Shown: positions 1 through 64,000 of the stretch, piece after piece
How the letters are laid out: each line of letters begins with the position of its first letter
Numbering within the stretch: the stretch's first letter is position 1
NCBI RefSeq assembly: GCF_034479375.1
Contig: NZ_CP140155.1
Coordinates: 620,001-684,000, forward strand
Source: Rhodopseudomonas palustris
GTDB lineage: Bacteria > Pseudomonadota > Alphaproteobacteria > Rhizobiales > Xanthobacteraceae
DNA: 64,000 bases
Direction of reading: 5' to 3'
The notes under the pieces: model-generated
Databases searched by the model: none
What the model saw: only the letters and a program-made list of their open reading frames with translations
What the model was told of the DNA's origin: nothing
Program-made: the position numbers and the translations under genes

Positions 1-88
1 GCTTCACAAACTCCTCGAACGCTGCATCGAGGATCTCGGCCGGACGTTCGGCTTTGCGCCGGGCGCGCTTCTTGGTTTCGGCAGGCAT
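1..88 (-). CDS. TetR-family transcriptional regulator, N-terminus only
   Basis: Reading leftward from an ATG at 86-88, the frame gives a basic, Lys/Arg-rich start and then PAEILDAAFEEFVK, the usual first helix of TetR-family DNA-binding domains. The rest lies outside the window. It diverges from the RND efflux operon starting near 157, the classic arrangement for a local repressor of an RND pump. A palindrome between the two genes (118-141) is the probable operator. The family call is good for so short a piece; the ligand is unknown. Confidence 0.75.
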   Translation of the reverse strand, partial: MPAETKKRARRKAERPAEILDAAFEEFVK

Positions 89-117
89 GACGGGAGCTCC
101 AATCATTCGCAGCATAC

Positions 118-141
118 TATTGACTTTCGAGTCAGTCAATA
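118..141. promoter_or_regulatory. Probable TetR operator overlapping the efflux promoter
   Basis: TATTGACT at 118-125 is the exact reverse complement of AGTCAATA at 134-141, giving two 8-base arms around an 8-base centre. The left arm contains TTGACT (120-125), a good -35 for the rightward operon. A repressor bound here would block the efflux genes and could autoregulate the TetR gene. The symmetry is seen directly; the binding protein is inferred from position. Confidence 0.6.
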
Positions 142-156
142 TTATTGCAGAGCAGC

Positions 157-1260
157 ATGGTCGATCATATGAGCCAGCCTATCATGTTACCGCCGCTTCG
201 AACGATCCTGTTGTTGCTCCTGGCGCTGCCGCTGGCGGCCTGCAACGAAAAGGCTCAGCAGGGCCGGCCGGCGAATCTGGTGAAGACCGAGATCGTTCAC
301 CTTCAGCCCCGGCAGACGGTGGTTCGTCTCACCGGCGACGTCCAGGCGCGTGTGACCAGCGAATTGTCGTTCCGCGTCAGTGGTCGGGTGACGGAGCGGC
401 TGGTCGATGTCGGGGCCCATGTGAACGCCGGCGACGTGCTGGCGCGGATCGATCCGACCGAGCAACGGGCCGACCTCGTCGGCTCCCAGGCGGCGGTCGC
501 GTCCGCGGAAGCGCAGCTGCGTCTCGCCACCGCGACCTTCGAACGGCAGAAGTCGCTGATGGCCAGCGGCTTCACCACCCGGGGCTCGTTCGACCAGGCG
601 CAGGAAGGATTGCGGACCGCCGAAGGCTCGCTCGACAACGCCCGGGCCCAGCTCGAAATCGCAAGAGATGCCCTGACCTATACCGAGCTTCGGGCGAGCG
701 CGTCGGGCATCATCACGGCGCGCAACATCGAGGTGGGGCAGGTCGCGCAGTCCGCCCAGTCGGCCTACACGCTGGCCGAGGACGGCGCGCGCGACGCTGT
801 GTTCGACGTCAACGAATCGGTGTTTCTGAAGCCGATCGAGGGCGGCACCATCAAGCTGACGCTGGTGTCGGATCCCTCGGTCACCGCGATCGCGCGTCCG
901 CGAGAAATCTCTCCGACCGTCGACCCGAAGAGCGGGACCGTTCGGGTCAAACTGTCGATCGAGAATCCGCCGGCCGCGATGACGCTCGGCAGCGCAGTCA
1001 CAGGCGAGGGGCGCAGCCCGTCCGTCGACAAGATCGTGCTGCCCTGGAGCGCCCTGACCTCCGATCAGCAAGGGCCCGCCGTCTGGGTGGTCGACCCCGA
1101 GACGCGCGCCGTATCGCTCAGGAGCATCAAGGTCGAAACCTACGAGACCAGTTCGATCGTCGTGGCCGGCGGCCTGAAACCGGGCGAGCGGGTCGTCGTC
1201 GACGGCGGCAAGATGCTCCGGCCCGCGGAAATCGTCACCTATGACGGGGAAAACGCATGA
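157..1260 (+). CDS. RND efflux membrane-fusion lipoprotein (HlyD/AcrA type), first of two
   Basis: Periplasmic adaptor of a tripartite RND pump, linking the inner-membrane pump to an outer-membrane channel. A hydrophobic signal ends in the lipobox LAAC, with the lipidated Cys near residue 29. Barrel-sandwich/lipoyl half motifs (GRVTERLVDVGAHVNAGDVL) flank an Ala/Gln-rich alpha-hairpin at about residues 95-165, followed by a beta-barrel. ATGs at 157, 169 and 184 are all possible; a TTG at 145 is less likely. The stop overlaps the next start (ATGA at 1257-1260). The neighbouring TetR gene and operator imply derepression by an exported substrate. The substrate cannot be read from the sequence. 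Confidence 0.9.
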   Translation: MVDHMSQPIMLPPLRTILLLLLALPLAACNEKAQQGRPANLVKTEIVHLQPRQTVVRLTGDVQARVTSELSFRVSGRVTERLVDVGAHVNAGDVLARIDPTEQRADLVGSQAAVASAEAQLRLATATFERQKSLMASGFTTRGSFDQAQEGLRTAEGSLDNARAQLEIARDALTYTELRASASGIITARNIEVGQVAQSAQSAYTLAEDGARDAVFDVNESVFLKPIEGGTIKLTLVSDPSVTAIARPREISPTVDPKSGTVRVKLSIENPPAAMTLGSAVTGEGRSPSVDKIVLPWSALTSDQQGPAVWVVDPETRAVSLRSIKVETYETSSIVVAGGLKPGERVVVDGGKMLRPAEIVTYDGENA

Positions 1261-2330
1261 CAGCGTCGCGGGTCATCGGCGTGATAGCGGCCTGCGTGTT
1301 CATCGCGGGATGCCAGGAGAAAGCCAGCCAGCCGCAGCCGATCCGGCCGGTGCTGTCGACTGTGGTCGCCCCGCCCGAAGCGACCAGCATAGGCGTCGTC
1401 GGCACGATCCAGCCCAGGTACAAGACGGATTATGGTTTCCGCGTACTCGGGCGGATGATCGCGCGGCCCGTCAATGTCGGTGACACCGTCGCGAAGGGGC
1501 AGGCGCTTGCGGCAATCGATCCGTTCGCGGCGGAACTGGCCGTCCGGTCCGCCGTCGCCGACGTCGCCTCGGCGCAGGCCCAGTTGGTCAACGCCAGTAG
1601 CAACGTCGCCCGCCAGCGCACGCTGATCGAAACCGGCGCCGTGACCAAGGCGACGCTCGACTCCGCGGAGCAGGGCAATTCCGCGGCGCAGGCCTCGGTC
1701 ATTCGCGCCCAATCGAGCTTGACCAAGGCGCGCGAGCAACTGAGCTACACCAAGATCGCCACCGAATATGCCGGCGTCGTCACCGCTGTCGGTGCGCAGG
1801 TCGGCCAGGTCGTCAGCCCCGGTCAGACCGTGGTGACGGTCGCGCGACCGGACGTTCGCGAGGCGGTGATCGACGTCGCCGACGACCTCGCCGGCGCCCT
1901 GCAGATCGACATGCCGCTGAAGGTCGCGCTGCAGCTCGACCCGCGGATTCGTGTCGACGGCAAAGTGCGTGAGGTGTCGCCGCAGGCCGATCAGGTGACC
2001 CGCACCCGAAGGGTCCGGATCACGCTGGAGAATCCGCCGGAGACGTTTCGTCTGGGATCCACCATCACGACCCTGATTCCGGGCAAGCCGACGCGCGGAC
2101 TGCGACTGCCGGGCACGGCGATCCTGACCGAGGGCGGCCAGTCGAACGTCTGGATGGTCGATCCTGCCACCGGGGCGGTGTCCAAACGCAAAGTGCGGAT
2201 CGTCACCAACGATGACGGCTCGGTCGACGTGGTCGAGGGAATCCAGGCTGGCGCGCGTATCGTGACGGCGGGTGTGCATCATCTCGAGGAAGGCCAGACG
2301 GTTCGGTTCGGAGAGGGAAGCTCGCTGTGA
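1257..2330 (+). CDS. RND efflux membrane-fusion lipoprotein, second of two
   Basis: A second, divergent HlyD/AcrA-type adaptor of 357 aa. The signal peptide ends in IAGC with the lipidated Cys at residue 19. Lipoyl half motifs (GRMIARPVNVGDTVAKGQAL and AGVVTAVGAQVGQVVSPGQ) flank a short coiled hairpin. It overlaps the upstream adaptor by ATGA and the pump gene by GTGA, so all three are translationally coupled. Two different adaptors with one pump suggests a mixed adaptor ring or substrate-specific adaptors. No outer-membrane TolC-like gene lies nearby, so the channel is probably shared and encoded elsewhere. Confidence 0.9.
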   Translation: MTASRVIGVIAACVFIAGCQEKASQPQPIRPVLSTVVAPPEATSIGVVGTIQPRYKTDYGFRVLGRMIARPVNVGDTVAKGQALAAIDPFAAELAVRSAVADVASAQAQLVNASSNVARQRTLIETGAVTKATLDSAEQGNSAAQASVIRAQSSLTKAREQLSYTKIATEYAGVVTAVGAQVGQVVSPGQTVVTVARPDVREAVIDVADDLAGALQIDMPLKVALQLDPRIRVDGKVREVSPQADQVTRTRRVRITLENPPETFRLGSTITTLIPGKPTRGLRLPGTAILTEGGQSNVWMVDPATGAVSKRKVRIVTNDDGSVDVVEGIQAGARIVTAGVHHLEEGQTVRFGEGSSL

Positions 2331-5300
2331 AGTCTTTCAACCTTTCCGACTGGGCTCTGCAGCACCGCTCTCTGGTCTGGTATTTCATGATCGCGTTCAT
2401 GGCCGCCGGGCTGTTGTCCTATTTCGAGCTCGGACGCGAGGAAGATCCGGCCTTCACCATCAAGACGATGGTGATCCAGGCGCAATGGCCGGGCGCCTCG
2501 GCCGAGGAGACGACCCGGCAGGTCACCGACAGGATCGAGAAGAAGCTCGAAGAGCTGGAGTCGCTGGACTTCACCAAGAGCATCACGACCTCGGGCAGCA
2601 CGACGGTGTTCGTCAATCTGCGCGACACCACCAAGGCGCGCGACGTGGTCCCGACATGGGTCCGCGTCCGCAACATGATCAACGACATCAAGAGCGATTT
2701 CCCCACCGGCGTCGTCGGGCCGTTTTTCAATGATCGCTTCGGCGACGTGTTCGGCAACATCTACGCCTTCACCAGCGACGGCCTGACGCAGCGCCAGTTG
2801 CGCGACAAGGTCGAGGACGTGCGCGCCAAGGTCCTGCAGGTGCCCAATGTCGGCCGCGTCGACATCGTCGGCGCGCAGGACGAAGTGATCTATCTGGAAT
2901 TCTCGACCCGCAAGGTCGCGGCGCTGGGGCTCGACCAGCGCTCGGTGATGACGTCGCTGCAGGCCCAGAACGCGATCGCGCCCTCCGGCGTGCTGCAGGC
3001 CGGCCCGGAGCGGATCAGCGTGCGGGTCAGCGGACAGTTCACCTCGGAGGAGAGCCTCAAGGCGATCAATCTGCGCGTCAACGACAGGTTCTTTCCGCTC
3101 ACCGATATCGCCACCATCCGCCGCGGCTACACCGATCCGCCGACGTCGCTGTTCCGGTACAAGGGCGAGCCCGCGATCGGCCTGACCATCGGCATGAAGG
3201 CCGGCGCCAACCTGCTGGAATTCGGCGACGCGTTGAAGAAGGAGATGGCGCGTATCTCGGCCGACCTGCCGGTCGGCGCTGAGGTTCATCTGGTCTCGGA
3301 TCAGCCGCAGATCGTCGACGAGGCGGTGTCCGGGTTCACGCATGCGCTGTTCGAGGCCGTCGTCATCGTGCTGGCGATCAGTTTCATCAGCCTCGGCATG
3401 CGCGCCGGCCTGGTCGTCGCCATCTCGATTCCGCTGGTGCTGGCGATCACCTTCCTGGTGATGTCCTACAGCGGCATTTCGCTGCAACGGATTTCGCTGG
3501 GCGCGCTGATCATCGCGCTCGGCCTGCTGGTCGACGATGCGATGATCGCGGTCGAGATGATGGTGGCGCGCCTGGAGGTCGGCGATTCGCTGACCAAGGC
3601 GGCGACCTACGTCTACACGTCGACCGCCTTTCCGATGCTGACGGGCACGCTGGTGACGGTCGCCGGTTTCATCCCGATCGGCCTCAACAACAGCGCCGCG
3701 GGCGAATTCACGTTCACGCTGTTCGTCGTGATCGCGGTGTCGCTGCTGACATCCTGGATCGTCGCCGTGCTGTTCACGCCGTTGCTCGGCGTCACCATTC
3801 TGCCCGACAAGATGAAGGGCCATCACGACAACAAGGGATGGTTCTCCACCGCCTTCAGCCGCGCGCTCTTGTTCTGCATGCGGTGGCGCTGGCTCACGAT
3901 CGGGGTGACGCTCGCCGCGTTCGCGCTGTCGATCGTCGGCATGGGATTCGTCCAGCAGCAGTTCTTTCCGTCGTCTGATCGCAAGGAACTCATCGTCGAC
4001 TGGAGCCTGCCGCAGAACAGTTCGATCGCCGAGACCAGCGCGCAGATGGCGCAGTTCGAGCGGGAGGCGCTGAAGGGCCAGGACGGTATCGATCACTGGT
4101 CGACCTATGTCGGGCAGGGCGCGCCGCGCTTCCTGCTGTCGTTCGACGTCCAGCCGGCCAACGCCACGTTCGGCCAGATGGTGATCGTCACCAAGAGCCT
4201 GGCGGACCGCAACCGGCTGAAGACCGAGCTGCAGGCCTATCTGAAGAAGACGTTCCCCGGCACCGACGCCCTGGTGAAGCTGCTGGATATCGGTCCGCCG
4301 GTCGGACGGCCGGTCCAGTATCGCGTGAGCGGGCCCGACATCGGCGAGGTACGCGCCTTGTCCCGTCAGCTCGCGGGCATCGTCGCCGCCAACCCGCATC
4401 TCGGCGACGTGGTCTACGACTGGATGGAGCCCGCGCGTGTCGTCAAGGTCGACGTGCTGCAGGACAAGGCCCGCCAGCTCGGCGTGACCTCGGAAGACAT
4501 CGCCTCCACCCTGAACGGCGTCGTCGACGGCTCGTCGATCACGCAGGTTCGCGACGACATCTACCTCGTCAAGGTTCTCGGCCGCGCCAATGCGTCGGAG
4601 CGAGGTTCGATCGAAACGCTGCGCAATCTGCAATTGTCGGGCAGCAACGGGCAGTCGGTGCCGCTCGCGGCCGTGGCGAACTTCCGCTACGAGCTCGAAC
4701 AGCCGACGATCTGGCGGCGGTCGCGTCTGCCGACCATCACCCTCAAGGCCGACGTCCGCAACGGCGTTCAGCCGGCGACCGTCGTCGATCAACTGAAGGC
4801 GCCGATCGCGCAGTTCAGCGCGAAACTTCCCGTCGGCTATTCCGTCACCGTCGGCGGCAGCGTCGAGGAGAGCGGAAAGTCGCAGTCGCCGATCATCGCC
4901 GTGGTGCCGGTGATGCTGTTCGCGATGGCGACCATTCTGATGATCCAGTTGCAGAGCTTCAGCCGGCTGTTCCTGGTGTTCGCCGTCGCGCCGCTGGCGC
5001 TGATCGGCGTGGTCGCGGCGCTGTTGCCGAGCGGCGCGCCGCTGGGTTTCGTCGCGATCCTCGGGGTGCTGGCGCTGATCGGCATCCTGATCCGCAACTC
5101 GGTCATTCTGATCGTGCAGATCGAACATTTGCGAAGCGAGAACAAGCCGCCCTGGGACGCCGTGGTTGAAGCCACCGAGCACCGGATGCGGCCGATCCTG
5201 CTGACGGCCGCCGCGGCCAGCCTCGCGCTGATCCCGATCGCCCGTGAAGTATTCTGGGGGCCGATGGCCTTCGCCATGATGGGCGGCATCATCGTCGGAA

Positions 5301-5383
5301 CGGTGCTGACGCTGTTGTTCCTACCCGCGCTCTACATTGCGTGGTTCCGTATCAAGATGCCGGAAGAAGGCACGTCAGCATGA
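2327..5383 (+). CDS. RND efflux transporter, inner-membrane pump (AcrB superfamily)
   Basis: Proton-driven inner-membrane antiporter of 1018 aa, full length for the hydrophobe/amphiphile RND family. It has an N-terminal transmembrane helix, a periplasmic porter domain containing ASAEETTRQVTDRIE, and two blocks of membrane helices. TM4 carries the proton-relay pair Asp403-Asp404 in GLLVDDAMIAVE. The start is GTG, overlapping the adaptor stop as GTGA. The stop overlaps the next gene as ATGA. Context, with two adaptors and a TetR gene, supports drug or solvent export rather than heavy-metal (CusA) export; no CusA methionine relay was noticed. Substrate unknown. Confidence 0.93.
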   Translation: MKSFNLSDWALQHRSLVWYFMIAFMAAGLLSYFELGREEDPAFTIKTMVIQAQWPGASAEETTRQVTDRIEKKLEELESLDFTKSITTSGSTTVFVNLRDTTKARDVVPTWVRVRNMINDIKSDFPTGVVGPFFNDRFGDVFGNIYAFTSDGLTQRQLRDKVEDVRAKVLQVPNVGRVDIVGAQDEVIYLEFSTRKVAALGLDQRSVMTSLQAQNAIAPSGVLQAGPERISVRVSGQFTSEESLKAINLRVNDRFFPLTDIATIRRGYTDPPTSLFRYKGEPAIGLTIGMKAGANLLEFGDALKKEMARISADLPVGAEVHLVSDQPQIVDEAVSGFTHALFEAVVIVLAISFISLGMRAGLVVAISIPLVLAITFLVMSYSGISLQRISLGALIIALGLLVDDAMIAVEMMVARLEVGDSLTKAATYVYTSTAFPMLTGTLVTVAGFIPIGLNNSAAGEFTFTLFVVIAVSLLTSWIVAVLFTPLLGVTILPDKMKGHHDNKGWFSTAFSRALLFCMRWRWLTIGVTLAAFALSIVGMGFVQQQFFPSSDRKELIVDWSLPQNSSIAETSAQMAQFEREALKGQDGIDHWSTYVGQGAPRFLLSFDVQPANATFGQMVIVTKSLADRNRLKTELQAYLKKTFPGTDALVKLLDIGPPVGRPVQYRVSGPDIGEVRALSRQLAGIVAANPHLGDVVYDWMEPARVVKVDVLQDKARQLGVTSEDIASTLNGVVDGSSITQVRDDIYLVKVLGRANASERGSIETLRNLQLSGSNGQSVPLAAVANFRYELEQPTIWRRSRLPTITLKADVRNGVQPATVVDQLKAPIAQFSAKLPVGYSVTVGGSVEESGKSQSPIIAVVPVMLFAMATILMIQLQSFSRLFLVFAVAPLALIGVVAALLPSGAPLGFVAILGVLALIGILIRNSVILIVQIEHLRSENKPPWDAVVEATEHRMRPILLTAAAASLALIPIAREVFWGPMAFAMMGGIIVGTVLTLLFLPALYIAWFRIKMPEEGTSA

Positions 5384-5664
5384 CAAATAAAGAACTCGAA
5401 ACTTCCGTCCCGCCATTGTGTCGCGGCGCCCGCGTTCGGATGAGCCGACTGGGCCGCGAGCGTCATCCCAAATACGGCGAGCGCGAGGGATTGATCGTCG
5501 GACAGGGGTCCCCGAGCAGTTGGCGGGTCAAATTCGACGACCGCAAGACCATTCAGGCGATCCATCAGGACTACCTCGAACGGGTTCCGCGCTCGGCCCA
5601 GCCGGCCCAATCCGCGGACGCGATGATGGACTGCCGTCATCGCGGCGCCTCATCGAATCCTTAA
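5380..5664 (+). CDS. Small SH3/KOW-like conserved protein coupled to the RND pump
   Basis: A 94-aa soluble protein with no signal peptide or membrane segment. The core RMSRLGRERHPKYGEREGLI, then a VKFDD strand, looks like a small beta-barrel of SH3/KOW type. The N-terminal flank is polar and the C-terminal tail low-complexity. ATG at 5380 overlaps the pump stop (ATGA), so it is read as the last gene of the efflux operon. Function unknown; its position may simply reflect operon growth. The reading frame extends upstream to 5341, but that part lies inside the pump gene. Confidence 0.6.
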   Translation: MTNKELETSVPPLCRGARVRMSRLGRERHPKYGEREGLIVGQGSPSSWRVKFDDRKTIQAIHQDYLERVPRSAQPAQSADAMMDCRHRGASSNP

Positions 5665-5686
5665 GCCTTTTCCTCGATCGTCCGGT

Positions 5687-6889
5687 ATGGTCATGCGTCA
5701 CATTCCCCGGTCGTTGGTCGTCCCTCTGGCGATCGCGTTGAGTTCGCTGCTGGCGGCCTGCGCGTCTGCGCCGCGCGTGCCGTACACCGCCGCGGAAGCC
5801 TCCGCGGCCCGGGTCCTCGACCTCACGGATTTGCGGCGCTATGCGGACGAGCCGGCATCCGCCTTCCGGGACGACAAGATGATCGCGGGGCCGCGCACCT
5901 ATCTGGCGCTGTCGGGCGGTGGTGCCGACGGCGCCTATGGGGCGGGCGTGCTCAACGGATGGACCGACGCCGGCACGCGTCCGTCGTTCTCGATCGTCTC
6001 CGGCGTCAGCACCGGCGCGCTGATTGCGCCGTTCGCGTTTCTCGGGCCGCAATACGACCCGACCTTGCGCGAGTTCTACACCAGCGGCATCGCCGAGAGC
6101 CTGCTCGACTCGCCGAATCCGTTCAATGCGATCTTCGGCTCGGGACTGTTCGGCAATACCCGTCTGCGCGAACTGGTCGCTCGGTACATCGACGCGGATT
6201 TCGTCGCCGCGGTCGCAGCCGAGCACGCCAGGGGCCGGATGCTGTTCGTGGCGACGACCAATCTGGATTCCCAGCGCGCCGTGATCTGGAACATGGGCCG
6301 GATCGCTTCGTTGCGCACGATGGCTGGGCTCAATCTGTTCAGGGACGTGGTGGCGGCGTCGGCGAGCCTGCCGGCGGTGTTTCCGCCGATGCTGGTGAAT
6401 GCCGAGGCCAACGGCGTCCGGTTTCAGGAGATGCATGTCGATGGCGGCGTGACCGCGCCGGTGCTGACGCTGCCGGAGGCCTATCTGCTGCGCAACGCGT
6501 CATGGGGCAAGTCGCTCGATCTGCAGCTCTACATCCTGATGAACAACAAGATCGAGCCGGAATTCCAGGTCGTCCAGAACAGGACGCTGGAGATCGCCGC
6601 GCGGTCGTCGTCGACGCTGGTCAAGGCGCAGACGAGGTCGATCCTCTACAGCACCTATGATGCCGCCCGCCGCAACAAATACGGCTTCAATCTGACTTAC
6701 ATCGAAAGCGATCGGCCGCCGTCGCCGTCCGCGGGCTTCGACACCGCTTACATGCGGAGCCTGTTTCAGTACGGCTATGACCGGGCGAGGTCGGGCCGTG
6801 CGTGGTCGAAGTCGCCTCCTGAGGATACGCCGACCGCCGTGCCGGTCGCGGCGGCCCCACCGGTTCGGCGACTGGCCGGCGCCAACTGA
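5687..6889 (+). CDS. Patatin-like phospholipase lipoprotein
   Basis: A 400-aa predicted serine lipid acyl hydrolase with a lipoprotein signal (LLAAC near residue 25). Patatin landmarks are all present: the oxyanion glycine loop GGGADGAYGAG (about 76-86), nucleophile elbow GVSTG with Ser108, and the Asp252-Gly-Gly of the catalytic dyad. The substrate is probably a membrane phospholipid or acyl ester in the periplasm or outer membrane. It starts 22 bases after the efflux operon on the same strand, so it may be co-transcribed. A start at 5693 is equally possible. The effector versus membrane-maintenance role is open. Confidence 0.87.
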   Translation: MVMRHIPRSLVVPLAIALSSLLAACASAPRVPYTAAEASAARVLDLTDLRRYADEPASAFRDDKMIAGPRTYLALSGGGADGAYGAGVLNGWTDAGTRPSFSIVSGVSTGALIAPFAFLGPQYDPTLREFYTSGIAESLLDSPNPFNAIFGSGLFGNTRLRELVARYIDADFVAAVAAEHARGRMLFVATTNLDSQRAVIWNMGRIASLRTMAGLNLFRDVVAASASLPAVFPPMLVNAEANGVRFQEMHVDGGVTAPVLTLPEAYLLRNASWGKSLDLQLYILMNNKIEPEFQVVQNRTLEIAARSSSTLVKAQTRSILYSTYDAARRNKYGFNLTYIESDRPPSPSAGFDTAYMRSLFQYGYDRARSGRAWSKSPPEDTPTAVPVAAAPPVRRLAGAN

Positions 6890-6943
6890 TCGTGACGCTG
6901 TCGACGCGGCCTCCCGCCGCGTCCCGAAGAGAGCGAGGCGGAC

Positions 6944-7525
6944 ATGTCTGCACGTATCGTCCTGTTCGCCCTGACGGCGGCGTCGCTATCGCTCGGTCTG
7001 ACGTCGGCGGTCCAATCCGCGCGCGAGCCTCACGAGCTGAACGTCGGCGCGACGCCGGGTTCTGCCGACGAAACCGGCGCCGAGCCGATCGCCGCCGGCT
7101 CCGGTGCGGATCTCGTCCGGATGGTGGAGGCCAGCCTGTCCGGGGCCAGGGTTTACGATCTGAGCTTCAACGGTGACGGCGCGGCGCCGTCGTTCGAGGT
7201 CAAATCATATCGCGACGGCAAGATCTGGAACACGGTGGTCGAGGCCGCGACGCGCCGGATCGTTCGATCCGCGATGGTGATGTCGGCCTCCGATCTGCAT
7301 GGGGAGGACCGACGCAGCATCGACGACTTCAGGCGAGCCAACATGGCGTTGGCCGATGCGATCGAGATCGCCGAGAAGTACGGACCGGGCAAAGCGATCA
7401 GCGCCGGCCTTCACCACACCGGCGGAAAACTGGTGTTCGTGGTGGTGGTCGTATCAGGCGGTGCGCTCAAGGAAATCGTGATCCGCCCCGACAGCCTGAA
7501 GCGCGGCGGGCGGCGCGGGACGTAG
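6944..7525 (+). CDS. Periplasmic PepSY-like protein
   Basis: A 193-aa protein with a cleavable signal peptide (about residues 1-26). After a variable linker it has one region typical of PepSY/YpeB-like folds: a helix (LVRMVEASLSG), paired strands (YDLSFNGDG, FEVKSYRDGKIWNTVVEAATR), a helix (ANMALADAIEIAEKYGPG) and a final hydrophobic strand (KLVFVVVVVSGG). Such domains bind or inhibit partners in the periplasm. It follows the patatin gene by 54 bases on the same strand. No catalytic residues are evident. Family-level call only. Confidence 0.55.
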   Translation: MSARIVLFALTAASLSLGLTSAVQSAREPHELNVGATPGSADETGAEPIAAGSGADLVRMVEASLSGARVYDLSFNGDGAAPSFEVKSYRDGKIWNTVVEAATRRIVRSAMVMSASDLHGEDRRSIDDFRRANMALADAIEIAEKYGPGKAISAGLHHTGGKLVFVVVVVSGGALKEIVIRPDSLKRGGRRGT

Positions 7526-7530
7526 CATCG

Positions 7531-7554
7531 GCCCGGCGATTCCGTCAGCCGGGC
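7531..7554. terminator. GC hairpin between convergent genes, possible terminator
   Basis: GCCCGGC (7531-7537) pairs perfectly with GCCGGGC (7548-7554) across a 10-base loop. It sits between the convergent PepSY-like gene and sitD. No U-run follows on either strand, so it is at best a weak or factor-assisted terminator. Confidence 0.3.
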
Positions 7555-7608
7555 GCCGGCCTGAACTGCGTCCGTGCTCGGCCGTTTCGTCGGTCGCATT
7601 CCGATCCC

Positions 7609-8466
7609 TCACGGCGGGCTGCCAATTCCGCTGGCCTGTCGTAACAAGCCTCGTTTCGGCGCAAACAGAAACGCCAGAACGAAAACGACCGCCTGGGTCA
7701 GCACGATACAGGCGCCGGTCGCGCCGTCGATATGGAAGCTGACCAACGTCCCGAGCACGGCCGAACTGGTCGCGACCGCGGTGGCGATCACCAGCATCCG
7801 GTCGAAGCTGTCGGTCAGCAGATAAGCGGTTGCCCCGGGGGCGACCAGCATCGCGATGACCAGGATGATTCCGACCGCCTTCAGCGACGCGACGATGGTC
7901 AGCGCGAGCAGCACCAGCAACCCGTAGTGCAGCCACGTCACCGGGAGGCCGATCGAGCGTGCGTGGTTGGGATCGAAGCAGTAGAGCAACAGATCGCGGC
8001 CCTTCAGGATCATCACGAGCAGCGTGCCCCCGGCGACGATGGCGGTTTCGATCAGGTCGCGCGGCGTGACGCCGAGAACGTTGCCGAACAGGATGTGATT
8101 CAGATGCTGGTCGGTATCGATCTTGGTGAACATCACGAGGCCGATGCCGAACATGCCGGAAAACACGATGCCCATCACCGTGTCTTCCTTCACGCGGCTG
8201 TTCGCGCTCAAATACCCGGTGAACACGGCGCAGGACAGCCCGGCCGCGAACGCGCCGACCGCGTATGGCAGGTTCAGCACATGCGCGAGCACGATACCCG
8301 GGAGCACCGCGTGGGAGACGGCGTCGCCCATCAGCGACCAGCCCTTGAGCACCAGGTAGCACGACAGCACGGCGCAGACCGCCGCCACCATCACCGATAT
8401 GATCAGCGCGCGCTGCATGAAGGGGTAGGCCAGCGGCCCGGCGAACCAGTCGACCAGTTCGCTCAC
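7609..8466 (-). CDS. sitD: Manganese/iron ABC importer, membrane permease SitD
   Basis: A 285-aa ABC-3 family permease with about eight membrane segments, including conserved LKGWSLMGDAVSHAVLPGIV and LVAPGATAYLLTD. It forms the inner-membrane channel with SitC. It starts with GTG at 8466, overlapping the sitC stop as GTGA; longer in-frame extensions upstream lie inside sitC and are not used. Last gene of omp-sitABCD. Mn2+ specificity is inferred from the linked MntR gene and operators; related systems also move Fe2+ or Zn2+. Confidence 0.88.
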   Translation of the reverse strand: MSELVDWFAGPLAYPFMQRALIISVMVAAVCAVLSCYLVLKGWSLMGDAVSHAVLPGIVLAHVLNLPYAVGAFAAGLSCAVFTGYLSANSRVKEDTVMGIVFSGMFGIGLVMFTKIDTDQHLNHILFGNVLGVTPRDLIETAIVAGGTLLVMILKGRDLLLYCFDPNHARSIGLPVTWLHYGLLVLLALTIVASLKAVGIILVIAMLVAPGATAYLLTDSFDRMLVIATAVATSSAVLGTLVSFHIDGATGACIVLTQAVVFVLAFLFAPKRGLLRQASGIGSPP

Positions 8467-9338
8467 GACGCGACCTCCGCGGCGGCGAGCCGACGACGGC
8501 GCGCCGCCAGCATGCCGTGCTTCGGCGCGAAATAGAACGCCGTCAGGAATACCAGCGTCTGCAGCGTGACGATCACCCCGCCGGTCGCGCCGTCGAGGAA
8601 GTAGCTGATATAGGCGCCGACGAAACTGGTGATCGCGCCGACCGAGATGCTGATCAGGATCAGCCGGCCGAAGCGGTCGGTGAGGAGATAGGCGGTGGCG
8701 CCGGGCGTGACCACCATCGCGATGACGAGGCAGGCGCCGACCGTCTGCAGCGCCGCGACGGTGCAGGCGCTGAGCAGGGTGAAGAACACGATCCTGAGCG
8801 CGCGGGGATTGAGGCCTATGCTGCGCGCGTGGTTCTCGTCGAAGAAGGTCACCATCAGGTCCTTCCACAGCAGGGCCAGGATGCCGAGCGAGACCGCCGA
8901 GATCAGCGCCACCTGGACGACGTCCCCGTCGGAGATCGCCAGGATGTTGCCGAGCACGATGGTCTGGACGCTGACCGAGGCCGGCCAGATCGAGGCCATC
9001 AGCAGGCCGAGCGCGAACAGCGTGGTGAACACCAGCCCGATCACCGCGTCCTCGCGCAGGCGCGAGTTCAGCTTGACGAACTGCATGCCGGCCGCGGCGA
9101 GGATGCCGGCGAGGAAGGCGCCGAGTGCGAACGGCGCGCCGATGATATAGGCGGCTGCGACGCCGGGCACGATCGAATGCGCCAGCGCGTCGCCCATCAG
9201 CGACCAGCCCTTCAGCATCAGATAGGCCGACAGAAAGGCGCAGACGGCGCCGACCAGCGCGCTGACCCACATCGCCTTGATCATGTAGTCGTAGCCGAAC
9301 GGCACCAGCATCTCGGCGAGCAGGGAGCCCTCGGCCAT
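8463..9338 (-). CDS. sitC: Manganese/iron ABC importer, membrane permease SitC
   Basis: A 291-aa ABC-3 family permease paralogous to SitD, with the same signature blocks (LKGWSLMGDALAHSIVPGV, VTPGATAYLLTD) and about eight hydrophobic helices. The basic C-terminus (ARRRRLAAAE) follows the positive-inside rule. ATG at 9338 lies one base after the sitB stop, and its own stop overlaps sitD. Two different permeases with one ATPase and one binding protein is the standard SitABCD composition. Confidence 0.88.
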   Translation of the reverse strand: MAEGSLLAEMLVPFGYDYMIKAMWVSALVGAVCAFLSAYLMLKGWSLMGDALAHSIVPGVAAAYIIGAPFALGAFLAGILAAAGMQFVKLNSRLREDAVIGLVFTTLFALGLLMASIWPASVSVQTIVLGNILAISDGDVVQVALISAVSLGILALLWKDLMVTFFDENHARSIGLNPRALRIVFFTLLSACTVAALQTVGACLVIAMVVTPGATAYLLTDRFGRLILISISVGAITSFVGAYISYFLDGATGGVIVTLQTLVFLTAFYFAPKHGMLAARRRRLAAAEVAS

Positions 9339-9339
9339 C

Positions 9340-10221
9340 TCAGGTCTCCTCTTCGTGCCGCTGGCTCCGACGCTCGCCGTACAGCACCAGCGGCCGTTCG
9401 TCGTCGGTGATCACCGTGAGCCGCTGGCGCTCGTCGTCGCGCTCCAATCCGGTGCCGCCGAGCTGCAGGTTGCGCAACACGCCGCCGAACGTCCGTTCGA
9501 GATTGTCTCGCGTGAAGGTCTCGGCGGTCGGCCCGGCGGCGAGAACGGAGCGGTTGATCAGGACGACCTGATCGCAGAACTCCGGAACGCTGCCGAGATT
9601 GTGGGTCGAGACCAGCATCAGGTGCCCGGAATCGCGCAACTCGCGCAACAGGTCGACGATCGCAGCTTCGGTCTTGACGTCGACGCCGGTGAACGGCTCG
9701 TCGAGCAGGATGATGCGGCCGCCCTGCGCCAGCGAGCGAGCGAGGAACACGCGTTTCTTCTGGCCGCCGCTCAGTTCGCCGATCTGGCGGTGGCGGTAGT
9801 CGCTCATGCCGACGCGCTCCAGCGCCTCGTCGACCTTGCGGCGATCGAGCCGCGACGGAATCCGCAGGAAGTTCATGTAGCCGTAGCGGCCCATCATCAC
9901 CACGGTTTCGACCAGCACCGGGAAGTTCCAGTCGACATCCTCGCTCTGCGGCACATAGGCGACGATGTTCTTCTTCAGGGCCTCCGCGACCGACAGACCG
10001 CAGAGTTTCACCACGCCGGAGGTGGGCCGCACGAAGCCCATGATCGCCTTGAAGATCGTCGATTTGCCGCTGCCGTTGACGCCGACCAGGGCGCAGATCG
10101 TGCCGGGGTCGAGCGCGAACGACGCGTCCTTCACGGCGGTGAAGCCGTTCGGGTAGGTGACGGTGAGATTCTGCACTGTGATGCTTGCGACGGGCGTCGC
10201 GCCGAATTCCGAACTAGCCAT
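9340..10221 (-). CDS. sitB: Manganese/iron ABC importer, ATP-binding protein SitB
   Basis: A 293-aa ABC ATPase of the metal-importer subfamily. Walker A is GVNGSGKST (47-55), the signature is LSGGQKKR, Walker B is IILLDEP, and the switch His follows in STHNLG. The C-terminal extension of about 40 residues beyond the ATPase core is usual for SitB/MntB proteins. It follows sitA by 18 bases and precedes sitC by one base. It powers SitC/SitD on the cytoplasmic face. Confidence 0.9.
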
Positions 10222-10239
10222 GTTCGTGATGAGGCGCGA

Positions 10240-11169
10240 TCAAGCGCCAAACCCCTTCGCGATGGTCTCGACGGTCACCTTCAGCAGATCCAGATAGGTG
10301 GGGACCGGCCCACCTGCGGCGCTGAGCGAGTCGACGTATAGCACCCCACCGTAGCGCGCCCCGGCTTCCCGTGCCACCTGTTTCGCGGCGCGGTCCGAGA
10401 TCGTGCTTTCGCTGAACACCACCGGGATGTTGTTCGTGCGTACCAGGTCGATCACCTTGCGCACCTGCTGGGGCGTGCCTTGTTCGTCGGCGTTGATCGG
10501 CCAGAGGAAGGCCTCCTTCATGTCGTAGTCGCGCGCGAGATAGCTGAAAGCGCCTTCGCTCGACACCAGCCAGCGCTTGTCCCGGGGAATGGCGGCCAGC
10601 CGCATCCGCAGCGGCTCGTCGAGTGCCTTGATCCGCGCGGAATATGCGGCGGCGTTGCGATCGTACGCGTCCTTGTTGGCGGGATCGTAGGTGCCTAGCG
10701 CCTTGCGGATGTTCTCGACGTAGATCAGGGCGTTCGAGGGCGACATCCAGGCGTGCGGGTTCGGCTTGCCGGCATAGGGCCCGTCGGCGATCCCCATCGG
10801 CGCGATGCCTTCGGTGACGACCACGCTCGGCACCTGTTTGACGCTCTGGAAGAACCGCTCGAACCAGCGTTCGAGGTTGAATCCGTTCCACAGCACCAGG
10901 TCTGCCGACTGCGCGCGTACGATGTCGCGCGGTGTCGGCTGGTAGTCGTGGATCTCCGCCCCCGGCTTGGTGATCGATTCCACCACGGCCCTGTCGCCGG
11001 CGACGTTCTGCGCGATGTCCTGGATGATGGTGAAGGTCGTCACCACCCGGAACGGCTTGCGCGTTTCCGCTTGGACCGGCCCGGCCAGCAGCACGCCGGC
11101 GAAGGCAGCCGCCAATGCGGCTGCGAAGGCTGTCGTGATCCGGCGGCGGTCGGTGACCTTCGGCTTCAT
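10240..11169 (-). CDS. sitA: Manganese/iron ABC importer, periplasmic binding protein SitA
   Basis: A 309-aa cluster A-I (cluster 9) solute-binding protein with a signal peptide ending near AQA-like VQAE (about residue 34). The four metal ligands of the PsaA/MntC type appear in order: His74 (IHDYQPTP), His139 (PHAWMSP), Glu205 (SSEGAF) and Asp280 (VDSLS). The two-His, Glu, Asp set is the Mn/Fe pattern rather than the three-His Zn pattern. A good ribosome site (AGGGAAACGAGAC) precedes the ATG. It follows the outer-membrane protein gene by 54 bases, so it is probably transcribed from the MntR-controlled promoter near 12256. Confidence 0.92.
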   Translation of the reverse strand: MKPKVTDRRRITTAFAAALAAAFAGVLLAGPVQAETRKPFRVVTTFTIIQDIAQNVAGDRAVVESITKPGAEIHDYQPTPRDIVRAQSADLVLWNGFNLERWFERFFQSVKQVPSVVVTEGIAPMGIADGPYAGKPNPHAWMSPSNALIYVENIRKALGTYDPANKDAYDRNAAAYSARIKALDEPLRMRLAAIPRDKRWLVSSEGAFSYLARDYDMKEAFLWPINADEQGTPQQVRKVIDLVRTNNIPVVFSESTISDRAAKQVAREAGARYGGVLYVDSLSAAGGPVPTYLDLLKVTVETIAKGFGA

Positions 11170-11223
11170 GTCTCGTTTCCCTGATTTGCGTCGGCTGCCG
11201 CTGGGGCCCGGTCCCGTGGCTTT

Positions 11224-12240
11224 CTAGAAATGCACATTGAGGCGCAGCATCGCCTGGTGACGCTCGAAATTCTCGAGGTCGAGACGTCGGCTGTCGCCCA
11301 GCGCTCCGCCCGCGACCTGCATCTGCCAGGTTCCCGACACTCCGAGACTCTCCGAGATGCTGTAGGAGAAGGTCGGGCCGACAAACACCGCGTCGCCGGC
11401 GAAGCGGTCCAGGCCGCCGCCCTCATAGGCTCGCAGATAGCGCAGCGCGACGCCTGCGACGAAGTCCGGCACGAACGCGTAGGACAGCGCGCCGTGCAAT
11501 TCGAGGTCGGAATCGTGGCTCCACAGCCTGGTCGCGCGCTCGCGGGTCGCGCCGGTGCCGTACCAGACGTTGAAGGCGGCGAACAATCTGTCGGGGATCA
11601 GTTCGCGGTCGAACAGCGCGGCGAATTCGGCGCCGTAGTGTTCGATCCGCATGCCGCTGCCTTCATCGACGCGGCTCCAGCCCGGCTGGGCGTGCAGCGT
11701 CAGCCCGAACGGCGCGGAGGTCCTGTCGATCAGCTTGTAGCGGAATTCCATCGTCGCGCCGTTGAAGGTGACGTGGCGCCGGTCGTCGTAGCCCGGTGCG
11801 CCATCGATCCGCTGGCCGCCGAGGCCGAAGCCCGGCGCGATGCGGAATTGATCCGTGACCGTGTATTTCACCTGATTCAGGGTGGCGAGCGTAGCGTAGC
11901 TGCCGCTTCGCTTGCCGAACGCGCCGACATTTTCCATCTCGATCTCGATGTCGCCGCGCCGGCCGATGTCCGATCCCATGGTGAAGCCGAAGATATGCTC
12001 GGTATCGATGTCCTTGGCTTGATGAGCCGGCGCTGCCGGCTTTGCACCGGCGAAGCCGCTCGCCTGCGAGGGGGCGAGAGCGGTGAGCCATGACGGTCGA
12101 TCCGCCGCCGCTGCGGGCCCCACCTGGGCAAGCGCACCTAGTCCCGTCGCCGCCGCCACGGCGACGAGAGCCCGCTTGGGCTGCTGACGTCCGGCCGGGA
12201 TACCCGCCCGCGACCGAATTCTTCGCACCAACATCTCCAC
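11224..12240 (-). CDS. Outer-membrane beta-barrel protein, first gene of omp-sitABCD
   Basis: A 338-aa protein with a long N-terminal signal (hydrophobic core ALVAVAAATGLGALA, cleavage near AAAAD), about ten predicted amphipathic strands and a C-terminal Phe (LRLNVHF), the outer-membrane insertion signature. It is not one of the porin families I know. The gene lies directly upstream of sitA on the same strand and its promoter overlaps an MntR-type palindrome. The best inference is an outer-membrane route for Mn2+, analogous in role (not shown homologous) to Bradyrhizobium MnoP. Start is GTG at 12240 or ATG at 12234; both lie unusually close to a TATAAT box. Confidence 0.7.
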   Translation of the reverse strand: MEMLVRRIRSRAGIPAGRQQPKRALVAVAAATGLGALAQVGPAAAADRPSWLTALAPSQASGFAGAKPAAPAHQAKDIDTEHIFGFTMGSDIGRRGDIEIEMENVGAFGKRSGSYATLATLNQVKYTVTDQFRIAPGFGLGGQRIDGAPGYDDRRHVTFNGATMEFRYKLIDRTSAPFGLTLHAQPGWSRVDEGSGMRIEHYGAEFAALFDRELIPDRLFAAFNVWYGTGATRERATRLWSHDSDLELHGALSYAFVPDFVAGVALRYLRAYEGGGLDRFAGDAVFVGPTFSYSISESLGVSGTWQMQVAGGALGDSRRLDLENFERHQAMLRLNVHF

Positions 12241-12250
12241 ATTCCAGCCA

Positions 12251-12277
12251 ATTATACATGATGTAGCTTTGGCTACA
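12251..12277 (-). promoter_or_regulatory. MntR box overlapping the omp-sitABCD promoter
   Basis: TGTAGCTTTGGCTACA at 12262-12277 is a perfect palindrome (6-base arms, 4-base centre), close to the E. coli MntR box core (TAGC-N4-GCTA). Read leftward, a perfect TATAAT (12256-12251) follows, so a bound dimer would cover the -35/spacer and repress by occlusion when Mn is plentiful. The -10 is only 10 bases from the GTG start at 12240, implying a very short leader. Palindrome and -10 are seen directly; regulator identity is inferred from adjacent mntR. Confidence 0.78.
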
Positions 12278-12315
12278 GACTAGAGAACGGTTCGCAGATG
12301 TCAACTCACCCTAAG

Positions 12316-12333
12316 ATGTAGCGTTGGCTACAT
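12316..12333 (+). promoter_or_regulatory. Second MntR box, upstream of mntR
   Basis: ATGTAGCGTTGGCTACAT is a perfect palindrome (7-base arms, 4-base centre) sharing TGTAGC-N4-GCTACA with the box at 12262-12277. TTGACA, a consensus -35, follows at 12335-12340. The site lies 65 bases before the mntR ATG and suggests autoregulation. The two boxes are 54 bases apart centre to centre, about five helical turns. Confidence 0.75.
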
Positions 12334-12397
12334 TTTGACACGACCAACGAAGCGTGATCTCTCTGGCGCGCAATCTCAAAGGCTTAGGACGGACGCC

Positions 12398-12865
12398 ATG
12401 GCGCTGACGGCTCACCAGAAGCCACCCCCGAACGACGGCGCCGGCACCGAACTACCCTCGGAGCTGACTCAGGCGCGGCGCTTCGGCAAGACGCGGTCGG
12501 CGCAGTCGACCGCGTTGTTCGAAGATTATGTCGAGCTGATCGCCGATCTGCTGACGGGCGTCGGAGAGGCGCGGCCGACGGATATCGCGCGACGGCTCGG
12601 GGTGTCGCATGCGACCGCGATCAAGGCCATCGCGCGCCTGAAGCGGGCCGGATTGGCGACCTCGCGTCCTTATCGGGGTGTCTTTCTCACCGAGAACGGA
12701 CATGCGCTGGCCGAAAAAGTCCACACGCGCCATCGGCTCGTGGTCGACCTGCTGATCGCGGTGGGGGTTCCGGCCGAAGCCGCCGAGGCCGATGCCGAGG
12801 GAATGGAGCACCACGTCTCGGACGCGACCCTGAAGGCATTCGCTCATTTCCTCGGCTCGCGATGA
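12398..12865 (+). CDS. mntR: Manganese-responsive repressor MntR (DtxR family)
   Basis: A 155-aa DtxR/MntR-family metalloregulator. A winged helix-turn-helix (about 57-100, ARPTDIARRLGVSHATAIKAI) precedes the dimerisation/metal domain. Residues matching the B. subtilis MntR metal site are present: Asp43 and Glu46 (FEDYVEL), His112 (RHRL), and Glu134, Glu137 and His138 (AEGMEHHVS). There is no C-terminal SH3 domain, as expected for MntR rather than IdeR/DtxR. ATG at 12398 has GGACGG just upstream; an in-frame TTG at 12335 would overlap the operator and is rejected. It should repress omp-sitABCD and itself when Mn2+-bound. Confidence 0.9.
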   Translation: MALTAHQKPPPNDGAGTELPSELTQARRFGKTRSAQSTALFEDYVELIADLLTGVGEARPTDIARRLGVSHATAIKAIARLKRAGLATSRPYRGVFLTENGHALAEKVHTRHRLVVDLLIAVGVPAEAAEADAEGMEHHVSDATLKAFAHFLGSR

Positions 12866-12899
12866 CGAGCGGCCCGCCGGGCCGGCTGAAGCAGGCCCA

Positions 12900-13070
12900 A
12901 GTAGCAAGTCGTATGAAGTTCGTTCAGAGTGAGTGTCGCGCCGGGCAATTCGGCGAGAATGGCCAGCAGCCCGGTCCCGGCCGACGGCTCGAGTACGGCG
13001 TCGGAGGGGAAGGCCGGTTGAACTAGAGGTAATGCCAGCAGTCTCCAAAGATTGTTGGCCTCTTTGCATT
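12900..13070 (-). pseudogene. Remnant of a class I SAM-methyltransferase (helicase/methylase-like)
   Basis: Read leftward, 13002-12916 encodes DAVLEPSAGTGLLAILAE and then GATLTLNEL: motif I (ExSAGTGxLA) and the following acidic-strand motif of a SAM-dependent methyltransferase. It resembles the methylase part of the large strawberry-notch-like helicase/methylases found on rhizobial plasmids. Similarity fades within about 20 residues on either side and there is no proper start, so it is a fragment. The remainder of 12866-13261 holds no gene I can support. Confidence 0.4.
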
Positions 13071-13261
13071 CCGCGGACACTTCGCCGGATGGCCGCGCGG
13101 GCACAGCCAGTTCACTCCTTCTCCTGAGATGCGCCGATCTTCCGCAATTTGCTGCGGCCCCCGCGCTGTTCGTTTGCCGCGACCGGGTCCACGTAGCTGG
13201 ATCTTGCAGCAAGAGCCGGAGCCCGCATCTACGTTTGTTTCACATCGTGAGTGAGAAAAAC

Positions 13262-14053
13262 TCAGCCAGCAGCGAGGATGACGTGATCGGGTTCGAACGT
13301 CGCCGCAGCGGTCGAGCCTTCGACGAGTCCGAGATCCTCGACCTGATGACGCGGCACCACCGCGACGAGCGTCTTGCCTTTGCCGAGGTCGAGATGAACC
13401 TCCGAATGAACCTCTGCATCGATGCGCCGCACCACCGTGCCGCGAAACAGATTGCGCCGCAGCCGCGATGCCTCGTCCGGTGATACCAGTCGCACGAACG
13501 GAGCTTTCACCAGCGCCAGCGCCTTTCGGCCGGGGGCGAGGTCGAGCTGTTCCGTCGCGGCGTTGGTGATGATCGCGTGAATCGAGTGTTCGTCCGACAC
13601 TTTGAGGACGACTTCGACGTCGACCGGCCATCGTCGAACGCTCACCACCTCGGTACGGAAGATGTTGCGCGCCGATATTTTGAATCCCGTAGCCCACAGC
13701 AGGGCGTCGCCGATGTCTGCGAGGCCTTCTTCGGCGATCAGCGAGGAAATCCTCGCCAGATGGTCTTCGAGACGATGGAATGCGGTGATCAGCCGGCGGC
13801 CTTCTTCGGTCATCTCGGCGGCTCCGCCGACGCGACCGCTGGTCCGCGTCACGAACGCGGGCGTCGGCAGCAGGTTGTTGATGGCGTCGACGGCTTCCCA
13901 CGCGGTCTTGTAGCTGATCCCCATCGCCTTCGCGGCCTTGCTGATGCTGCCGTGTTCGGCGACGGCCTCCAGCAGACGGATACGGTCACGACCGACCAGG
14001 AGACGCCCGCCGCTCCGAAGCTCGAGATATGCGTCGATCTTGTCGTCGGCCAT
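13262..14053 (-). CDS. modE: Molybdate-responsive regulator ModE
   Basis: A 263-aa ModE. The N-terminal LysR-like winged helix (about 20-75) contains the family-typical RIRLLEAVAEHGSISKAAKA, followed by the AMGISYKTAWEAVD recognition helix. Two Mop/TOBE molybdate-binding domains follow (about 125-190 and 200-263), each with a SARNIFR- or SRLRRNLF-type opening. Molybdate binding normally triggers DNA binding, repressing Mo uptake genes and sometimes activating Mo-enzyme genes. It lies 138 bases downstream of DUF2478, last in the Mo-uptake block on the minus strand. No clear Mo-box was identified by eye. Confidence 0.92.
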   Translation of the reverse strand: MADDKIDAYLELRSGGRLLVGRDRIRLLEAVAEHGSISKAAKAMGISYKTAWEAVDAINNLLPTPAFVTRTSGRVGGAAEMTEEGRRLITAFHRLEDHLARISSLIAEEGLADIGDALLWATGFKISARNIFRTEVVSVRRWPVDVEVVLKVSDEHSIHAIITNAATEQLDLAPGRKALALVKAPFVRLVSPDEASRLRRNLFRGTVVRRIDAEVHSEVHLDLGKGKTLVAVVPRHQVEDLGLVEGSTAAATFEPDHVILAAG

Positions 14054-14191
14054 CGCATGGTGTCGCGTGAGTGGGTTGGGCGCGCCACCCTAGGCGATCG
14101 CGCTGCGAGGGGAAAGCGCGGCGCACCAACCGCAGTGCCCAGAATACCACTTCAGCGGAAACAGCGTCCGATATTGTAGCGCATGCCGAGT

Positions 14192-14719
14192 TCAGCCGAT
14201 GGTCGTGCCCCGTTGCGCGGCAAGTGAGTCGAACCAGGCGACGATCGCGTCCGGATCCACGGGCAACTCTGTCCAGTCGTCGCCCGCAAAATCGATCCAG
14301 CCCGGCAGCATCGATCGATCCACCGCAACAACAGCGGGAATGTCCTCGGCGACGGCGAGTCCGACTTCCTCGCGAATGCCTCGCCCGGCGATTTCCTCTT
14401 TCGCGAACCGTCCGAACAGAACGAGCTGCGGCCGGGTGGCGATCGCTTCAGCGAGCCGTACCTGCGCCATCGTGAGCCCGTCGGCGCTGAGGATGCACGA
14501 TGTCGATCCGGCGCCGAGATCCTGCGACAAGGCGATGGAGTCGCCCCGCACCACGTCATCGAGCCAAAGCGAGGCGCGGCCATTCGCGTGGGGCGAACCA
14601 TAGCGGGGCACGAGGCCGGCGATTCGGGTCGCGGGACGGGCGACGAGGCGGTCGCGGACCGCGCCGAGCGTTTGTTCGAGCGGATCGCCGGGGCGATACA
14701 CCACTACGGCGAGAGGCAT
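14192..14719 (-). CDS. DUF2478 protein (molybdenum-transport-associated nucleotide-binding-like)
   Basis: A 175-aa protein with the DUF2478 pattern: opening strand PLAVVVYRPGD, then LDDVVRG, SQDLGAGSTSC, LVLFGRFAKEE and AVDRSMLPGWIDFAGD. Members commonly lie in molybdate or tungstate transport loci; the biochemical role is unproven. ATG at 14719 matches the usual family N-terminus. The frame is open back to an ATG at 14815, four bases from the ATPase stop, so a longer coupled start is possible but looks non-homologous. It follows the MolC-like ATPase and precedes modE. Confidence 0.75.
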   Translation of the reverse strand: MPLAVVVYRPGDPLEQTLGAVRDRLVARPATRIAGLVPRYGSPHANGRASLWLDDVVRGDSIALSQDLGAGSTSCILSADGLTMAQVRLAEAIATRPQLVLFGRFAKEEIAGRGIREEVGLAVAEDIPAVVAVDRSMLPGWIDFAGDDWTELPVDPDAIVAWFDSLAAQRGTTIG

Positions 14720-14818
14720 CGGGCCACCCGCTCGATTCCCCGCGCCGGTCTTGGTCGCGGGGCCGCCATCGTCGTCCTGGTGATCAAGGCAGTGGTTTCG
14801 AGCATCGCACGACATGCG

Positions 14819-15619
14819 CTACACCTTTGTAGTTGCTGGATGGGAAAGCGGGGATCGCGACACCACGCGCCGCCCCGAGGGGGTCACCTCGAGAGCCAGT
14901 TCGACTCCGTAGAGGCTGCGGAGACGAACGGCGGTCAGAATATCGTCCACCGCGCCTGCTTCGAAGCTCTGCGCCGGGCCGATGACGGCGACGCGATCGG
15001 CGATGGCAAAGGCGTGCTCCGGTTCGTGGGTCGAGACCAGCAGCGCCAGTCCCCGCGATGCCAGGGCGCGGACCTGATCGAGCAGGGCCAGCCGGTTGCC
15101 GAGATCGAGGCTGGCGGTCGGTTCGTCCATCACGATGATGTCGGTGTCCTGGGCGAGCGCGCGCGCGATCAACATCAATTGCCGCTGACCGCCGGAGATC
15201 CGATCGGCGGAGCGTTCGGCGATGCCGGCGATCCCCAGTGTCTCGAGCGCGCGTCGGGCAGCGGCAACGTCGTCGCGGCTCGGCGTCTCGAACATTCCGA
15301 GCCGCGCGGTGCGGCCCATCACTACGAGGTCGATCACCGTGTGGCTCGGATCGCCCTGGTAGGCCTGCGGGACGAACGCGATGTGGCGGGCGATCTGTTC
15401 GCGGCTCATTGTCGCGATGTCGCGGCCGCCGATCAGGATCTGGCCGTTCAGCGGCGGCAGCAGACCGAGGATCGTTTTGAACAGCGTGGTCTTGCCGACG
15501 CCGTTGGGGCCCATCAGGCAGGTCGTGCTGCTGCCCGACAGGTCGAGGTCGATGCCGCCGGCCAGCGCCAGACCGTCATAGCCGATCGTGACATTCCGCA
15601 AAGAGAGGCGGGGCGTCAT
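14819..15619 (-). CDS. MolC/FecE-like ABC importer ATPase, probably molybdate or tungstate
   Basis: A 266-aa ABC ATPase of the FecE/BtuD importer class. Walker A is GPNGVGKTT (about 37-45), the signature is ISGGQRQLMLIARAL, Walker B is IIVMDEPTASLD, and the switch His is in STHEP. The ATG overlaps the permease stop (ATGA at 15616-15619). The family serves siderophores, cobalamin, haem and, in MolBCA, molybdate/tungstate. The adjoining DUF2478 and ModE genes point to the last group. Confidence 0.8.
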   Translation of the reverse strand: MTPRLSLRNVTIGYDGLALAGGIDLDLSGSSTTCLMGPNGVGKTTLFKTILGLLPPLNGQILIGGRDIATMSREQIARHIAFVPQAYQGDPSHTVIDLVVMGRTARLGMFETPSRDDVAAARRALETLGIAGIAERSADRISGGQRQLMLIARALAQDTDIIVMDEPTASLDLGNRLALLDQVRALASRGLALLVSTHEPEHAFAIADRVAVIGPAQSFEAGAVDDILTAVRLRSLYGVELALEVTPSGRRVVSRSPLSHPATTKV

Positions 15620-16638
15620 TCGCGCCTCCACAACGCGCGCGCGCCGTGTCGGGTGATCAGCCAGACGAACAGGCCGCCGCCGACCAGCGCCGTCAATACG
15701 CCGATCGGAATTTCGATGGGCGCAATGGTTCGCGCCAGAGTATCGACTACCACCATGAAGGACGCGCCGAGCAGGATCGACACCGGCAACAGCCGATCGA
15801 AACGCGCGCCGACCAGCAGGCGCGCCAGATGCGGCACCATCAGGCCGACCCAGCCGATCACCCCGGACACGGCGACGACGCTGGCGGTGATGAGCGTCGC
15901 GGCGGCGATCACCACCTGCCGGGTTCGCCGCGTGTCGACACCGAGCGCGCGGGCGTCGTCGTCGCCGAGCGACAGCACGGCGATCCGCCAGCGCAGCAGG
16001 AACAGCGGGATCAGTCCGATGGCGACGGTCGGAACCACCACTGCGAGATCGTCGGGGCGGATGCTGGCGAGGCTGCCGAGCAGCCAATAGGTGATCATCG
16101 GCAGTTGGGAGTAGGGATCGGCGATGATCTTGACCAGCGAGATCGCTGCCGCCGCCAGTGCGCCCACCACGATGCCGGAGAGAACCAGCATGAGAATGTC
16201 GCCGCGTTCGCGCAGCGACCAGGCGAGGGCGGAGACCAGCACGACCGTCAATGACCCGGTGACGAAGCCCATCAGTTCGATGACTGCAACCGGGAGGCCG
16301 AACAGGATGCCGATCACCGCGCCCAATCCGGCGCCGTGCGACACGCCGAGAATGTCGGGCGACACCAGCGGATTGCGAAACAGATTCTGATAGGCCGCGC
16401 CCGCCGCGGATAGCGCGGCCCCGACGCAGATCGCGGCGGCGATTCGCGGCAGACGAATCTGGAACAGCACGGTCGCGGTCTGGCCCTGGTCGTGGTTGCC
16501 GGCCACCCGATCGAGGATGGCGGCGACGACGTCACGTGGCGGAATCTGGTAAGGCCCGGTGCCTGCGGCGAGAATGACGACGAGAGTCAGCAGAACGGCG
16601 AGGCCGAGCGCGACCGGCGTGACCCGAAAATGCGTCAC
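15616..16638 (-). CDS. FecCD/MolB-like ABC permease
   Basis: A 340-aa FecCD-family permease with about ten membrane helices. Conserved blocks are RLPRIAAAICVGAALSAAGAAYQNLFRNPLVSPD (read in pieces), GVIGWVGLMVPHLARLLVG and APIEIPIGVLTALVGGGLFVWL. It starts with GTG at 16638, two bases from the binding-protein stop; the frame is open further upstream but that lies inside the binding-protein gene. It forms a homodimeric channel with the coupled ATPase. Alternative substrates within the family are ferric siderophores and cobalamin. Confidence 0.85.
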   Translation of the reverse strand: MTHFRVTPVALGLAVLLTLVVILAAGTGPYQIPPRDVVAAILDRVAGNHDQGQTATVLFQIRLPRIAAAICVGAALSAAGAAYQNLFRNPLVSPDILGVSHGAGLGAVIGILFGLPVAVIELMGFVTGSLTVVLVSALAWSLRERGDILMLVLSGIVVGALAAAAISLVKIIADPYSQLPMITYWLLGSLASIRPDDLAVVVPTVAIGLIPLFLLRWRIAVLSLGDDDARALGVDTRRTRQVVIAAATLITASVVAVSGVIGWVGLMVPHLARLLVGARFDRLLPVSILLGASFMVVVDTLARTIAPIEIPIGVLTALVGGGLFVWLITRHGARALWRRE

Positions 16639-16639
16639 G

Positions 16640-17692
16640 TCAGTGGCCGAGACCTTCGAGAAATTTCTCGATCTCCGCGTCCGGGATGTCGACCTGATAG
16701 AACAGCCGATAGAAGCCACGCAGGTCGGCCTCGAGGTTTGTCCGTGCGCGGTCGGGATAGAGGGTGTGGACGAGGAGCGGCAATCCGATCAAGCGATTGA
16801 CCGAAGGCGGCAGATCGATGGTGCCGAATGGCCGGTTCGGAAGCAGAAATACGCGTCGGCTCCGCACAGCCGGGACGACCTGCCATTCGGGACGTTCCAT
16901 GATCATGCGCCGAACGGCGGGATCGATAGTGATGATCGTGTCCGGCGCCCATGCGATGACTTGCTCCGGCGAAACGCGTGCGAGGCCGCCCGCCTCGCGG
17001 ACGCCTTCGACGACATTGACGGCTCCGACGCGTTCGATGATCTCGGTGTTGATCGACCCGCGCGATCCGGTTTCGAACCCGTCGAGGCCGCGGGCGAGGT
17101 AGATCCGGGGCCGCACCGCCGGCGGCACCGCCGCGACGGCGCGGTCGACCTCGGCGAAGATCGCTTCGCTGGCGCGGGCCAGGGCTTCGCCGCGTTCACT
17201 GACGCCCAAAATGTCGGCGAGCAGCCGCAGCGCTGCGGGCGTGTTCTCGAATCGCCCGTCGATCAGCAGATAGGGAATTCCGGTCTGCGCCTGGATGCGC
17301 TCGGCGATCGATCGGTAGGTGTCGCTGGTCGCGCCGAAATCGATGATCACGTCGGGCCGGCTCGCCATCAGGCGCTCCGTATTGATGGTGTCGCCGCGGC
17401 CGGTCAGCCGTCCGAGTTCGGGAAGTTCGCGCGTCGCCGGGAGCAAGAAGGGCTTGTCGATGTCGCGGGGCGTGCGGCCCCAGCCGATCATCTTCTCCGG
17501 CGCGACAACGTAGAGAAGCACGCCCGCCGGCGGGCCCGAAGCAAATACGCGATTGATGGTGTCGGGGACCTCGACGCGACGGCCGGCGGAATCGACGACG
17601 GTGCGAGCTTCCGCGGACGACGACGACGCGAGCAACTGGGCGAACAGGAGGAGGACGATCAGCACGATGCTGCGCCCTGCGAGACCGATCAC
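16640..17692 (-). CDS. Periplasmic binding protein of MolA/FhuD-type importer
   Basis: A 350-aa class III (TroA-like fold) solute-binding protein. The signal peptide covers about residues 1-29 ([19 protein letters not shown]). The core opens with [21 protein letters not shown], has [10 protein letters not shown] in the first lobe, a long linker helix, and [32 protein letters not shown] in the second. The architecture matches MolA, FecB and BtuF. The ligand is inferred from ModE and DUF2478; the binding pocket cannot be assigned by eye. GTG at 17692 overlaps the TrmO-like stop (GTGA). Confidence 0.82.
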
Positions 17693-18192
17693 GAACGTGT
17701 CCCTCCCACCTGAAAGTCTCCAGGCTTGGGCAGTGCCATCGGTATGAATTCAGAACGATCGGGTTTCAGATCGATCAGAGGCGTGCCGTCCAGGCAATCC
17801 AGCCCGCGGACCAGCAGACTGGCGCCGTCACGGCCCTCAAGGCGAACGATCGAGGTTCCGATCGGGTTTGGGCGGATCGGTGAGCGAAGCGAAAAGGTGC
17901 CGCGCGTGACGCCGTCATTGCGGGGGCATTGCAGCAGAAGATCGCGCCGCGAACGATGCAACCAATAGAACACTTCGAGCATCGCGCCATCCGCAATGCC
18001 GGCGAGCGCCGGCAGCCAGGGATCGAACATCTCGATGCGGCAAAGCGGTCCGTCGGCACGGCCGGCGCGCGGGCAACTGCCGAGCTCCGACCACGGCGTG
18101 TAGATCCGGCCAATGAAGACCAGCCCGGCATCGGTTTCGCCGGACCAGTCCGTGGCCACTTCGCCGTCTCTGATTTCGTTGTCCATGCTCAT
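17689..18192 (-). CDS. TrmO/TsaA-family (UPF0066) protein heading the Mo-uptake operon
   Basis: A 167-aa protein with the TrmO beta-barrel pattern: FIGRIYTPW near the N-terminus, a [15 protein letters not shown] block, [32 protein letters not shown] (SAM and substrate site of the family) and [15 protein letters not shown]. coli TrmO methylates t6A37 of tRNA-Thr using SAM. Here the gene is coupled by GTGA to a MolA-like gene, so it may be a paralogue with a role in metal handling. ATG at 18192 or 18186; a TTG at 18294 would give a non-homologous extension. Confidence 0.8.
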
Positions 18193-18683
18193 GTGGTGTC
18201 CAGTTCTCGTTCGCCGAGGTCGGTTCGCGCCCGAGCCTGAGGCAGAGACGTCTGATCTGTAACCTCGAATTACATGATTGGAACTGTCGGTCAATCAGTG
18301 GCCTGTCCGTCGAGAAACATCCATTGGACTTAGAATAGTTGCTCTTCCGCCACAGTTGGGGCTGAATTCAACCGATTACGGTGAAATACTGTGCAAAAAA
18401 GCACACGACTACCACTATTTCCCGTATTGCGGGTACCAATTCGGAATGCACGCGGAATGGCATTGTGCGGGATCTTTGCTTCGTTCGAAAAGTAACTTCG
18501 GTAAATAATTTATATAAATATGCGTGCGCTCCGAAAGCTGAACCCGCGCCTTCAGGTCGTGAGGGGCGCTTCAGGCAACCCGAACGCAGCCGCCAAAAAG
18601 ACACTCGATCTTCCACCGACGGCGCTGCGCGCGGGCTGCGGTGGTTCTCGCTTCGACGCGCGTGAACTGGACAGAGGGGCACT
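18193..18683. promoter_or_regulatory. 491-base divergent intergenic region between TrmO-like and TonB receptor genes
   Basis: No gene is supported here. The region is clearly AT-richer than its flanks. It contains a 12-base perfect palindrome, ATTTATATAAAT, at 18508-18519 about 165 bases before the receptor ATG, inside a longer A/T run (18500-18521) that could hold a -10. TGTAA-N7-TTACA lies at 18258-18274, near the other gene. Neither matches a Mo-box or Fur box that I can name. Confidence 0.4.
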
Positions 18684-20867
18684 ATGAAACGGATAAGGCG
18701 CGTGACGATTCTGCTGGCGAGTGCCGCGACGGTCTCTTCGATCGCGGTGGCGCGGGCAGGGAATGAGGGGGCTTACGAACTCGGCATGATTCACGTGACC
18801 GCGCCGGCCGGCGAGGGTTCGGAATTCGGCGAGTTCGGCGGCAGCACGATTTCCAACGCGCAGACCGAGACCTTCAACAAGAACACGCTCGACAAGGCCG
18901 TCGATCTGGTGCCCGGCGTCGTCGCCGCGCCGAGCGGCAACCAGCGCAACGAGACCAACATCTACATCCATGGCTTCGATCGCCTGCAGGTGCCGCTCTC
19001 GATCGATGGCGTGCGCATCTATCTGCCGGCCGACAATCGCCTGGATTTCTCACGCTTTCTCACCGACGACATCGCGCAGATCCAGATCGCCAAGGGTTAC
19101 GTCTCCGTGCTCGACGGATCAGGCGGTCTCGGCGGCGCGATCAATCTCGTGACCAAGAAGCCCGTCAGGCCGTTCGAGGGCGAGTGGCGCAGCCAGGCCG
19201 AGTTCGGCAACAACGGCAAGTTCGACGGCTTCAAGAATTACGCGCGCGTCGGCTCCAGGCAGGACGAATACTACTTCCAGGCCAGCGGCACCTGGCGCAA
19301 GGTCGAAGGCTGGGAGCTGCCGTCGAGCTTCACGCCCACCGCCATCGAGAACGGCGGCCGCCGCGACTTCTCCGATTCGAAGGATTGGAGCGTCAACCTG
19401 AAGGCCGGCTGGACGCCGAACCCGACCGACGAGTATTCGATCAACTTCATCAAGCAGAACGGCTCGAAAAACGCGCCGTACAATGTCGAACCGACCGCGT
19501 CGCAGAAATACTGGTCGTGGCCCTATTGGAACGTGCAGATCCTGTCGGCCGCGACCAGGACGGAGATCGGCGACGATGCCTACATCAAGACCCGGACGTT
19601 CTGGGAGACCTTCGACAACGCGATCGACATGTGGGACAACGCGGCCCAGACGCAGCGATATTCCACCAGTGCGGCGCGGTCGGTCTATCAGGACTGGGCG
19701 GTCGGCAACGCGCTGGAGTTCGGCAAGGATTTCGGGGCTTTCGACACGCTCAAGCTCGCCACACACGTCCGGCGGGACAGCCACTCCGAATGGAACGAAC
19801 TGTTCACCGACCGCTACGGCCTGAATGCTGCGACGGCACCGAAGAGCTCGTCCTGCGCCACCAGTATCACCTCGAGCGCGACCTGTTTCGTCGAGCCCAC
19901 CCAGACCTCGACCGAGGATACCTATTCGGTGGCCGCGGAAAACACCGTCCACATCACCCCCAGTGTCGACTGGGTGCAGGGCGTCGGTTATGATCTGCGG
20001 CATCTCAACAGGGCCGAGGACTACGTGATCGGCCAGTACAAATCCGGCACCTACTATCAGCCTTATTGGGTCAATTATCAGCTGACCAATGATTCGGCAT
20101 TCAATTGGCAGTCGGCGGCGATCTGGCGCTATTCAGAAACGGCCCAATTGTTCCTGAACATTTCCGACCGGACCCGTTTTCCGACGTTGTTCGAGCGATA
20201 CAGCTCCAGGTTCGGCACCGCGGCGTCGAACCCCGACCTGCGCCCGGAACGGGCGGTCAACTATCAGCTCGGATGGACCAATGCGTTTGCGCCAAAAAGC
20301 CAGGTTTCGGTTCTGGTCTACTATGCCGACGTCACAGATATGATCCAGTCGGTCGCGACGGGCAGGAGTTTCACCGATCCGATCTCCGGAAAAGTGTCGG
20401 CCATCACGCAGAATCAGAACGTCGGCGACGGCTACAGGTACGGCATCGACTTCGCTGTCGACTATGCCCTCAGCGCATCGTTGTTGCTGGGCGGCAACGT
20501 CTCCTACATTCGCAACGTTCTCACCAATCCGTCCGACCCGACCGTACAGCAGACCGGCATCCCGACCGTGAAGGGGATGCTGTATGCGAGCTACAGCCCG
20601 ATCGAATCGGTGACGCTCACGCCGAGCCTGCAATTCGCCGACGATCGCTGGTCGGCGAAGAACGAAGTGATCGCCAACAAGTCGGTCTCCAGTTACGTCA
20701 AGACCGGCAGCTACATGTTGGCGAACATGACGGCTGAATACCGGATGAGGGAGAATCTGACCTGGTCCGCGGGCGTGAAGAACATCTTCGATCAGGAGTA
20801 CTCGCTGGCATGGGGCTATCCCGACGCCGGGAGGACCTACTACATCGGGGCGAAGGCGACGTTCTGA
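18684..20867 (+). CDS. TonB-dependent outer-membrane receptor
   Basis: A 727-aa TonB-dependent transporter. The signal peptide (about 1-25) is followed by a TonB-box-like segment (GMIHVTAP), a plug domain (about 50-160) and a 22-strand barrel. The plug carries VDLVPGVVAAPSGNQRNETN and the FDRLQVPLSIDGVRIYLPAD and GSGGLGGAINLVTKKP motifs. The barrel includes NPDLRPERAVNYQLGW and ends in an aromatic residue (YYIGAKATF). Family substrates are metal chelates, cobalamin, haem or sugars. Divergence from the MolABC-like operon suggests a molybdenum or other metal chelate, but this is inference; iron-siderophore uptake is the main alternative. Confidence 0.9.
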   Translation: MKRIRRVTILLASAATVSSIAVARAGNEGAYELGMIHVTAPAGEGSEFGEFGGSTISNAQTETFNKNTLDKAVDLVPGVVAAPSGNQRNETNIYIHGFDRLQVPLSIDGVRIYLPADNRLDFSRFLTDDIAQIQIAKGYVSVLDGSGGLGGAINLVTKKPVRPFEGEWRSQAEFGNNGKFDGFKNYARVGSRQDEYYFQASGTWRKVEGWELPSSFTPTAIENGGRRDFSDSKDWSVNLKAGWTPNPTDEYSINFIKQNGSKNAPYNVEPTASQKYWSWPYWNVQILSAATRTEIGDDAYIKTRTFWETFDNAIDMWDNAAQTQRYSTSAARSVYQDWAVGNALEFGKDFGAFDTLKLATHVRRDSHSEWNELFTDRYGLNAATAPKSSSCATSITSSATCFVEPTQTSTEDTYSVAAENTVHITPSVDWVQGVGYDLRHLNRAEDYVIGQYKSGTYYQPYWVNYQLTNDSAFNWQSAAIWRYSETAQLFLNISDRTRFPTLFERYSSRFGTAASNPDLRPERAVNYQLGWTNAFAPKSQVSVLVYYADVTDMIQSVATGRSFTDPISGKVSAITQNQNVGDGYRYGIDFAVDYALSASLLLGGNVSYIRNVLTNPSDPTVQQTGIPTVKGMLYASYSPIESVTLTPSLQFADDRWSAKNEVIANKSVSSYVKTGSYMLANMTAEYRMRENLTWSAGVKNIFDQEYSLAWGYPDAGRTYYIGAKATF

Positions 20868-20997
20868 GCGGGCAATCGGATTCGCGGCTTCCGCCTGCGG
20901 TGGGAGCCTCGAACCCGGCCGGGGGGTGGCATTCAGCGATCGCGACGTGTCGGTCTTGCCGGTCTGGATGTCGCTGACCGCGAGGCTGCAAATCCCG

Positions 20998-21145
20998 ACG
21001 CGCCGGGCGGCAGCTTGCCCTCGGTGACGCGCTCGCGAATGTAGTTGCAGATCTGCTCCTCAAGCGACACGTCGCAGGTTCGGTCGAGCGGGATGGGCAT
21101 CATCGCGAGCAGTCGCGGCGGCAACGGAATTAGCGAGCGTGGATC
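20998..21145 (-). pseudogene. Remnant of a GntR/MocR-family regulator N-terminus
   Basis: Read leftward the frame gives PIPLDRTCDVSLEEQICNYI and RERVTEGKLPPGA, the opening of the GntR winged helix as in MocR/PdxR-type regulators (LDR...SLxEQIYxxIRExIxxGxLxPG). Immediately after LPPGA the expected SSR-LA helix is lost from this frame and is not cleanly restored in another. No aminotransferase domain follows, because the TonB receptor gene is reached. A truncated relic. Confidence 0.5.
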
Positions 21146-21160
21146 GATCGCCAGGCGCGG

Positions 21161-21470
21161 ATGGATTTCGTCTACGAGGTGATCGGCGAATTGACCGAGA
21201 TGCGGCATCGCAAGGCACTGCTCTTGAGCGGCGGTCAGCAGAAGCTGGTTGCGCTCGGCCGCGCACTCGCCATCGGCACCCGCTGCCTGTTGCTGGACGA
21301 ACCGTTCGAAGGCATCGCCCCGGCTTTGTCGGAGCGGCTCTCCGAAGTGCTGGCGTCATTGCGCGGCAAAGGACCTCACCGTGCTGATTTCGCAATCCGA
21401 TCTTAACCATTCGCGCGGGTTGTTCGAAAAGGAATTCGTCATTGAACGCGGCGCCAATCTGGTGAATTGA
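21161..21470 (+). pseudogene. Frameshifted remnant of an ABC-importer ATPase, C-terminal half
   Basis: The rightward frame gives HRKALLLSGGQQKLVALGRAL (signature) and LLLDEPFEGIAPALSERL (Walker B/D-loop), typical of LivF/UrtE-like ATPases. One extra G in AAAGG near 21370 then breaks the frame. The +1 frame continues DLTVLISQSDLNHSRGLFEK and EFVIERGANLVN to a stop at 21470, matching the expected C-terminus. The Walker A half is missing and no permease genes are present. A decayed fragment. Confidence 0.65.
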
Positions 21471-21910
21471 ACCGAGCGCTGCAGCGCGAAATTCTGAACG
21501 AGGTGGCTTGTCGATGGCCGCCGGCCCTTGCCAGCTTCCGTGGTGGTGATCGAGTCGGAGCTGTGGGTCACCGGACGAGCCCGGCTATGACGCTGGCGCT
21601 GCTTTGGTATCGCCGGGCGGTAGGAGGCTCGGGCGTTCTCACCAACAGCCGGGTAGCTCGGGTAAATGTCGTTGACGCTGTTGCTGGCGTCACGCTCGGT
21701 CGTCATTTCGTAGATCGATCCACTACGCGGCCTCCCCATCATCCGCCAGCGGAGTTCCAGGTCGTATCGCCTGTCGGCGAACAACCGAGTGGAACAGAGC
21801 AATATTGATCATCGTATATCTACGAAGCGAGCATGCTGCCTTTCAGCGACCGGATAGTTGTGAGTCACTGGCGGAATCCAGTTCGCCCCGGTCGAACAAG
21901 GAACCAGCCA
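21471..21910. other. Accessory spacer with no recognisable gene
   Basis: Open frames exist on both strands but give low-complexity, non-homologous-looking translations. Toward the right end the sequence becomes AT-richer (around 21800-21825, including ATCGTATATCTACGA), which may contain the autotransporter promoter. Nothing else can be supported. Confidence 0.4.
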
Positions 21911-24900
21911 ATGGCTTCGATCATCGACGGGGACCGATCGCGTGGTGTGCAGCCTTGGTCCCGCCAGATTTCAAAACGCAGAATGTGCTCCGGGGCACGT
22001 CTATTCCTACCTATTGGGGCGGTGTTCACAAGCGTGCTTCCCCTCTCGGCGCAGACCGTCACAGTCACCAACCAATCCGAATTTGACGCAGCCATTCAGC
22101 AAGCGATCACCGCTGGCCAGCCCAACACTATCGATGTGCTCAGCGCAACGCCGATCACTGCCGATACGGGGTTCGTACTGCCCGGGCAGGCATCGCCGCT
22201 GAACCTCAATTTCGGACTGACGCCCACTCTCAACGTCGGCGTGGGGACGACCGGAACCCTGACGTTCGGTGACGGCACAAATCTCACTTTTGCGCCGACC
22301 ACAGGCCCTGCGGGGTGGTCGGTCGGCCGGGACGCTGGCGGCAACGGCACGGTCAATATGACCGGCGGTGTGGTCTCTTTCGTCGGCTCGCAAGCGAACT
22401 ATCTGGCGCTCAACATTGGGCGCGGCACCGGCGCCACGGGGACGTTCAATCAAAGCGGCGGCAGCGTCGACTTGGCCGGCGGAGCGCTTCAGATCGGCGT
22501 CGTTGGAGGCACCGGCACCTACAACCTCTCGGGCAATGGCTCGCTGGCGCTCTCCGCGACCGCCGGCACTCTGTATCTTGGCGCCAGTGTCGGCGATGTC
22601 GCTCTGTTGCACATCTCCGGCGACGCCAGCTTCAGCGGCGGCCGCCAAATGTATGTGGGCAACGCCGGCAGCTTGGGCATCATCACCCAGGACGGTGCAG
22701 GTTCGAATGTGGTCCTCAACGGCCTGAATTTCGCGCTGTTCGGAGCCCGCGTCGGCGGCGGGGGCGGTCCGGCGGGCACCGGCATCTATAATCTGAGCGC
22801 CGGAAACCTCGACATCGGAAGCTCTGGCGCAAGCTTCGGCAATGCCTCCGGCGGGTTCGGCTACTTCAATCAAAGCGGCGGCACCTTCAACACGGTCGGC
22901 GGCAGCGCGCTGTTGCGGATCGGCCAGTCCGGCACCGGCGAATACAATCTGAGCGGCGGCACCGCGACGCTGGCGGCCGGAATGGATATCGGACAGTTTG
23001 CCGGCTCGAGCGGCACCGTCAATCAATCCGGCGGCGTATTGACGCTCGCAGGCGGGGTGATCCATTTTCTCGCCGGAACCGGAGTCTACAATCTGACCGG
23101 TGGCACGCTGCAGATCGGCGGCGTCAATCCGATTACGACGACTGGCGTTGGCACCTATCAATTCAACCTTGGTGGCGGCACTATCCAGGTGTTCGGATCC
23201 AACCTGGACAGCGATACCCCGTTCACGCTGCTTCCCGGCACGGTCTCGGCGATCGACACCAACGGGTTGAGCGCGTCGCTGAGCGGTGTGCTGTCAGGCA
23301 GCGGCGGCCTGGCCAAGACCGGCGCCGGATCGTTGGCTCTGTCCGGCCTCAATACCTATTCCGGCGGGACCTTCCTGAACGGCGGAATACTCCAGGTCGC
23401 AGCGGACTCCGATCTCGGCGCAACAACCGGAGGCCTCACCTTCGGCGGGGGCACACTGCAATTTCTCACAGGGCTGATGACCAACCGCACAATCAGCCTT
23501 GGCGCCGGCAGTGGCATCTTCGACACCAACGGCAACAATGCAACGCTCGGAGGCCCGATCGACGGCGCCGGTGGGTTGATCAAGACCGGCATCGGAGTTC
23601 TGACGCTGGTCGGACCGGGCAGCTATTCGGGTGCGACGACGGTCGATGCGGGAACGCTTCAAACCGGCGCTGCGGATGTCTTGTCACCGGTCAGTGCCTT
23701 TTCGGTCGCAAGCCTTGGCGCCCTCAATCTCAACGGTTTCGATCAGACCATCGGCTCGCTGTCGGGCAGCGGCGCGGTCGCGTTGGGATCGGCGACGCTG
23801 ACCACCGGCGGTGACGGCAGCTCGACCGAATTTTCGGGCATCGTCAGTGGAGCCGGCGGATTGCGCAAGGTTGGCACCGGCGTCTTCGGGCTCTCGGGTG
23901 CCAACACCTATACGGGTGCGACCACCATCGACGCTGGCGTGTTGAACGTCAGTGGCTCGCTGGCCTCGACGGTGTTTGCCAGTAACGGTGGTACGCTCAC
24001 GGGCAATGGGACCGTTCAGAACCTGGCCGTCGGCAATGGCGGCACCGTGGCGCCGGGCAATGCGACACTGAACGTATCGGGCAATATCAGCTTCGCCGCG
24101 GGATCGGTGTTCGAGGTGGATGTCACTGCGGCAGCACCGTCAAGCCGGCTCGCCGTGGGCGGATCCGCGACCCTGGCGGGTGGAACCGTTCAGGTATTTG
24201 GTACTCCCGCCAGAGATCTCACTTATACAATCCTGACGGCGGCGCAAGGCGTGACCGGCACGTTCGCCAACGTTGTCGCGCCGAGTTCTATCTTCCTCAG
24301 CACGGTGCTGAGTTACACGCCGACATCGGTGCTGCTCAGCCTGCAGCAGACACGCGCCTTTGTCGATGTGGCGGTGACACCGAACCAAGTCAGCGTCGCT
24401 GCCGCGCTTGATGCGCTTCCGGCTGGGAATCCGTTGTTCGAATCGATTTTGACACAGGCCTCCGCGGCCGGTTCCCTGCAAGCATATGATGCGCTCTCGG
24501 GAGAGCTTCACGCCAGCACTCAAACGGTCATGCTCGATGATAGTCGCGTCGTGCGCCAAGCCTTGCTCGGGCGCATGCGGCAAGCGTCGTTCGGCGACGC
24601 GAGCGGTCTCATGGCCTCGCTCGGCGGCGGACCGACCGTCGTCTACGCACAGCCGGCGCTCGCCTTTGAGGATCGCTTCGCTGCCAACGCGGATGCTTTC
24701 GCTTCCGCGGATCCGCGCGGGACGGCGGCGCCGGCCAGGGCCAGGCCAGTCGCCGCCCATGAACACGAGATCGCCTGGTGGACACAGGGCGTGGGGGCTT
24801 GGGGCAAAATCGCCAGCGATCAGAACGCCGCATCCATCACCCGGGATCTGGGCGGGTTCGTCACCGGTGTCGACGCCCGCTTCGGCAATCATTGGCGCGC

Positions 24901-25594
24901 AGGCTTGGCCGGCGGCTACACCAACTCGAATGTCACCGTCGCCTCGCGCGCAAGCTCAGCGGTGATCGAGACGGCGCACCTGGCCGCCTATGCGGGCACC
25001 AATTACGGATCGTGGAACCTGCGCTCCGGAGTGTCCATCAGCCGCAGCGAAGTCGACACCAGCCGCATCATCGCATTCCCCGGCTTCTTCGATCGCACCC
25101 GCGCGCGCTATGGTGCCACGACGACTCAGGTGTTTGGCGAAGTCGGCTATGGCCTGCTGCTCGGCGCAATTGCGGCCGAGCCTTTTGCCGGCCTCGCGGG
25201 CGTACATCTCAGCACCGACGGCTTCAACGAGGCCGGCGGCAGCGCAGCGCTCAACGGCATGCACAGCAGCAACGATGTGGGCTATTCCTCAATTGGCGCG
25301 CGGCTGGCGAGTCCTTTCGTGCTACCGAATGGCGCGGTGCTGGTACCGCGTGCGTCCGTCGCATGGCAGCATGCCTTCGGCGACGTGGCGCCGTCTGCCG
25401 CTCTGGCGTTTCGCGGAGCAGGCGCGGCATTCAACATTTCCGGCATCCCGCTTGCACAGAATGCTGCGTTGATTGAAGGCGGACTGGACTTCGTAATGAC
25501 GTCGCAGGCGACCATCGGGATTTCCTACGTGAGCCAGATAGCCGAGTCGGCGCAGGATCATTCGATCAAGGGCAATCTGCTGGTCCGGTTCTGA
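21911..25594 (+). CDS. Type V autotransporter with PATR beta-helix passenger
   Basis: A 1227-aa autotransporter. The extended N-region (about 45 residues, several Arg/Lys) before a hydrophobic core ending at LSAQT is typical of long autotransporter signals. The passenger (about 60-800) is a Gly/Thr/Asn-rich beta-helix. One repeat type is FNQSGGS/YNLSGG (22440-23120); another is the PATR (passenger-associated) repeat GLAKTGAGSLALSGLNTYSG (23310-23960). The C-terminal barrel covers about 955-1227, ends in LLVRF and includes GVDARFGNHWRAGLAGGYTN. ATG at 21911 has AAGGA upstream; an earlier in-frame ATG at 21833 lacks one. Likely a surface adhesin; ligand unknown. Confidence 0.9.
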   Translation: MASIIDGDRSRGVQPWSRQISKRRMCSGARLFLPIGAVFTSVLPLSAQTVTVTNQSEFDAAIQQAITAGQPNTIDVLSATPITADTGFVLPGQASPLNLNFGLTPTLNVGVGTTGTLTFGDGTNLTFAPTTGPAGWSVGRDAGGNGTVNMTGGVVSFVGSQANYLALNIGRGTGATGTFNQSGGSVDLAGGALQIGVVGGTGTYNLSGNGSLALSATAGTLYLGASVGDVALLHISGDASFSGGRQMYVGNAGSLGIITQDGAGSNVVLNGLNFALFGARVGGGGGPAGTGIYNLSAGNLDIGSSGASFGNASGGFGYFNQSGGTFNTVGGSALLRIGQSGTGEYNLSGGTATLAAGMDIGQFAGSSGTVNQSGGVLTLAGGVIHFLAGTGVYNLTGGTLQIGGVNPITTTGVGTYQFNLGGGTIQVFGSNLDSDTPFTLLPGTVSAIDTNGLSASLSGVLSGSGGLAKTGAGSLALSGLNTYSGGTFLNGGILQVAADSDLGATTGGLTFGGGTLQFLTGLMTNRTISLGAGSGIFDTNGNNATLGGPIDGAGGLIKTGIGVLTLVGPGSYSGATTVDAGTLQTGAADVLSPVSAFSVASLGALNLNGFDQTIGSLSGSGAVALGSATLTTGGDGSSTEFSGIVSGAGGLRKVGTGVFGLSGANTYTGATTIDAGVLNVSGSLASTVFASNGGTLTGNGTVQNLAVGNGGTVAPGNATLNVSGNISFAAGSVFEVDVTAAAPSSRLAVGGSATLAGGTVQVFGTPARDLTYTILTAAQGVTGTFANVVAPSSIFLSTVLSYTPTSVLLSLQQTRAFVDVAVTPNQVSVAAALDALPAGNPLFESILTQASAAGSLQAYDALSGELHASTQTVMLDDSRVVRQALLGRMRQASFGDASGLMASLGGGPTVVYAQPALAFEDRFAANADAFASADPRGTAAPARARPVAAHEHEIAWWTQGVGAWGKIASDQNAASITRDLGGFVTGVDARFGNHWRAGLAGGYTNSNVTVASRASSAVIETAHLAAYAGTNYGSWNLRSGVSISRSEVDTSRIIAFPGFFDRTRARYGATTTQVFGEVGYGLLLGAIAAEPFAGLAGVHLSTDGFNEAGGSAALNGMHSSNDVGYSSIGARLASPFVLPNGAVLVPRASVAWQHAFGDVAPSAALAFRGAGAAFNISGIPLAQNAALIEGGLDFVMTSQATIGISYVSQIAESAQDHSIKGNLLVRF

Positions 25595-25637
25595 AGGCTG
25601 CCCTGGATGGCCGGGACAAGCCTGGCGCGCGGGAACT

Positions 25638-25696
25638 CGGACTCTTGCGCCGTCCCCTCCGCTCCTGCTGGACGCCGCACTCGTGGCAAGAGTCCG
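25638..25696. repeat. 11-base inverted repeat downstream of the autotransporter
   Basis: CGGACTCTTGC (25638-25648) is exactly complementary to GCAAGAGTCCG (25686-25696) with a 37-base loop. Just before it, 25605-25626 (TGGATGGCCGGGACAAGCC) matches one arm of the dispersed repeat also present at 36199-36290 and 46028-46117, so part of this spacer is a degraded repeat. It may act in transcript end formation. Confidence 0.45.
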
Positions 25697-25757
25697 GGGT
25701 CGCTCGCCCAAGGGGCTTGCGCCCCGGAATGAGTGGCGAATCCCGCGATAAGTAGAG

Positions 25758-25960
25758 CTATCGATTACCCTTGCCGCCGTCGTTCTTCTCGGCGGCCCGG
25801 CGCAGCGCTTCGGCGAGCGCGCCGCCTCCTGAGGGCTGCGCGGCCGGCTGGCGCGACGATGACGAGGAGGAGGGCGCGCTGCTGCGCGGCCGGTTCGACG
25901 GCGCGCTGGCGGCGACGCGGTCCTGCTTGGCGCCGGATATATCCAATTTCAGTACCAACG
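25758..25960 (-). pseudogene. Possible 3' remnant of tex (transcription accessory protein)
   Basis: The leftward frame contains LVLKLDISGAKQDR, a Ser/Pro-rich linker and GGGALAEALRRAAEKN near a stop at 25758. This resembles the tail of alphaproteobacterial Tex proteins, where an S1 domain ending in RIALTMRLD is followed by a low-complexity linker and a short AL-DALRRA helix. The S1 domain itself is absent and the frame has no proper start. Identification rests on a short low-complexity tail. Confidence 0.35.
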
Positions 25961-26040
25961 GTGACAGGACCGGTGCCCTCAAGCGCGCGCTCTTTTCCAA
26001 ACTTGATAAGGCGGTCTCGATCTAATTCTGGGAGACGAAG

Positions 26041-26166
26041 ATGTCCAAGTCTCTCGTCGAGGAAGATCAGCCTGGCGCTCTTCGAGCGTCCGATGGTCTT
26101 GCCCACTTCCACAAAGTCTTGGCGATGAAGTGCGATGAGATCGCCGAAGAACTGAGCATCTCGTGA
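26041..26166 (+). CDS. Short orphan reading frame with strong ribosome site
   Basis: A 41-aa frame (MSKSLVEEDQPGALRASDGL, then a helix-prone C-terminal half) preceded by GGGAGACGAAG, a good Shine-Dalgarno at proper distance. The product is acidic with a charged amphipathic helix (KVLAMKCDEIAEEL). No family recognised. It sits among gene remnants between the autotransporter and dusA, so it could be a truncated gene start rather than a complete small gene. The rest of 25595-26352 shows nothing else coding. Confidence 0.3.
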   Translation: MSKSLVEEDQPGALRASDGLAHFHKVLAMKCDEIAEELSIS

Positions 26167-26253
26167 TTTGCGTGTCGCCGCCGGTTGTTGCCGATCGATC
26201 CGACGCTCGATATCAATCCCCCATTCCTCAGCGTCCTGCACGCGTGTGCGCTC

Positions 26254-26320
26254 CGTGTGCACTGATGCGTCGAAAAACCGGAAAAAACGTCGCGTCATGG
26301 CGTAGAATGGAGTGCACACG
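26254..26320. repeat. 10-base inverted repeat next to the dusA start
   Basis: CGTGTGCACT (26254-26263) is exactly complementary to AGTGCACACG (26311-26320), with a 47-base loop containing two A-runs. It lies 32 bases before the dusA ATG. It could be an attachment-site arm, a terminator for the short ORF or a dusA leader structure; the sequence does not decide. Confidence 0.4.
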
Positions 26321-26352
26321 ACGCGACCTAACGACCTGAATGTTCTCGAAAA

Positions 26353-27339
26353 ATGCTGTCAAATCAATCGCATAGATTTGCCGTGGCGCCCATGATGGAG
26401 TGGACCGACCGGCATTGCCGCGTGTTCCATCGGCTGCTGACGCGCCGTGCGCTGTTGTATTCCGAGATGCTGACCGCGAGCGCCGTGATCCATGGCGACC
26501 GGGCGCGGCTGCTCGGGTTCGATGCGTCCGAACATCCGGTGGCGCTGCAGCTCGGCGGTTCCAATCCGGCCGACCTGGCGACCGCCGCGAAGATCGGCGA
26601 GGATTTCGGCTATGACGAGATCAATCTCAATGTCGGCTGCCCGTCCGATCGGGTGAAGGACGGCCGGTTCGGCGCCTGCCTGATGGCGGAGCCCGAACTG
26701 GTCGCGGATTGCGTCGCGGCGATGAAGCGCGCGGTGCGCATTCCGGTGACGGTGAAATGCCGGATCGGCATCGACGATCAGGATCCGGAAGCGGCGCTCG
26801 ACACGCTGGCGCGCAGCGTCGTCGCCGCCGGCGTCGATGCGCTGATCGTGCATGCGCGCAAGGCGTGGCTCAACGGTCTGTCGCCGAAAGAAAACCGCGA
26901 CATCCCGCCGCTCGACTACGATCGGGTGTACCGGCTGAAGCGGGCGATGCCCGATCTGCCGATCATCATCAATGGCGGCATCGGCAGTATCGCCGAGGCG
27001 AAGCAGCATCTGGCGCATGTCGACGGCGTGATGCTCGGCCGCGCCGCGTATCAGGAGCCGTGGCGGCTGCTCGACGTCGATCCGGAATTGTTCGGCGATG
27101 CCGCGCGGTACGCCACGATGAAGGACGCGCTCGAGGCGCTGATCCCGTATATCGAGCAGCAACTCGCGCAGGGCATGCGGCTGCATGCGATCACCCGGCA
27201 CCTCATCGGCGCGTATCAGGGCGTCCCCGGGGCGCGCGCGTTCCGGCGCTATCTGTCGGAATTCGGCGTCAAGCCGGATGCCGACACCAGCGTGTTGCGC
27301 AAGGCGATGGTCGCGGTCGAACAGCGCGCGGCCGCATAG
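26353..27339 (+). CDS. dusA: tRNA-dihydrouridine synthase A
   Basis: A 328-aa FMN enzyme that reduces uridine in the tRNA D-loop (U20/20a for DusA). The barrel begins FAVAPMMEWTDRHCR; catalytic Cys96 is in NLNVGCPSDR; IINGGIGS and GVMLGRAAYQEPW are the FMN-phosphate loops; the C-terminal helical domain has the LIGAYQGVPGARAFRRYLSE motif of DusA. Full length. The 5' end of dusA is a known integration site for prophages and islands, and the DNA just upstream is accessory-looking. No strong ribosome site is visible before the ATG. Confidence 0.92.
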   Translation: MLSNQSHRFAVAPMMEWTDRHCRVFHRLLTRRALLYSEMLTASAVIHGDRARLLGFDASEHPVALQLGGSNPADLATAAKIGEDFGYDEINLNVGCPSDRVKDGRFGACLMAEPELVADCVAAMKRAVRIPVTVKCRIGIDDQDPEAALDTLARSVVAAGVDALIVHARKAWLNGLSPKENRDIPPLDYDRVYRLKRAMPDLPIIINGGIGSIAEAKQHLAHVDGVMLGRAAYQEPWRLLDVDPELFGDAARYATMKDALEALIPYIEQQLAQGMRLHAITRHLIGAYQGVPGARAFRRYLSEFGVKPDADTSVLRKAMVAVEQRAAA

Positions 27340-27429
27340 GCGGCGTGAATGGGCAAGTAGTTCGGCGACCCTCCGCTCGGCGCAGGGCTGTCGCCTGTCA
27401 AGTATCAGGATTAGTGCCCCGAGCCTCTT

Positions 27430-27578
27430 CACCCTCCCCTCGAGGGGGAGGGTCGGCACGCAGCCCGCAGAGCGGGGTGCGGGACGGGGTGGGGTGGGCC
27501 GCGGGCACGGCGGATGAACTCTTCGCCACCCCACCCCGCTCGCTGACGCGAGCGACCCTCCCCCTCCAGGGGAGGGTG
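27430..27578. repeat. 149-base palindromic element with 26-base terminal inverted repeats
   Basis: The left arm CACCCTCCCCTCGAGGGGGA... (27430-27455) and right arm (27553-27578) are complementary at 25 of 26 bases. Inside, a G-rich stretch (GCGGGGTGCGGGACGGGGTG) and the complementary CCACCCCACCCCGCTC extend the pairing, so the whole element can fold into one long hairpin. It has no coding capacity and lies between dusA and the convergent cyclase gene. Similar GC-rich palindromes are scattered through Bradyrhizobium/Rhodopseudomonas genomes. MITE-like or REP-like. Confidence 0.7.
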
Positions 27579-27641
27579 ATCGTTGCGGCGACTGCGAACG
27601 CTCAGATGCGATTGTCCCGCCCCCTCGCAGGGCGTTGATCC

Positions 27642-29630
27642 TCAAGCCTCGTCGAGATCGGCGACGACCTTGGCGAGCGCGTCGCGCACCTCGGTGCGAT
27701 CGGCGGAGGCGGTGTCGATGAACAGCCGCATCCCGGGCAATTCCTTGCGAATGATCTCGGCCGGCGTTGCGGCCTTGAGGCCGCGGACCGCGTAGGCACG
27801 GACCGGCTCGCCGAAGCCCTTGACGGTCAGCGCCGGCCGCTCCTCCGCGTCGATGAAGTCGTTCACCAGCGACCAGGTGACGTGGGAGATCAGGATCGAT
27901 CCCGGCTCGCAGTTCTGTTCGAGCCGCGAGGTGAGATTCACCTCGCCGCCGACGATGGTGTAGTCCATCCGATCGGGGCTGCCGAAATTGCCGACGGTGC
28001 AATAGCCGGTGTTGATGCCGATCCGCACCCGGAACGGCCGCTGCGCGCCCGCGGCCAGCCACTCCGTCTCCAGTTGCTTGAGCTTGGTCTGCATCTCGAT
28101 CGCCATCATCACGCAGGCGACGGCGTCGTCCTTGACGCCGCGGCTCTCCGGATCGCCGAAGAAGGCGAGCACGGCGTCGCCGACATATTTGTCGATGGTG
28201 GCGCCGTGCTTCAGCGCGATCTGCGCCATCTCGGCGAGATAGCGGTTGAGCATCGCCGTCAGGTCTTCGGATTCCAGCTTGTCGGTGGTGGCGGTGAAGT
28301 CGGCGATGTCCGACAGGAAGATCGTCAGTTTCTTGCGCTTCGAGGCGATCTCGGCGACCTGATGGCCGCTGAATATCGAGGAGTACACCTGCGGTGACAG
28401 GTATTTCGACAGCGCCGCCGACAGGCCTTCGAGACTGCGGGTGCGGGCTTCGAGTTCGGCGGTGCGCTGCCTCACCATCGAATCGAGATGCTCCTCGCGT
28501 GCCGCGACCTGACCGGCCATCCCGGTGAACACCCGCGCCAACTGTCCGAGTTCGTCGCCGCGATCGGCGGCGGCCGCGAGCATCGCGGGCTCGAAGGTCT
28601 GGGATTCCAGCGCCGACGCGGCCCGGGTGATCTGGCGCAGCGGCGCGGATTGGTGGCGTGCGACGCCGATCGACAGCAGAATGCCCAGAGCGGCGATCGC
28701 GGACGCCGTCACCGCGGCGATCTCGGCCTGACTCTGCACCGTCGCCCACACCCGGTTCATCGGCAGGCGGACCAATGCGGCGCCGACGATCTCCTTCTTG
28801 TCGTTGTGAACCGGCGCGATGACGCTCAGGTTCTCCCGGCTCTCGACGTGCCGGGTCCGGCCGTCGGCGATCACCGAGCCGACCGGTCCCAGCTCCTGCT
28901 TGTTGGGGCCCTCGTGCCGGTCCACACCGTAGACGCCGGGACCGACGATCGCGTCGAGCTTGCGGTCGAACACCCACACCGCGTCGATGTCGCCGTCCGC
29001 CAGCAGGTTCTCCACGGCCCGTTGCAGCCCGACTTTCGCCGTCAACTGCTCGAGCAGTTTCGCACTGCGCCCGACCTGAATGATCCTCGGCTTGTCGATG
29101 CCGCCGACGCCGACATACTTGAAATGCTGATTGTCGATGTCGCGCTTGCGCGCGTCCTGGTCGACCACCTTCTGCTTGCCGGTCAGGAGATCGTGGAACG
29201 CGAAGGCCTGCGGCTGGACCTGGGGCGAAGAGCTGAAAGTGAAGTCGATCCCCGGCGTGCTGTGCAGATAGGCATGGCCTTTGTCGTCGGTGATCCAGAT
29301 CTCGTCCAAGACGGTCGCGTCGGTGATGCTCTTCAGCCGGCGATTGATGTCGTCGGGCGTCATGCCCGCGCGCTCCGCCGCTTCGACGAATTGCGCCAGA
29401 ATGCTGCCTTGCGCCACCATCTCGTCGGCGATCATCGATTCCACCTCGGCCGGAATCGAGCTGGCGAGGCTGGCGCTGCGCGCCAGCAGCCGCGCGACCA
29501 TCTCGCCGGATGCTTCCGCCTCGGTGATGATGGCCCGGCGTGTCGTCCAGGTGAGCAGCGCGGCGGTGACGAGCGTCGCGCCGACCGTCAGCACGGTGAC
29601 GAGCAGGATCAATCGGGTGGTGAATTTCAT
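27642..29630 (-). CDS. Membrane-bound class III adenylate/guanylate cyclase
   Basis: A 662-aa receptor-type cyclase. One N-terminal helix (about 5-28), a large periplasmic sensor (about 30-320, dCache-like), a second helix (about 325-350), HAMP (about 350-405) and a cytoplasmic class III catalytic domain (about 430-620). Metal-binding Asp441 (FLSDIADFT) and Asp485 (YVGDAVLAFFGDP) are present, with YTIVGGEVNLTSRLE carrying the transition-state region. It should make cAMP from ATP on an external signal; AC versus GC specificity is not certain. ATG at 29630 chosen because the sensor helix begins there. Unidirectional with the genes to its right. Confidence 0.88.
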   Translation of the reverse strand: MKFTTRLILLVTVLTVGATLVTAALLTWTTRRAIITEAEASGEMVARLLARSASLASSIPAEVESMIADEMVAQGSILAQFVEAAERAGMTPDDINRRLKSITDATVLDEIWITDDKGHAYLHSTPGIDFTFSSSPQVQPQAFAFHDLLTGKQKVVDQDARKRDIDNQHFKYVGVGGIDKPRIIQVGRSAKLLEQLTAKVGLQRAVENLLADGDIDAVWVFDRKLDAIVGPGVYGVDRHEGPNKQELGPVGSVIADGRTRHVESRENLSVIAPVHNDKKEIVGAALVRLPMNRVWATVQSQAEIAAVTASAIAALGILLSIGVARHQSAPLRQITRAASALESQTFEPAMLAAAADRGDELGQLARVFTGMAGQVAAREEHLDSMVRQRTAELEARTRSLEGLSAALSKYLSPQVYSSIFSGHQVAEIASKRKKLTIFLSDIADFTATTDKLESEDLTAMLNRYLAEMAQIALKHGATIDKYVGDAVLAFFGDPESRGVKDDAVACVMMAIEMQTKLKQLETEWLAAGAQRPFRVRIGINTGYCTVGNFGSPDRMDYTIVGGEVNLTSRLEQNCEPGSILISHVTWSLVNDFIDAEERPALTVKGFGEPVRAYAVRGLKAATPAEIIRKELPGMRLFIDTASADRTEVRDALAKVVADLDEA

Positions 29631-29859
29631 CGAACAACCTGTTGTCGCATGATCGCCTCCGAAACTCGGTCGTCCAGGTTTCGGATCATGCGCGGCCCGT
29701 CGCCCGATCAAATGCGCCGCTCGGTTCACGCGCATTGCTGTCCCTCAAACCGGCGACGACGACCAGCGATCGACACCGGGCCTTCGATCCTCGAACGCGC
29801 GGTCCGGCGTTCGATTCGAACCGCAGCGGCCCCCGAACGATCGGCGGCATCCCACAGGC

Positions 29860-30396
29860 TTACGGATAGCCGTGCAGCCGCAACTGGTCGGCGCGGACCT
29901 CCCAGCTTTCCAGCCGGTCGAGGAAACTCATGCCGAGCAGATTGGTCTTCATCTGGCCGCGCGGCACCACCAGCGCCGGCACCGAACGCTCCACCAGCCT
30001 GCCGATCGCGATGCTGTCGAGCGACAGCTTGGCGGCGCGGGTGCGCCCGCCGGCGGTTTCGACCTCGACGTCGAAATTCAGCAATTCGAGCGGCAGCCCG
30101 GCGGCCTTTGCGGTCTCGTAAGTCAGCACGACCGAGGTCGCGCCGGTGTCGATCACCATCGGCGCGTTGACGCCGTTGACCTTGGCGCGCACGGCGAATT
30201 CGCCGCCGGTGCCGCGCGGGATCCGGACCACGCGGCCATGCCCGGCGCCCGTCGTTGCGGTCGCCGCCGCGACGCCCTTCTTCAGCATCGTCGACATCGT
30301 ATCGCCGGCTTGCGAGATACGCTTCGGGTCGCCATAGGCGACCACCGCGCCCGCGGTCCCCAGCAGCACCGCCAGAACCAGCAGGATCCGGCTCAC
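29860..30396 (-). CDS. Clan AA retropepsin-like aspartic protease
   Basis: A 178-aa protein with a signal anchor (SRILLVLAVLLGTAGAVVAY) and one retropepsin-like domain. The catalytic triad is Asp83-Thr-Gly in VIDTGATSVVL; hydrophobic-Gly LGMSFLDRLESW near the C-terminus is the family flap/second motif (TIGR02281 type). It probably acts as a dimer in the periplasm. Start is GTG at 30396, ten bases past the DUF1289 stop, so the two are probably co-transcribed. Function unproven. Confidence 0.82.
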   Translation of the reverse strand: MSRILLVLAVLLGTAGAVVAYGDPKRISQAGDTMSTMLKKGVAAATATTGAGHGRVVRIPRGTGGEFAVRAKVNGVNAPMVIDTGATSVVLTYETAKAAGLPLELLNFDVEVETAGGRTRAAKLSLDSIAIGRLVERSVPALVVPRGQMKTNLLGMSFLDRLESWEVRADQLRLHGYP

Positions 30397-30406
30397 GGGG
30401 CACCCG

Positions 30407-30613
30407 TCAGTCGGCGCGGTCCGAGCGCGGCTTGGGCGGCTCCAGGCCGGCCGCGGCCATCCGCTCCGGCAAGGCGTCCATGATGGCGAGGCGCTCGTCG
30501 CTGGCGAGCCGGTGCCAGCGTGCGATTTCGGGAAGCGTGCGGCCGCAGCCGTAGCACAGGCCGGTTTGCGGATCGATCAGGCAGACCGCGATGCAGGGCG
30601 TTTCGATGCTCAT
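30407..30613 (-). CDS. DUF1289 small Cys-rich protein
   Basis: A 68-aa protein with the DUF1289 signature: [20 protein letters not shown], with four cysteines (CxxxC-x6-CxxC) that probably bind Zn or Fe, then [13 protein letters not shown] and a helical tail. The family is common in proteobacteria with unknown role. It precedes the aspartic protease by ten bases on the same strand. Confidence 0.85.
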
Positions 30614-30658
30614 GCCGGATCGTGACGGACATTGGATGATCTCCGCAAGCCCCCATCG

Positions 30659-32251
<1,593 letters not shown>

Positions 32252-32423
32252 CACCAACACAATTCCAGCGCAAAAACGCGCGCAGCTACACCAGCCTAGA
32301 CTTGGCTCATATCTTCGAGAGTAGCCCTAGAGGGAATGATATTCCGGTTAACAGCTGGCTAACGATTGCGGTTGTCGCCGCGTGAAAACCGCAATCGTCG
32401 GGCGAATCCGTAGTCCCTGCGTC

Positions 32424-33293
32424 TCAGCGTTCGAGCCGCGCCAGCAGGCTGGAGGTGTCCCAGCGCCGGCCGCCGAGCTTCTCGACTTCGGCATAGAAGG
32501 CGTCGACCAGCGCCGTGACCGGCAGGCTGGCGCCGTTGCGGCGCGACTCGGCGAGGCAGATCGACAGATCCTTGCGCATCCATTCGACCGCGAAGCCGAA
32601 ATCATACTTGCCGTCGATCATGGTCTTGTGGCGGTTCTCCATCTGCCAGGACTGTGCGGCGCCCTTGGAGATGGTGTCGATCACCGCGTTGACGTCGAGC
32701 CCGGCCTGTTTCGCAAAGTGGATGCCCTCCGACAGCCCCTGCACCAGACCGGCGATGCAGATCTGGTTGACCATCTTGGTGAGCTGGCCGGAGCCCGCCG
32801 GGCCGAGCAGCTTGCACATCCGCGCATAGGACGCGATCACCGGTTCGGCCTTCGCATAATCCGCGTCGCTGCCGCCGCACATCACCGTCAGCACGCCGTT
32901 CTGCGCGCCGGCCTGGCCGCCCGACACCGGCGCATCGATGAAGGCGAAGCCGGCCTTGGTCGCGGCGGCATCGAGTTCGCGCGCCACTTCGGCGGAGGCG
33001 GTGGTGTGGTCGACGAAAATCGCACCCGACTTCATCGCCGCGAACGCGCCGTCGGCGCCGGTGGTCACCGCGCGCAGATCGTCGTCGTTGCCGACGCAGG
33101 CCATCACGAAGTCCTGATCCTTCGCCGCCTCGGCCGGCGTCGCCGCGACGCGGCCGCCGAACTGTTCGGCCCACGCCTTCGCCTTGGCCGCCGTGCGATT
33201 ATAGACCGTGACCTCGTGGCCCCCCTTCTTGACGAGATGACCGGCCATCGGAAAACCCATCACGCCGAGACCGAGGAAAGCGACTTTGGCCAT
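32424..33293 (-). CDS. NAD(P)-dependent beta-hydroxyacid dehydrogenase (3-hydroxyisobutyrate dehydrogenase family)
   Basis: A 289-aa enzyme of the HIBADH/tartronate-semialdehyde reductase family. The Rossmann start is VAFLGLGVMGFPMAGHL; the substrate loop is DAPVSGGQAGAQNG; catalytic Lys is in LTKMVNQICIAGL; the C-terminal all-helical domain has KDLSICLAESR. It oxidises or reduces a small beta-hydroxy acid. Substrate (3-hydroxyisobutyrate, glycerate, glyoxylate-derived) cannot be settled. Monocistronic by spacing. Confidence 0.87.
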   Translation of the reverse strand: MAKVAFLGLGVMGFPMAGHLVKKGGHEVTVYNRTAAKAKAWAEQFGGRVAATPAEAAKDQDFVMACVGNDDDLRAVTTGADGAFAAMKSGAIFVDHTTASAEVARELDAAATKAGFAFIDAPVSGGQAGAQNGVLTVMCGGSDADYAKAEPVIASYARMCKLLGPAGSGQLTKMVNQICIAGLVQGLSEGIHFAKQAGLDVNAVIDTISKGAAQSWQMENRHKTMIDGKYDFGFAVEWMRKDLSICLAESRRNGASLPVTALVDAFYAEVEKLGGRRWDTSSLLARLER

Positions 33294-33639
33294 GTCTGTA
33301 CCCTTCAGGATTGCGCGGCCCGGCGAAGGCCGGCCGATCGATGTGGAGGATTGCGTGCGGCCCCGAGACAGGCCGGCGGCGGCAGGTGCGCCAGCATAGG
33401 CTGCGAGGCCCGACGGGCAAGGGCCGGTGCGGGGAATTGTCCATCGACCGGGTATCCGCGTCGCGCGGGGTGACCCTCTCGCGGTGCAAAAGAGAGTTTC
33501 GCTGGACTCGGCGACTGCTGTAAACCGGCCGCGACGATCGGGCGAAGACGGCGACAACCGATTCCGCCTTGAATAGGGCGATGCCATGTGATCGGTGGGG
33601 CCCGACCGGTGCGGCGCATATCGGCGCAGGAGATTTCCA
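33294..33639. other. 346-base divergent spacer
   Basis: Separates the leftward dehydrogenase gene from rightward mrp. GC-rich, with short internal complementarities around GGCCGGCC but no clear operator, RNA gene or coding frame. It must contain both promoters. AGGAG at 33629-33633 is the mrp ribosome site. Confidence 0.4.
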
Positions 33640-34758
<1,119 letters not shown>

Positions 34759-34829
34759 CGCAGGGCGGGCGCGCGGTGCGATCGCGGATCACGCGCGACC
34801 GCGATGAGTCCGCCTTCGACTTTGGTTGA

Positions 34830-36065
<1,236 letters not shown>

Positions 36066-36088
36066 TCAGGCGTCAGCAATCACGAAAC

Positions 36089-36122
36089 AGCCCGGCCTCC
36101 GCGAGGGGGCCGGGCTTTTTTT
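36089..36122 (+). terminator. Rho-independent terminator after the TRAP binding-protein gene
   Basis: AGCCCGGCC (36089-36097) pairs with GGCCGGGCT (36108-36116) over a 10-base loop, followed directly by a run of seven T (36116-36122). A textbook intrinsic terminator 24 bases after the stop codon at 36065. Confidence 0.9.
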
Positions 36123-36198
36123 GTCCGAGTTTTGGCCCCGTCGCCATCGAAGGAGCCTGCTGAAAGTACAAACAATGAAGGTGCGGGACTGACTTTCC

Positions 36199-36290
36199 CC
36201 GTCATGGCCGGCCTTGTGCCGGCCATCCACGCTTTCGGTTGAGATTGCGAACAAAAACGTGGATGGCCGGGACGAGCCCGGCCATGACGG
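36199..36290. repeat. Dispersed palindromic repeat, family A (GTCATGGCCGG...CCATCCACG)
   Basis: Arms 36199-36231 and 36258-36290 are complementary at 30 of 33 positions and each is itself an imperfect hairpin (GGCCGG...CCGGCC). The same family occurs at 46028-46117 and, partly, at 25605. It lies between the convergent TRAP genes and has no coding role. Translations of such repeats yield spurious AGLVPAIH-type peptides. Confidence 0.8.
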
Positions 36291-36353
36291 AATTGATAGG
36301 CTGATTGCGGCGGCGCCCGTTGCGCGTCCGCGTCGGCCGATGGAGTGATCCGG

Positions 36354-38195
36354 CTAGAACTTCGGCGGGCCGAAATCGAGCTGCGGCGTTTCCATCTGCG
36401 GGATGTCGAATTCGATCTTCGACGGATCGACCGTGCTGGCGATGCCCTTGTAGTGCATCACCATCGCCGGGAAGGTGATCACCAGCGCCACCATGATCAA
36501 CTGGATCACGACGAACGGCACCGCGCCCCAATAGATCTGCCCGGTGGTGATCGGCGCCATCCGCTTGCCGGTGATCCGGTCGATATAGGACTCTTTGGGC
36601 GCCACCGAGCGCAGATAGAACAGCGCGAAGCCGAACGGCGGATGCATGAACGAGGTCTGCATGTTGACCGCGAGGATGATGCCGAACCAGATCAGGTCGA
36701 TGCCGAGCTTCTCCGCCGCGGGGCCGAGCAGCGGGATGATGATGAAGGCGAGTTCGAAGAAGTCGAGGAAGAACGCCAGCACGAACACCAGGGCGTTGAC
36801 GAAGATCAGGAAGCCGAGCTGCCCGCCGGGCAGCGAGGTCAGCAGCTCCTCGACCCAGCGATGGCCGTCGACGCCGTAGAAGGTCAGCGAGAACACGCGG
36901 GCGCCGACCAGGATCATCACCACGAAGGCCGACAGCTTGGCGGTCGCCTCGGTGGCCTGACGGGTGAGGTCGAAGGTCAGCCGGCGCTTCATCAGCGCCA
37001 GGATCACCGCGCCGGCCGCGCCCATCGCGCCGCCTTCCGTCGGCGTCGCGACGCCGATGAAGATCGTGCCGAGCACCAGGAAGATCAGCCCGAGCGGCGG
37101 CACCATCACGAACACGACCTGCTCGGCGAGCCGGGACAGCAGCTTCAGGCGCAGCAGCCGGTTGATCACGGCGATGACGAACGACAGCGCGACGGTCACC
37201 GACATCGTCAGCACCACGTAGTCCGCGCCGCCCTTCACATCGGTGTAGCGCATCGCCACGATGCCGATCGTGGTCGACAGCACCACGACCAGATACAGCG
37301 ACAGGGTCATGGTGCGGATCACGCCGATGAACGGCCGGAACAGCACCGCGAGCAGCACCACGAACCAGAAGCCCTGCATCGCCATCGCGGGCAGGCCGAT
37401 CTTGTCGAACGCCGGCATGCTCCAGCCGAACCCGCCGAGATGCACCGCGAAGAAATAGGCGGTGGCGGCCGCCGAGATCGCCGCCAGCGGCACGATCATC
37501 GGGTTCTGCAGGGTGTCGTGGTCGCGCAGGGTCTGCGCTTCCAGCGGCAGGCCGGGCGCCGCCTTCGGGGCGAATACGGTCACTAGGAAGATGTAGCCCG
37601 CATAGAGCAGCGACAGCACGATGCCGGGAATGAACGCGCCTTCGTACATGTCGCCGACCGAGCGGCCGAGCTGGTCGGCCATCACGATCAGCACCAGCGA
37701 CGGCGGAATGATCTGCGCCAGCGTGCCCGATGCGGCGATCACGCCGGTGGCGACGCGGCGGTCGTAGCCGTAGCGCAGCATGATCGGCAGCGAGATCAGG
37801 CCCATCGAGATCACAGAGGCGGCGACCACGCCGGTGGTGGCCGCGAGCAGCGCGCCGACGAACACCACGGCGTAGGCGATGCCGCCGCGGATCGAGCCGA
37901 ACAACTGCCCGATGGTCTCGAGCAGATCCTCGGCCATGCCGGATCTCTCCAGCACCAGCCCCATGAAGGTGAAGAACGGAATCGCCAGCAGCGTGTCGTT
38001 GTTCATCACGCCGTAGACGCGTTCGGGCAGCGCCTGCATGAAGTCGGGGCGGAACAGCCCGAGTTCGATGCCGATGAACGCGAACATCAGGCCGTTGGCG
38101 GCGAGCGAGAACGCGACGGGATAGCCGAGCAGCAGGAAGATCACCAGGGAGCCGAACATGATCGGCGCCATGTAGTGGATGAACATCGCGGTCAT
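36354..38195 (-). CDS. dctM: TRAP transporter large membrane subunit DctM (long form)
   Basis: A 613-aa ion-transporter-superfamily protein, longer than the usual 430 or so. Conserved DctM motifs include LLGYPVAFSLAANG, GALLAATTGVVAASVISMGL, GTLAQIIPPSLVLIVMAD and GVATPTEGGAMGAAGA. An insert of about 150 residues with extra membrane helices (about 215-390) separates the halves, as in TakM-type subunits. It mediates Na+-driven uptake with DctQ and the binding protein. Starts 28 bases after dctQ. Confidence 0.9.
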   Translation of the reverse strand: MTAMFIHYMAPIMFGSLVIFLLLGYPVAFSLAANGLMFAFIGIELGLFRPDFMQALPERVYGVMNNDTLLAIPFFTFMGLVLERSGMAEDLLETIGQLFGSIRGGIAYAVVFVGALLAATTGVVAASVISMGLISLPIMLRYGYDRRVATGVIAASGTLAQIIPPSLVLIVMADQLGRSVGDMYEGAFIPGIVLSLLYAGYIFLVTVFAPKAAPGLPLEAQTLRDHDTLQNPMIVPLAAISAAATAYFFAVHLGGFGWSMPAFDKIGLPAMAMQGFWFVVLLAVLFRPFIGVIRTMTLSLYLVVVLSTTIGIVAMRYTDVKGGADYVVLTMSVTVALSFVIAVINRLLRLKLLSRLAEQVVFVMVPPLGLIFLVLGTIFIGVATPTEGGAMGAAGAVILALMKRRLTFDLTRQATEATAKLSAFVVMILVGARVFSLTFYGVDGHRWVEELLTSLPGGQLGFLIFVNALVFVLAFFLDFFELAFIIIPLLGPAAEKLGIDLIWFGIILAVNMQTSFMHPPFGFALFYLRSVAPKESYIDRITGKRMAPITTGQIYWGAVPFVVIQLIMVALVITFPAMVMHYKGIASTVDPSKIEFDIPQMETPQLDFGPPKF

Positions 38196-38223
38196 TCGAA
38201 CCGGCTCCCCAAGGCAATGACCA

Positions 38224-38826
38224 CTATTGTTCTCGAGGCTTGTCGCTGCCGATATGCATCACCAGCCGCTCGGCCTCGAGTTCGGCCGCATGCTGCGACC
38301 CCTGCAGCACGTTGCTGTCGGGGATCACCCCCGCCATCATCGCCGCGCGCTTGATGATTTCCGAGATGCCCTGAACGATCAGCAGGACGCAGGCGATCAT
38401 GATCAGCGACTTCGCCGGCCATTGCGGCAGGCCGCCGGCGCTGAACGATTGTTCGTTCTGATGGTAGGAGACCAGGAAGAACGGGATCGACCACCACAGC
38501 AGGATGATGGCGAACGGCATCAGGAAGAAAACATGGCCGATCATGTCGATCCAGCCGCGCAGCTTGAGCGGCAGGGTATGATTGATGATGTCGATCCGGA
38601 TGTGTTCGTTCTTGAGCAGGGTCCAGGGCGAGCACAGCAGGAACACGACGCTGAACAGCACCCATTGCGCCTCGAGGAAGGAATTCGACGACATATCGAA
38701 CACCTTGCGGATGACCGCGTTGCCTGCCGAAATGATCACCGCGACGACGATCATCCACGACAACCAGCGCCCGATCAGCGTGTTGAAGGCGTCGATCTTC
38801 CTGCTCAGTCCCAGCAAGGCCCGCAA
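38224..38826 (-). CDS. dctQ: TRAP transporter small membrane subunit DctQ
   Basis: A 200-aa four-helix membrane protein with the DctQ signature EAQWVLFSVVFLLCSPWTLL followed by NEHIRIDIINHTLPLK. The C-terminal tail of about 35 residues is hydrophilic. Start is TTG at 38826, supported by GGAGGAA nine bases upstream. It precedes dctM, and together with the binding protein at 34977-36065 makes a complete TRAP importer. Confidence 0.87.
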   Translation of the reverse strand: MRALLGLSRKIDAFNTLIGRWLSWMIVVAVIISAGNAVIRKVFDMSSNSFLEAQWVLFSVVFLLCSPWTLLKNEHIRIDIINHTLPLKLRGWIDMIGHVFFLMPFAIILLWWSIPFFLVSYHQNEQSFSAGGLPQWPAKSLIMIACVLLIVQGISEIIKRAAMMAGVIPDSNVLQGSQHAAELEAERLVMHIGSDKPREQ

Positions 38827-38997
38827 CGCTCGGTTCCTCCCGTTTCCGCCCGGTCTTCGTGATAAGCGAAGTAGCTCTCACAGCCGGAGGCGCGAAGCCG
38901 GGGCACCATTTCAGCGCGCAACCGTGCCGTCAATTGGAAAATGGCATTCCAATGATGGATCAAACGGTTAATACACGGACGAACTGATCGGCCGGAA

Positions 38998-40035
38998 TCA
39001 GCCGCCGGTGACGCTCATATGCCGGCCGACGCTGGGGCGGTGGTGCTTGCGGTCGATGATGAAGTCGTGCCCCTTGGGCTTGGTGCCGATGGCGCGGTCG
39101 ATCGCCGCATTGAGCAGATCGTCGTCCGGTGAGGCGCGGAGCGGGCGGCGCAGGTCGGATGCGTCTTCCTGGCCGAGGCAGGTGTGCAGCGTGCCGGTGC
39201 AGGTGATCCGCACCCGGTTGCAGGATTCGCAGAAATTGTGGGTGAGGGGGGTGATGAAACCGAGCTTGCCCCCGGTCTCCTCGACCCGGACGTAGCGGGC
39301 CGGACCGCCGGTCGAGTCCGGCAAATCCGTCAGGGTGTAGTTGGTCGACAGCCGGGCCCGGACCAGCGACAGCGGCACGTACTGATCGATCCGGCCTTCG
39401 CCGACCTCGCCGAGCGGCATCACCTCGATCAGCGTCAGCCCCATGCCGAGCCCATGGGCCCATCGCATCAGCGACGGGATCTCGTCCTCGTTGGTCCCCT
39501 TCAGCGCCACCGCGTTGATCTTGACGGCGAGGCCGGCCGCGCGCGCGGCCTCGATCCCGGCCAGCACCCGGTCGAATTCGCCCCAGCGGGTGATCGCGCG
39601 GAACTTCGCCGGATCGAGGGTGTCGAGCGAGACGTTGACGCGCCGAACGCCGCAATCGCGTAGTTCGGCGGCGAAGCGTGCGAGCTGCGAGCCGTTGGTG
39701 GTGAGGGTCAGTTCGTCGAGCGCGCCGGTTTCGAGGTGGCGGGACAGCGCGCGCACCAGCGACATCATGTTGCGCCGGACCAGCGGCTCGCCGCCGGTCA
39801 GCCGGAGCTTGCGCACGCCCCGCGCGATGAACGCCGAGCACAGCCGGTCGAGTTCCTCCAGCGTGAGCAGATCGGCGCGCGGGAGGAAGGTCATGTCCTC
39901 GGACATGCAGTACACGCAGCGGAAATCGCAGCGGTCGGTGATTGAGACCCGCAGATAGTTGATCGTCCGGCCGAACGGATCGATCATGGTCGAAGCGCCG
40001 ACGGTCGGCGGGGGGGTGACGTCAGCATCGATCAT
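38998..40035 (-). CDS. moaA: GTP 3',8-cyclase MoaA (molybdenum cofactor biosynthesis)
   Basis: A 345-aa radical-SAM enzyme that converts GTP to 3',8-cyclo-H2-GTP, the first step of molybdopterin synthesis. The N-terminal cluster Cys36, Cys40 and Cys43 are in [11 protein letters not shown]. The C-terminal cluster is [21 protein letters not shown], and the chain ends in Gly-Gly as needed for activity. ATG at 40035, or internal ATG at 39987 where homology normally starts. Standing alone, 20 kb from the ModE/MolABC region. Confidence 0.95.
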
Positions 40036-40140
40036 CCGGCGGCCCTGTCACAAGTGCCGCCGCGGCGGCATGGAGCTCACCGCTATTTATGCATGATTAC
40101 CGCCGCACACAATCGCGCGGCTTGCTGCGTTGCAGAAGGC

Positions 40141-40605
40141 TCAGCGCGCCGGAGCGGGGGAGGCCGGATCGGGGAACGGCGAAGACTCGGTCGCCGGCGC
40201 CGATGCTGCCGGTGCCGCTGTCGCAGCAGGCTTGGGCTTCCTGACCCGCTTCGCGGGTTTGCGGACGGGTTTGACGGGCTGCAATTCGGCCATCACCGGA
40301 TTCGGATTGGCCGCGGCCGTTGCGGACGTCGTGAAATCGCCGGGCGTCACCACGACCTGAACCGGCACCGTGACCGGCTGGAACTTGTCCATGCTGAACG
40401 TAACGCTGAAGTCGGCGGCGGCGACCGTGATCGAACACGGCGTCTTGCAGCTCTCGCCGCTGGAGGCGACCGCATTGGCCCCGGCGGGTGTGGATTCGAG
40501 CTGAACGGTGGCGGTCGGCGGCGCCGACTTGAACGCGTCGAGCGACAACGACGAACAGCCGGCCAGGCTCAGGCCCGCGGCAGCAACGACTACGAAACGA
40601 CGCAT
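40141..40605 (-). CDS. Small periplasmic lipoprotein with PEGA-like domain
   Basis: A 154-aa lipoprotein. The signal ends in SLAGC (Cys17). A short beta domain (about 30-110) has ATVQLESTPAGANAV and a disulphide-like CKTPC motif, reminiscent of PEGA domains; a Pro/Ala/Lys-rich tail follows. Probably anchored in the inner leaflet of the outer membrane. No enzymatic residues seen. Confidence 0.6.
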   Translation of the reverse strand: MRRFVVVAAAGLSLAGCSSLSLDAFKSAPPTATVQLESTPAGANAVASSGESCKTPCSITVAAADFSVTFSMDKFQPVTVPVQVVVTPGDFTTSATAAANPNPVMAELQPVKPVRKPAKRVRKPKPAATAAPAASAPATESSPFPDPASPAPAR

Positions 40606-40765
40606 CTGGAATGTCCACCCTTGGTGCGGCTATCAGCCACAGCCCCCGGCAGACCATAAGCGGCCGACGGCATGCTTGCAACCGGTTCGGGTGCAATCTT
40701 AAGTATTGGTTAACGATTGTCCACGCGTATATTATGTAGTTCGATCAAGCCGATACAGTCGAATC

Positions 40766-41443
40766 CTAAACCGGCGGCAGCAAGCGCCCGACAGCGTCCG
40801 GCAGGTCGCGCATGTGGCCGACCAGCAAATCCGGTTTGAGTTCGGCAATCGGAACCTCGGTGTAGCCGAACTCCACGCCGATCACCGGAATCCCGGCGCG
40901 CCGTGCGACGCCGACGTCCGGACCGGCGTCTCCCACCATCACGGCCGAAGCCAGATCGCCACCGGCGCGGCCGATGGTCTCGCGCAGGATCGTCGGATCG
41001 GGCTTGGCAGCGCCGAACGTGTCGGCGCCGCAGATCGCGGCGAAGCGCGAGCTCAGGCCGAGCTGGTCGAGCAGCAGCTTCGACAGCCATTCCAGCTTGT
41101 TGGTGCAGACCGCGAAGCGGTAGCCCCGGCCGGCGAGCACGTCGAGCGTCTGTTCCAGCCCCTCGAACGGCCGCGACTCGACCGCGATATTGGCCGCGTA
41201 ATAGTCGATGAAATCGACGGCGAGGCGGTTGACGTCGTCCGGGCTGATGACCCGGCCGTCGAGCTCGAGGCCGCGCTCCAGCAGCCGCCGCGCGCCTTGC
41301 CCGATCATGTTGCGGGCGGTTGCGAGCGGCACCGCGGGCATGCCCTCGCGGACCAGGATGTAATTCAGGGCGTTGATCAGGTCCGGCGCGGTGTCGATCA
41401 GCGTGCCGTCCAGGTCGAAGACAACGGTGCGGGATGTGCTCAT
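40766..41443 (-). CDS. gph: Phosphoglycolate phosphatase-like HAD hydrolase
   Basis: A 225-aa HAD-superfamily phosphatase of the Gph type. Nucleophile Asp10 and acid Asp12 are in [12 protein letters not shown]; motif II is VCTNK; motif III Lys is in AAKPDP; motif IV is VGDAGPDV. A four-helix cap (about 20-90) is present. Likely dephosphorylates 2-phosphoglycolate, relevant in an autotroph or during DNA repair. ATG at 41443 is used; an upstream start at 41506 adds a non-homologous stretch. Diverges from rpiA. Confidence 0.87.
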
Positions 41444-41591
41444 GCGGGAAGCGCTAGCGGTCCCGGCGGATTTCCGCAACCGTCTGATGCCGGTGAGGCG
41501 ATGCAATCCACCCTGTTGTTATCCCGCAAACGTCGCTAGATATGCCGCGCTGCGCCGGGGACGGTCGGTTGGGAGCAGGGGTCGGGATCCG

Positions 41592-42290
41592 ATGAACAAG
41601 GAAGATTTGAAGCGGCAGGCCGCGGCGCGTGCGCTGGACGAGGTCCGCGGCGGGATGAAGATCGGTCTCGGCACCGGCTCCACCGCGAAGCATTTCGTCG
41701 AGCTGCTGGGCGAAAAGGTCCGCGCCGGTCTCGATGTCATCGGCGTGCCGACGTCCGAGGTGACCCGGGCCGATGCCGAGCGTTGCGGTATTCGATTGAC
41801 TACGCTCGATGAGATCGACCGGCTCGACCTGACGGTCGACGGCGCCGACGAGATCGACACCCGGCTCGAGCTGATCAAGGGCGGCGGCGGTGCGCTGCTG
41901 CGCGAGAAGATCGTCGCGGCCGCATCGGATCGCATGATCGTGATTGCCGACGAATCCAAATGGGTCGACTGCCTCGGCAAGTTTCCGCTGCCGGTGGAGG
42001 TGATTCCATTCGGGCTGGCCGCGACCCGGCGCGCGATCGAACAGGCGTGCGCCAAGGTCGGCGCATCCGGCCGATTGCAGCTTCGCGAAGGCAAGGACGG
42101 CCATGCTTTCGTCACCGATGGTGGCCACTGGATCGTCGATGCCCATCTCGGGCGGATCCCGGATGCTCCTCGCCTGGCCCATTTGTTGTCCGAGATTCCG
42201 GGCGTAGTCGAGCACGGGTTGTTTATCGGAATCGCCGGCACCGTGGTGCTCGCGGGGACCGACGGAATTCGAACTGTCGAACGGGCGTAG
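41592..42290 (+). CDS. rpiA: Ribose-5-phosphate isomerase A
   Basis: A 232-aa enzyme interconverting ribose-5-phosphate and ribulose-5-phosphate in the pentose-phosphate and Calvin cycles. Signature loops are [11 protein letters not shown] (about 26-36), TVDGADEID (about 79-87), [12 protein letters not shown] and ADESK. ATG at 41592 is chosen because family proteins begin about here. The DUF2059 gene follows by 23 bases on the same strand. Confidence 0.94.
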
Positions 42291-42313
42291 CGCCAAATCC
42301 AGGAGAATTGGAA

Positions 42314-42823
42314 ATGAAGTATCTGTCGAAAGCACTGCCGGCCGTCGTGCTGGCGCTCGGCCTGGCCTTGTCGGCCGGCCATGCGCAGGCCCAGACCAAG
42401 CCGCCGACCCCGGCGGCGGTCGCGGCCGCCAAGGAGATCCTGGAGCTGAAGCGCGCCAATACGATCTATGCCAGCGCGGTGCCGAACATCGTCCAGCGCA
42501 CCATGGACACGCTGATGCAGACCAACCTGAACTATCAGCAGGACCTCAAGGAAGTCGCCGTCGTGGTCGCCAAGAATATGGCCGGCCGCGAGAAGGAAAT
42601 CGGCGACGGCATGGCGAAGATCTACGCCCAGGATTTCACCGAGCAGGAGCTGAAGGACCTGGTGGTGTTCTACAAGACGCCGCTCGGGCAGAAGCTGCTG
42701 AACGAAGAGCCGAAGGCGATCCAGCAGAGCATGGCGTACATGCAGCAATGGGCGCAGACCTTCTCCGAGGAAGTCAACGGCCAGTTCCGTGCCGAGATGC
42801 GCAAGCGCGGCAAGGCGATCTGA
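42314..42823 (+). CDS. DUF2059 secreted protein
   Basis: A 169-aa periplasmic protein with a signal peptide (about 1-26, ending AQAQ) and one all-helical DUF2059 domain. Typical segments are AKEILELKRANTIYASAVPN and the C-terminal DFTEQELKDLVVFYKTPLGQK, found in many proteobacteria without known function. The ATG has AGGAGA 13-8 bases upstream. Probably co-transcribed with rpiA and ahead of gor; the repeat at 42850-42965 separates it from gor. Confidence 0.85.
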   Translation: MKYLSKALPAVVLALGLALSAGHAQAQTKPPTPAAVAAAKEILELKRANTIYASAVPNIVQRTMDTLMQTNLNYQQDLKEVAVVVAKNMAGREKEIGDGMAKIYAQDFTEQELKDLVVFYKTPLGQKLLNEEPKAIQQSMAYMQQWAQTFSEEVNGQFRAEMRKRGKAI

Positions 42824-42849
42824 CCGGCCGCGTGGCGGTCCGCCTCTTT

Positions 42850-42965
42850 CGTCATTGCGAGCGAAGCGAAGCAATCCAGCCCAGTGCACAGAGCTGGATT
42901 GCTTCGTCGCGGAGCCTGCACTCGGACGGCGCAATGCGCCGATCCGGGCGCTCCTCGCAATGACG
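42850..42965. repeat. Dispersed palindromic repeat, family B (CGTCATTGCGAGCGAAGCGA)
   Basis: Begins CGTCATTGCGAGCGAAGCGA and ends CTCCTCGCAATGACGG, with internal complementary arms GAAGCAATCCAG and CTGGATTGCTTC around 42867-42906. This unit is widespread in Bradyrhizobium-type genomes. It lies between the DUF2059 gene and gor and contains no supported gene. Confidence 0.8.
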
Positions 42966-43026
42966 GCCTCACAAGTTTCGAGCTACTGAGTTTCAACGAC
43001 CTCTTCAGCCTCAGGGCGAATACGTC

Positions 43027-44412
43027 ATGACCGACTTCGACACGGATCTGTTCGTCATTGGTGGCGGCTCCGGCGGCGTGCGCGCCGCCCGGATCGCCGC
43101 CGGCCACGGCGCCCGCGTCACCGTCGCCGAGGAATATCGCTTCGGTGGCACCTGCGTGATCCGCGGCTGCGTGCCGAAGAAGCTGATGGTCTACGCCTCC
43201 CACATCCATCAGGACATCCGCGACGCCGCGGGTTTCGGCTGGACGATCCCGCAGGCGCATTTCGACTGGCCGACGCTGATCGCCAACAAGGACAAGGAGA
43301 TCGCGCGGCTCGAGGCGATCTACGCGACCAATGTCGAGAAGTCCGGCGCCCGCACCGTCAAGGCGCGCGCGGTGTTCGAGGACCCGCACACGCTGCGGCT
43401 GTCGACCGGCGAGATGGTGCGCGCCAGATACATCCTGATCGCGACCGGCGGCGCGCCCAACCACGGCACGATGATTCCCGGCATCGAGCACGTCATCTCG
43501 TCGAACGAAGTGTTTCATCTGCCTGAACTGCCGAAGCGGATTCTGATCCAGGGCGGCGGCTACATCGCGCTGGAATTCGCCTGCATCTTCGCCGGGCTCG
43601 GCTGCGACGTCACACTGGTGTATCGCGGCGACAACATCCTGCGCGGCTTCGACGAGGATGTCCGCAGCCACGTCCGCACCGAGATGGAGCGGGCCGGCAT
43701 CAGCATTCTCACCGGCTGCACCGTCGCCCGGGTCGAGAAGCTCGGCGACGAATACACCTCGCATCTGTCGAGCGGCTCCAGCATCGCCTCGGACCAGGTG
43801 ATGTTCGCGATCGGCCGGCATCCCAACGTCGCCAATCTAGGGCTGGAGACGGCCGGCGTCGCCATCAATCCGGACAATGGCGGCATCGCCGTCAACGAGT
43901 ACTGCCAGACCTCGGTGCCGCACATCTACGCGATCGGCGACGTCACCCATCGCATCAATCTGACGCCGGTGGCGATCCGCGAGGGCCACGCCTTCGCCGA
44001 CACCGTGTTCGGCAATCGGCCTTCGCAGGTCGACTACACCAACATCCCGACCGCGGTGTTCTCGCAGCCGGAGGTCGGCACGGTCGGCCTGACCGAGTCC
44101 CAGGCGCGCGCGCTGTACGACCGTGTCGATATCTACAAGACCGATTTCCGCCCGATGAAGGCGACGATGTCGGGCAGCCAGATCCGCACGCTGATGAAGT
44201 TGATCGTCGACGGCGACAGCGACCGCGTGCTCGGCTGCCACATCGTCGGCCCGGAGGCCGCCGAACTGGTCCAACTGATCGCGATCGCGGTGAAGGTGAA
44301 GGCGACCAAGGCGGACTTCGATTCCACCATGGCGCTGCACCCGACCGCGGCCGAAGAACTGGTGACGATGCGGACGCCGACCGCCCGTTACGTCCGCGAA
44401 GCGGCCGAATAA
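43027..44412 (+). CDS. gor: Glutathione-disulfide reductase
   Basis: A 461-aa FAD disulphide oxidoreductase that reduces GSSG with NADPH. FAD loop is VIGGGSGGVRAARIAA; redox pair is Cys43-Cys48 in GGTCVIRGCVPKK; the NADPH loop is QGGGYIALEFACIFAGLG followed by the Arg-containing VYRGDN; the active-site His-Glu is in HPTAAEE at the dimer interface. Full length. Downstream spacer to the DAHP synthase gene is 197 bases. Confidence 0.92.
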   Translation: MTDFDTDLFVIGGGSGGVRAARIAAGHGARVTVAEEYRFGGTCVIRGCVPKKLMVYASHIHQDIRDAAGFGWTIPQAHFDWPTLIANKDKEIARLEAIYATNVEKSGARTVKARAVFEDPHTLRLSTGEMVRARYILIATGGAPNHGTMIPGIEHVISSNEVFHLPELPKRILIQGGGYIALEFACIFAGLGCDVTLVYRGDNILRGFDEDVRSHVRTEMERAGISILTGCTVARVEKLGDEYTSHLSSGSSIASDQVMFAIGRHPNVANLGLETAGVAINPDNGGIAVNEYCQTSVPHIYAIGDVTHRINLTPVAIREGHAFADTVFGNRPSQVDYTNIPTAVFSQPEVGTVGLTESQARALYDRVDIYKTDFRPMKATMSGSQIRTLMKLIVDGDSDRVLGCHIVGPEAAELVQLIAIAVKVKATKADFDSTMALHPTAAEELVTMRTPTARYVREAAE

Positions 44413-44424
44413 GCCCGCCCCCGA

Positions 44425-44470
44425 GTTTGCCCGTGGTTTGCCCCGGGTTTGCTGCAGCCGCCGGGTTTGC
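44425..44470. repeat. Four GTTTGC direct repeats, three at 11-base spacing
   Basis: GTTTGC begins at 44425, 44436, 44447 and 44465, so three copies are exactly 11 bases apart and the fourth 18 further on. They lie just after gor and about 140 bases before the class II DAHP synthase ATG. Helical phasing could suit cooperative protein binding. No regulator known to me has this site. Confidence 0.4.
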
Positions 44471-44609
44471 CGCTCTGAGGCGATTCTCGTATTGTTCGCA
44501 ACGGGTTGTCAGGCTGCGCGGAAATCCGGCTGGCGGCCGGGGGGGAGCCTGTGTATAACGCGGCCTCCGCGAACATATATAGAGCGGCAGGTCCTCAGGA
44601 GTTGGTCTC

Positions 44610-45998
44610 ATGTCCGAACGTTGGACACCCGATAGCTGGCGCAGCAAGCCGGTTCAGCAGATGCCGGACTACCCGGACGCGAAGGCGTTGGGCGACGTCG
44701 AGGCGCAGCTGTCGAGCTTTCCGCCGCTGGTTTTTGCAGGTGAGGCGCGCAACCTGAAGAAGGCGCTGGCGAGCGTCGCCGCCGGCGAATCTTTCCTGCT
44801 TCAGGGCGGCGATTGCGCCGAGAGCTTCGCCGAGCACGGCGCCAACAACATCCGCGATCTGTTCCGCGTCTTCCTGCAGATGGCGATCGTGCTGACCTAT
44901 GCGGGCGCCTCACCGGTGGTGAAGGTCGGCCGCATCGCCGGGCAGTTCGCCAAGCCGCGCTCGGCTCCAATGGAGAAGCGCGACGGCGTCGAGCTGCCGA
45001 GCTATCGCGGCGATATCGTCAACGACATCGGCTTCACCGAGCTCGCGCGCGTACCCGATCCGCGCCGACAACTCGAAGCGTATCGGCAGTCCGCCGCGAC
45101 GCTGAACCTGCTGCGCGCCTTCGCCAAGGGCGGCTATGCCAGCGTCGAGAACGTGCACCGCTGGATGCTGCAGTCGGTCAGCGACAGTCCGCAATCGAAG
45201 GCCTATGCCGATCTCGCCGATCGGGTTTCCGGCGCGCTGGATTTCATGCGCGCCTGCGGCCTGACCTTCGCGGTCGATTCTTCGCTCGGCACCACTGATT
45301 TCTACACCAGCCATGAAGCGCTGCTGCTCGGCTACGAGCAGGCGATGACCCGCGTCGACTCCACGACGGGCGACTGGTACGCGACGAGCGGCCACATGCT
45401 GTGGATCGGCGACCGCACCCGCCAGCTCGATCACGCCCACGTCGAGTACTTCCGCGGCATCAAGAATCCGATAGGCCTGAAATGCGGCCCGTCGCTGAAG
45501 ACCGACGAATTGCTCAAGCTGATCGACGTGCTCAATCCGGAGAACGAAGCCGGGCGGCTGACGCTGATCGGCCGGTTCGGCCATGAGAAGATCGGCGATC
45601 ATCTGCCGGCGATGATCCGCGCGGTGCAGCGCGAGGGCCGCAACGTGGTGTGGTCGTGCGATCCGATGCACGGCAACACCATCACGTCAAACTCCGGCTA
45701 CAAGACCCGTCCGTTCGACCGCATCCTCTCCGAAGTGCGCTCGTTCTTCACGATCCACACCGCGGAAGGCACCCATGCCGGCGGCGTGCATCTGGAGATG
45801 ACCGGGCAGAACGTCACCGAATGCATCGGCGGCGCCCGCGCCATCACCGACGAGGACCTCAACAACCGCTATCACACCGCCTGCGATCCGCGGCTCAACG
45901 CCGAGCAGTCGATCGACATGGCGTTCCTGATCGCGGATCTGCTGAAGCAGGGCCGCGCCGGCAAGGTCAGCCCGCTGCCGGTGGCGGCGGGGCTCTAA
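44610..45998 (+). CDS. Class II 3-deoxy-7-phosphoheptulonate (DAHP) synthase
   Basis: A 462-aa plant-type (AroA-II) enzyme condensing phosphoenolpyruvate and erythrose-4-phosphate, the entry of the shikimate pathway. Typical blocks are [30 protein letters not shown], the PEP-binding [31 protein letters not shown] and DPMHGNTI with metal ligands Cys (GGDC), His, Glu ([12 protein letters not shown]) and Asp. It resembles the short bacterial class II clade. The symbol differs among genomes (aroF/aroG/aroA), so none is given. Confidence 0.92.
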
Positions 45999-46027
45999 GA
46001 GTCGGCCGCCATCATCGATCTCTCTTC

Positions 46028-46117
46028 CGTCATGGCCGGGCTCGTCCCGGCCATCCACGCCTTACTTGGCGTCGCCTCCGAAGACGTGGATGCCCGCGAC
46101 AAGCGCGGGCATGACGA
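46028..46117. repeat. Dispersed palindromic repeat, family A, second copy
   Basis: Begins CCGTCATGGCCGGGCTCGTC and ends CGCGGGCATGACG, with arms complementary through CCATCCACG / CGTGGATG. It is the same family as 36199-36290; the right arm has changed to a GCCCGCGACAAGCGCGGGC hairpin. It fills the spacer between the DAHP synthase gene and dgkA. Confidence 0.8.
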
Positions 46118-46136
46118 CAAATAGGGGCTGGGTCAG

Positions 46137-46490
46137 TTGCTGAGGTTCTGGCGGGCGACGATCAATTCGTGGCGCGGGCTCAAATTCGCGATCCGCTCCG
46201 AGCAGGCGATCCGCGAGGAACTGGTCGCGCTCGTCCTCGCCGTTCCGGCCGCGTGGCTGATCGGCACAACGGCCTCCCGCCGCGTCGAACTCATCGCCGT
46301 GGTCGCCCTGGTGATCGTGGTCGAACTGCTCAACACCGCGATCGAGAAGCTCGCCGACCGGCTCACCACCGAGCACGACCCGCAGATCGGGCGGGTCAAG
46401 GACATGGGCTCGGCCGCGGTCGGGGTCGCCCTCGCGATTGCCGGGATGGTCTGGCTGTTCGCGCTCGGCGAGCGCATGGGGCTGGTCTAG
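46137..46490 (+). CDS. dgkA: Diacylglycerol kinase
   Basis: A 117-aa trimeric membrane kinase that returns diacylglycerol to phosphatidic acid. Amphipathic N-terminus RATINSWRGLKFAIRSEQAI with the conserved surface helix, three membrane helices, and the active-site segment VELLNTAIEKLADRLTTEHD with KDMGSAAVG. Start is TTG at 46137; no ATG fits the family's N-terminus. It begins 20 bases past the family A repeat. Confidence 0.9.
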   Translation: MLRFWRATINSWRGLKFAIRSEQAIREELVALVLAVPAAWLIGTTASRRVELIAVVALVIVVELLNTAIEKLADRLTTEHDPQIGRVKDMGSAAVGVALAIAGMVWLFALGERMGLV

Positions 46491-46534
46491 CTCTGCCAAT
46501 TGCGAAGCGGGCAGGGGGCGGCTAAATCTCGGGG

Positions 46535-48292
46535 ATGACCGACACAGCCGCCCGTTTCACGATCTCGCTCGCCCAGCTCAATCCGACGGTCGGCGACATC
46601 GCCGGCAACGCCGCGATGGCGCGCACGGCGCGCGCGCAGGCCGCGGCCGAGAACGCCGACGTCATCGTCTTTCCTGAGCTGTTCATCTCCGGTTATCCGC
46701 CGGAAGATCTGGTGCTGAAGCCGGCGTTCCAGGCGGCCTGTCGTGCGGCGGTCGAGGAGCTGGCGCGCGAGACCGCCGATGGCGGGCCGGCAATGCTGAT
46801 CGGCTCGCCCTGGGTCGACGGCGGCAAGCTCTACAACGCCTGCGCGCTGCTCGACGGCGGCCGCATCGCGGCGATCCGCTACAAGGTCAATCTGCCGAAC
46901 TACGGCGTGTTCGACGAGAAGCGCGTGTTCGCACGCGGCCCGGTGGCTGGTCCGGTGACGATCCGCGGCGTCCGCGTCGGCGTGCCGATCTGCGAGGACA
47001 CCTGGCTCGAGGAATCCGAGGACTACGAGAACGTCGTCGAATGTCTCGCCGAGACCGGCGCCGAGATCCTGATCGTGCCGAACGGCTCGCCCTACGCGCG
47101 CGGCAAGGGCGATCTGCGGCTGTCGGTGCAGGTCGCGCGCGTCACCGAAAGCGATCTGCCGCTGGTCTATCTCAACCAGGTCGGCGGCCAGGACGAACTG
47201 GTGTTCGACGGCGCATCCTTTGCGCTCAATGCCGACCGCTCGCTCGCGGCGCAATTGCCGGCGTTCGCCGAGTGCATCACGACGCTGCACTGGCACAAGG
47301 GCGCCTCCGGCTGGCGCTGCGACGGCCCGGTGGCCGCGGTGCCCGACGGCGACGAGGGCGACTACGCCGCTTGCGTGCTCGGCCTGCGCGACTACGTCCG
47401 CAAGAACGGCTTCCCCGGCGTGCTGCTCGGCATTTCCGGCGGCATCGATTCCGCGCTGTGCGCCGCGATCGCGGTCGATGCGCTCGGCGCCGACAAGGTC
47501 CGCGGCGTGATGCTGCCGTTCCGCTACACCGCGCAGATCTCGCTGGATGATGCCGCCGGGCTCGCGAATGCACTCGGCTTCGGCTACGAAGTGCTGCCGA
47601 TTGCGGCCGCGGTCAACGGCTTCGAGGAGATTCTGGCGAAGCCGTTCGAAGGCCTCGAACGCGACATCACCGAGGAGAATCTGCAGGCGCGCACCCGCGG
47701 CACGCTGTTGATGGCGATCTCCAACAAGACCGGCGCGATGGTCGTCACCACTGGTAACAAGTCGGAAATGAGCGTCGGCTACGCCACGCTGTATGGCGAC
47801 ATGAACGGCGGCTTCAATCCGATCAAGGACATCTACAAGACGCAAGTATTCAGGCTGTCGTCATTGCGCAATCGCTGGAAGCCCGACGGCGCGCTCGGCC
47901 CCGACGGCGAGGTGATCCCCGAGAGCATTATCGTGCGCCCGCCGACCGCGGAGTTGCGCGACAACCAGACCGACCAGGATTCGCTGCCGCCCTACGAGGT
48001 GCTCGACGCCATCCTCGAGCGGCTGGTCGAACGCGAGCAGCCGCTGGCATCGATCGTCGCCGACGGCTTCGACAAGGACACCGTGGTGCGGATCGATCGG
48101 CTGTTGAACATCGCCGAATACAAGCGCCGCCAGGCCGCACCGGGCGTCAAAGTCACCCGCAAAAACTTCGGCCGCGACCGCCGCTACCCGATCACCAACC
48201 GCTTTCGCGACAAGGCCGAGGCGCTGGCCGAGCCGGACGAGGCGCTGGTGGTGCGGGCAGGGCGAGCGTCGAGCGAGGCGTTCGAGGGGTAG
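46535..48292 (+). CDS. nadE: Glutamine-dependent NAD+ synthetase
   Basis: A 585-aa enzyme amidating deamido-NAD to NAD using glutamine. The N-terminal nitrilase-type glutaminase has the triad Glu48 (FPELF), Lys117 (RYKVNLPN) and Cys153 (VPICEDTW). The C-terminal synthetase has the PP-loop GISGGIDSALC (about 300-310), GNKSEMSVGYATLYGD and NGGFNPIKDIYKTQV. Full length. It starts 45 bases after dgkA. An HNH-type gene converges from the right. Confidence 0.93.
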   Translation: MTDTAARFTISLAQLNPTVGDIAGNAAMARTARAQAAAENADVIVFPELFISGYPPEDLVLKPAFQAACRAAVEELARETADGGPAMLIGSPWVDGGKLYNACALLDGGRIAAIRYKVNLPNYGVFDEKRVFARGPVAGPVTIRGVRVGVPICEDTWLEESEDYENVVECLAETGAEILIVPNGSPYARGKGDLRLSVQVARVTESDLPLVYLNQVGGQDELVFDGASFALNADRSLAAQLPAFAECITTLHWHKGASGWRCDGPVAAVPDGDEGDYAACVLGLRDYVRKNGFPGVLLGISGGIDSALCAAIAVDALGADKVRGVMLPFRYTAQISLDDAAGLANALGFGYEVLPIAAAVNGFEEILAKPFEGLERDITEENLQARTRGTLLMAISNKTGAMVVTTGNKSEMSVGYATLYGDMNGGFNPIKDIYKTQVFRLSSLRNRWKPDGALGPDGEVIPESIIVRPPTAELRDNQTDQDSLPPYEVLDAILERLVEREQPLASIVADGFDKDTVVRIDRLLNIAEYKRRQAAPGVKVTRKNFGRDRRYPITNRFRDKAEALAEPDEALVVRAGRASSEAFEG

Positions 48293-48388
48293 GGTTAGTT
48301 GTGGGCCAATGAAGCGGTGCCGGTCAGTATCAGAGATCGAACAAGGGCTCCGCTGAGTTCATCTGTTACTTCGTGCACTATGTCCGGC

Positions 48389-49408
48389 TTAAAGGGGGTC
48401 GGGAAAGGGTGGGGGCCTTCGATTTTTAGTCATCTCGCGCGCAATCCTATGTTGCTCTTCGCCGAGCGTAGTTTTAACTGTTCTTTTGTTCGCTGTATCA
48501 ATCGCTAGAAACGGTAGATTCATCGCGTCTGCATGGCTGTCGACATAGCGGCTTGCATTGCGACTTACGGGCATGGCTACTGCGAAAATATCGAAAACTC
48601 TAGCTGCAACGATCACGGACCCATCGACGACTGATGAAAAGGCGAGATGGTGGGCTCTATGCGGAATCCAAAAATTGAAAGCCGGACACGGCTCCGCCCA
48701 GCCCACATATCCGGGCAGCATGTCGCTTGAGGTTATGTCATCCATCAATATCGCATGCCGCAACTCGAGTGACATCGGGTCGTCCAGATAACTTTCCCCG
48801 AGCCATACGAACGCTAGTTCGTATGCGATCTTCATCATCGCCTGCCGCAAAAAGGCGAATCTCACATTAACGTTCACTTGGATTAATGGTCGTTCTATTG
48901 TGCTGAGCGTGGCTTTTCCAGCTTCGATCGCGAGCTCTTCCGACGATAGCGGCGGCAAGCCTTGCCGCTTGCGCTCACGCTGAATGATCTTCGGAATTTG
49001 CCCCTTGTCGCGCTGGTCCAGCGTAATTTGACGAACTTTCTTGCCGTCTGACGTCACCAGATCGGCGGCATGATAGAGTTGGCGATGGTCGAGCGTTCCG
49101 GTTGCCTTGTTAAAGGACGTTTGGATACGATTCGCTGCCGGTCCGACAAGTTGCTGGTCGCCGAGAAACATCTCGAATATCGAAGGCGGATCACGACTAT
49201 TCCCGGTCAGTGCTAGTTCTGCGCGGCGTATTCGGATGGGCAGAAAGTTGTTGAGCGCGGAATCGACGCGGCTTCCCAGCGCGGAATTGCATTCGCCACA
49301 TACTCGGTCGGTAGTGATCGTACCGCCGATCGCAAGCGAAAAGACGTGCTCCACACTTGGCTGGCGTTCTTTAAGGCAAAAGATGCAGCGCATTGATTCA
49401 ATATACAT
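48389..49408 (-). CDS. HNH-type nuclease-domain protein, probably acquired
   Basis: A 339-aa protein whose first 45 residues form a Zn-finger HNH motif: CIFCLKERQPSVEHVF, then IGGTITTDRVCGECN. The two CxxC pairs and the EH are all intact. The remaining 290 residues are of no family I recognise and contain no membrane segments. Local base content is about one half G+C (30 of 60 at 48781-48840) versus about two thirds nearby, so it is probably horizontally acquired. It abuts a broken vapC. Start at 49408 or 49393. Defence, homing or mobile cargo are possible roles. Confidence 0.65.
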   Translation of the reverse strand: MYIESMRCIFCLKERQPSVEHVFSLAIGGTITTDRVCGECNSALGSRVDSALNNFLPIRIRRAELALTGNSRDPPSIFEMFLGDQQLVGPAANRIQTSFNKATGTLDHRQLYHAADLVTSDGKKVRQITLDQRDKGQIPKIIQRERKRQGLPPLSSEELAIEAGKATLSTIERPLIQVNVNVRFAFLRQAMMKIAYELAFVWLGESYLDDPMSLELRHAILMDDITSSDMLPGYVGWAEPCPAFNFWIPHRAHHLAFSSVVDGSVIVAARVFDIFAVAMPVSRNASRYVDSHADAMNLPFLAIDTANKRTVKTTLGEEQHRIAREMTKNRRPPPFPDPL

Positions 49409-49439
49409 CGAGGTTGATGATAAGCGAAGTGCCGCTCAG

Positions 49440-49610
49440 GGGGGCGATCATCATGTCGAGGGGCGCGAGCGTGACGCCTTTGGCGTCGCATGCTGCGCGG
49501 AGGTCGGCATAGGCCTTGGTGACGTCCTGGTCTCAGGGCAGTACGTCGACACGGAGTAGGAATTTACTGGCGATGCCAGGTTCGAGATCGAGCCGTAGCT
49601 CGCTCCTGCG
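49440..49610 (-). pseudogene. vapC: Degraded vapC toxin (PIN domain), missing its N-terminus
   Basis: Directly after the vapB stop, the leftward frame reads RRSELRLDLEPGIASKFLL and RVDVLP, then a stop (TGA where PIN proteins have Trp), then DQDVTKAYADLRAACDAKG and VTLAPLDMMIA. These match the middle and third-acid region of VapC toxins (xELxLGL..., RVDVLPWD, ...LAPLDMMIAA). The catalytic N-terminal (DTN) strand and the C-terminus are gone, and the end merges with the HNH gene. The toxin should be inactive. Confidence 0.72.
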
Positions 49611-49859
49611 CTAGACCAGATCGCGATCCTGCGATGGCCCTCTCCGGTCGGCCGGGCTCATGAAATCGTCGGGCACCTGATCCTGATCGTAGAGTGCGAT
49701 CAGGCCGTCCCAGGAATGCGGCTTGCGGGACAGGATGACGTCGCCGGTTCTGGGATCGCGGTGCACGTAGACTTCGCTGCCCTCGAAGCGGAACTCGGCC
49801 GGGAGCCTGACGAACTGGCCGCGGCCGGTGGTGACAATCTTGGCGGTCCGAGATGTCAT
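49611..49859 (-). CDS. vapB: VapB-type antitoxin (AbrB/SpoVT fold), orphaned
   Basis: An 82-aa protein with an N-terminal swapped-hairpin AbrB domain ([39 protein letters not shown]) and an acidic C-terminal toxin-binding tail with [18 protein letters not shown] at 49859 has GGAGG upstream. The frame is open to 50042 but that part is not antitoxin-like. Its partner vapC is a pseudogene, so this antitoxin is unpaired locally but may still bind its own promoter. Confidence 0.8.
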
Positions 49860-50065
49860 GGAGGCCTCCATGCTCGTGAAATCCATCAGCATGGATATCA
49901 TGAATTGGCGTTCGCTCGAAGGCTGATCGCCCGTGCAACGCGTCCCCGATTCGATGCGCTCTTGCCCCTTCCGCCGCCACCCGGTTTGATGGGCGCCCGC
50001 ACCGGCCCATGCCGTCGTCGCTTCGCGATCGGCACGGTGCACCCGCCGATCACAGCGAGCCGCGA

Positions 50066-50815
50066 ATGCCGATCCACGATCCTGCCGTCATGGTCCCCGA
50101 TCTGTCGCGCCCTGCCGCGCCGGCGGCGTTCGCCGAGGCGGCGATGCTGTCGCTGCGGCCCTTGTTCGGCGCGACCCGCGCGGTGCTGTCCGATCGGCAG
50201 CGCGGGCGGCCCGGCGAGATGCACTTCGTCAACTGGCCGTCCTGGTGCCAGGCGCATTATTGCGCCGAGGTGAGGGCGCGCGATCCGATCCGGAGTTGGC
50301 TCGATCGGGAGGCGTCGGAGAACGGCGTGACGCGGCTGTCGGACCTGCTGCCGGCTGCCCGCCGCGCGGCGCTGCCGCGCGAGACGCTGCTGGCCGACAG
50401 CGGCGCCGGCTTCGTGCTGATCATGGCGTTGCGTGAGCAGAACCGCATCGTCGGCGCTTTGAGTCTGGTCCGCGACGCCGGGCTCGGCGATTTCGACGAG
50501 CGTGACCGCGGGCTGGCGCTGGCGCTGCTGCCGCTGCTGGAGATGGCGTATCACGGCGTCATCGCGCGCGCCGCGGCGACGGTGCCGCTGTTTGCCGGCA
50601 ACGACCTGTTCCACGCATTGACGCCGCGCGAACGGCAGGTTGCGGCGCTGGCGGCGGCCGGCCATCCGAACAAATCGATCGCGCGCATGCTCGATGCCAG
50701 TCCGTGGACGATCAAGAACCACATGCGCGCGGTGCTCGATAAGACCGGCACGCGCAATCGCACCGAACTGAGCGCGCTGATCGGTACGCAGCGCCATGGG
50801 GGCGACGCCAGCTAA
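50066..50815 (+). CDS. LuxR-family regulator with autoinducer-binding-like sensor
   Basis: A 249-aa regulator. The N-terminal sensor (about 20-165) resembles the autoinducer-binding/GAF fold ([41 protein letters not shown]). The C-terminal LuxR HTH is [51 protein letters not shown] (quoted here as one domain, about 190-240), but its key residues are the PRERQV start and the TIKNHM recognition helix. No luxI synthase gene is seen nearby. ATG at 50066 or 50009. The stop overlaps the convergent oxidase gene by four bases. Confidence 0.78.
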
Positions 50816-52149
50816 GCGCCGCGCCCGATGAGGTCCTCGGCGGCCTGCAGCCCCGACCAGTGCGACTGGCCGACCGTGCTGTTGGTGAGATAGTCGCCGC
50901 AGAACGCGACGCGCGGCAGCGGCCCGAGGTCGTGAAACCGCTGCAGGCCGCCGATATAGCCCTTCGGCCGCTTGCAGATCGCGTCCGGTTGACGCGAGAT
51001 GAAGCTGTCGATCACGCGCGTCTCGGCCAGTTGCGGCAGGGCGTCGACGACGTCGCCCCAGGCGATGGTCAGCAGATCCGCGGTGCTGGCGTCGGCGTGC
51101 TGCCGGCAGCCAAAATCCTTCCATTGCGAATGCGCGAAGGTGGTGCCGTTGCCCATGTCGGTGAAGCGCAGATTGCCGGTGCGGCGAAATCCGTCGGCCG
51201 CGGGCAGCACGTAGGTGTCGAGCAGATCGCCCTTGGGACGGTCGAGCAGATAGTAGACGATGTGGTGACCGGAATAATCGATCTTGTCGAAGAATCCGCG
51301 GCGGGCGTCGTCCAGCATCGGCATCAGCGCAGCCACCTTGTTGCCGGGCACCGCCATGACGACGGCATCGCCGCTGAGTGTCTCGGCGTGCCCGTCCTGC
51401 TGGATGTCGACCTGCACCCCGTAGGCATCGTAGCGCACCGCACTGGCCCGGCAGCCGAGCCGGAGCTCGACCTTGGGATCGGCGGCGAGGCTGCGACCGA
51501 GCTCCCAGGTGATCCGGCCTGCGCCGCGCTCCTTGAAGCTCCAGATCCGGTCGCCCGACCACGACAGCCGGCCGGCCGTGCTCCACGCCGTCCAGGCCAG
51601 CGAGTAGTCGTCCTCACCGTAGCCGCAGAACATCGCGACGCAGGGTTCGAGGAAGTAATCGACGAAGGTCGGCGAGTAGCGGCGGAAATATTCGCAGGCG
51701 TTGACGTCGTCGAGCGCCGCGGCGCTGGTGATGTCGCGCGGATCGCCGGCCACGGCGACCTGGGCGAGCTTCGGCAGCGTCGCCAGCAGCTTGGCCTTTT
51801 CGAGCAGTGGAATCGCCGGATGCTTGGCGGCGCTGATCAGGTCGAAGGCGCCGAACGCCACGGTCCGCTTGCGCTCGACCAGCACGTTCCATTGATGGGC
51901 GGCGGTGAGGTCGACCATGCCGTCCGGCTGATCGATGCCGAGCTTGCGGGCGAGATCGATCAGATTGGTCTCGGCGCCGAGAAAGGCGAACGCCCCGGTG
52001 ACCGCCCAGACGCCGTGCCACTCGACGGAGCGGCAGCGCCCGCCGGGTTCGGTGTCCTGTTCGAGTAGCACGACCTCGTGGCCGTCCTCGCGCAACCGAT
52101 GGGCCGCGCCCAGTCCGGCGATGCCGCCGCCGACCACAATGATTCGCAT
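50812..52149 (-). CDS. FAD-dependent amine-oxidase-fold oxidoreductase
   Basis: A 445-aa flavoprotein of the amine oxidase/protoporphyrinogen oxidase/phytoene desaturase fold. FAD-binding Rossmann start is IIVVGGGIAGLGAAHRLRED, followed by LLEQDTEPGGRCRS (second FAD motif). The C-terminal FAD motif is VAFCGDYLTNSTVGQSHWSG. The middle substrate domain shows no specific signature. Substrate unknown; possible links to carotenoid, polyamine or lipid metabolism cannot be separated. Convergent with the LuxR-type gene. Confidence 0.8.
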   Translation of the reverse strand: MRIIVVGGGIAGLGAAHRLREDGHEVVLLEQDTEPGGRCRSVEWHGVWAVTGAFAFLGAETNLIDLARKLGIDQPDGMVDLTAAHQWNVLVERKRTVAFGAFDLISAAKHPAIPLLEKAKLLATLPKLAQVAVAGDPRDITSAAALDDVNACEYFRRYSPTFVDYFLEPCVAMFCGYGEDDYSLAWTAWSTAGRLSWSGDRIWSFKERGAGRITWELGRSLAADPKVELRLGCRASAVRYDAYGVQVDIQQDGHAETLSGDAVVMAVPGNKVAALMPMLDDARRGFFDKIDYSGHHIVYYLLDRPKGDLLDTYVLPAADGFRRTGNLRFTDMGNGTTFAHSQWKDFGCRQHADASTADLLTIAWGDVVDALPQLAETRVIDSFISRQPDAICKRPKGYIGGLQRFHDLGPLPRVAFCGDYLTNSTVGQSHWSGLQAAEDLIGRGA

Positions 52150-52394
52150 CGACCAGCTCCGTTCGTTGTCGGCGAAGCGGGGAAGCTAGGATGGCCGGCG
52201 CGCCGCCGGCTATGGCCCGGATGGGCTATGCGGGTTGGGCGAGGGCGGTGTCGCCGGCAATGGCGGTATCGGAGGACTGTTATCGGCGCCCAGGATGCAT
52301 CGCCGGCGCGCAGACGCCGTCGCCACATTTCGCCCAATGTTTGTCACGGGTTTGCCGCAAGCAAATCGGCGCTGCGCGCGCCTCCGCTGAGCCC

Positions 52395-53546
52395 TTACCG
52401 CGCCGGGATGAAGGTCGGGCCGACTGAGCGGATCGTGCCCGGATCGGACGAACTCGTGGTGGCCGGCGGTTTGGCGTCGCCATTCGCCGGTGTGGCCGGG
52501 GGTGCGGCGGCATTGCCCTTGCGGGCCGCGGCCCGCTGCGCCGGCGGCAGCGCCATCCGCTTGGCGCTCTCCTCGGTGACGATGATGTCGCCATGCTCGC
52601 GCGCGGAAGTGTCATCGACGCCCTTCAACGCGTCGGCCCAGCTCTGGTTCGCGGCCTTGCACGAGCACGCCGGGTTGAATTCCTGACGATAGCGGAACGC
52701 GGCCGGCAGCGAGGTGTAGGGCTGGCCGTTGATCGACACCGCGGAGTTCATGTCCTGGCCGGGGTTGCGATAGGCGTACAGCGCCGCGTCGGATGCCGGG
52801 CACAGGCTCTTGCAGGTCTTCTCGTCGTCGGCGAAACGGCCCGGTACGGTCGCGAAGGAGATCGGGAAGTAATAGCCGTCGCAGGTGCGGACGCAGACGG
52901 TGCGGAAGGTGCCGGAATCGGTGTTGAAATCCGGCAGCGGCGCGCCGGGGACGTTCGGCGAGTTGCCGCGGAACAGATTGTCGAGGAAATTGCCGCTGCC
53001 TTGCTGCGCGGCCGCGGCGTATTGCGGGCCGCAATTGTTCTGCGCCAGCGCCATCAGCACCGAGCGGCGCTGATTGTCGCGGTCGCCGCCGCCGGGGCCG
53101 CCGGTGCGCAGCCGCTCGAGGCCCGAGGTCATCTGGTCGAGATTGCCGCGCATCTGCTGGATCTGGTTGTTGACCGGGCCGCACTGCGCCGACTGGCCGT
53201 TGAACAGCGAGAAGAAGCCGGAGCTGTCGCAGCCCATCCGCTTGGCCTGCATGGTGACGCGGTCGAGCTCGCCCTGCTGGCGGTTGACGGCGTCCTCGTA
53301 GCGGCGGATCTGCTCGGCGCGGGCCGGATCTCCGCCGCCGCGGTCGATCGACGCGAGTTGCGCTTCGAGACGCGGGCAGACCGGATTGACCGCGCCCTGA
53401 GGTGCGCCGCCGGGGGGCGGATAGCCCTGCTGCGCATGCGCGCCGGAGCCGGGCGTGGCGATGTCCAGAAGCACGGCGGCGAACAGCGCGGCGCCGGCCA
53501 GCAACCAGCGGCGGGGGGACTTCGCGGTCTCGAACAATTCCGGCAT
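52395..53546 (-). CDS. DUF2865 secreted protein
   Basis: A 383-aa protein with a signal peptide (about 16-38, ending AHAQ), a coiled region (about 70-150) and the DUF2865 core. The core has FRTVCVRTCDGYYFPISFAT, DEKTCKSLCP and an ACSCKA motif; the Cys-rich stretches and the FPISFAT segment define the family. The C-terminus is Pro/Ala-rich. Confined mainly to Rhizobiales; envelope function suspected, nothing proven. Seemingly monocistronic. Confidence 0.82.
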   Translation of the reverse strand: MPELFETAKSPRRWLLAGAALFAAVLLDIATPGSGAHAQQGYPPPGGAPQGAVNPVCPRLEAQLASIDRGGGDPARAEQIRRYEDAVNRQQGELDRVTMQAKRMGCDSSGFFSLFNGQSAQCGPVNNQIQQMRGNLDQMTSGLERLRTGGPGGGDRDNQRRSVLMALAQNNCGPQYAAAAQQGSGNFLDNLFRGNSPNVPGAPLPDFNTDSGTFRTVCVRTCDGYYFPISFATVPGRFADDEKTCKSLCPASDAALYAYRNPGQDMNSAVSINGQPYTSLPAAFRYRQEFNPACSCKAANQSWADALKGVDDTSAREHGDIIVTEESAKRMALPPAQRAAARKGNAAAPPATPANGDAKPPATTSSSDPGTIRSVGPTFIPAR

Positions 53547-53732
53547 TCAGGGATTCCGAGCGGATGGTGAGATCGGCGTCCGCCGAACCGTCTCAGCAAA
53601 CCCGCGCGATCGAATCCGCCGGGCAATCCGTTGAAACCGCGACGGTAAAGCACCTCTTAACGGCTTCTCGCGGCATCGTCACGTCGTTTCCGGGGCGTCT
53701 CTGTGGCGGAGCCACAGGCGATTTCGCGCAGC

Positions 53733-54041
53733 CTAACGCTGGCAGGTGATCGCGACATATTCGTCGCAGCCGCCCCGCAGGCAGGCGGCGCCGACGGTCT
53801 TCGGCACCGCGCCGGTGACCTCGTCCGGGTCGACCCGGCGATAGGCGGTCGCCTGGACGAAATCCCGCTCCTTGCAATAAGCCAGCGCCGCATGGGCGCC
53901 GCATCGCTCGCTCTTGGCCAGGCACTGGTCGACGCCGTTGCCGTCCGGCTGGTTGGCGATAATAAAGACGCGGCTGTCCGCCGAGGCGGCAGAAGCCGAG
54001 AGCAGCACCAGGCAGGCAACAAGGGCTGGAATCAGTTTCAT
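53733..54041 (-). CDS. Small secreted Cys-containing protein
   Basis: A 102-aa protein with a cleavable signal (about 1-21, LVLLSASAASA). The mature part has six cysteines (VDQCLAKSERCGAHAALAYC, GAACLRGGCDEYVAITC), probably disulphide-paired in the periplasm. Similar small proteins are widespread in Rhizobiales. No known function. ATG at 54041 is preferred over an upstream frame start. Confidence 0.65.
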   Translation of the reverse strand: MKLIPALVACLVLLSASAASADSRVFIIANQPDGNGVDQCLAKSERCGAHAALAYCKERDFVQATAYRRVDPDEVTGAVPKTVGAACLRGGCDEYVAITCQR

Positions 54042-54352
54042 GGGACACCAGTGGACCAGAGCAGCGGCCTCCGACCGATAGCCGACAAAGGGTAAAGATT
54101 GGTTAACCATGGGCGGGAACCCGGCCGGCGCGGAGCCGGGGAAGGGCTCCCATCGGAAATCGGTCGGTCCCGTTCCCTTAGGGCATTCGACGGGCTTGAC
54201 GCCGTTCCGGCGGCTGGCCATGGTGCGCCGATGAACGGTCTTTTCTCGATTTGTGGCATCTGCCGCGAGATTATGAGCTAGCTCAACGCTGGCTGAGGCC
54301 GTCTTTTCTCTCATGAGATCACTGGACGCCCGGCCGCAGGGGACGGGAATCC
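54042..54352. other. 311-base spacer before cysS
   Basis: No gene is supported. A CCGG-rich imperfect hairpin (about 54126-54150) and an AT-richer stretch (54235-54280) are visible. The latter may hold the cysS promoter. Nothing matched a T-box or other leader; a T-box would not be expected in this group. Confidence 0.4.
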
Positions 54353-55774
54353 ATGGCTTTGCGCCTCTACGATACGCTGACCAAGGAGAAGCGCGACTTC
54401 GCGCCGATCGATCCGCACAACGTGCGGATGTATGTCTGCGGTCCCACGGTCTACGACTTCGCCCATATCGGCAACGCCCGGCCCGTCATCGTGTTCGACG
54501 TGCTGTTCCGGCTGCTGCGGCATCTCTACGGCGCGGATCACGTCAAATACGTCCGCAACATCACCGACGTCGACGACAAGATCAACGATCGCGCGGCGCG
54601 TGACTATCCCGGCCTGCCGCTGAACGAGGCGATCCGCAAGGTCACCGAGCAGACCGAGCAGCAATTCCACGACGACGTCGATGCGCTCGGCTGCCTGCGG
54701 CCGACCGTCGAGCCGCGCGCCACCGAACACATCGGCGAGATGCGCACCATCATCGACCGGCTGGTCGAAGGCGGCTTCGCCTATGTGGCCGCGGATCACG
54801 TGCTGTTTTCGCCGGCGGCGATGAACGCCGCCAACGGCGTGCTGCCGCGCTACGGCGCGCTCGCCAATCGATCGCTCGACGAAATGATCGCCGGCGCCCG
54901 CGTCGACGTCGCGCCCTACAAGCGCGACGCCACCGACTTCGTGCTGTGGAAACCGTCGAAGCCCGGCGAGCCGTCCTGGCCGTCGCCGGCCGGCATCACG
55001 ACGCAAGGACGGCCGGGCTGGCATATCGAATGCTCCGCGATGTCGTGGAAGCATCTCGGCGAGACCTTCGACATCCACGGCGGCGGCATCGACCTGGTGT
55101 TTCCGCATCACGAAAACGAAGTCGCCCAAAGCTGCTGCGCCTTCCACACCGAGCGCATGGCCCAGACCTGGATGCACAACGGCTTCCTGCAGGTCGAAGG
55201 CGAGAAGATGTCGAAGAGTTTGGGGAATTTCGTCACGATCAGGGAGTTGCTGGAGACGGAGAAATTCGGCGGACGGAAGTGGGAGGGACTTGAGCTACGC
55301 TTGGCAATGTTAAGGACGCACTATCGCCAACCGATCGATTGGACTCATCAAAATCTGGAGGAAGCTCGGCAAGCTTTGGACAGTTGGGCGAACAAAATCG
55401 AAGGCATTGAGGCGGTACCTCCATCAGTGAATCTTTGCGAGGCCCTTCTAGATGACCTCAATACTCCGCGTGCGATTGCAGAATTGCATCGCCTGGGAAG
55501 AGCAAAGGACTATTCTGGGTTGGCAGCCGGATTGAAGCTAATGGGGCTTGATCTTGCCAGCTATAGGTCACCTCTCACCAAAGCCGTTCATTCTGCTTTT
55601 GAGAAGCGCGATAGAATTGATGCGCTTATCTCGGAACGAACGGCCGCCCGCGTGCGCAAAGACTTCAAAGAATCCGACCGCATCCGCGACGAGCTCGCCG
55701 CGATGGGCATCGCGATCAAGGACGGCAAGGACGCCGACGGCAAGCCGGTGACGACCTGGGAGATCGCGCGATGA
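54353..55774 (+). CDS. cysS: Cysteinyl-tRNA synthetase
   Basis: A 473-aa class I synthetase charging tRNA-Cys. HIGH motif is AHIGNARP (37-44); Zn-binding Cys29 is in [10 protein letters not shown]; the second Zn cluster has HIECS and FPHHENE; KMSKS is residues 285-289. Oddly, from just after KMSKS (55217) to about 55640 base and codon use change sharply: 94 G+C in 180 bases at 55381-55560 (52%) versus 39 of 60 at 54901-54960. The encoded protein stays intact. The stop overlaps the next frame (ATGA at 55771). Confidence 0.93.
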
Positions 55775-56127
55775 GCGGCGTCTCCACGGTCGTCATTGCC
55801 GGGCTTGACCCGGCAATCCATCCCGCAAGTCACGCCGCCATTGTTGCGAAGATGGATGCGCGGGTCGAGCCCGCGCATGACGGTGGTGTTTGGGGAGCCG
55901 CACTGCCTCTTACCGACGTCATTCCGGGGCGCACGCGCAGCGTGCGAACCCGGAATCTCGCCGCCACAACCTCGGGATTCCGGGTCTGCGCCCTGCGGGC
56001 GCATCCCGGAATGACGAACGAAAGATTGTTCGGGGCTGCGAACGCGGAAGTCGCAACCGTCGAAGCGTCAGGCGCGGAGGTCGCAGGCGCAAAAGTAGCG
56101 AAGGCCGAACGGGAGATCATCCAATGA
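55771..56127 (+). CDS. Reading frame built largely from two palindromic repeats
   Basis: A 118-aa frame starting at an ATGA overlap with cysS and ending in an ATGA overlap with the next small gene. Residues about 7-40 and 50-85 are translations of the repeats at 55791-55882 and 55917-56016 ([13 protein letters not shown], HPGMTNE-type). Only the start and the last 30 residues (Ala/Glu-rich, [20 protein letters not shown]) are not repeat. It may be an accidental frame or a small gene invaded in frame. Function none proposed. Confidence 0.25.
55791..55882. repeat. Dispersed palindromic repeat, family A-like
   Basis: Arms CGTCATTGCCGGGCTTGACC (from 55791) and the complementary-type end GGTCGAGCCCGCGCATGACG (to 55882) flank CAATCCATC / GATGGATG. 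It is related to the copies at 36199 and 46028, with GTCATTGCCGG in place of GTCATGGCCGG. Confidence 0.7.
55917..56016. repeat. Dispersed palindromic repeat, family C (CGTCATTCCGGGGCGCACGC)
   Basis: The left arm from 55917 (CGTCATTCCGGGGCGCACGC) and the right arm to 56016 (GGGCGCATCCCGGAATGACG) are imperfectly complementary over about 44 bases and nearly touch. It follows the family A-like repeat by 34 bases. Part of a similar unit (GGGGCTTGCGCCCCGGAATGA) is at 25711-25732. Confidence 0.7.
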
Positions 56128-56255
56128 CAGAGAACAATCCCTCGCATCGCCCCGACACGCCGTTTCCGAGGCACTGGCTGTACTACATCGCGATCAAGAT
56201 CGCGCTGCTCGCCGGCGCGACGGCGCTGGTGCTGAAGCTGTACAATTTCTGGTGA
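56124..56255 (+). CDS. Small single-pass membrane protein
   Basis: A 43-aa protein with a polar N-terminus ([20 protein letters not shown]) and one membrane helix (YIAIKIALLAGATALVLKLY). It overlaps the preceding frame by ATGA and ends three bases before the GNAT start, so it belongs to the cysS-cimA run. The P-F-P-R-H-W motif before the helix looks conserved-type. Function unknown. Confidence 0.55.
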   Translation: MTENNPSHRPDTPFPRHWLYYIAIKIALLAGATALVLKLYNFW

Positions 56256-56258
56256 GTT

Positions 56259-56768
56259 ATGAACGCTGATCCGAAACCGGCGCTGCGGCCGTATCTGCCC
56301 GAGGATGCCGAGATCGCGGCTGCGATCTTCTTCGCGTCGATCGAGCAGCTCACGTCCGATGACTACAGCGAGGCGCAGCAGGAAGCCTGGGTCTCGGCCG
56401 CCGACGACGAGGAGAAATTCGCCGCCAGGCTCGCGTCGCAGCTCACGCTCATCGCGACGCTGGGCGGCGCGCCGGTGGGCTTCGCGTCGCTCGAGGGGAC
56501 GGGTCATATCGACATGCTGTTCGTGCATCCTGATTTCGTCGGCCAGCGCGTCGGCGCGACGCTGATCGACGCGCTGGAAAAGCTCGCCGGCGCCCGCGGC
56601 GCACAGGCGCTGACGGTGGACGCCAGCGACAACGCCGCCGAATTTTTCGCTAAGCGCGGCTATGTCGCGACCCAGCGCAACACCGTCACGATCAACGGCG
56701 AATGGCTCGCCAACACCTCGATGAAAAAGACGCTCGCGGACCCCGCAGCGCCGGGAGCAGACCAATGA
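56259..56768 (+). CDS. GNAT-family N-acetyltransferase
   Basis: A 169-aa acetyl-CoA-dependent acetyltransferase. Strand FASLEGTGHIDMLFVHPDF leads into the acetyl-CoA loop VGQRVGATLIDAL (Q/R-x-x-G-x-G/A), then ALTVDASDNAAEFFAKRGY and the VTINGEWLANTSMKK tail that resembles PhnO/YafP-like members. Substrate unknown. Its stop overlaps the citramalate synthase start (ATGA). Confidence 0.82.
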   Translation: MNADPKPALRPYLPEDAEIAAAIFFASIEQLTSDDYSEAQQEAWVSAADDEEKFAARLASQLTLIATLGGAPVGFASLEGTGHIDMLFVHPDFVGQRVGATLIDALEKLAGARGAQALTVDASDNAAEFFAKRGYVATQRNTVTINGEWLANTSMKKTLADPAAPGADQ

Positions 56769-58363
56769 GTCGGGAACGGCTGTATCTCTACGACACCACG
56801 CTACGCGACGGCGCGCAGACCAACGGCGTCGACTTCACGCTGCACGACAAGCGGCTGATCGCCGGCCTGCTCGACGACCTCGGCATCGACTATGTCGAGG
56901 GCGGCTATCCCGGCGCCAATCCGCTCGACACCGAATTCTTCGCCACCGAGCAGAAGCTCGAGCGCGCGACCTTCGCCGCCTTCGGCATGACGCGGCGGCC
57001 GGGCCGCTCGGCCTCGAACGATCCCGGCGTCGCGCTGCTGCTCGACGCCAAGGCGGACGCGATCTGCTACGTCGCCAAATCGTCGGAGTATCAGGTCCGC
57101 GTTGCGCTGGAGACCACCAACGACGAGAACATCGCCTCGATCCGCGACAGCGTCTCGCTCGCCAAGGACAAGGGTCGCGAAGTGCTGGTCGATTGCGAGC
57201 ACTTCTTCGACGGCTACAAGGAGAACCCGGCGTTCGCACTGGACTGCGCCAAGGCGGCCTACGAGTCCGGCGCGCGTTGGGTGGTGCTGTGCGACACCAA
57301 TGGCGGCACCATGCCGGACGAGGTCGAGGCGATCGTCGGCGAGGTGGTCAAACACATCCCCGGCAGCCATGTCGGCATCCACGCCCATAACGACACCGAG
57401 CAGGCGGTAGCGGTGTCGTTCGCCGCGGTGCGCGCCGGCGCGCGGCAGATCCAGGGCACGCTGAACGGACTCGGCGAGCGCTGCGGCAACGCCAATCTGG
57501 TGTCGATGATCCCGACGCTGAAGCTGAAGAAGGAATTCGCCGATAGGTTCGAGATCGGCGTCTCCGACGACAAGCTGGCGAGCTTGGTGCAGGTGTCGCG
57601 CGCGCTCGACAATATTCTGGACCGCGCGCCCAATCCGCACGCGCCCTATGTCGGCGGCAGCGCCTTCGTCACGAAAACTGGGATCCACGCTTCGGCGGTG
57701 ATGAAGGACCCGCACACTTACGAGCACGTCACGCCTGAATCCGTCGGCAACCACCGCAAGGTGCTGGTGTCGGATCAGGCCGGCAAGTCGAATGTGGTTG
57801 CGGAGCTGTCGCGCACCACGATCGAGTTCGACCGCAACGATCCCAAGCTCGGCCGGCTGATCGAGAAGATGAAGGAGCGGGAGGCGGCGGGCTACGCCTA
57901 CGAGTCCGCCAACGCGTCGTTCGATCTGCTGGCGCGCAGCACGCTCGGGCAGGTGCCGGAGTTCTTCCATGTCGAGCAGTTCGACGTCAACGTCGAGCAG
58001 CGCTACAATTCGCACGGCAACCGCGTCACCGTGGCGATGGCGGTGGTCAAGGTGGTGGTCGACGGCGAGACGCTGATCTCGGCTGCCGAAGGCAACGGCC
58101 CGGTCAATGCGCTCGACGTCGCGTTGCGCAAGGACCTCGGCAAGTATCAGAAGTACATCGAGGGCCTGAAGCTGGTCGACTACCGCGTCCGTATCCTCAA
58201 TGGCGGCACCGAGGCCGTGACTCGGGTCCTGATCGAGAGCGAGGACGAACTCGGCGAGCGCTGGACCACGATCGGCGTGTCGCCGAATATCATCGACGCC
58301 TCGTTCCAGGCGCTGATGGATTCGGTGGTCTACAAGCTGGTGAAATCGAACGCGCCGCTCTGA
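56765..58363 (+). CDS. cimA: Citramalate synthase
   Basis: A 532-aa alpha-isopropylmalate-synthase-family enzyme condensing pyruvate and acetyl-CoA to (R)-citramalate, a threonine-independent route to isoleucine. The TIM barrel begins LYDTTLRDGAQTNGVDFTLHDK; metal-binding HxH is in GIHAHNDTEQAV; GERCGNANLVSMIP and the GGSAFVTKTGIHASAVMKDP flap support CimA over LeuA, and the short LeuA_dimer regulatory domain is at the C-terminus. Coupled to the GNAT gene. Confidence 0.88.
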   Translation: MSRERLYLYDTTLRDGAQTNGVDFTLHDKRLIAGLLDDLGIDYVEGGYPGANPLDTEFFATEQKLERATFAAFGMTRRPGRSASNDPGVALLLDAKADAICYVAKSSEYQVRVALETTNDENIASIRDSVSLAKDKGREVLVDCEHFFDGYKENPAFALDCAKAAYESGARWVVLCDTNGGTMPDEVEAIVGEVVKHIPGSHVGIHAHNDTEQAVAVSFAAVRAGARQIQGTLNGLGERCGNANLVSMIPTLKLKKEFADRFEIGVSDDKLASLVQVSRALDNILDRAPNPHAPYVGGSAFVTKTGIHASAVMKDPHTYEHVTPESVGNHRKVLVSDQAGKSNVVAELSRTTIEFDRNDPKLGRLIEKMKEREAAGYAYESANASFDLLARSTLGQVPEFFHVEQFDVNVEQRYNSHGNRVTVAMAVVKVVVDGETLISAAEGNGPVNALDVALRKDLGKYQKYIEGLKLVDYRVRILNGGTEAVTRVLIESEDELGERWTTIGVSPNIIDASFQALMDSVVYKLVKSNAPL

Positions 58364-58414
58364 GGATGAGCGGCGCTGCGCCGTTTGGACAGGGGCGCTG
58401 TCGGATAGAACCTA

Positions 58415-60490
58415 TCAGTAGCGCGCGTCCTTCGGCCTGTTGCCGTTCGGCCAGTCCTTGACCTTGCCGGGGAAGTCGGGCCGCTCCATGTGGCTGAAAT
58501 ACTCCGCCACGTCGATCGCCTCCTGATCGGTCAGGCTGCCTTGTCCCAGCGGGAATTTCTCGTGGGTGCCGATCGGCATGTTGCGCTTGACGAAGGCGGC
58601 GGCGGTGTAGGTGCGCGCCATGCCGGCACCGATGTTGAAGGAACGCTCGCCCCATAGCGGCGGATAGACCAGCCGGCCGGCGGCGTCTTTCAGGCCTTCG
58701 CCGTTCTGGCCGTGGCAGGCTACGCATTGCGCCACGTAGATCGTCTTGCCGTTGTCCGGATCGGGCTTCAACGTCGTGTCGACCTTGCCGACGCCGCGTC
58801 CGGCCACCTTGTCGGAGGGTTTGGTCGCGCCCTTCATCCAGTTGAAATACGCCACCATCGCCTGCATGTCGGCGCCGTCGACCGGCAGCGGCTTGCCGTT
58901 CATCGAGCGCAGGAAACAGCCGTTGATGCGGTCCTCCAGCGTGATCTCGCGGCCGGCGCGCGGTGCGTAGCTGGGGAAGAACGCCGAGACGCCGACATAG
59001 GGGCTGCCGTCCGCCACCGTTCCGGCGTTGAGATGGCAGGATGCGCAATTGAGATCGTCGCCGACATGGTTCGGCAGCAGCGCGCGGGTTTCGGCGTTGA
59101 GCCGCATGCCGCGCACCAGTTGCGGCGCATTCGGCTGCGCCAGCAGGTCGGCGAGGCGTGGCGTCTCGAACAGCGACTTGTCGATCTTCGGATCGAGCGC
59201 GGCACGCGCCGCGGCGACCTCGGCCACGGTGACCGGAGCTGCGCCTTCGCCCCAGCTCTCGCGCACGAAGGACAGGATCTCGGCGATCTCGCGATCGGCG
59301 AGGCGGGCGAAGGCCGGCATCGTCCAGACCCGCGGATGGGCGGCGGTCGCGGTGGTCTTCCAGCCGGTCAGCGCGATATGCACCAGCGTCGCCGGATCTT
59401 TCGCGGTGACGGTCGGATTGCCGGCGAGTGGCGGGAAGATGCCCTTCACCCCGGCGCCATCGGCCCGGTGACAGTCGGTGCAGAACTGCGCATAGCCGAG
59501 CCCGCCGCGGGTGGTGAAAGTGTTCGCGGGAGCCTCGGTCGAGGCGATCCGCGCCTCGGCCTTCGGCCGATCGGACGGCAGCGCCTTGAGATAGGTCGCG
59601 ATCGCGGTCAGGTCCTGGTCGGAGAGCCCCTGCGTCGAATGCAGGATGACGTCGGTCATGCTGCCGGAGGCGGTGGCGAAACGATTTTGGCCGGTCTTCA
59701 GCAGCAGGACGGTGTCCTCGACGGTCCATAGATCGCGCAGCTCGATCGCATTCCAGTTCTCGACCTTGGCGCCGGCGAGATAGAAATGGCCCCCCGGTCC
59801 GGCGTCGCTCATCGCCTTTTCCTGGAAGCCGAGGCCGCGCGGCGTGTGACAGGCGCCGCAATGGCCGAGACCCTGGACGAGATAGGCGCCGCGATTCCAC
59901 ACCGCATCCTTCGCCGGATCGGGCTTGAACGGCGTCGCGTCGAGGAAGGCGAAATTCCAGGCGGCGAGACCGATGCGCATGTTGAACGGAAACTGCATGG
60001 CGAGCGGGCGATTGGCCTGCTCGACCGGCGCGAGGCCCTTGAGGAGATAGGCCCACAGCGCCTTCATGTCGTCGTCCGTCATCTTCGCGTAGGACGGATA
60101 GGGCATCGCCGGATACAGATTGTGGCCGTCCGCCGACACGCCCTTGCGCATCGCGCGATCGAACGCGCCGAACGACCATTGCCCGAGTCCGGTTTTCGGA
60201 TCGGGCGTCACATTGGTCGAAAAGACGGTGCCGAACGGCGTCTCGAGCGCGCGGCCGCCGGCCATGAGAGGGCCGCCCTCGGCGGTATGGCAGGCGACGC
60301 AGTCGCCCAGCCGCGCGATGTATTCGCCGCGCGCGACCAGCGCGGGATCGACATTGGCCCCGAAGCCCGGATCATTTTGCTCGATCGGCGGCGGTTGCAC
60401 GATCCAGGCGGCGGCGCCGCCGATCGCAAGGACGGCGATGGCCGCGATGATTCCGAAGCGTTTGCCGAAGCGGCCCTTGCTCGCAGTCAT
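58415..60490 (-). CDS. Pentahaem cytochrome c: dehydrogenase-type three-haem part fused to TsdA-like di-haem part
   Basis: A 691-aa cytochrome with an N-terminal anchor (about 10-31) and five CxxCH motifs starting at Cys64, Cys211, Cys337, Cys482 and Cys589. Residues about 45-430 match the three-haem cytochrome subunit of membrane alcohol/aldehyde/nicotinate-type dehydrogenases (ARGEYIARLGDCVACHTAEG, MPYPSYAKMTDDDMKALWAY). Residues about 430-690 match TsdA-like thiosulphate dehydrogenases: NCASCHLNAG, then TLEDRINGCFLRSMNGKPLP with Cys525, the position of the family's haem Cys ligand. No dehydrogenase gene is adjacent. Periplasmic electron transfer or thiosulphate/organic oxidation. Confidence 0.85.
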   Translation of the reverse strand: MTASKGRFGKRFGIIAAIAVLAIGGAAAWIVQPPPIEQNDPGFGANVDPALVARGEYIARLGDCVACHTAEGGPLMAGGRALETPFGTVFSTNVTPDPKTGLGQWSFGAFDRAMRKGVSADGHNLYPAMPYPSYAKMTDDDMKALWAYLLKGLAPVEQANRPLAMQFPFNMRIGLAAWNFAFLDATPFKPDPAKDAVWNRGAYLVQGLGHCGACHTPRGLGFQEKAMSDAGPGGHFYLAGAKVENWNAIELRDLWTVEDTVLLLKTGQNRFATASGSMTDVILHSTQGLSDQDLTAIATYLKALPSDRPKAEARIASTEAPANTFTTRGGLGYAQFCTDCHRADGAGVKGIFPPLAGNPTVTAKDPATLVHIALTGWKTTATAAHPRVWTMPAFARLADREIAEILSFVRESWGEGAAPVTVAEVAAARAALDPKIDKSLFETPRLADLLAQPNAPQLVRGMRLNAETRALLPNHVGDDLNCASCHLNAGTVADGSPYVGVSAFFPSYAPRAGREITLEDRINGCFLRSMNGKPLPVDGADMQAMVAYFNWMKGATKPSDKVAGRGVGKVDTTLKPDPDNGKTIYVAQCVACHGQNGEGLKDAAGRLVYPPLWGERSFNIGAGMARTYTAAAFVKRNMPIGTHEKFPLGQGSLTDQEAIDVAEYFSHMERPDFPGKVKDWPNGNRPKDARY

Positions 60491-60718
60491 GAGTTGCTCG
60501 ATTCAGGTGTGTTTTTCGGCGCGAGGCTAGGCATCGCGGGGAAGGGGAGCAACTCGGGACAACCCCCTATATCCAAACCTTATCGCGGCTGACCGGTCTA
60601 CACTCATCGGGGCGAGCAAAATCGAAACGAATGCCGCCCGAACGCAGCCCGTGGAAGAAGCCTTCGAGTCATGTCTCAGAGGCGACCGATCAGCACGGGC
60701 CTTGTCCGGACGTGGCGA

Positions 60719-61318
60719 TCAAAGCCGGCGCGCGATCTCGGGCGGCATCATCTTGGCCTGCTCCGGCGCCGCGGCGGCGCGCAGCTTCGGCAGAATTTCG
60801 CTGACGGAATCTGCGGTCAGGACGTTGACCGAGAGTTGGGGGCGGATGAAGGCGGCTTCGGTCATGTGCGCCAGCAGTCCGAGCAGCGGGTCCCAGAAGC
60901 CTTCGATATTGGCGATCAGGATCGGCTTCCGGTGCCGGCCGAGCTGCTGCCAGGTCATCTGCTCGACCAGTTCCTCCAGCGTGCCCACGCCGCCGGGCAG
61001 CGCCACGAAGGCGTCGGAGCGTTCGAACATCAGCCGCTTGCGTTCGTGCATGTCGTCGGTGACGATCAGGTCCTGCACGCGGTCGAGCGCGATCTCTTTG
61101 GTGCGTAGAAACCCGGGGATGATCCCGGTGACGGTGCCGCCGTGATCCAGCACGGCGTTGGCGACCGCGCCCATCAGCCCGATCGCGCCGCCGCCATAGA
61201 CCAGCGTCACGCCGCTCTCGGCGAGTTCCTTGCCGAAGGCCCGGGCCGCCTCGATGAAAAGGGGGTTGGTGCCCGCTCCGGACCCGCAATAAACGCAGAC
61301 GGTTTTGATTTCGCTCAT
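60719..61318 (-). CDS. LOG-family protein (cytokinin riboside 5'-monophosphate phosphoribohydrolase-like)
   Basis: A 199-aa Rossmann-fold protein of TIGR00730 type. Opening VCVYCGSGAGTNPLFIEAAR, VYGGGAIGLMGAVANAVL, and the catalytic PGGVGTLEELVEQMTW (Arg in HERKRLMFERSDAF and Glu of the PGG-GTxxE motif). The family releases ribose-5-phosphate from nucleotide monophosphates; in plants and some bacteria it activates cytokinins, in others it cleans up nucleotides. Divergent from the ABC exporter gene by 194 bases. Confidence 0.88.
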   Translation of the reverse strand: MSEIKTVCVYCGSGAGTNPLFIEAARAFGKELAESGVTLVYGGGAIGLMGAVANAVLDHGGTVTGIIPGFLRTKEIALDRVQDLIVTDDMHERKRLMFERSDAFVALPGGVGTLEELVEQMTWQQLGRHRKPILIANIEGFWDPLLGLLAHMTEAAFIRPQLSVNVLTADSVSEILPKLRAAAAPEQAKMMPPEIARRL

Positions 61319-61512
61319 GGTGAGCGATGTGGCACCGCGGGATTACAGCGTCAAGACAGTCGTCCGCTTCGCGACGCGCAACAGCCTGTTATGACGCAAA
61401 GAATCGTCGTCTGAGGGTGCACGTCGCAAACGAAACACTATATGAAGGCGGACCCGACGGATCATCTGTCCGCGGCCGCGTCCCGGCTGCGGTCTGTTTT
61501 CAGGCACGCTTG

Positions 61513-63474
61513 ATGGCTCACCCACATTCGCATTCGCAAAGCGGCAGTCCTGCTGCGGAGGACGCCGTAGCGCAGAAGGCGACGCTGGGCGCGACCTTGG
61601 TGCATCTGTGGCCCTATATCTGGCCGGGCGACCGGTTCGACCTGAAGATGCGGGTGGCCTGGTCGGTGGTGCTGCTGCTGGTCGCCAAGGCGGCGACGCT
61701 GGTCGTTCCGTTCACGTTCAAATGGGCGACCGACGCGCTGACCGGCGCCGACACCGCACCGGTCGAACCCTCGAACTGGACGCTGTGGCTGCTCGCGTCG
61801 CCGCTGGCGCTGACGCTGAGCTACGGCCTGACGCGGGTGCTGATGGCGGTGCTGACGCAATGGCGCGACGGCATGTTCGCCCAGGTGGCGATGCATGCGG
61901 TGCGCAAGCTCGCCTATCGCACCTTCGTTCACATGCACGAATTGTCGCTGCGCTTCCACCTCGAGCGCAAGACCGGCGGTCTGACCCGGGTGCTGGAGCG
62001 CGGCCGGCTCGGCATCGAAGTCATCGTGCGGATGGTGATCCTGCAACTGGTGCCGACGATCATCGAACTGGCGCTGGTGATGGCGGTGCTGCTGTGGCAG
62101 TTCGACTGGCGCTACGTCGCGGTGATCATGGCCACCGTCGTCGTCTACATGTTCTACACCTACAAAGCGACCGAGTGGCGGATCGAGATCCGCCGCCGGA
62201 TGAACGATTCCGACAGCGACGCCAACCAGAAGGCGATCGACTCGCTGCTGAATTACGAGACGGTGAAGTATTTCGGCGCCGAGGAGCGCGAGGCGCGGCG
62301 CTACGACAAATCGATGGAGCGCTACGAGGGCGCCAGCGTCAGCACCTACACTTCGCTCGCGGTGCTCAATGCGGGGCAGGCGGTGATCTTCACCTTCGGC
62401 CTGACCGCGACGATGCTGATGTGCGCCGTCGGCATCCGCAACGGCACCAACACCGTCGGCGATTTCGTCATGATCAACGCGATGATGATTCAGTTCTATC
62501 AGCCGTTGAACTTCATGGGTATGGTGTATCGCGAGATCAAGCAGGCGATCATCGACATCGAGAAGATGTTCGCGGTGCTGTCGCGCAATCCCGAGGTCAA
62601 GGACAAGCCGAACGCCGAGCCGCTGGTGGTCACCACCGGCACCGTGCAGTTCGAGGACGTCCGCTTCGCCTACGATCCGTCGCGCCCGATCCTGAAGGGC
62701 CTCAGCTTCGAGGTGCCGGCCGGCAAGACGGTGGCGATCGTCGGCCCGTCGGGCGCCGGCAAGTCGACGATCTCGCGGCTGCTGTTCCGGCTGTACGACG
62801 TCTCCGCCGGCCACATCCGCATCGACGGCCAGGACATTCGCGACGTCACCCAGAACTCGTTGCGGGCTGCGATCGGCATGGTGCCGCAAGACACCGTCCT
62901 GTTCAACGACACCATCCGCTACAATATCCGCTACGGCCGTTGGAACGCCACCGACGAAGAGGTCGAGGAAGCGGCGAGGACTGCTCAGATCGACACGTTC
63001 ATCAAGTCGTCGCCGAAGGGCTACGAGACCGAAGTCGGCGAGCGCGGGCTGAAATTGTCCGGCGGCGAAAAGCAGCGTGTCGCGATTGCGCGAACCGTTC
63101 TCAAGTCGCCGCCGATCCTGGTGCTGGACGAAGCCACCTCGGCGCTCGACAGCCATACCGAGCACGAAATTCAGGGCGCGCTGGAGCGCGTGTCACAGAA
63201 CCGCACCTCGCTGGTGATCGCGCACCGGCTGTCGACCATCGTCGGCGCCGACGAGATCATCGTGCTCGATCAGGGCCGGATTTCCGAACGCGGCACGCAT
63301 GCGCAACTGCTCGAGCATGGCGGGCTCTACGCCAGCATGTGGAACAGGCAGCGCGAGGCGGAAGAGGCGCGCGAGCGCCTGGCGATGATCGGGGACGACG
63401 TCGTCCCGAACGATTCACCGGTTCGTTCGCCCGCGATCGACGACGATCTGGCAACTTCCGCGGCGGCGGAGTAA
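61513..63474 (+). CDS. Atm1-type ABC exporter
   Basis: A 653-aa half-transporter of the Atm1/HMT1 class, with six membrane helices (about 45-340) and one ATPase domain. GSH-site region includes MNDSDSDANQKAIDSLLNYETVKYF, typical of Atm1. Walker A is GPSGAGKST (411-419); signature LSGGEKQRVAIARTVL; Walker B ILVLDEATSALD; switch His in AHRLS. It exports glutathione-linked metal or sulphur species. ATG at 61513; the frame extends to 61327 but that part is not transporter-like. It precedes psd by 47 bases. Confidence 0.9.
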   Translation: MAHPHSHSQSGSPAAEDAVAQKATLGATLVHLWPYIWPGDRFDLKMRVAWSVVLLLVAKAATLVVPFTFKWATDALTGADTAPVEPSNWTLWLLASPLALTLSYGLTRVLMAVLTQWRDGMFAQVAMHAVRKLAYRTFVHMHELSLRFHLERKTGGLTRVLERGRLGIEVIVRMVILQLVPTIIELALVMAVLLWQFDWRYVAVIMATVVVYMFYTYKATEWRIEIRRRMNDSDSDANQKAIDSLLNYETVKYFGAEEREARRYDKSMERYEGASVSTYTSLAVLNAGQAVIFTFGLTATMLMCAVGIRNGTNTVGDFVMINAMMIQFYQPLNFMGMVYREIKQAIIDIEKMFAVLSRNPEVKDKPNAEPLVVTTGTVQFEDVRFAYDPSRPILKGLSFEVPAGKTVAIVGPSGAGKSTISRLLFRLYDVSAGHIRIDGQDIRDVTQNSLRAAIGMVPQDTVLFNDTIRYNIRYGRWNATDEEVEEAARTAQIDTFIKSSPKGYETEVGERGLKLSGGEKQRVAIARTVLKSPPILVLDEATSALDSHTEHEIQGALERVSQNRTSLVIAHRLSTIVGADEIIVLDQGRISERGTHAQLLEHGGLYASMWNRQREAEEARERLAMIGDDVVPNDSPVRSPAIDDDLATSAAAE

Positions 63475-63521
63475 TCGTGTTGCAGCTTTCAGCCACTCGT
63501 TTTTGAAGTAGGGGACTTTCC

Positions 63522-64000
63522 ATGTCCGTCGTGAATTCCATCCGTGCCCAGATCCCGCCGATTCATCGGGAAGGCTATCCGTTCATCGGCGCGTTCGCGC
63601 TCGCGACCCTGGTGCTGTTCCTGATCTGGGCCCCGCTCGGCTGGATCGGGACCGTGCTGACGATCTGGTGCGTGCTGTTCTTCCGCGATCCGGTTCGGGT
63701 GACGCCGGTGCGTGAAGGCCTGGTGGTGGCTCCGGCCGACGGCCGGGTGTCGATGGTGGTCCAGATCATCCCGCCGCCGGCGCTCGGGCTCGGCGACAAG
63801 CCGCTGCCGCGCGTCTCGATCTTCATGAGCGTGTTCAACTGCCATGTGAACCGCAGCCCGGTGGCGGGCCGGGTCGAGCGCATCATCTATTCGCCGGGCA
63901 AGTTCATCAACGCCGAACTCGACAAGGCGAGCGAGGACAACGAGCGCAACTCGCTGGTGATCTCGACCCCGGCCGGGCAGATCGGTGTGGTTCAGATCGC
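63522..64000 (+). CDS. psd: Phosphatidylserine decarboxylase proenzyme, 3' end beyond window
   Basis: The first 159 residues of the short bacterial Psd: a signal-like N-terminus with two membrane segments ([20 protein letters not shown]), then [46 protein letters not shown] and [20 protein letters not shown]. The conserved APADG and NVHVNR-type (here NCHVNR) motifs are present. The autocatalytic LGST-type site that yields the pyruvoyl group lies outside the window. It makes phosphatidylethanolamine. AGGGGA precedes the ATG. Confidence 0.9.

What the first reader, a model, noticed from the sequence alone, without database searches (positions are those of the whole stretch)
13262..20867. Molybdenum-type uptake block with a TonB receptor and TrmO homologue
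Seen: a TrmO-like gene, MolA/B/C-like genes and DUF2478 form one tightly coupled run ending near modE, and a TonB-dependent receptor faces away from it across a 491-base region. Known: ModE and DUF2478 mark Mo/W loci; MolABC imports molybdate in H. influenzae; TonB receptors take up chelates. Inference: cells may take up a chelated form of molybdenum (a molybdophore-like complex) through the outer membrane, with TrmO in an unexplained role.
Basis: partly seen in the sequence, partly recalled or inferred. Interest (0 to 1): 0.72.

Follow-up and report, generated by a model that had tools for sequence, protein, structure and literature searches.

The report
TonB receptor for molybdenum uptake
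A Rhodopseudomonas gene block pairs an outer-membrane TonB-dependent receptor with a molybdate-type importer, and relatives of that receptor in other Proteobacteria often lie beside molybdenum genes or molybdenum-sensor binding sites, so it is probably an outer-membrane gate for molybdenum or tungsten, a role for which I found no TonB-dependent receptor in the paper listings I saw.

Summary
In detail: TrmO-like, MolA/B/C-like and DUF2478 genes form one coupled run beside modE, and a TonB-dependent receptor (TBDR) faces away across 491 bases. In the genus (Rhodopseudomonas) receptor and close MolA-like protein occur in the same 7 of 16 genomes, as one block. Beyond it, 42 of the 80 best receptor relatives have a Mo-linked gene within 5 kb (modE 27, MolA-like 12, modA 9, nifQ 3); 0 of 17 regions around the host's 19 other TBDRs do. 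An E. coli-type ModE box precedes 27 of 80 (5 of 573 other genes, 0 of 1600 shuffles). Of 8 non-own genomes found phylum-wide, 7 show Mo signals, three with TBDR, DUF2478 and MolABC-like genes in one run. So the receptor most likely serves Mo/W import. Not shown: that the substrate is a chelate, what TrmO does, and ModE control in this window, whose gap has no canonical box (best 9 of 16). 27 of 80 relatives, among them 7 of 8 Caulobacter, lack both signals. Ten paper searches listed no TonB-dependent Mo receptor.

The parts
18684..20867 (+). TonB-dependent receptor (Plug + barrel), proposed outer-membrane Mo/W receptor
   Evidence: Pfam PF00593, PF07715; family linked to Mo genes and ModE boxes
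17689..18192 (-). TrmO-like gene (SAM-dependent methyltransferase family), an extra copy in this genome
   Evidence: PF01980; TIGR00104 88.7 bits, cut-off 93.25; second genomic copy at 57% identity; copies in other Mo loci
16640..17692 (-). MolA-like periplasmic binding protein (Peripla_BP_2)
   Evidence: PF01497 54.3 bits; best solved matches of its profile 4pag, 4ovk, 3psa HI_1472 (MolA)
15616..16638 (-). MolB-like FecCD permease
   Evidence: PF01032 284.7 bits; start codon set from the sequence
14819..15619 (-). MolC-like ABC ATPase
   Evidence: PF00005 104 bits (scanned there inside a longer ORF)
14192..14815 (-). DUF2478 protein, Mo-locus accessory of unknown function
   Evidence: PF10649 139.9 bits; DUF2478-labelled genes flank modABC in 12 of 16 genus genomes
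13262..14053 (-). modE-family regulator, the second besides the one at the main mod locus
   Evidence: HTH_1, TOBE, Mop domains; main modE-modABC locus around C1:3569164
18193..18683 (.). divergent gap between receptor and operon; no canonical ModE box (best 9 of 16)
18338..18353 (.). degenerate copy (9 of 10) of a dyad GTTGC-N6-GCAAC that is perfect in 5 of the 7 orthologous gaps; factor unknown

Best explanation
This is a molybdenum/tungsten uptake block. The TBDR, powered by TonB-ExbBD, carries molybdate/tungstate or a small Mo/W complex across the outer membrane; the MolA-like protein takes it in the periplasm; the MolBC-like type II ABC importer moves it into the cell; DUF2478 and ModE handle or sense it. 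Shown: gene content, coupling, genus-wide co-occurrence, recurrent linkage of this receptor family with Mo/W genes, canonical ModE boxes before many family members. Inferred: transport, substrate, regulation at this locus, any role of TrmO.
For: Receptor and close binding protein are together in 7 of 16 genus genomes and both missing in 9 of 16. 42 of 80 receptor loci (the best 80 of 402) have a Mo-linked gene within 5 kb; host control 0 of 17 regions (NifQ and the other later labels added, still none). Rechecks: of 11 weak ModE labels 9 were scanned and all 9 have the ModE DNA-binding domain as best NCBIfam match, under its cut-off as the window's own is; the 3 weak DUF2478 labels counted, and 2 more from the phylum sample, are all over the Pfam cut-off; of 6 weak ModA labels 4 were scanned, 1 being modA over cut-off, 3 only in the general SBP_bac_11 family. 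A ModE box at 13 or more of 16 positions precedes 27 of 80 receptors, against 5 of 573 other genes of the same loci and 0 of 1600 shuffles; 19 reordered half-sites reach at most 16 of 80 and seven other spacings at most 17 of 80. Phylum sample, 8 non-own genomes: 3 with TBDR, DUF2478 and MolABC-like genes in one run (boxes 12, 11, 14 of 16), 1 with MolABC-like genes nearby and a 16/16 box there, 1 with ModE-like and ModABC-like genes (box 12), 1 with a ModE-like gene (box 13), 1 with a 14/16 box only, and G200 with no Mo label and no box. Paracoccus aminovorans has the window's layout, TBDR facing away from trmO-SBP-permease-ATPase. Elsewhere the receptor sits with nifQ (3 of 80), in a selenium-dependent Mo-hydroxylase maturation cluster and with modD. 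MolA-like loci in the wider class: 11 of 20 have a Mo/W-type gene other than receptor or TrmO.
Against: No canonical ModE box in the window's gap or in the six sister gaps (best 9 to 10 of 16). 27 of 80 relatives have neither Mo gene nor box, among them 7 of 8 Caulobacter, 5 of which have an MbnH-type di-haem gene as neighbour. G200 has only an SBP_bac-type binding protein and a di-haem oxidoreductase beside it, though the same pair stands beside modE in other loci. The 80 loci are related (several Rhodopseudomonas, Caulobacter, Azospirillum), so counts are not independent. All 16 genus genomes have ModC over cut-off, so the block is not the only Mo importer. One other TBDR region of the host (L250) also has a FecCD-type set with a distant binding protein at 76 bits, under the threshold of 150. 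Linkage and operators are not transport.
Confidence: 0.8

Rival explanations
1. The system imports a chelated form (Mo-siderophore, molybdophore) and not the free oxyanion; methyltransferase, ModD or di-haem neighbours make or process the chelate. (A variant of the best explanation, not its opposite.)
For: TBDRs often take chelates (recalled). A methyltransferase recurs as neighbour: TrmO-like in the window block and others, an unrelated class I methyltransferase with ModD in a Proteus mirabilis record and in G680. Di-haem enzymes lie beside many receptors.
Against: H. influenzae MolBC-A imports molybdate (PMC4031551, passages seen). No chelator synthesis gene was recognised among the window ORFs scanned outside the block (20, none beyond 42934; several small ones also not scanned). 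TBDR substrates include free metal ions (PMC7193533, passage seen).
Confidence: 0.35
2. An iron-siderophore or haem receptor with a FecCD-type importer, beside modE by chance.
For: The best-scoring generic families are haem, siderophore and B12 ones, all under cut-off; databases name the binding protein an iron ABC protein.
Against: Linkage with ModE, DUF2478, ModABC and NifQ and ModE boxes in distant genomes; no Irr-type box in the gap (best 9 of 14, pattern recalled); the host's other TBDR regions show no Mo gene.
Confidence: 0.07
3. The family carries another ligand (for example copper, given MbnH-type neighbours) and only some members were recruited to Mo.
For: 20 of 80 loci have an MbnH-like neighbour; 7 of 8 Caulobacter relatives have no Mo signal.
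Against: Of the 20 MbnH loci 5 also have Mo genes and 3 more have a box of 13 or more; Mo contexts occur in all the larger branches of the receptor tree. The window's own branch is Mo-linked.
Confidence: 0.08

Closest known systems
Haemophilus influenzae MolABC (HI1470-1472) molybdate importer
   Same: Peripla_BP_2 binding protein + FecCD permease + ATPase; MolA (3psa, HI_1472) is the third-best solved match of the binding-protein profile
   Different: The paper seen (PMC4031551, abstract and passages) treats the inner-membrane system; 'TonB' has 0 hits in its text. Here receptor, DUF2478, ModE and TrmO-like genes belong to the block
ModABC/ModE regulon (E. coli ModE consensus as printed in PMC545781)
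   Same: a modE-family gene is present; canonical boxes precede many relatives of the receptor
   Different: The window block is apart from the main modE-modABC locus and lacks a canonical box
TonB-dependent receptors for metals and cofactors (BtuB, OprC, CrtA, YncD)
   Same: Plug and barrel family
   Different: Only weak sequence matches to solved receptors (BtuB 1e-9); here the context is molybdenum. OprC, CrtA and YncD were seen only in paper listings and passages, not compared in sequence
Pseudomonas aeruginosa secreted ModA with outer-membrane protein IcmP (cited in PMC11734730)
   Same: An outer-membrane route for molybdate
   Different: Works with the H2 type VI secretion system and IcmP; the passage seen does not call it TonB-dependent

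Membership tests
TonB-dependent receptor | Plug and barrel domains over Pfam cut-offs | tested here: met
   PF00593 106.3 bits (27), PF07715 58.3 bits (23.9)
TonB-dependent receptor | needs TonB for transport | not testable with these tools
   Hints only: ExbB/ExbD-like genes (my reading) after some relatives, an annotated TonB family gene after one
MolABC-type molybdate importer | Peripla_BP_2 + FecCD + ABC ATPase in one operon | tested here: met
MolABC-type molybdate importer | binding protein closer to MolA than to siderophore or B12 binding proteins | tested here: met
   Profile ranks 4pag, 4ovk, 3psa (MolA) first; what 4pag and 4ovk bind was not checked
MolABC-type molybdate importer | molybdate-binding residues and binding | not tested
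ModE | ModE HTH plus molybdate-binding (Mop/TOBE) domains | tested here: inconclusive
   TIGR00638 Mop 107.2 over cut-off 55; TIGR00637 ModE repressor domain 88.4 under cut-off 98.5
ModE regulon | canonical ModE box before receptor or operon | tested here: not met
   Best 9 of 16 in the gap; reached (13 or more) before 27 of 80 relatives
TrmO tRNA methyltransferase | TrmO_N domain; NCBIfam equivalog cut-off | tested here: inconclusive
   PF01980 met, TIGR00104 88.7 under 93.25; a separate copy exists elsewhere in the genome
ferric-siderophore receptor | over a curated siderophore-receptor cut-off | tested here: not met
   TIGR01783 101.5 bits, cut-off 223.5; no tree with siderophore receptors was made
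molybdophore (Mo-chelate) uptake | transport of a Mo chelate | not testable with these tools
   No computation here separates chelate from oxyanion

The most novel reading that the evidence does not exclude
A widespread ModE-controlled TonB-dependent uptake system for molybdenum/tungsten chelates exists in Proteobacteria (TBDR + DUF2478 + MolABC or ModABC), in which accessory methyltransferases (TrmO-like or class I), ModD and di-haem enzymes make, modify or break the chelator: a true molybdophore pathway with its own outer-membrane receptor.
Probability: 0.3. Interest if true: 0.88.

Novelty: new variant of a known kind. Interest (0 to 1): 0.72.

Why it matters
From general knowledge (recalled), molybdate is usually assumed to pass the outer membrane through porins. 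A dedicated energised receptor family, marked by ModE boxes and Mo genes in Azospirillum (with nifQ), in purple phototrophs such as Rhodopseudomonas and Blastochloris, in Methylosinus, and beside moaA and nitrate reductase genes in a Pseudomonas record (the lifestyles are recalled), would add an outer-membrane step to Mo/W homeostasis, give receptors now annotated with siderophore transport another substrate class, and make the question whether bacteria import Mo chelates directly testable.

Tried and rejected
Iron regulation: an Irr-type box scored at best 9 of 14 in the gap, so not supported; Fur and RirA were not modelled. Link with Fe-only nitrogenase (idea: strains without it need the block): AnfD is over cut-off in 3 of 7 block-bearing and 5 of 9 other genomes (G155 holds a fragment besides), p = 1: rejected. 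A TrmO clade special to Mo loci: the window copy groups only with the three other genus copies put in and L174; the other Mo-locus copies do not join it (L092 sits alone on a long branch, the rest fall in the part of the tree that holds the other TrmO copies), so recruitment may have happened more than once; long branches leave doubt. A shared operator for this ModE type: the dyad GTTGC-N6-GCAAC is perfect in 5 of 7 genus gaps but not found in 9 other loci tried (best 6 to 7 of 10): unexplained. Treating the 80 loci as independent: rejected, they are related; the phylum sample is the fairer test, though its model included G200 and only two candidates per genome were scored. One receptor (L219, frame split) was dropped from the tree.

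Literature: ten searches, of which 9, 22, 23, 45, 63, 67 and 92 bear on a TonB-dependent Mo receptor. I saw listings, often only the top 15 to 25 rows (for instance 20 of 1,795, 25 of 93), and passages of PMC545781, PMC4031551, PMC5343134, PMC12914433, PMC11734730, PMC6925177 and PMC7193533; none named such a receptor. The library lacks most subscription journals, no regulon database was searched, and the paper of Studholme and Pau 2003 on ModE sites was not held, so prior description cannot be excluded.
Full report
What is in the window. The stretch 13262-20867 holds, on the minus strand, TrmO-like, MolA-like, FecCD permease, ABC ATPase and DUF2478 genes with 4-nt overlaps or gaps of 1 to 3 nt, then a modE gene 138 nt on, and on the plus strand a TonB-dependent receptor 491 bases away. 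The genome is one contig of 5.3 Mb; its genus is Rhodopseudomonas, from the names of the nearest loci and proteins.

Conservation in the genus. A close MolA-like protein (74% identity or more) occurs in 7 of 16 genomes (13 of 16 if relatives of 26-29% identity are counted) and the receptor in the same 7 of 16. All seven have the whole set; in G089 an acyltransferase-like gene (my reading) stands before modE. Each of the 16 also has ModC over the curated cut-off, and the own genome has a modE-modABC locus around C1:3569164. DUF2478-labelled genes flank modABC in 12 of 16 genomes; the own genome is one of the four without and has DUF2478 in this block instead. A canonical ModE box (14 or more of 16 positions) stands at or next to the start of such a DUF2478 gene in 9 of 16 main mod loci.

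The MolA-like importer elsewhere. Of 385 genomes of the class, 20 (own included) have the binding protein at E 1e-30 or better, five candidates being scored per genome at most. Of the 20 non-genus loci fetched (19 genomes, one with two), 11 have a Mo/W-type gene other than receptor or TrmO in the stretch held: TupA/TupB-like, ModA-like, ModA/ModB, ModE, a MOT1-like gene, or XdhC with YqeB/YqeC (the names TupA/TupB, ModA-like and MOT1-like are my reading of the sequences). Nine show none; two of these stretches are 10 kb or shorter, and one (G423) has receptor and TrmO-like gene beside the importer.

The receptor elsewhere. Class sample: 6 of 385 genomes at E 1e-40, at most two candidates scored per genome: own; G423 (next to the MolABC-like operon, a TrmO-like gene and two 13/16 boxes); G230 and G442 (receptor, XdhC-like and MolA-like genes beside YqeB and YqeC, with SelD checked in one: a selenium-dependent Mo-hydroxylase cluster, without permease or ATPase nearby); G196 (two 14/16 boxes upstream, no Mo gene); G200 (no Mo gene, no box). 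A scan of named genomes gave 402 relatives, of which the best 80 were held. Of these, 42 have a Mo-linked gene within 5 kb: ModE 27, MolA-like 12, TrmO-like 9, ModA 9, DUF2478 7, ModB 4, ModA-like 4, NifQ 3; 40 of 80 if only ModE, ModA, ModB, ModA-like, NifQ and MolA-like are counted. The same labels and thresholds found none in 17 regions that hold the host's other 19 receptors (NifQ and the di-haem labels were added, again none). One of those regions, L250, has a FecCD-type set with a distant binding protein under the threshold. Weak labels were rechecked in part (see the For line).

ModE boxes. With the E. coli consensus as printed in PMC545781 (passage seen), 27 of 80 receptor upstream regions reach 13 of 16 positions, against 0 of 1600 dinucleotide shuffles and 5 of 573 other genes of the same loci. 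Both groups contribute: 16 of 42 with and 11 of 38 without Mo neighbours. Either signal is present in 53 of 80. The start codons used were estimated and the loci are related, so p-values overstate independence. In the window's gap the best is 9 of 16, in the six sister gaps 9 to 10: ModE control here rests on gene adjacency alone.

A fairer sample. Of 398 genomes drawn across the phylum, 9 have the receptor at E 1e-80: own, G200 and seven outside the class. In the seven: receptor, DUF2478, binding protein, permease and ATPase in one run in three, one with an ORF of weak TupA likeness in between; one of the three also has a ModE-like gene and a 14/16 box, and is Stenotrophomonas sp. SY1 by identical protein and contig length. 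MolABC-like genes nearby with a 16/16 box there in one; ModE-like and ModABC-like genes in one; a ModE-like gene and a 13/16 box in one; a 14/16 box alone, with the SBP_bac-type and di-haem pair, in one. G200 has that same pair without Mo gene or box; the pair adjoins modE in three of the 80 loci (L176, L185, L187). Of 14 records found in the plasmid collection eight were opened. Paracoccus aminovorans has the window's divergent layout; Shinella and Bartonella have the receptor next to MolABC-like genes; Proteus mirabilis has MolABC-like, methyltransferase and ModD genes, the receptor, and boxes of 14 and 15; a Pseudomonas aeruginosa record has receptor, moaA, nar genes and a 14/16 box; Methylorubrum extorquens CM4 a 14/16 box and DUF2478 4.5 kb away; Azospirillum argentinense and Sphingomonas paeninsulae no Mo gene and no box before the receptor of 13 or more.

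TrmO. The block copy is an addition: the own genome has another at C1:1719102, the two other block-bearing genus genomes sampled have two matches each and the four block-less ones one each. In 18 of 20 family genomes looked at, TrmO has no Mo-specific label near it; in G045 it lies in a run with ModB- and ModC-like genes, in G075 beside weak ModA-like and DUF2478 labels. Mo-locus copies do not form one clade. A methyltransferase partner thus recurs; its substrate is unknown.

Mechanism. Best supported: TonB-driven passage of Mo/W across the outer membrane, capture by the MolA-like protein, import by MolBC, with ModE and DUF2478 as Mo-side partners. The receptor-Mo link is shown by linkage and operators only; transport, ligand form and local regulation are inferred.

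Noticed in passing
window 8463-12865: A ZnuABC-type importer, a porin-like gene and a DtxR/MntR-type regulator, with two copies of a TGTAGC-N4-GCTACA-like dyad near 12260-12340; a relative of the porin-like gene sits beside the main modE-modABC locus (L149).
   Followed up: partly
window about 21200-21460: What looks, by eye, like a remnant of an ABC ATPase between the receptor and a large autotransporter gene (21833-25594).
   Followed up: no
window 38998-40035: A moaA-type molybdenum cofactor gene about 18 kb downstream of the receptor.
   Followed up: no
L190, L189, L173, L234 and others: MbnH-type or DHOR di-haem enzyme genes, often with a small secreted protein without Pfam match, adjoin many relatives of the receptor; 5 of 20 MbnH loci also have Mo genes.
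   Followed up: partly
L100, L101: Receptor and MolA-like protein without a permease or ATPase nearby, in a selenium-dependent molybdenum hydroxylase maturation cluster.
   Followed up: yes
L302 4066-5735; L296; L170: ModD (NadC-like) in receptor loci, in two of the three with a class I methyltransferase.
   Followed up: partly
window 18338-18353 and sister loci: Dyad GTTGC-N6-GCAAC, perfect in 5 of 7 orthologous gaps, 9 of 10 here, 7 of 10 in L076; binding factor unknown.
   Followed up: partly
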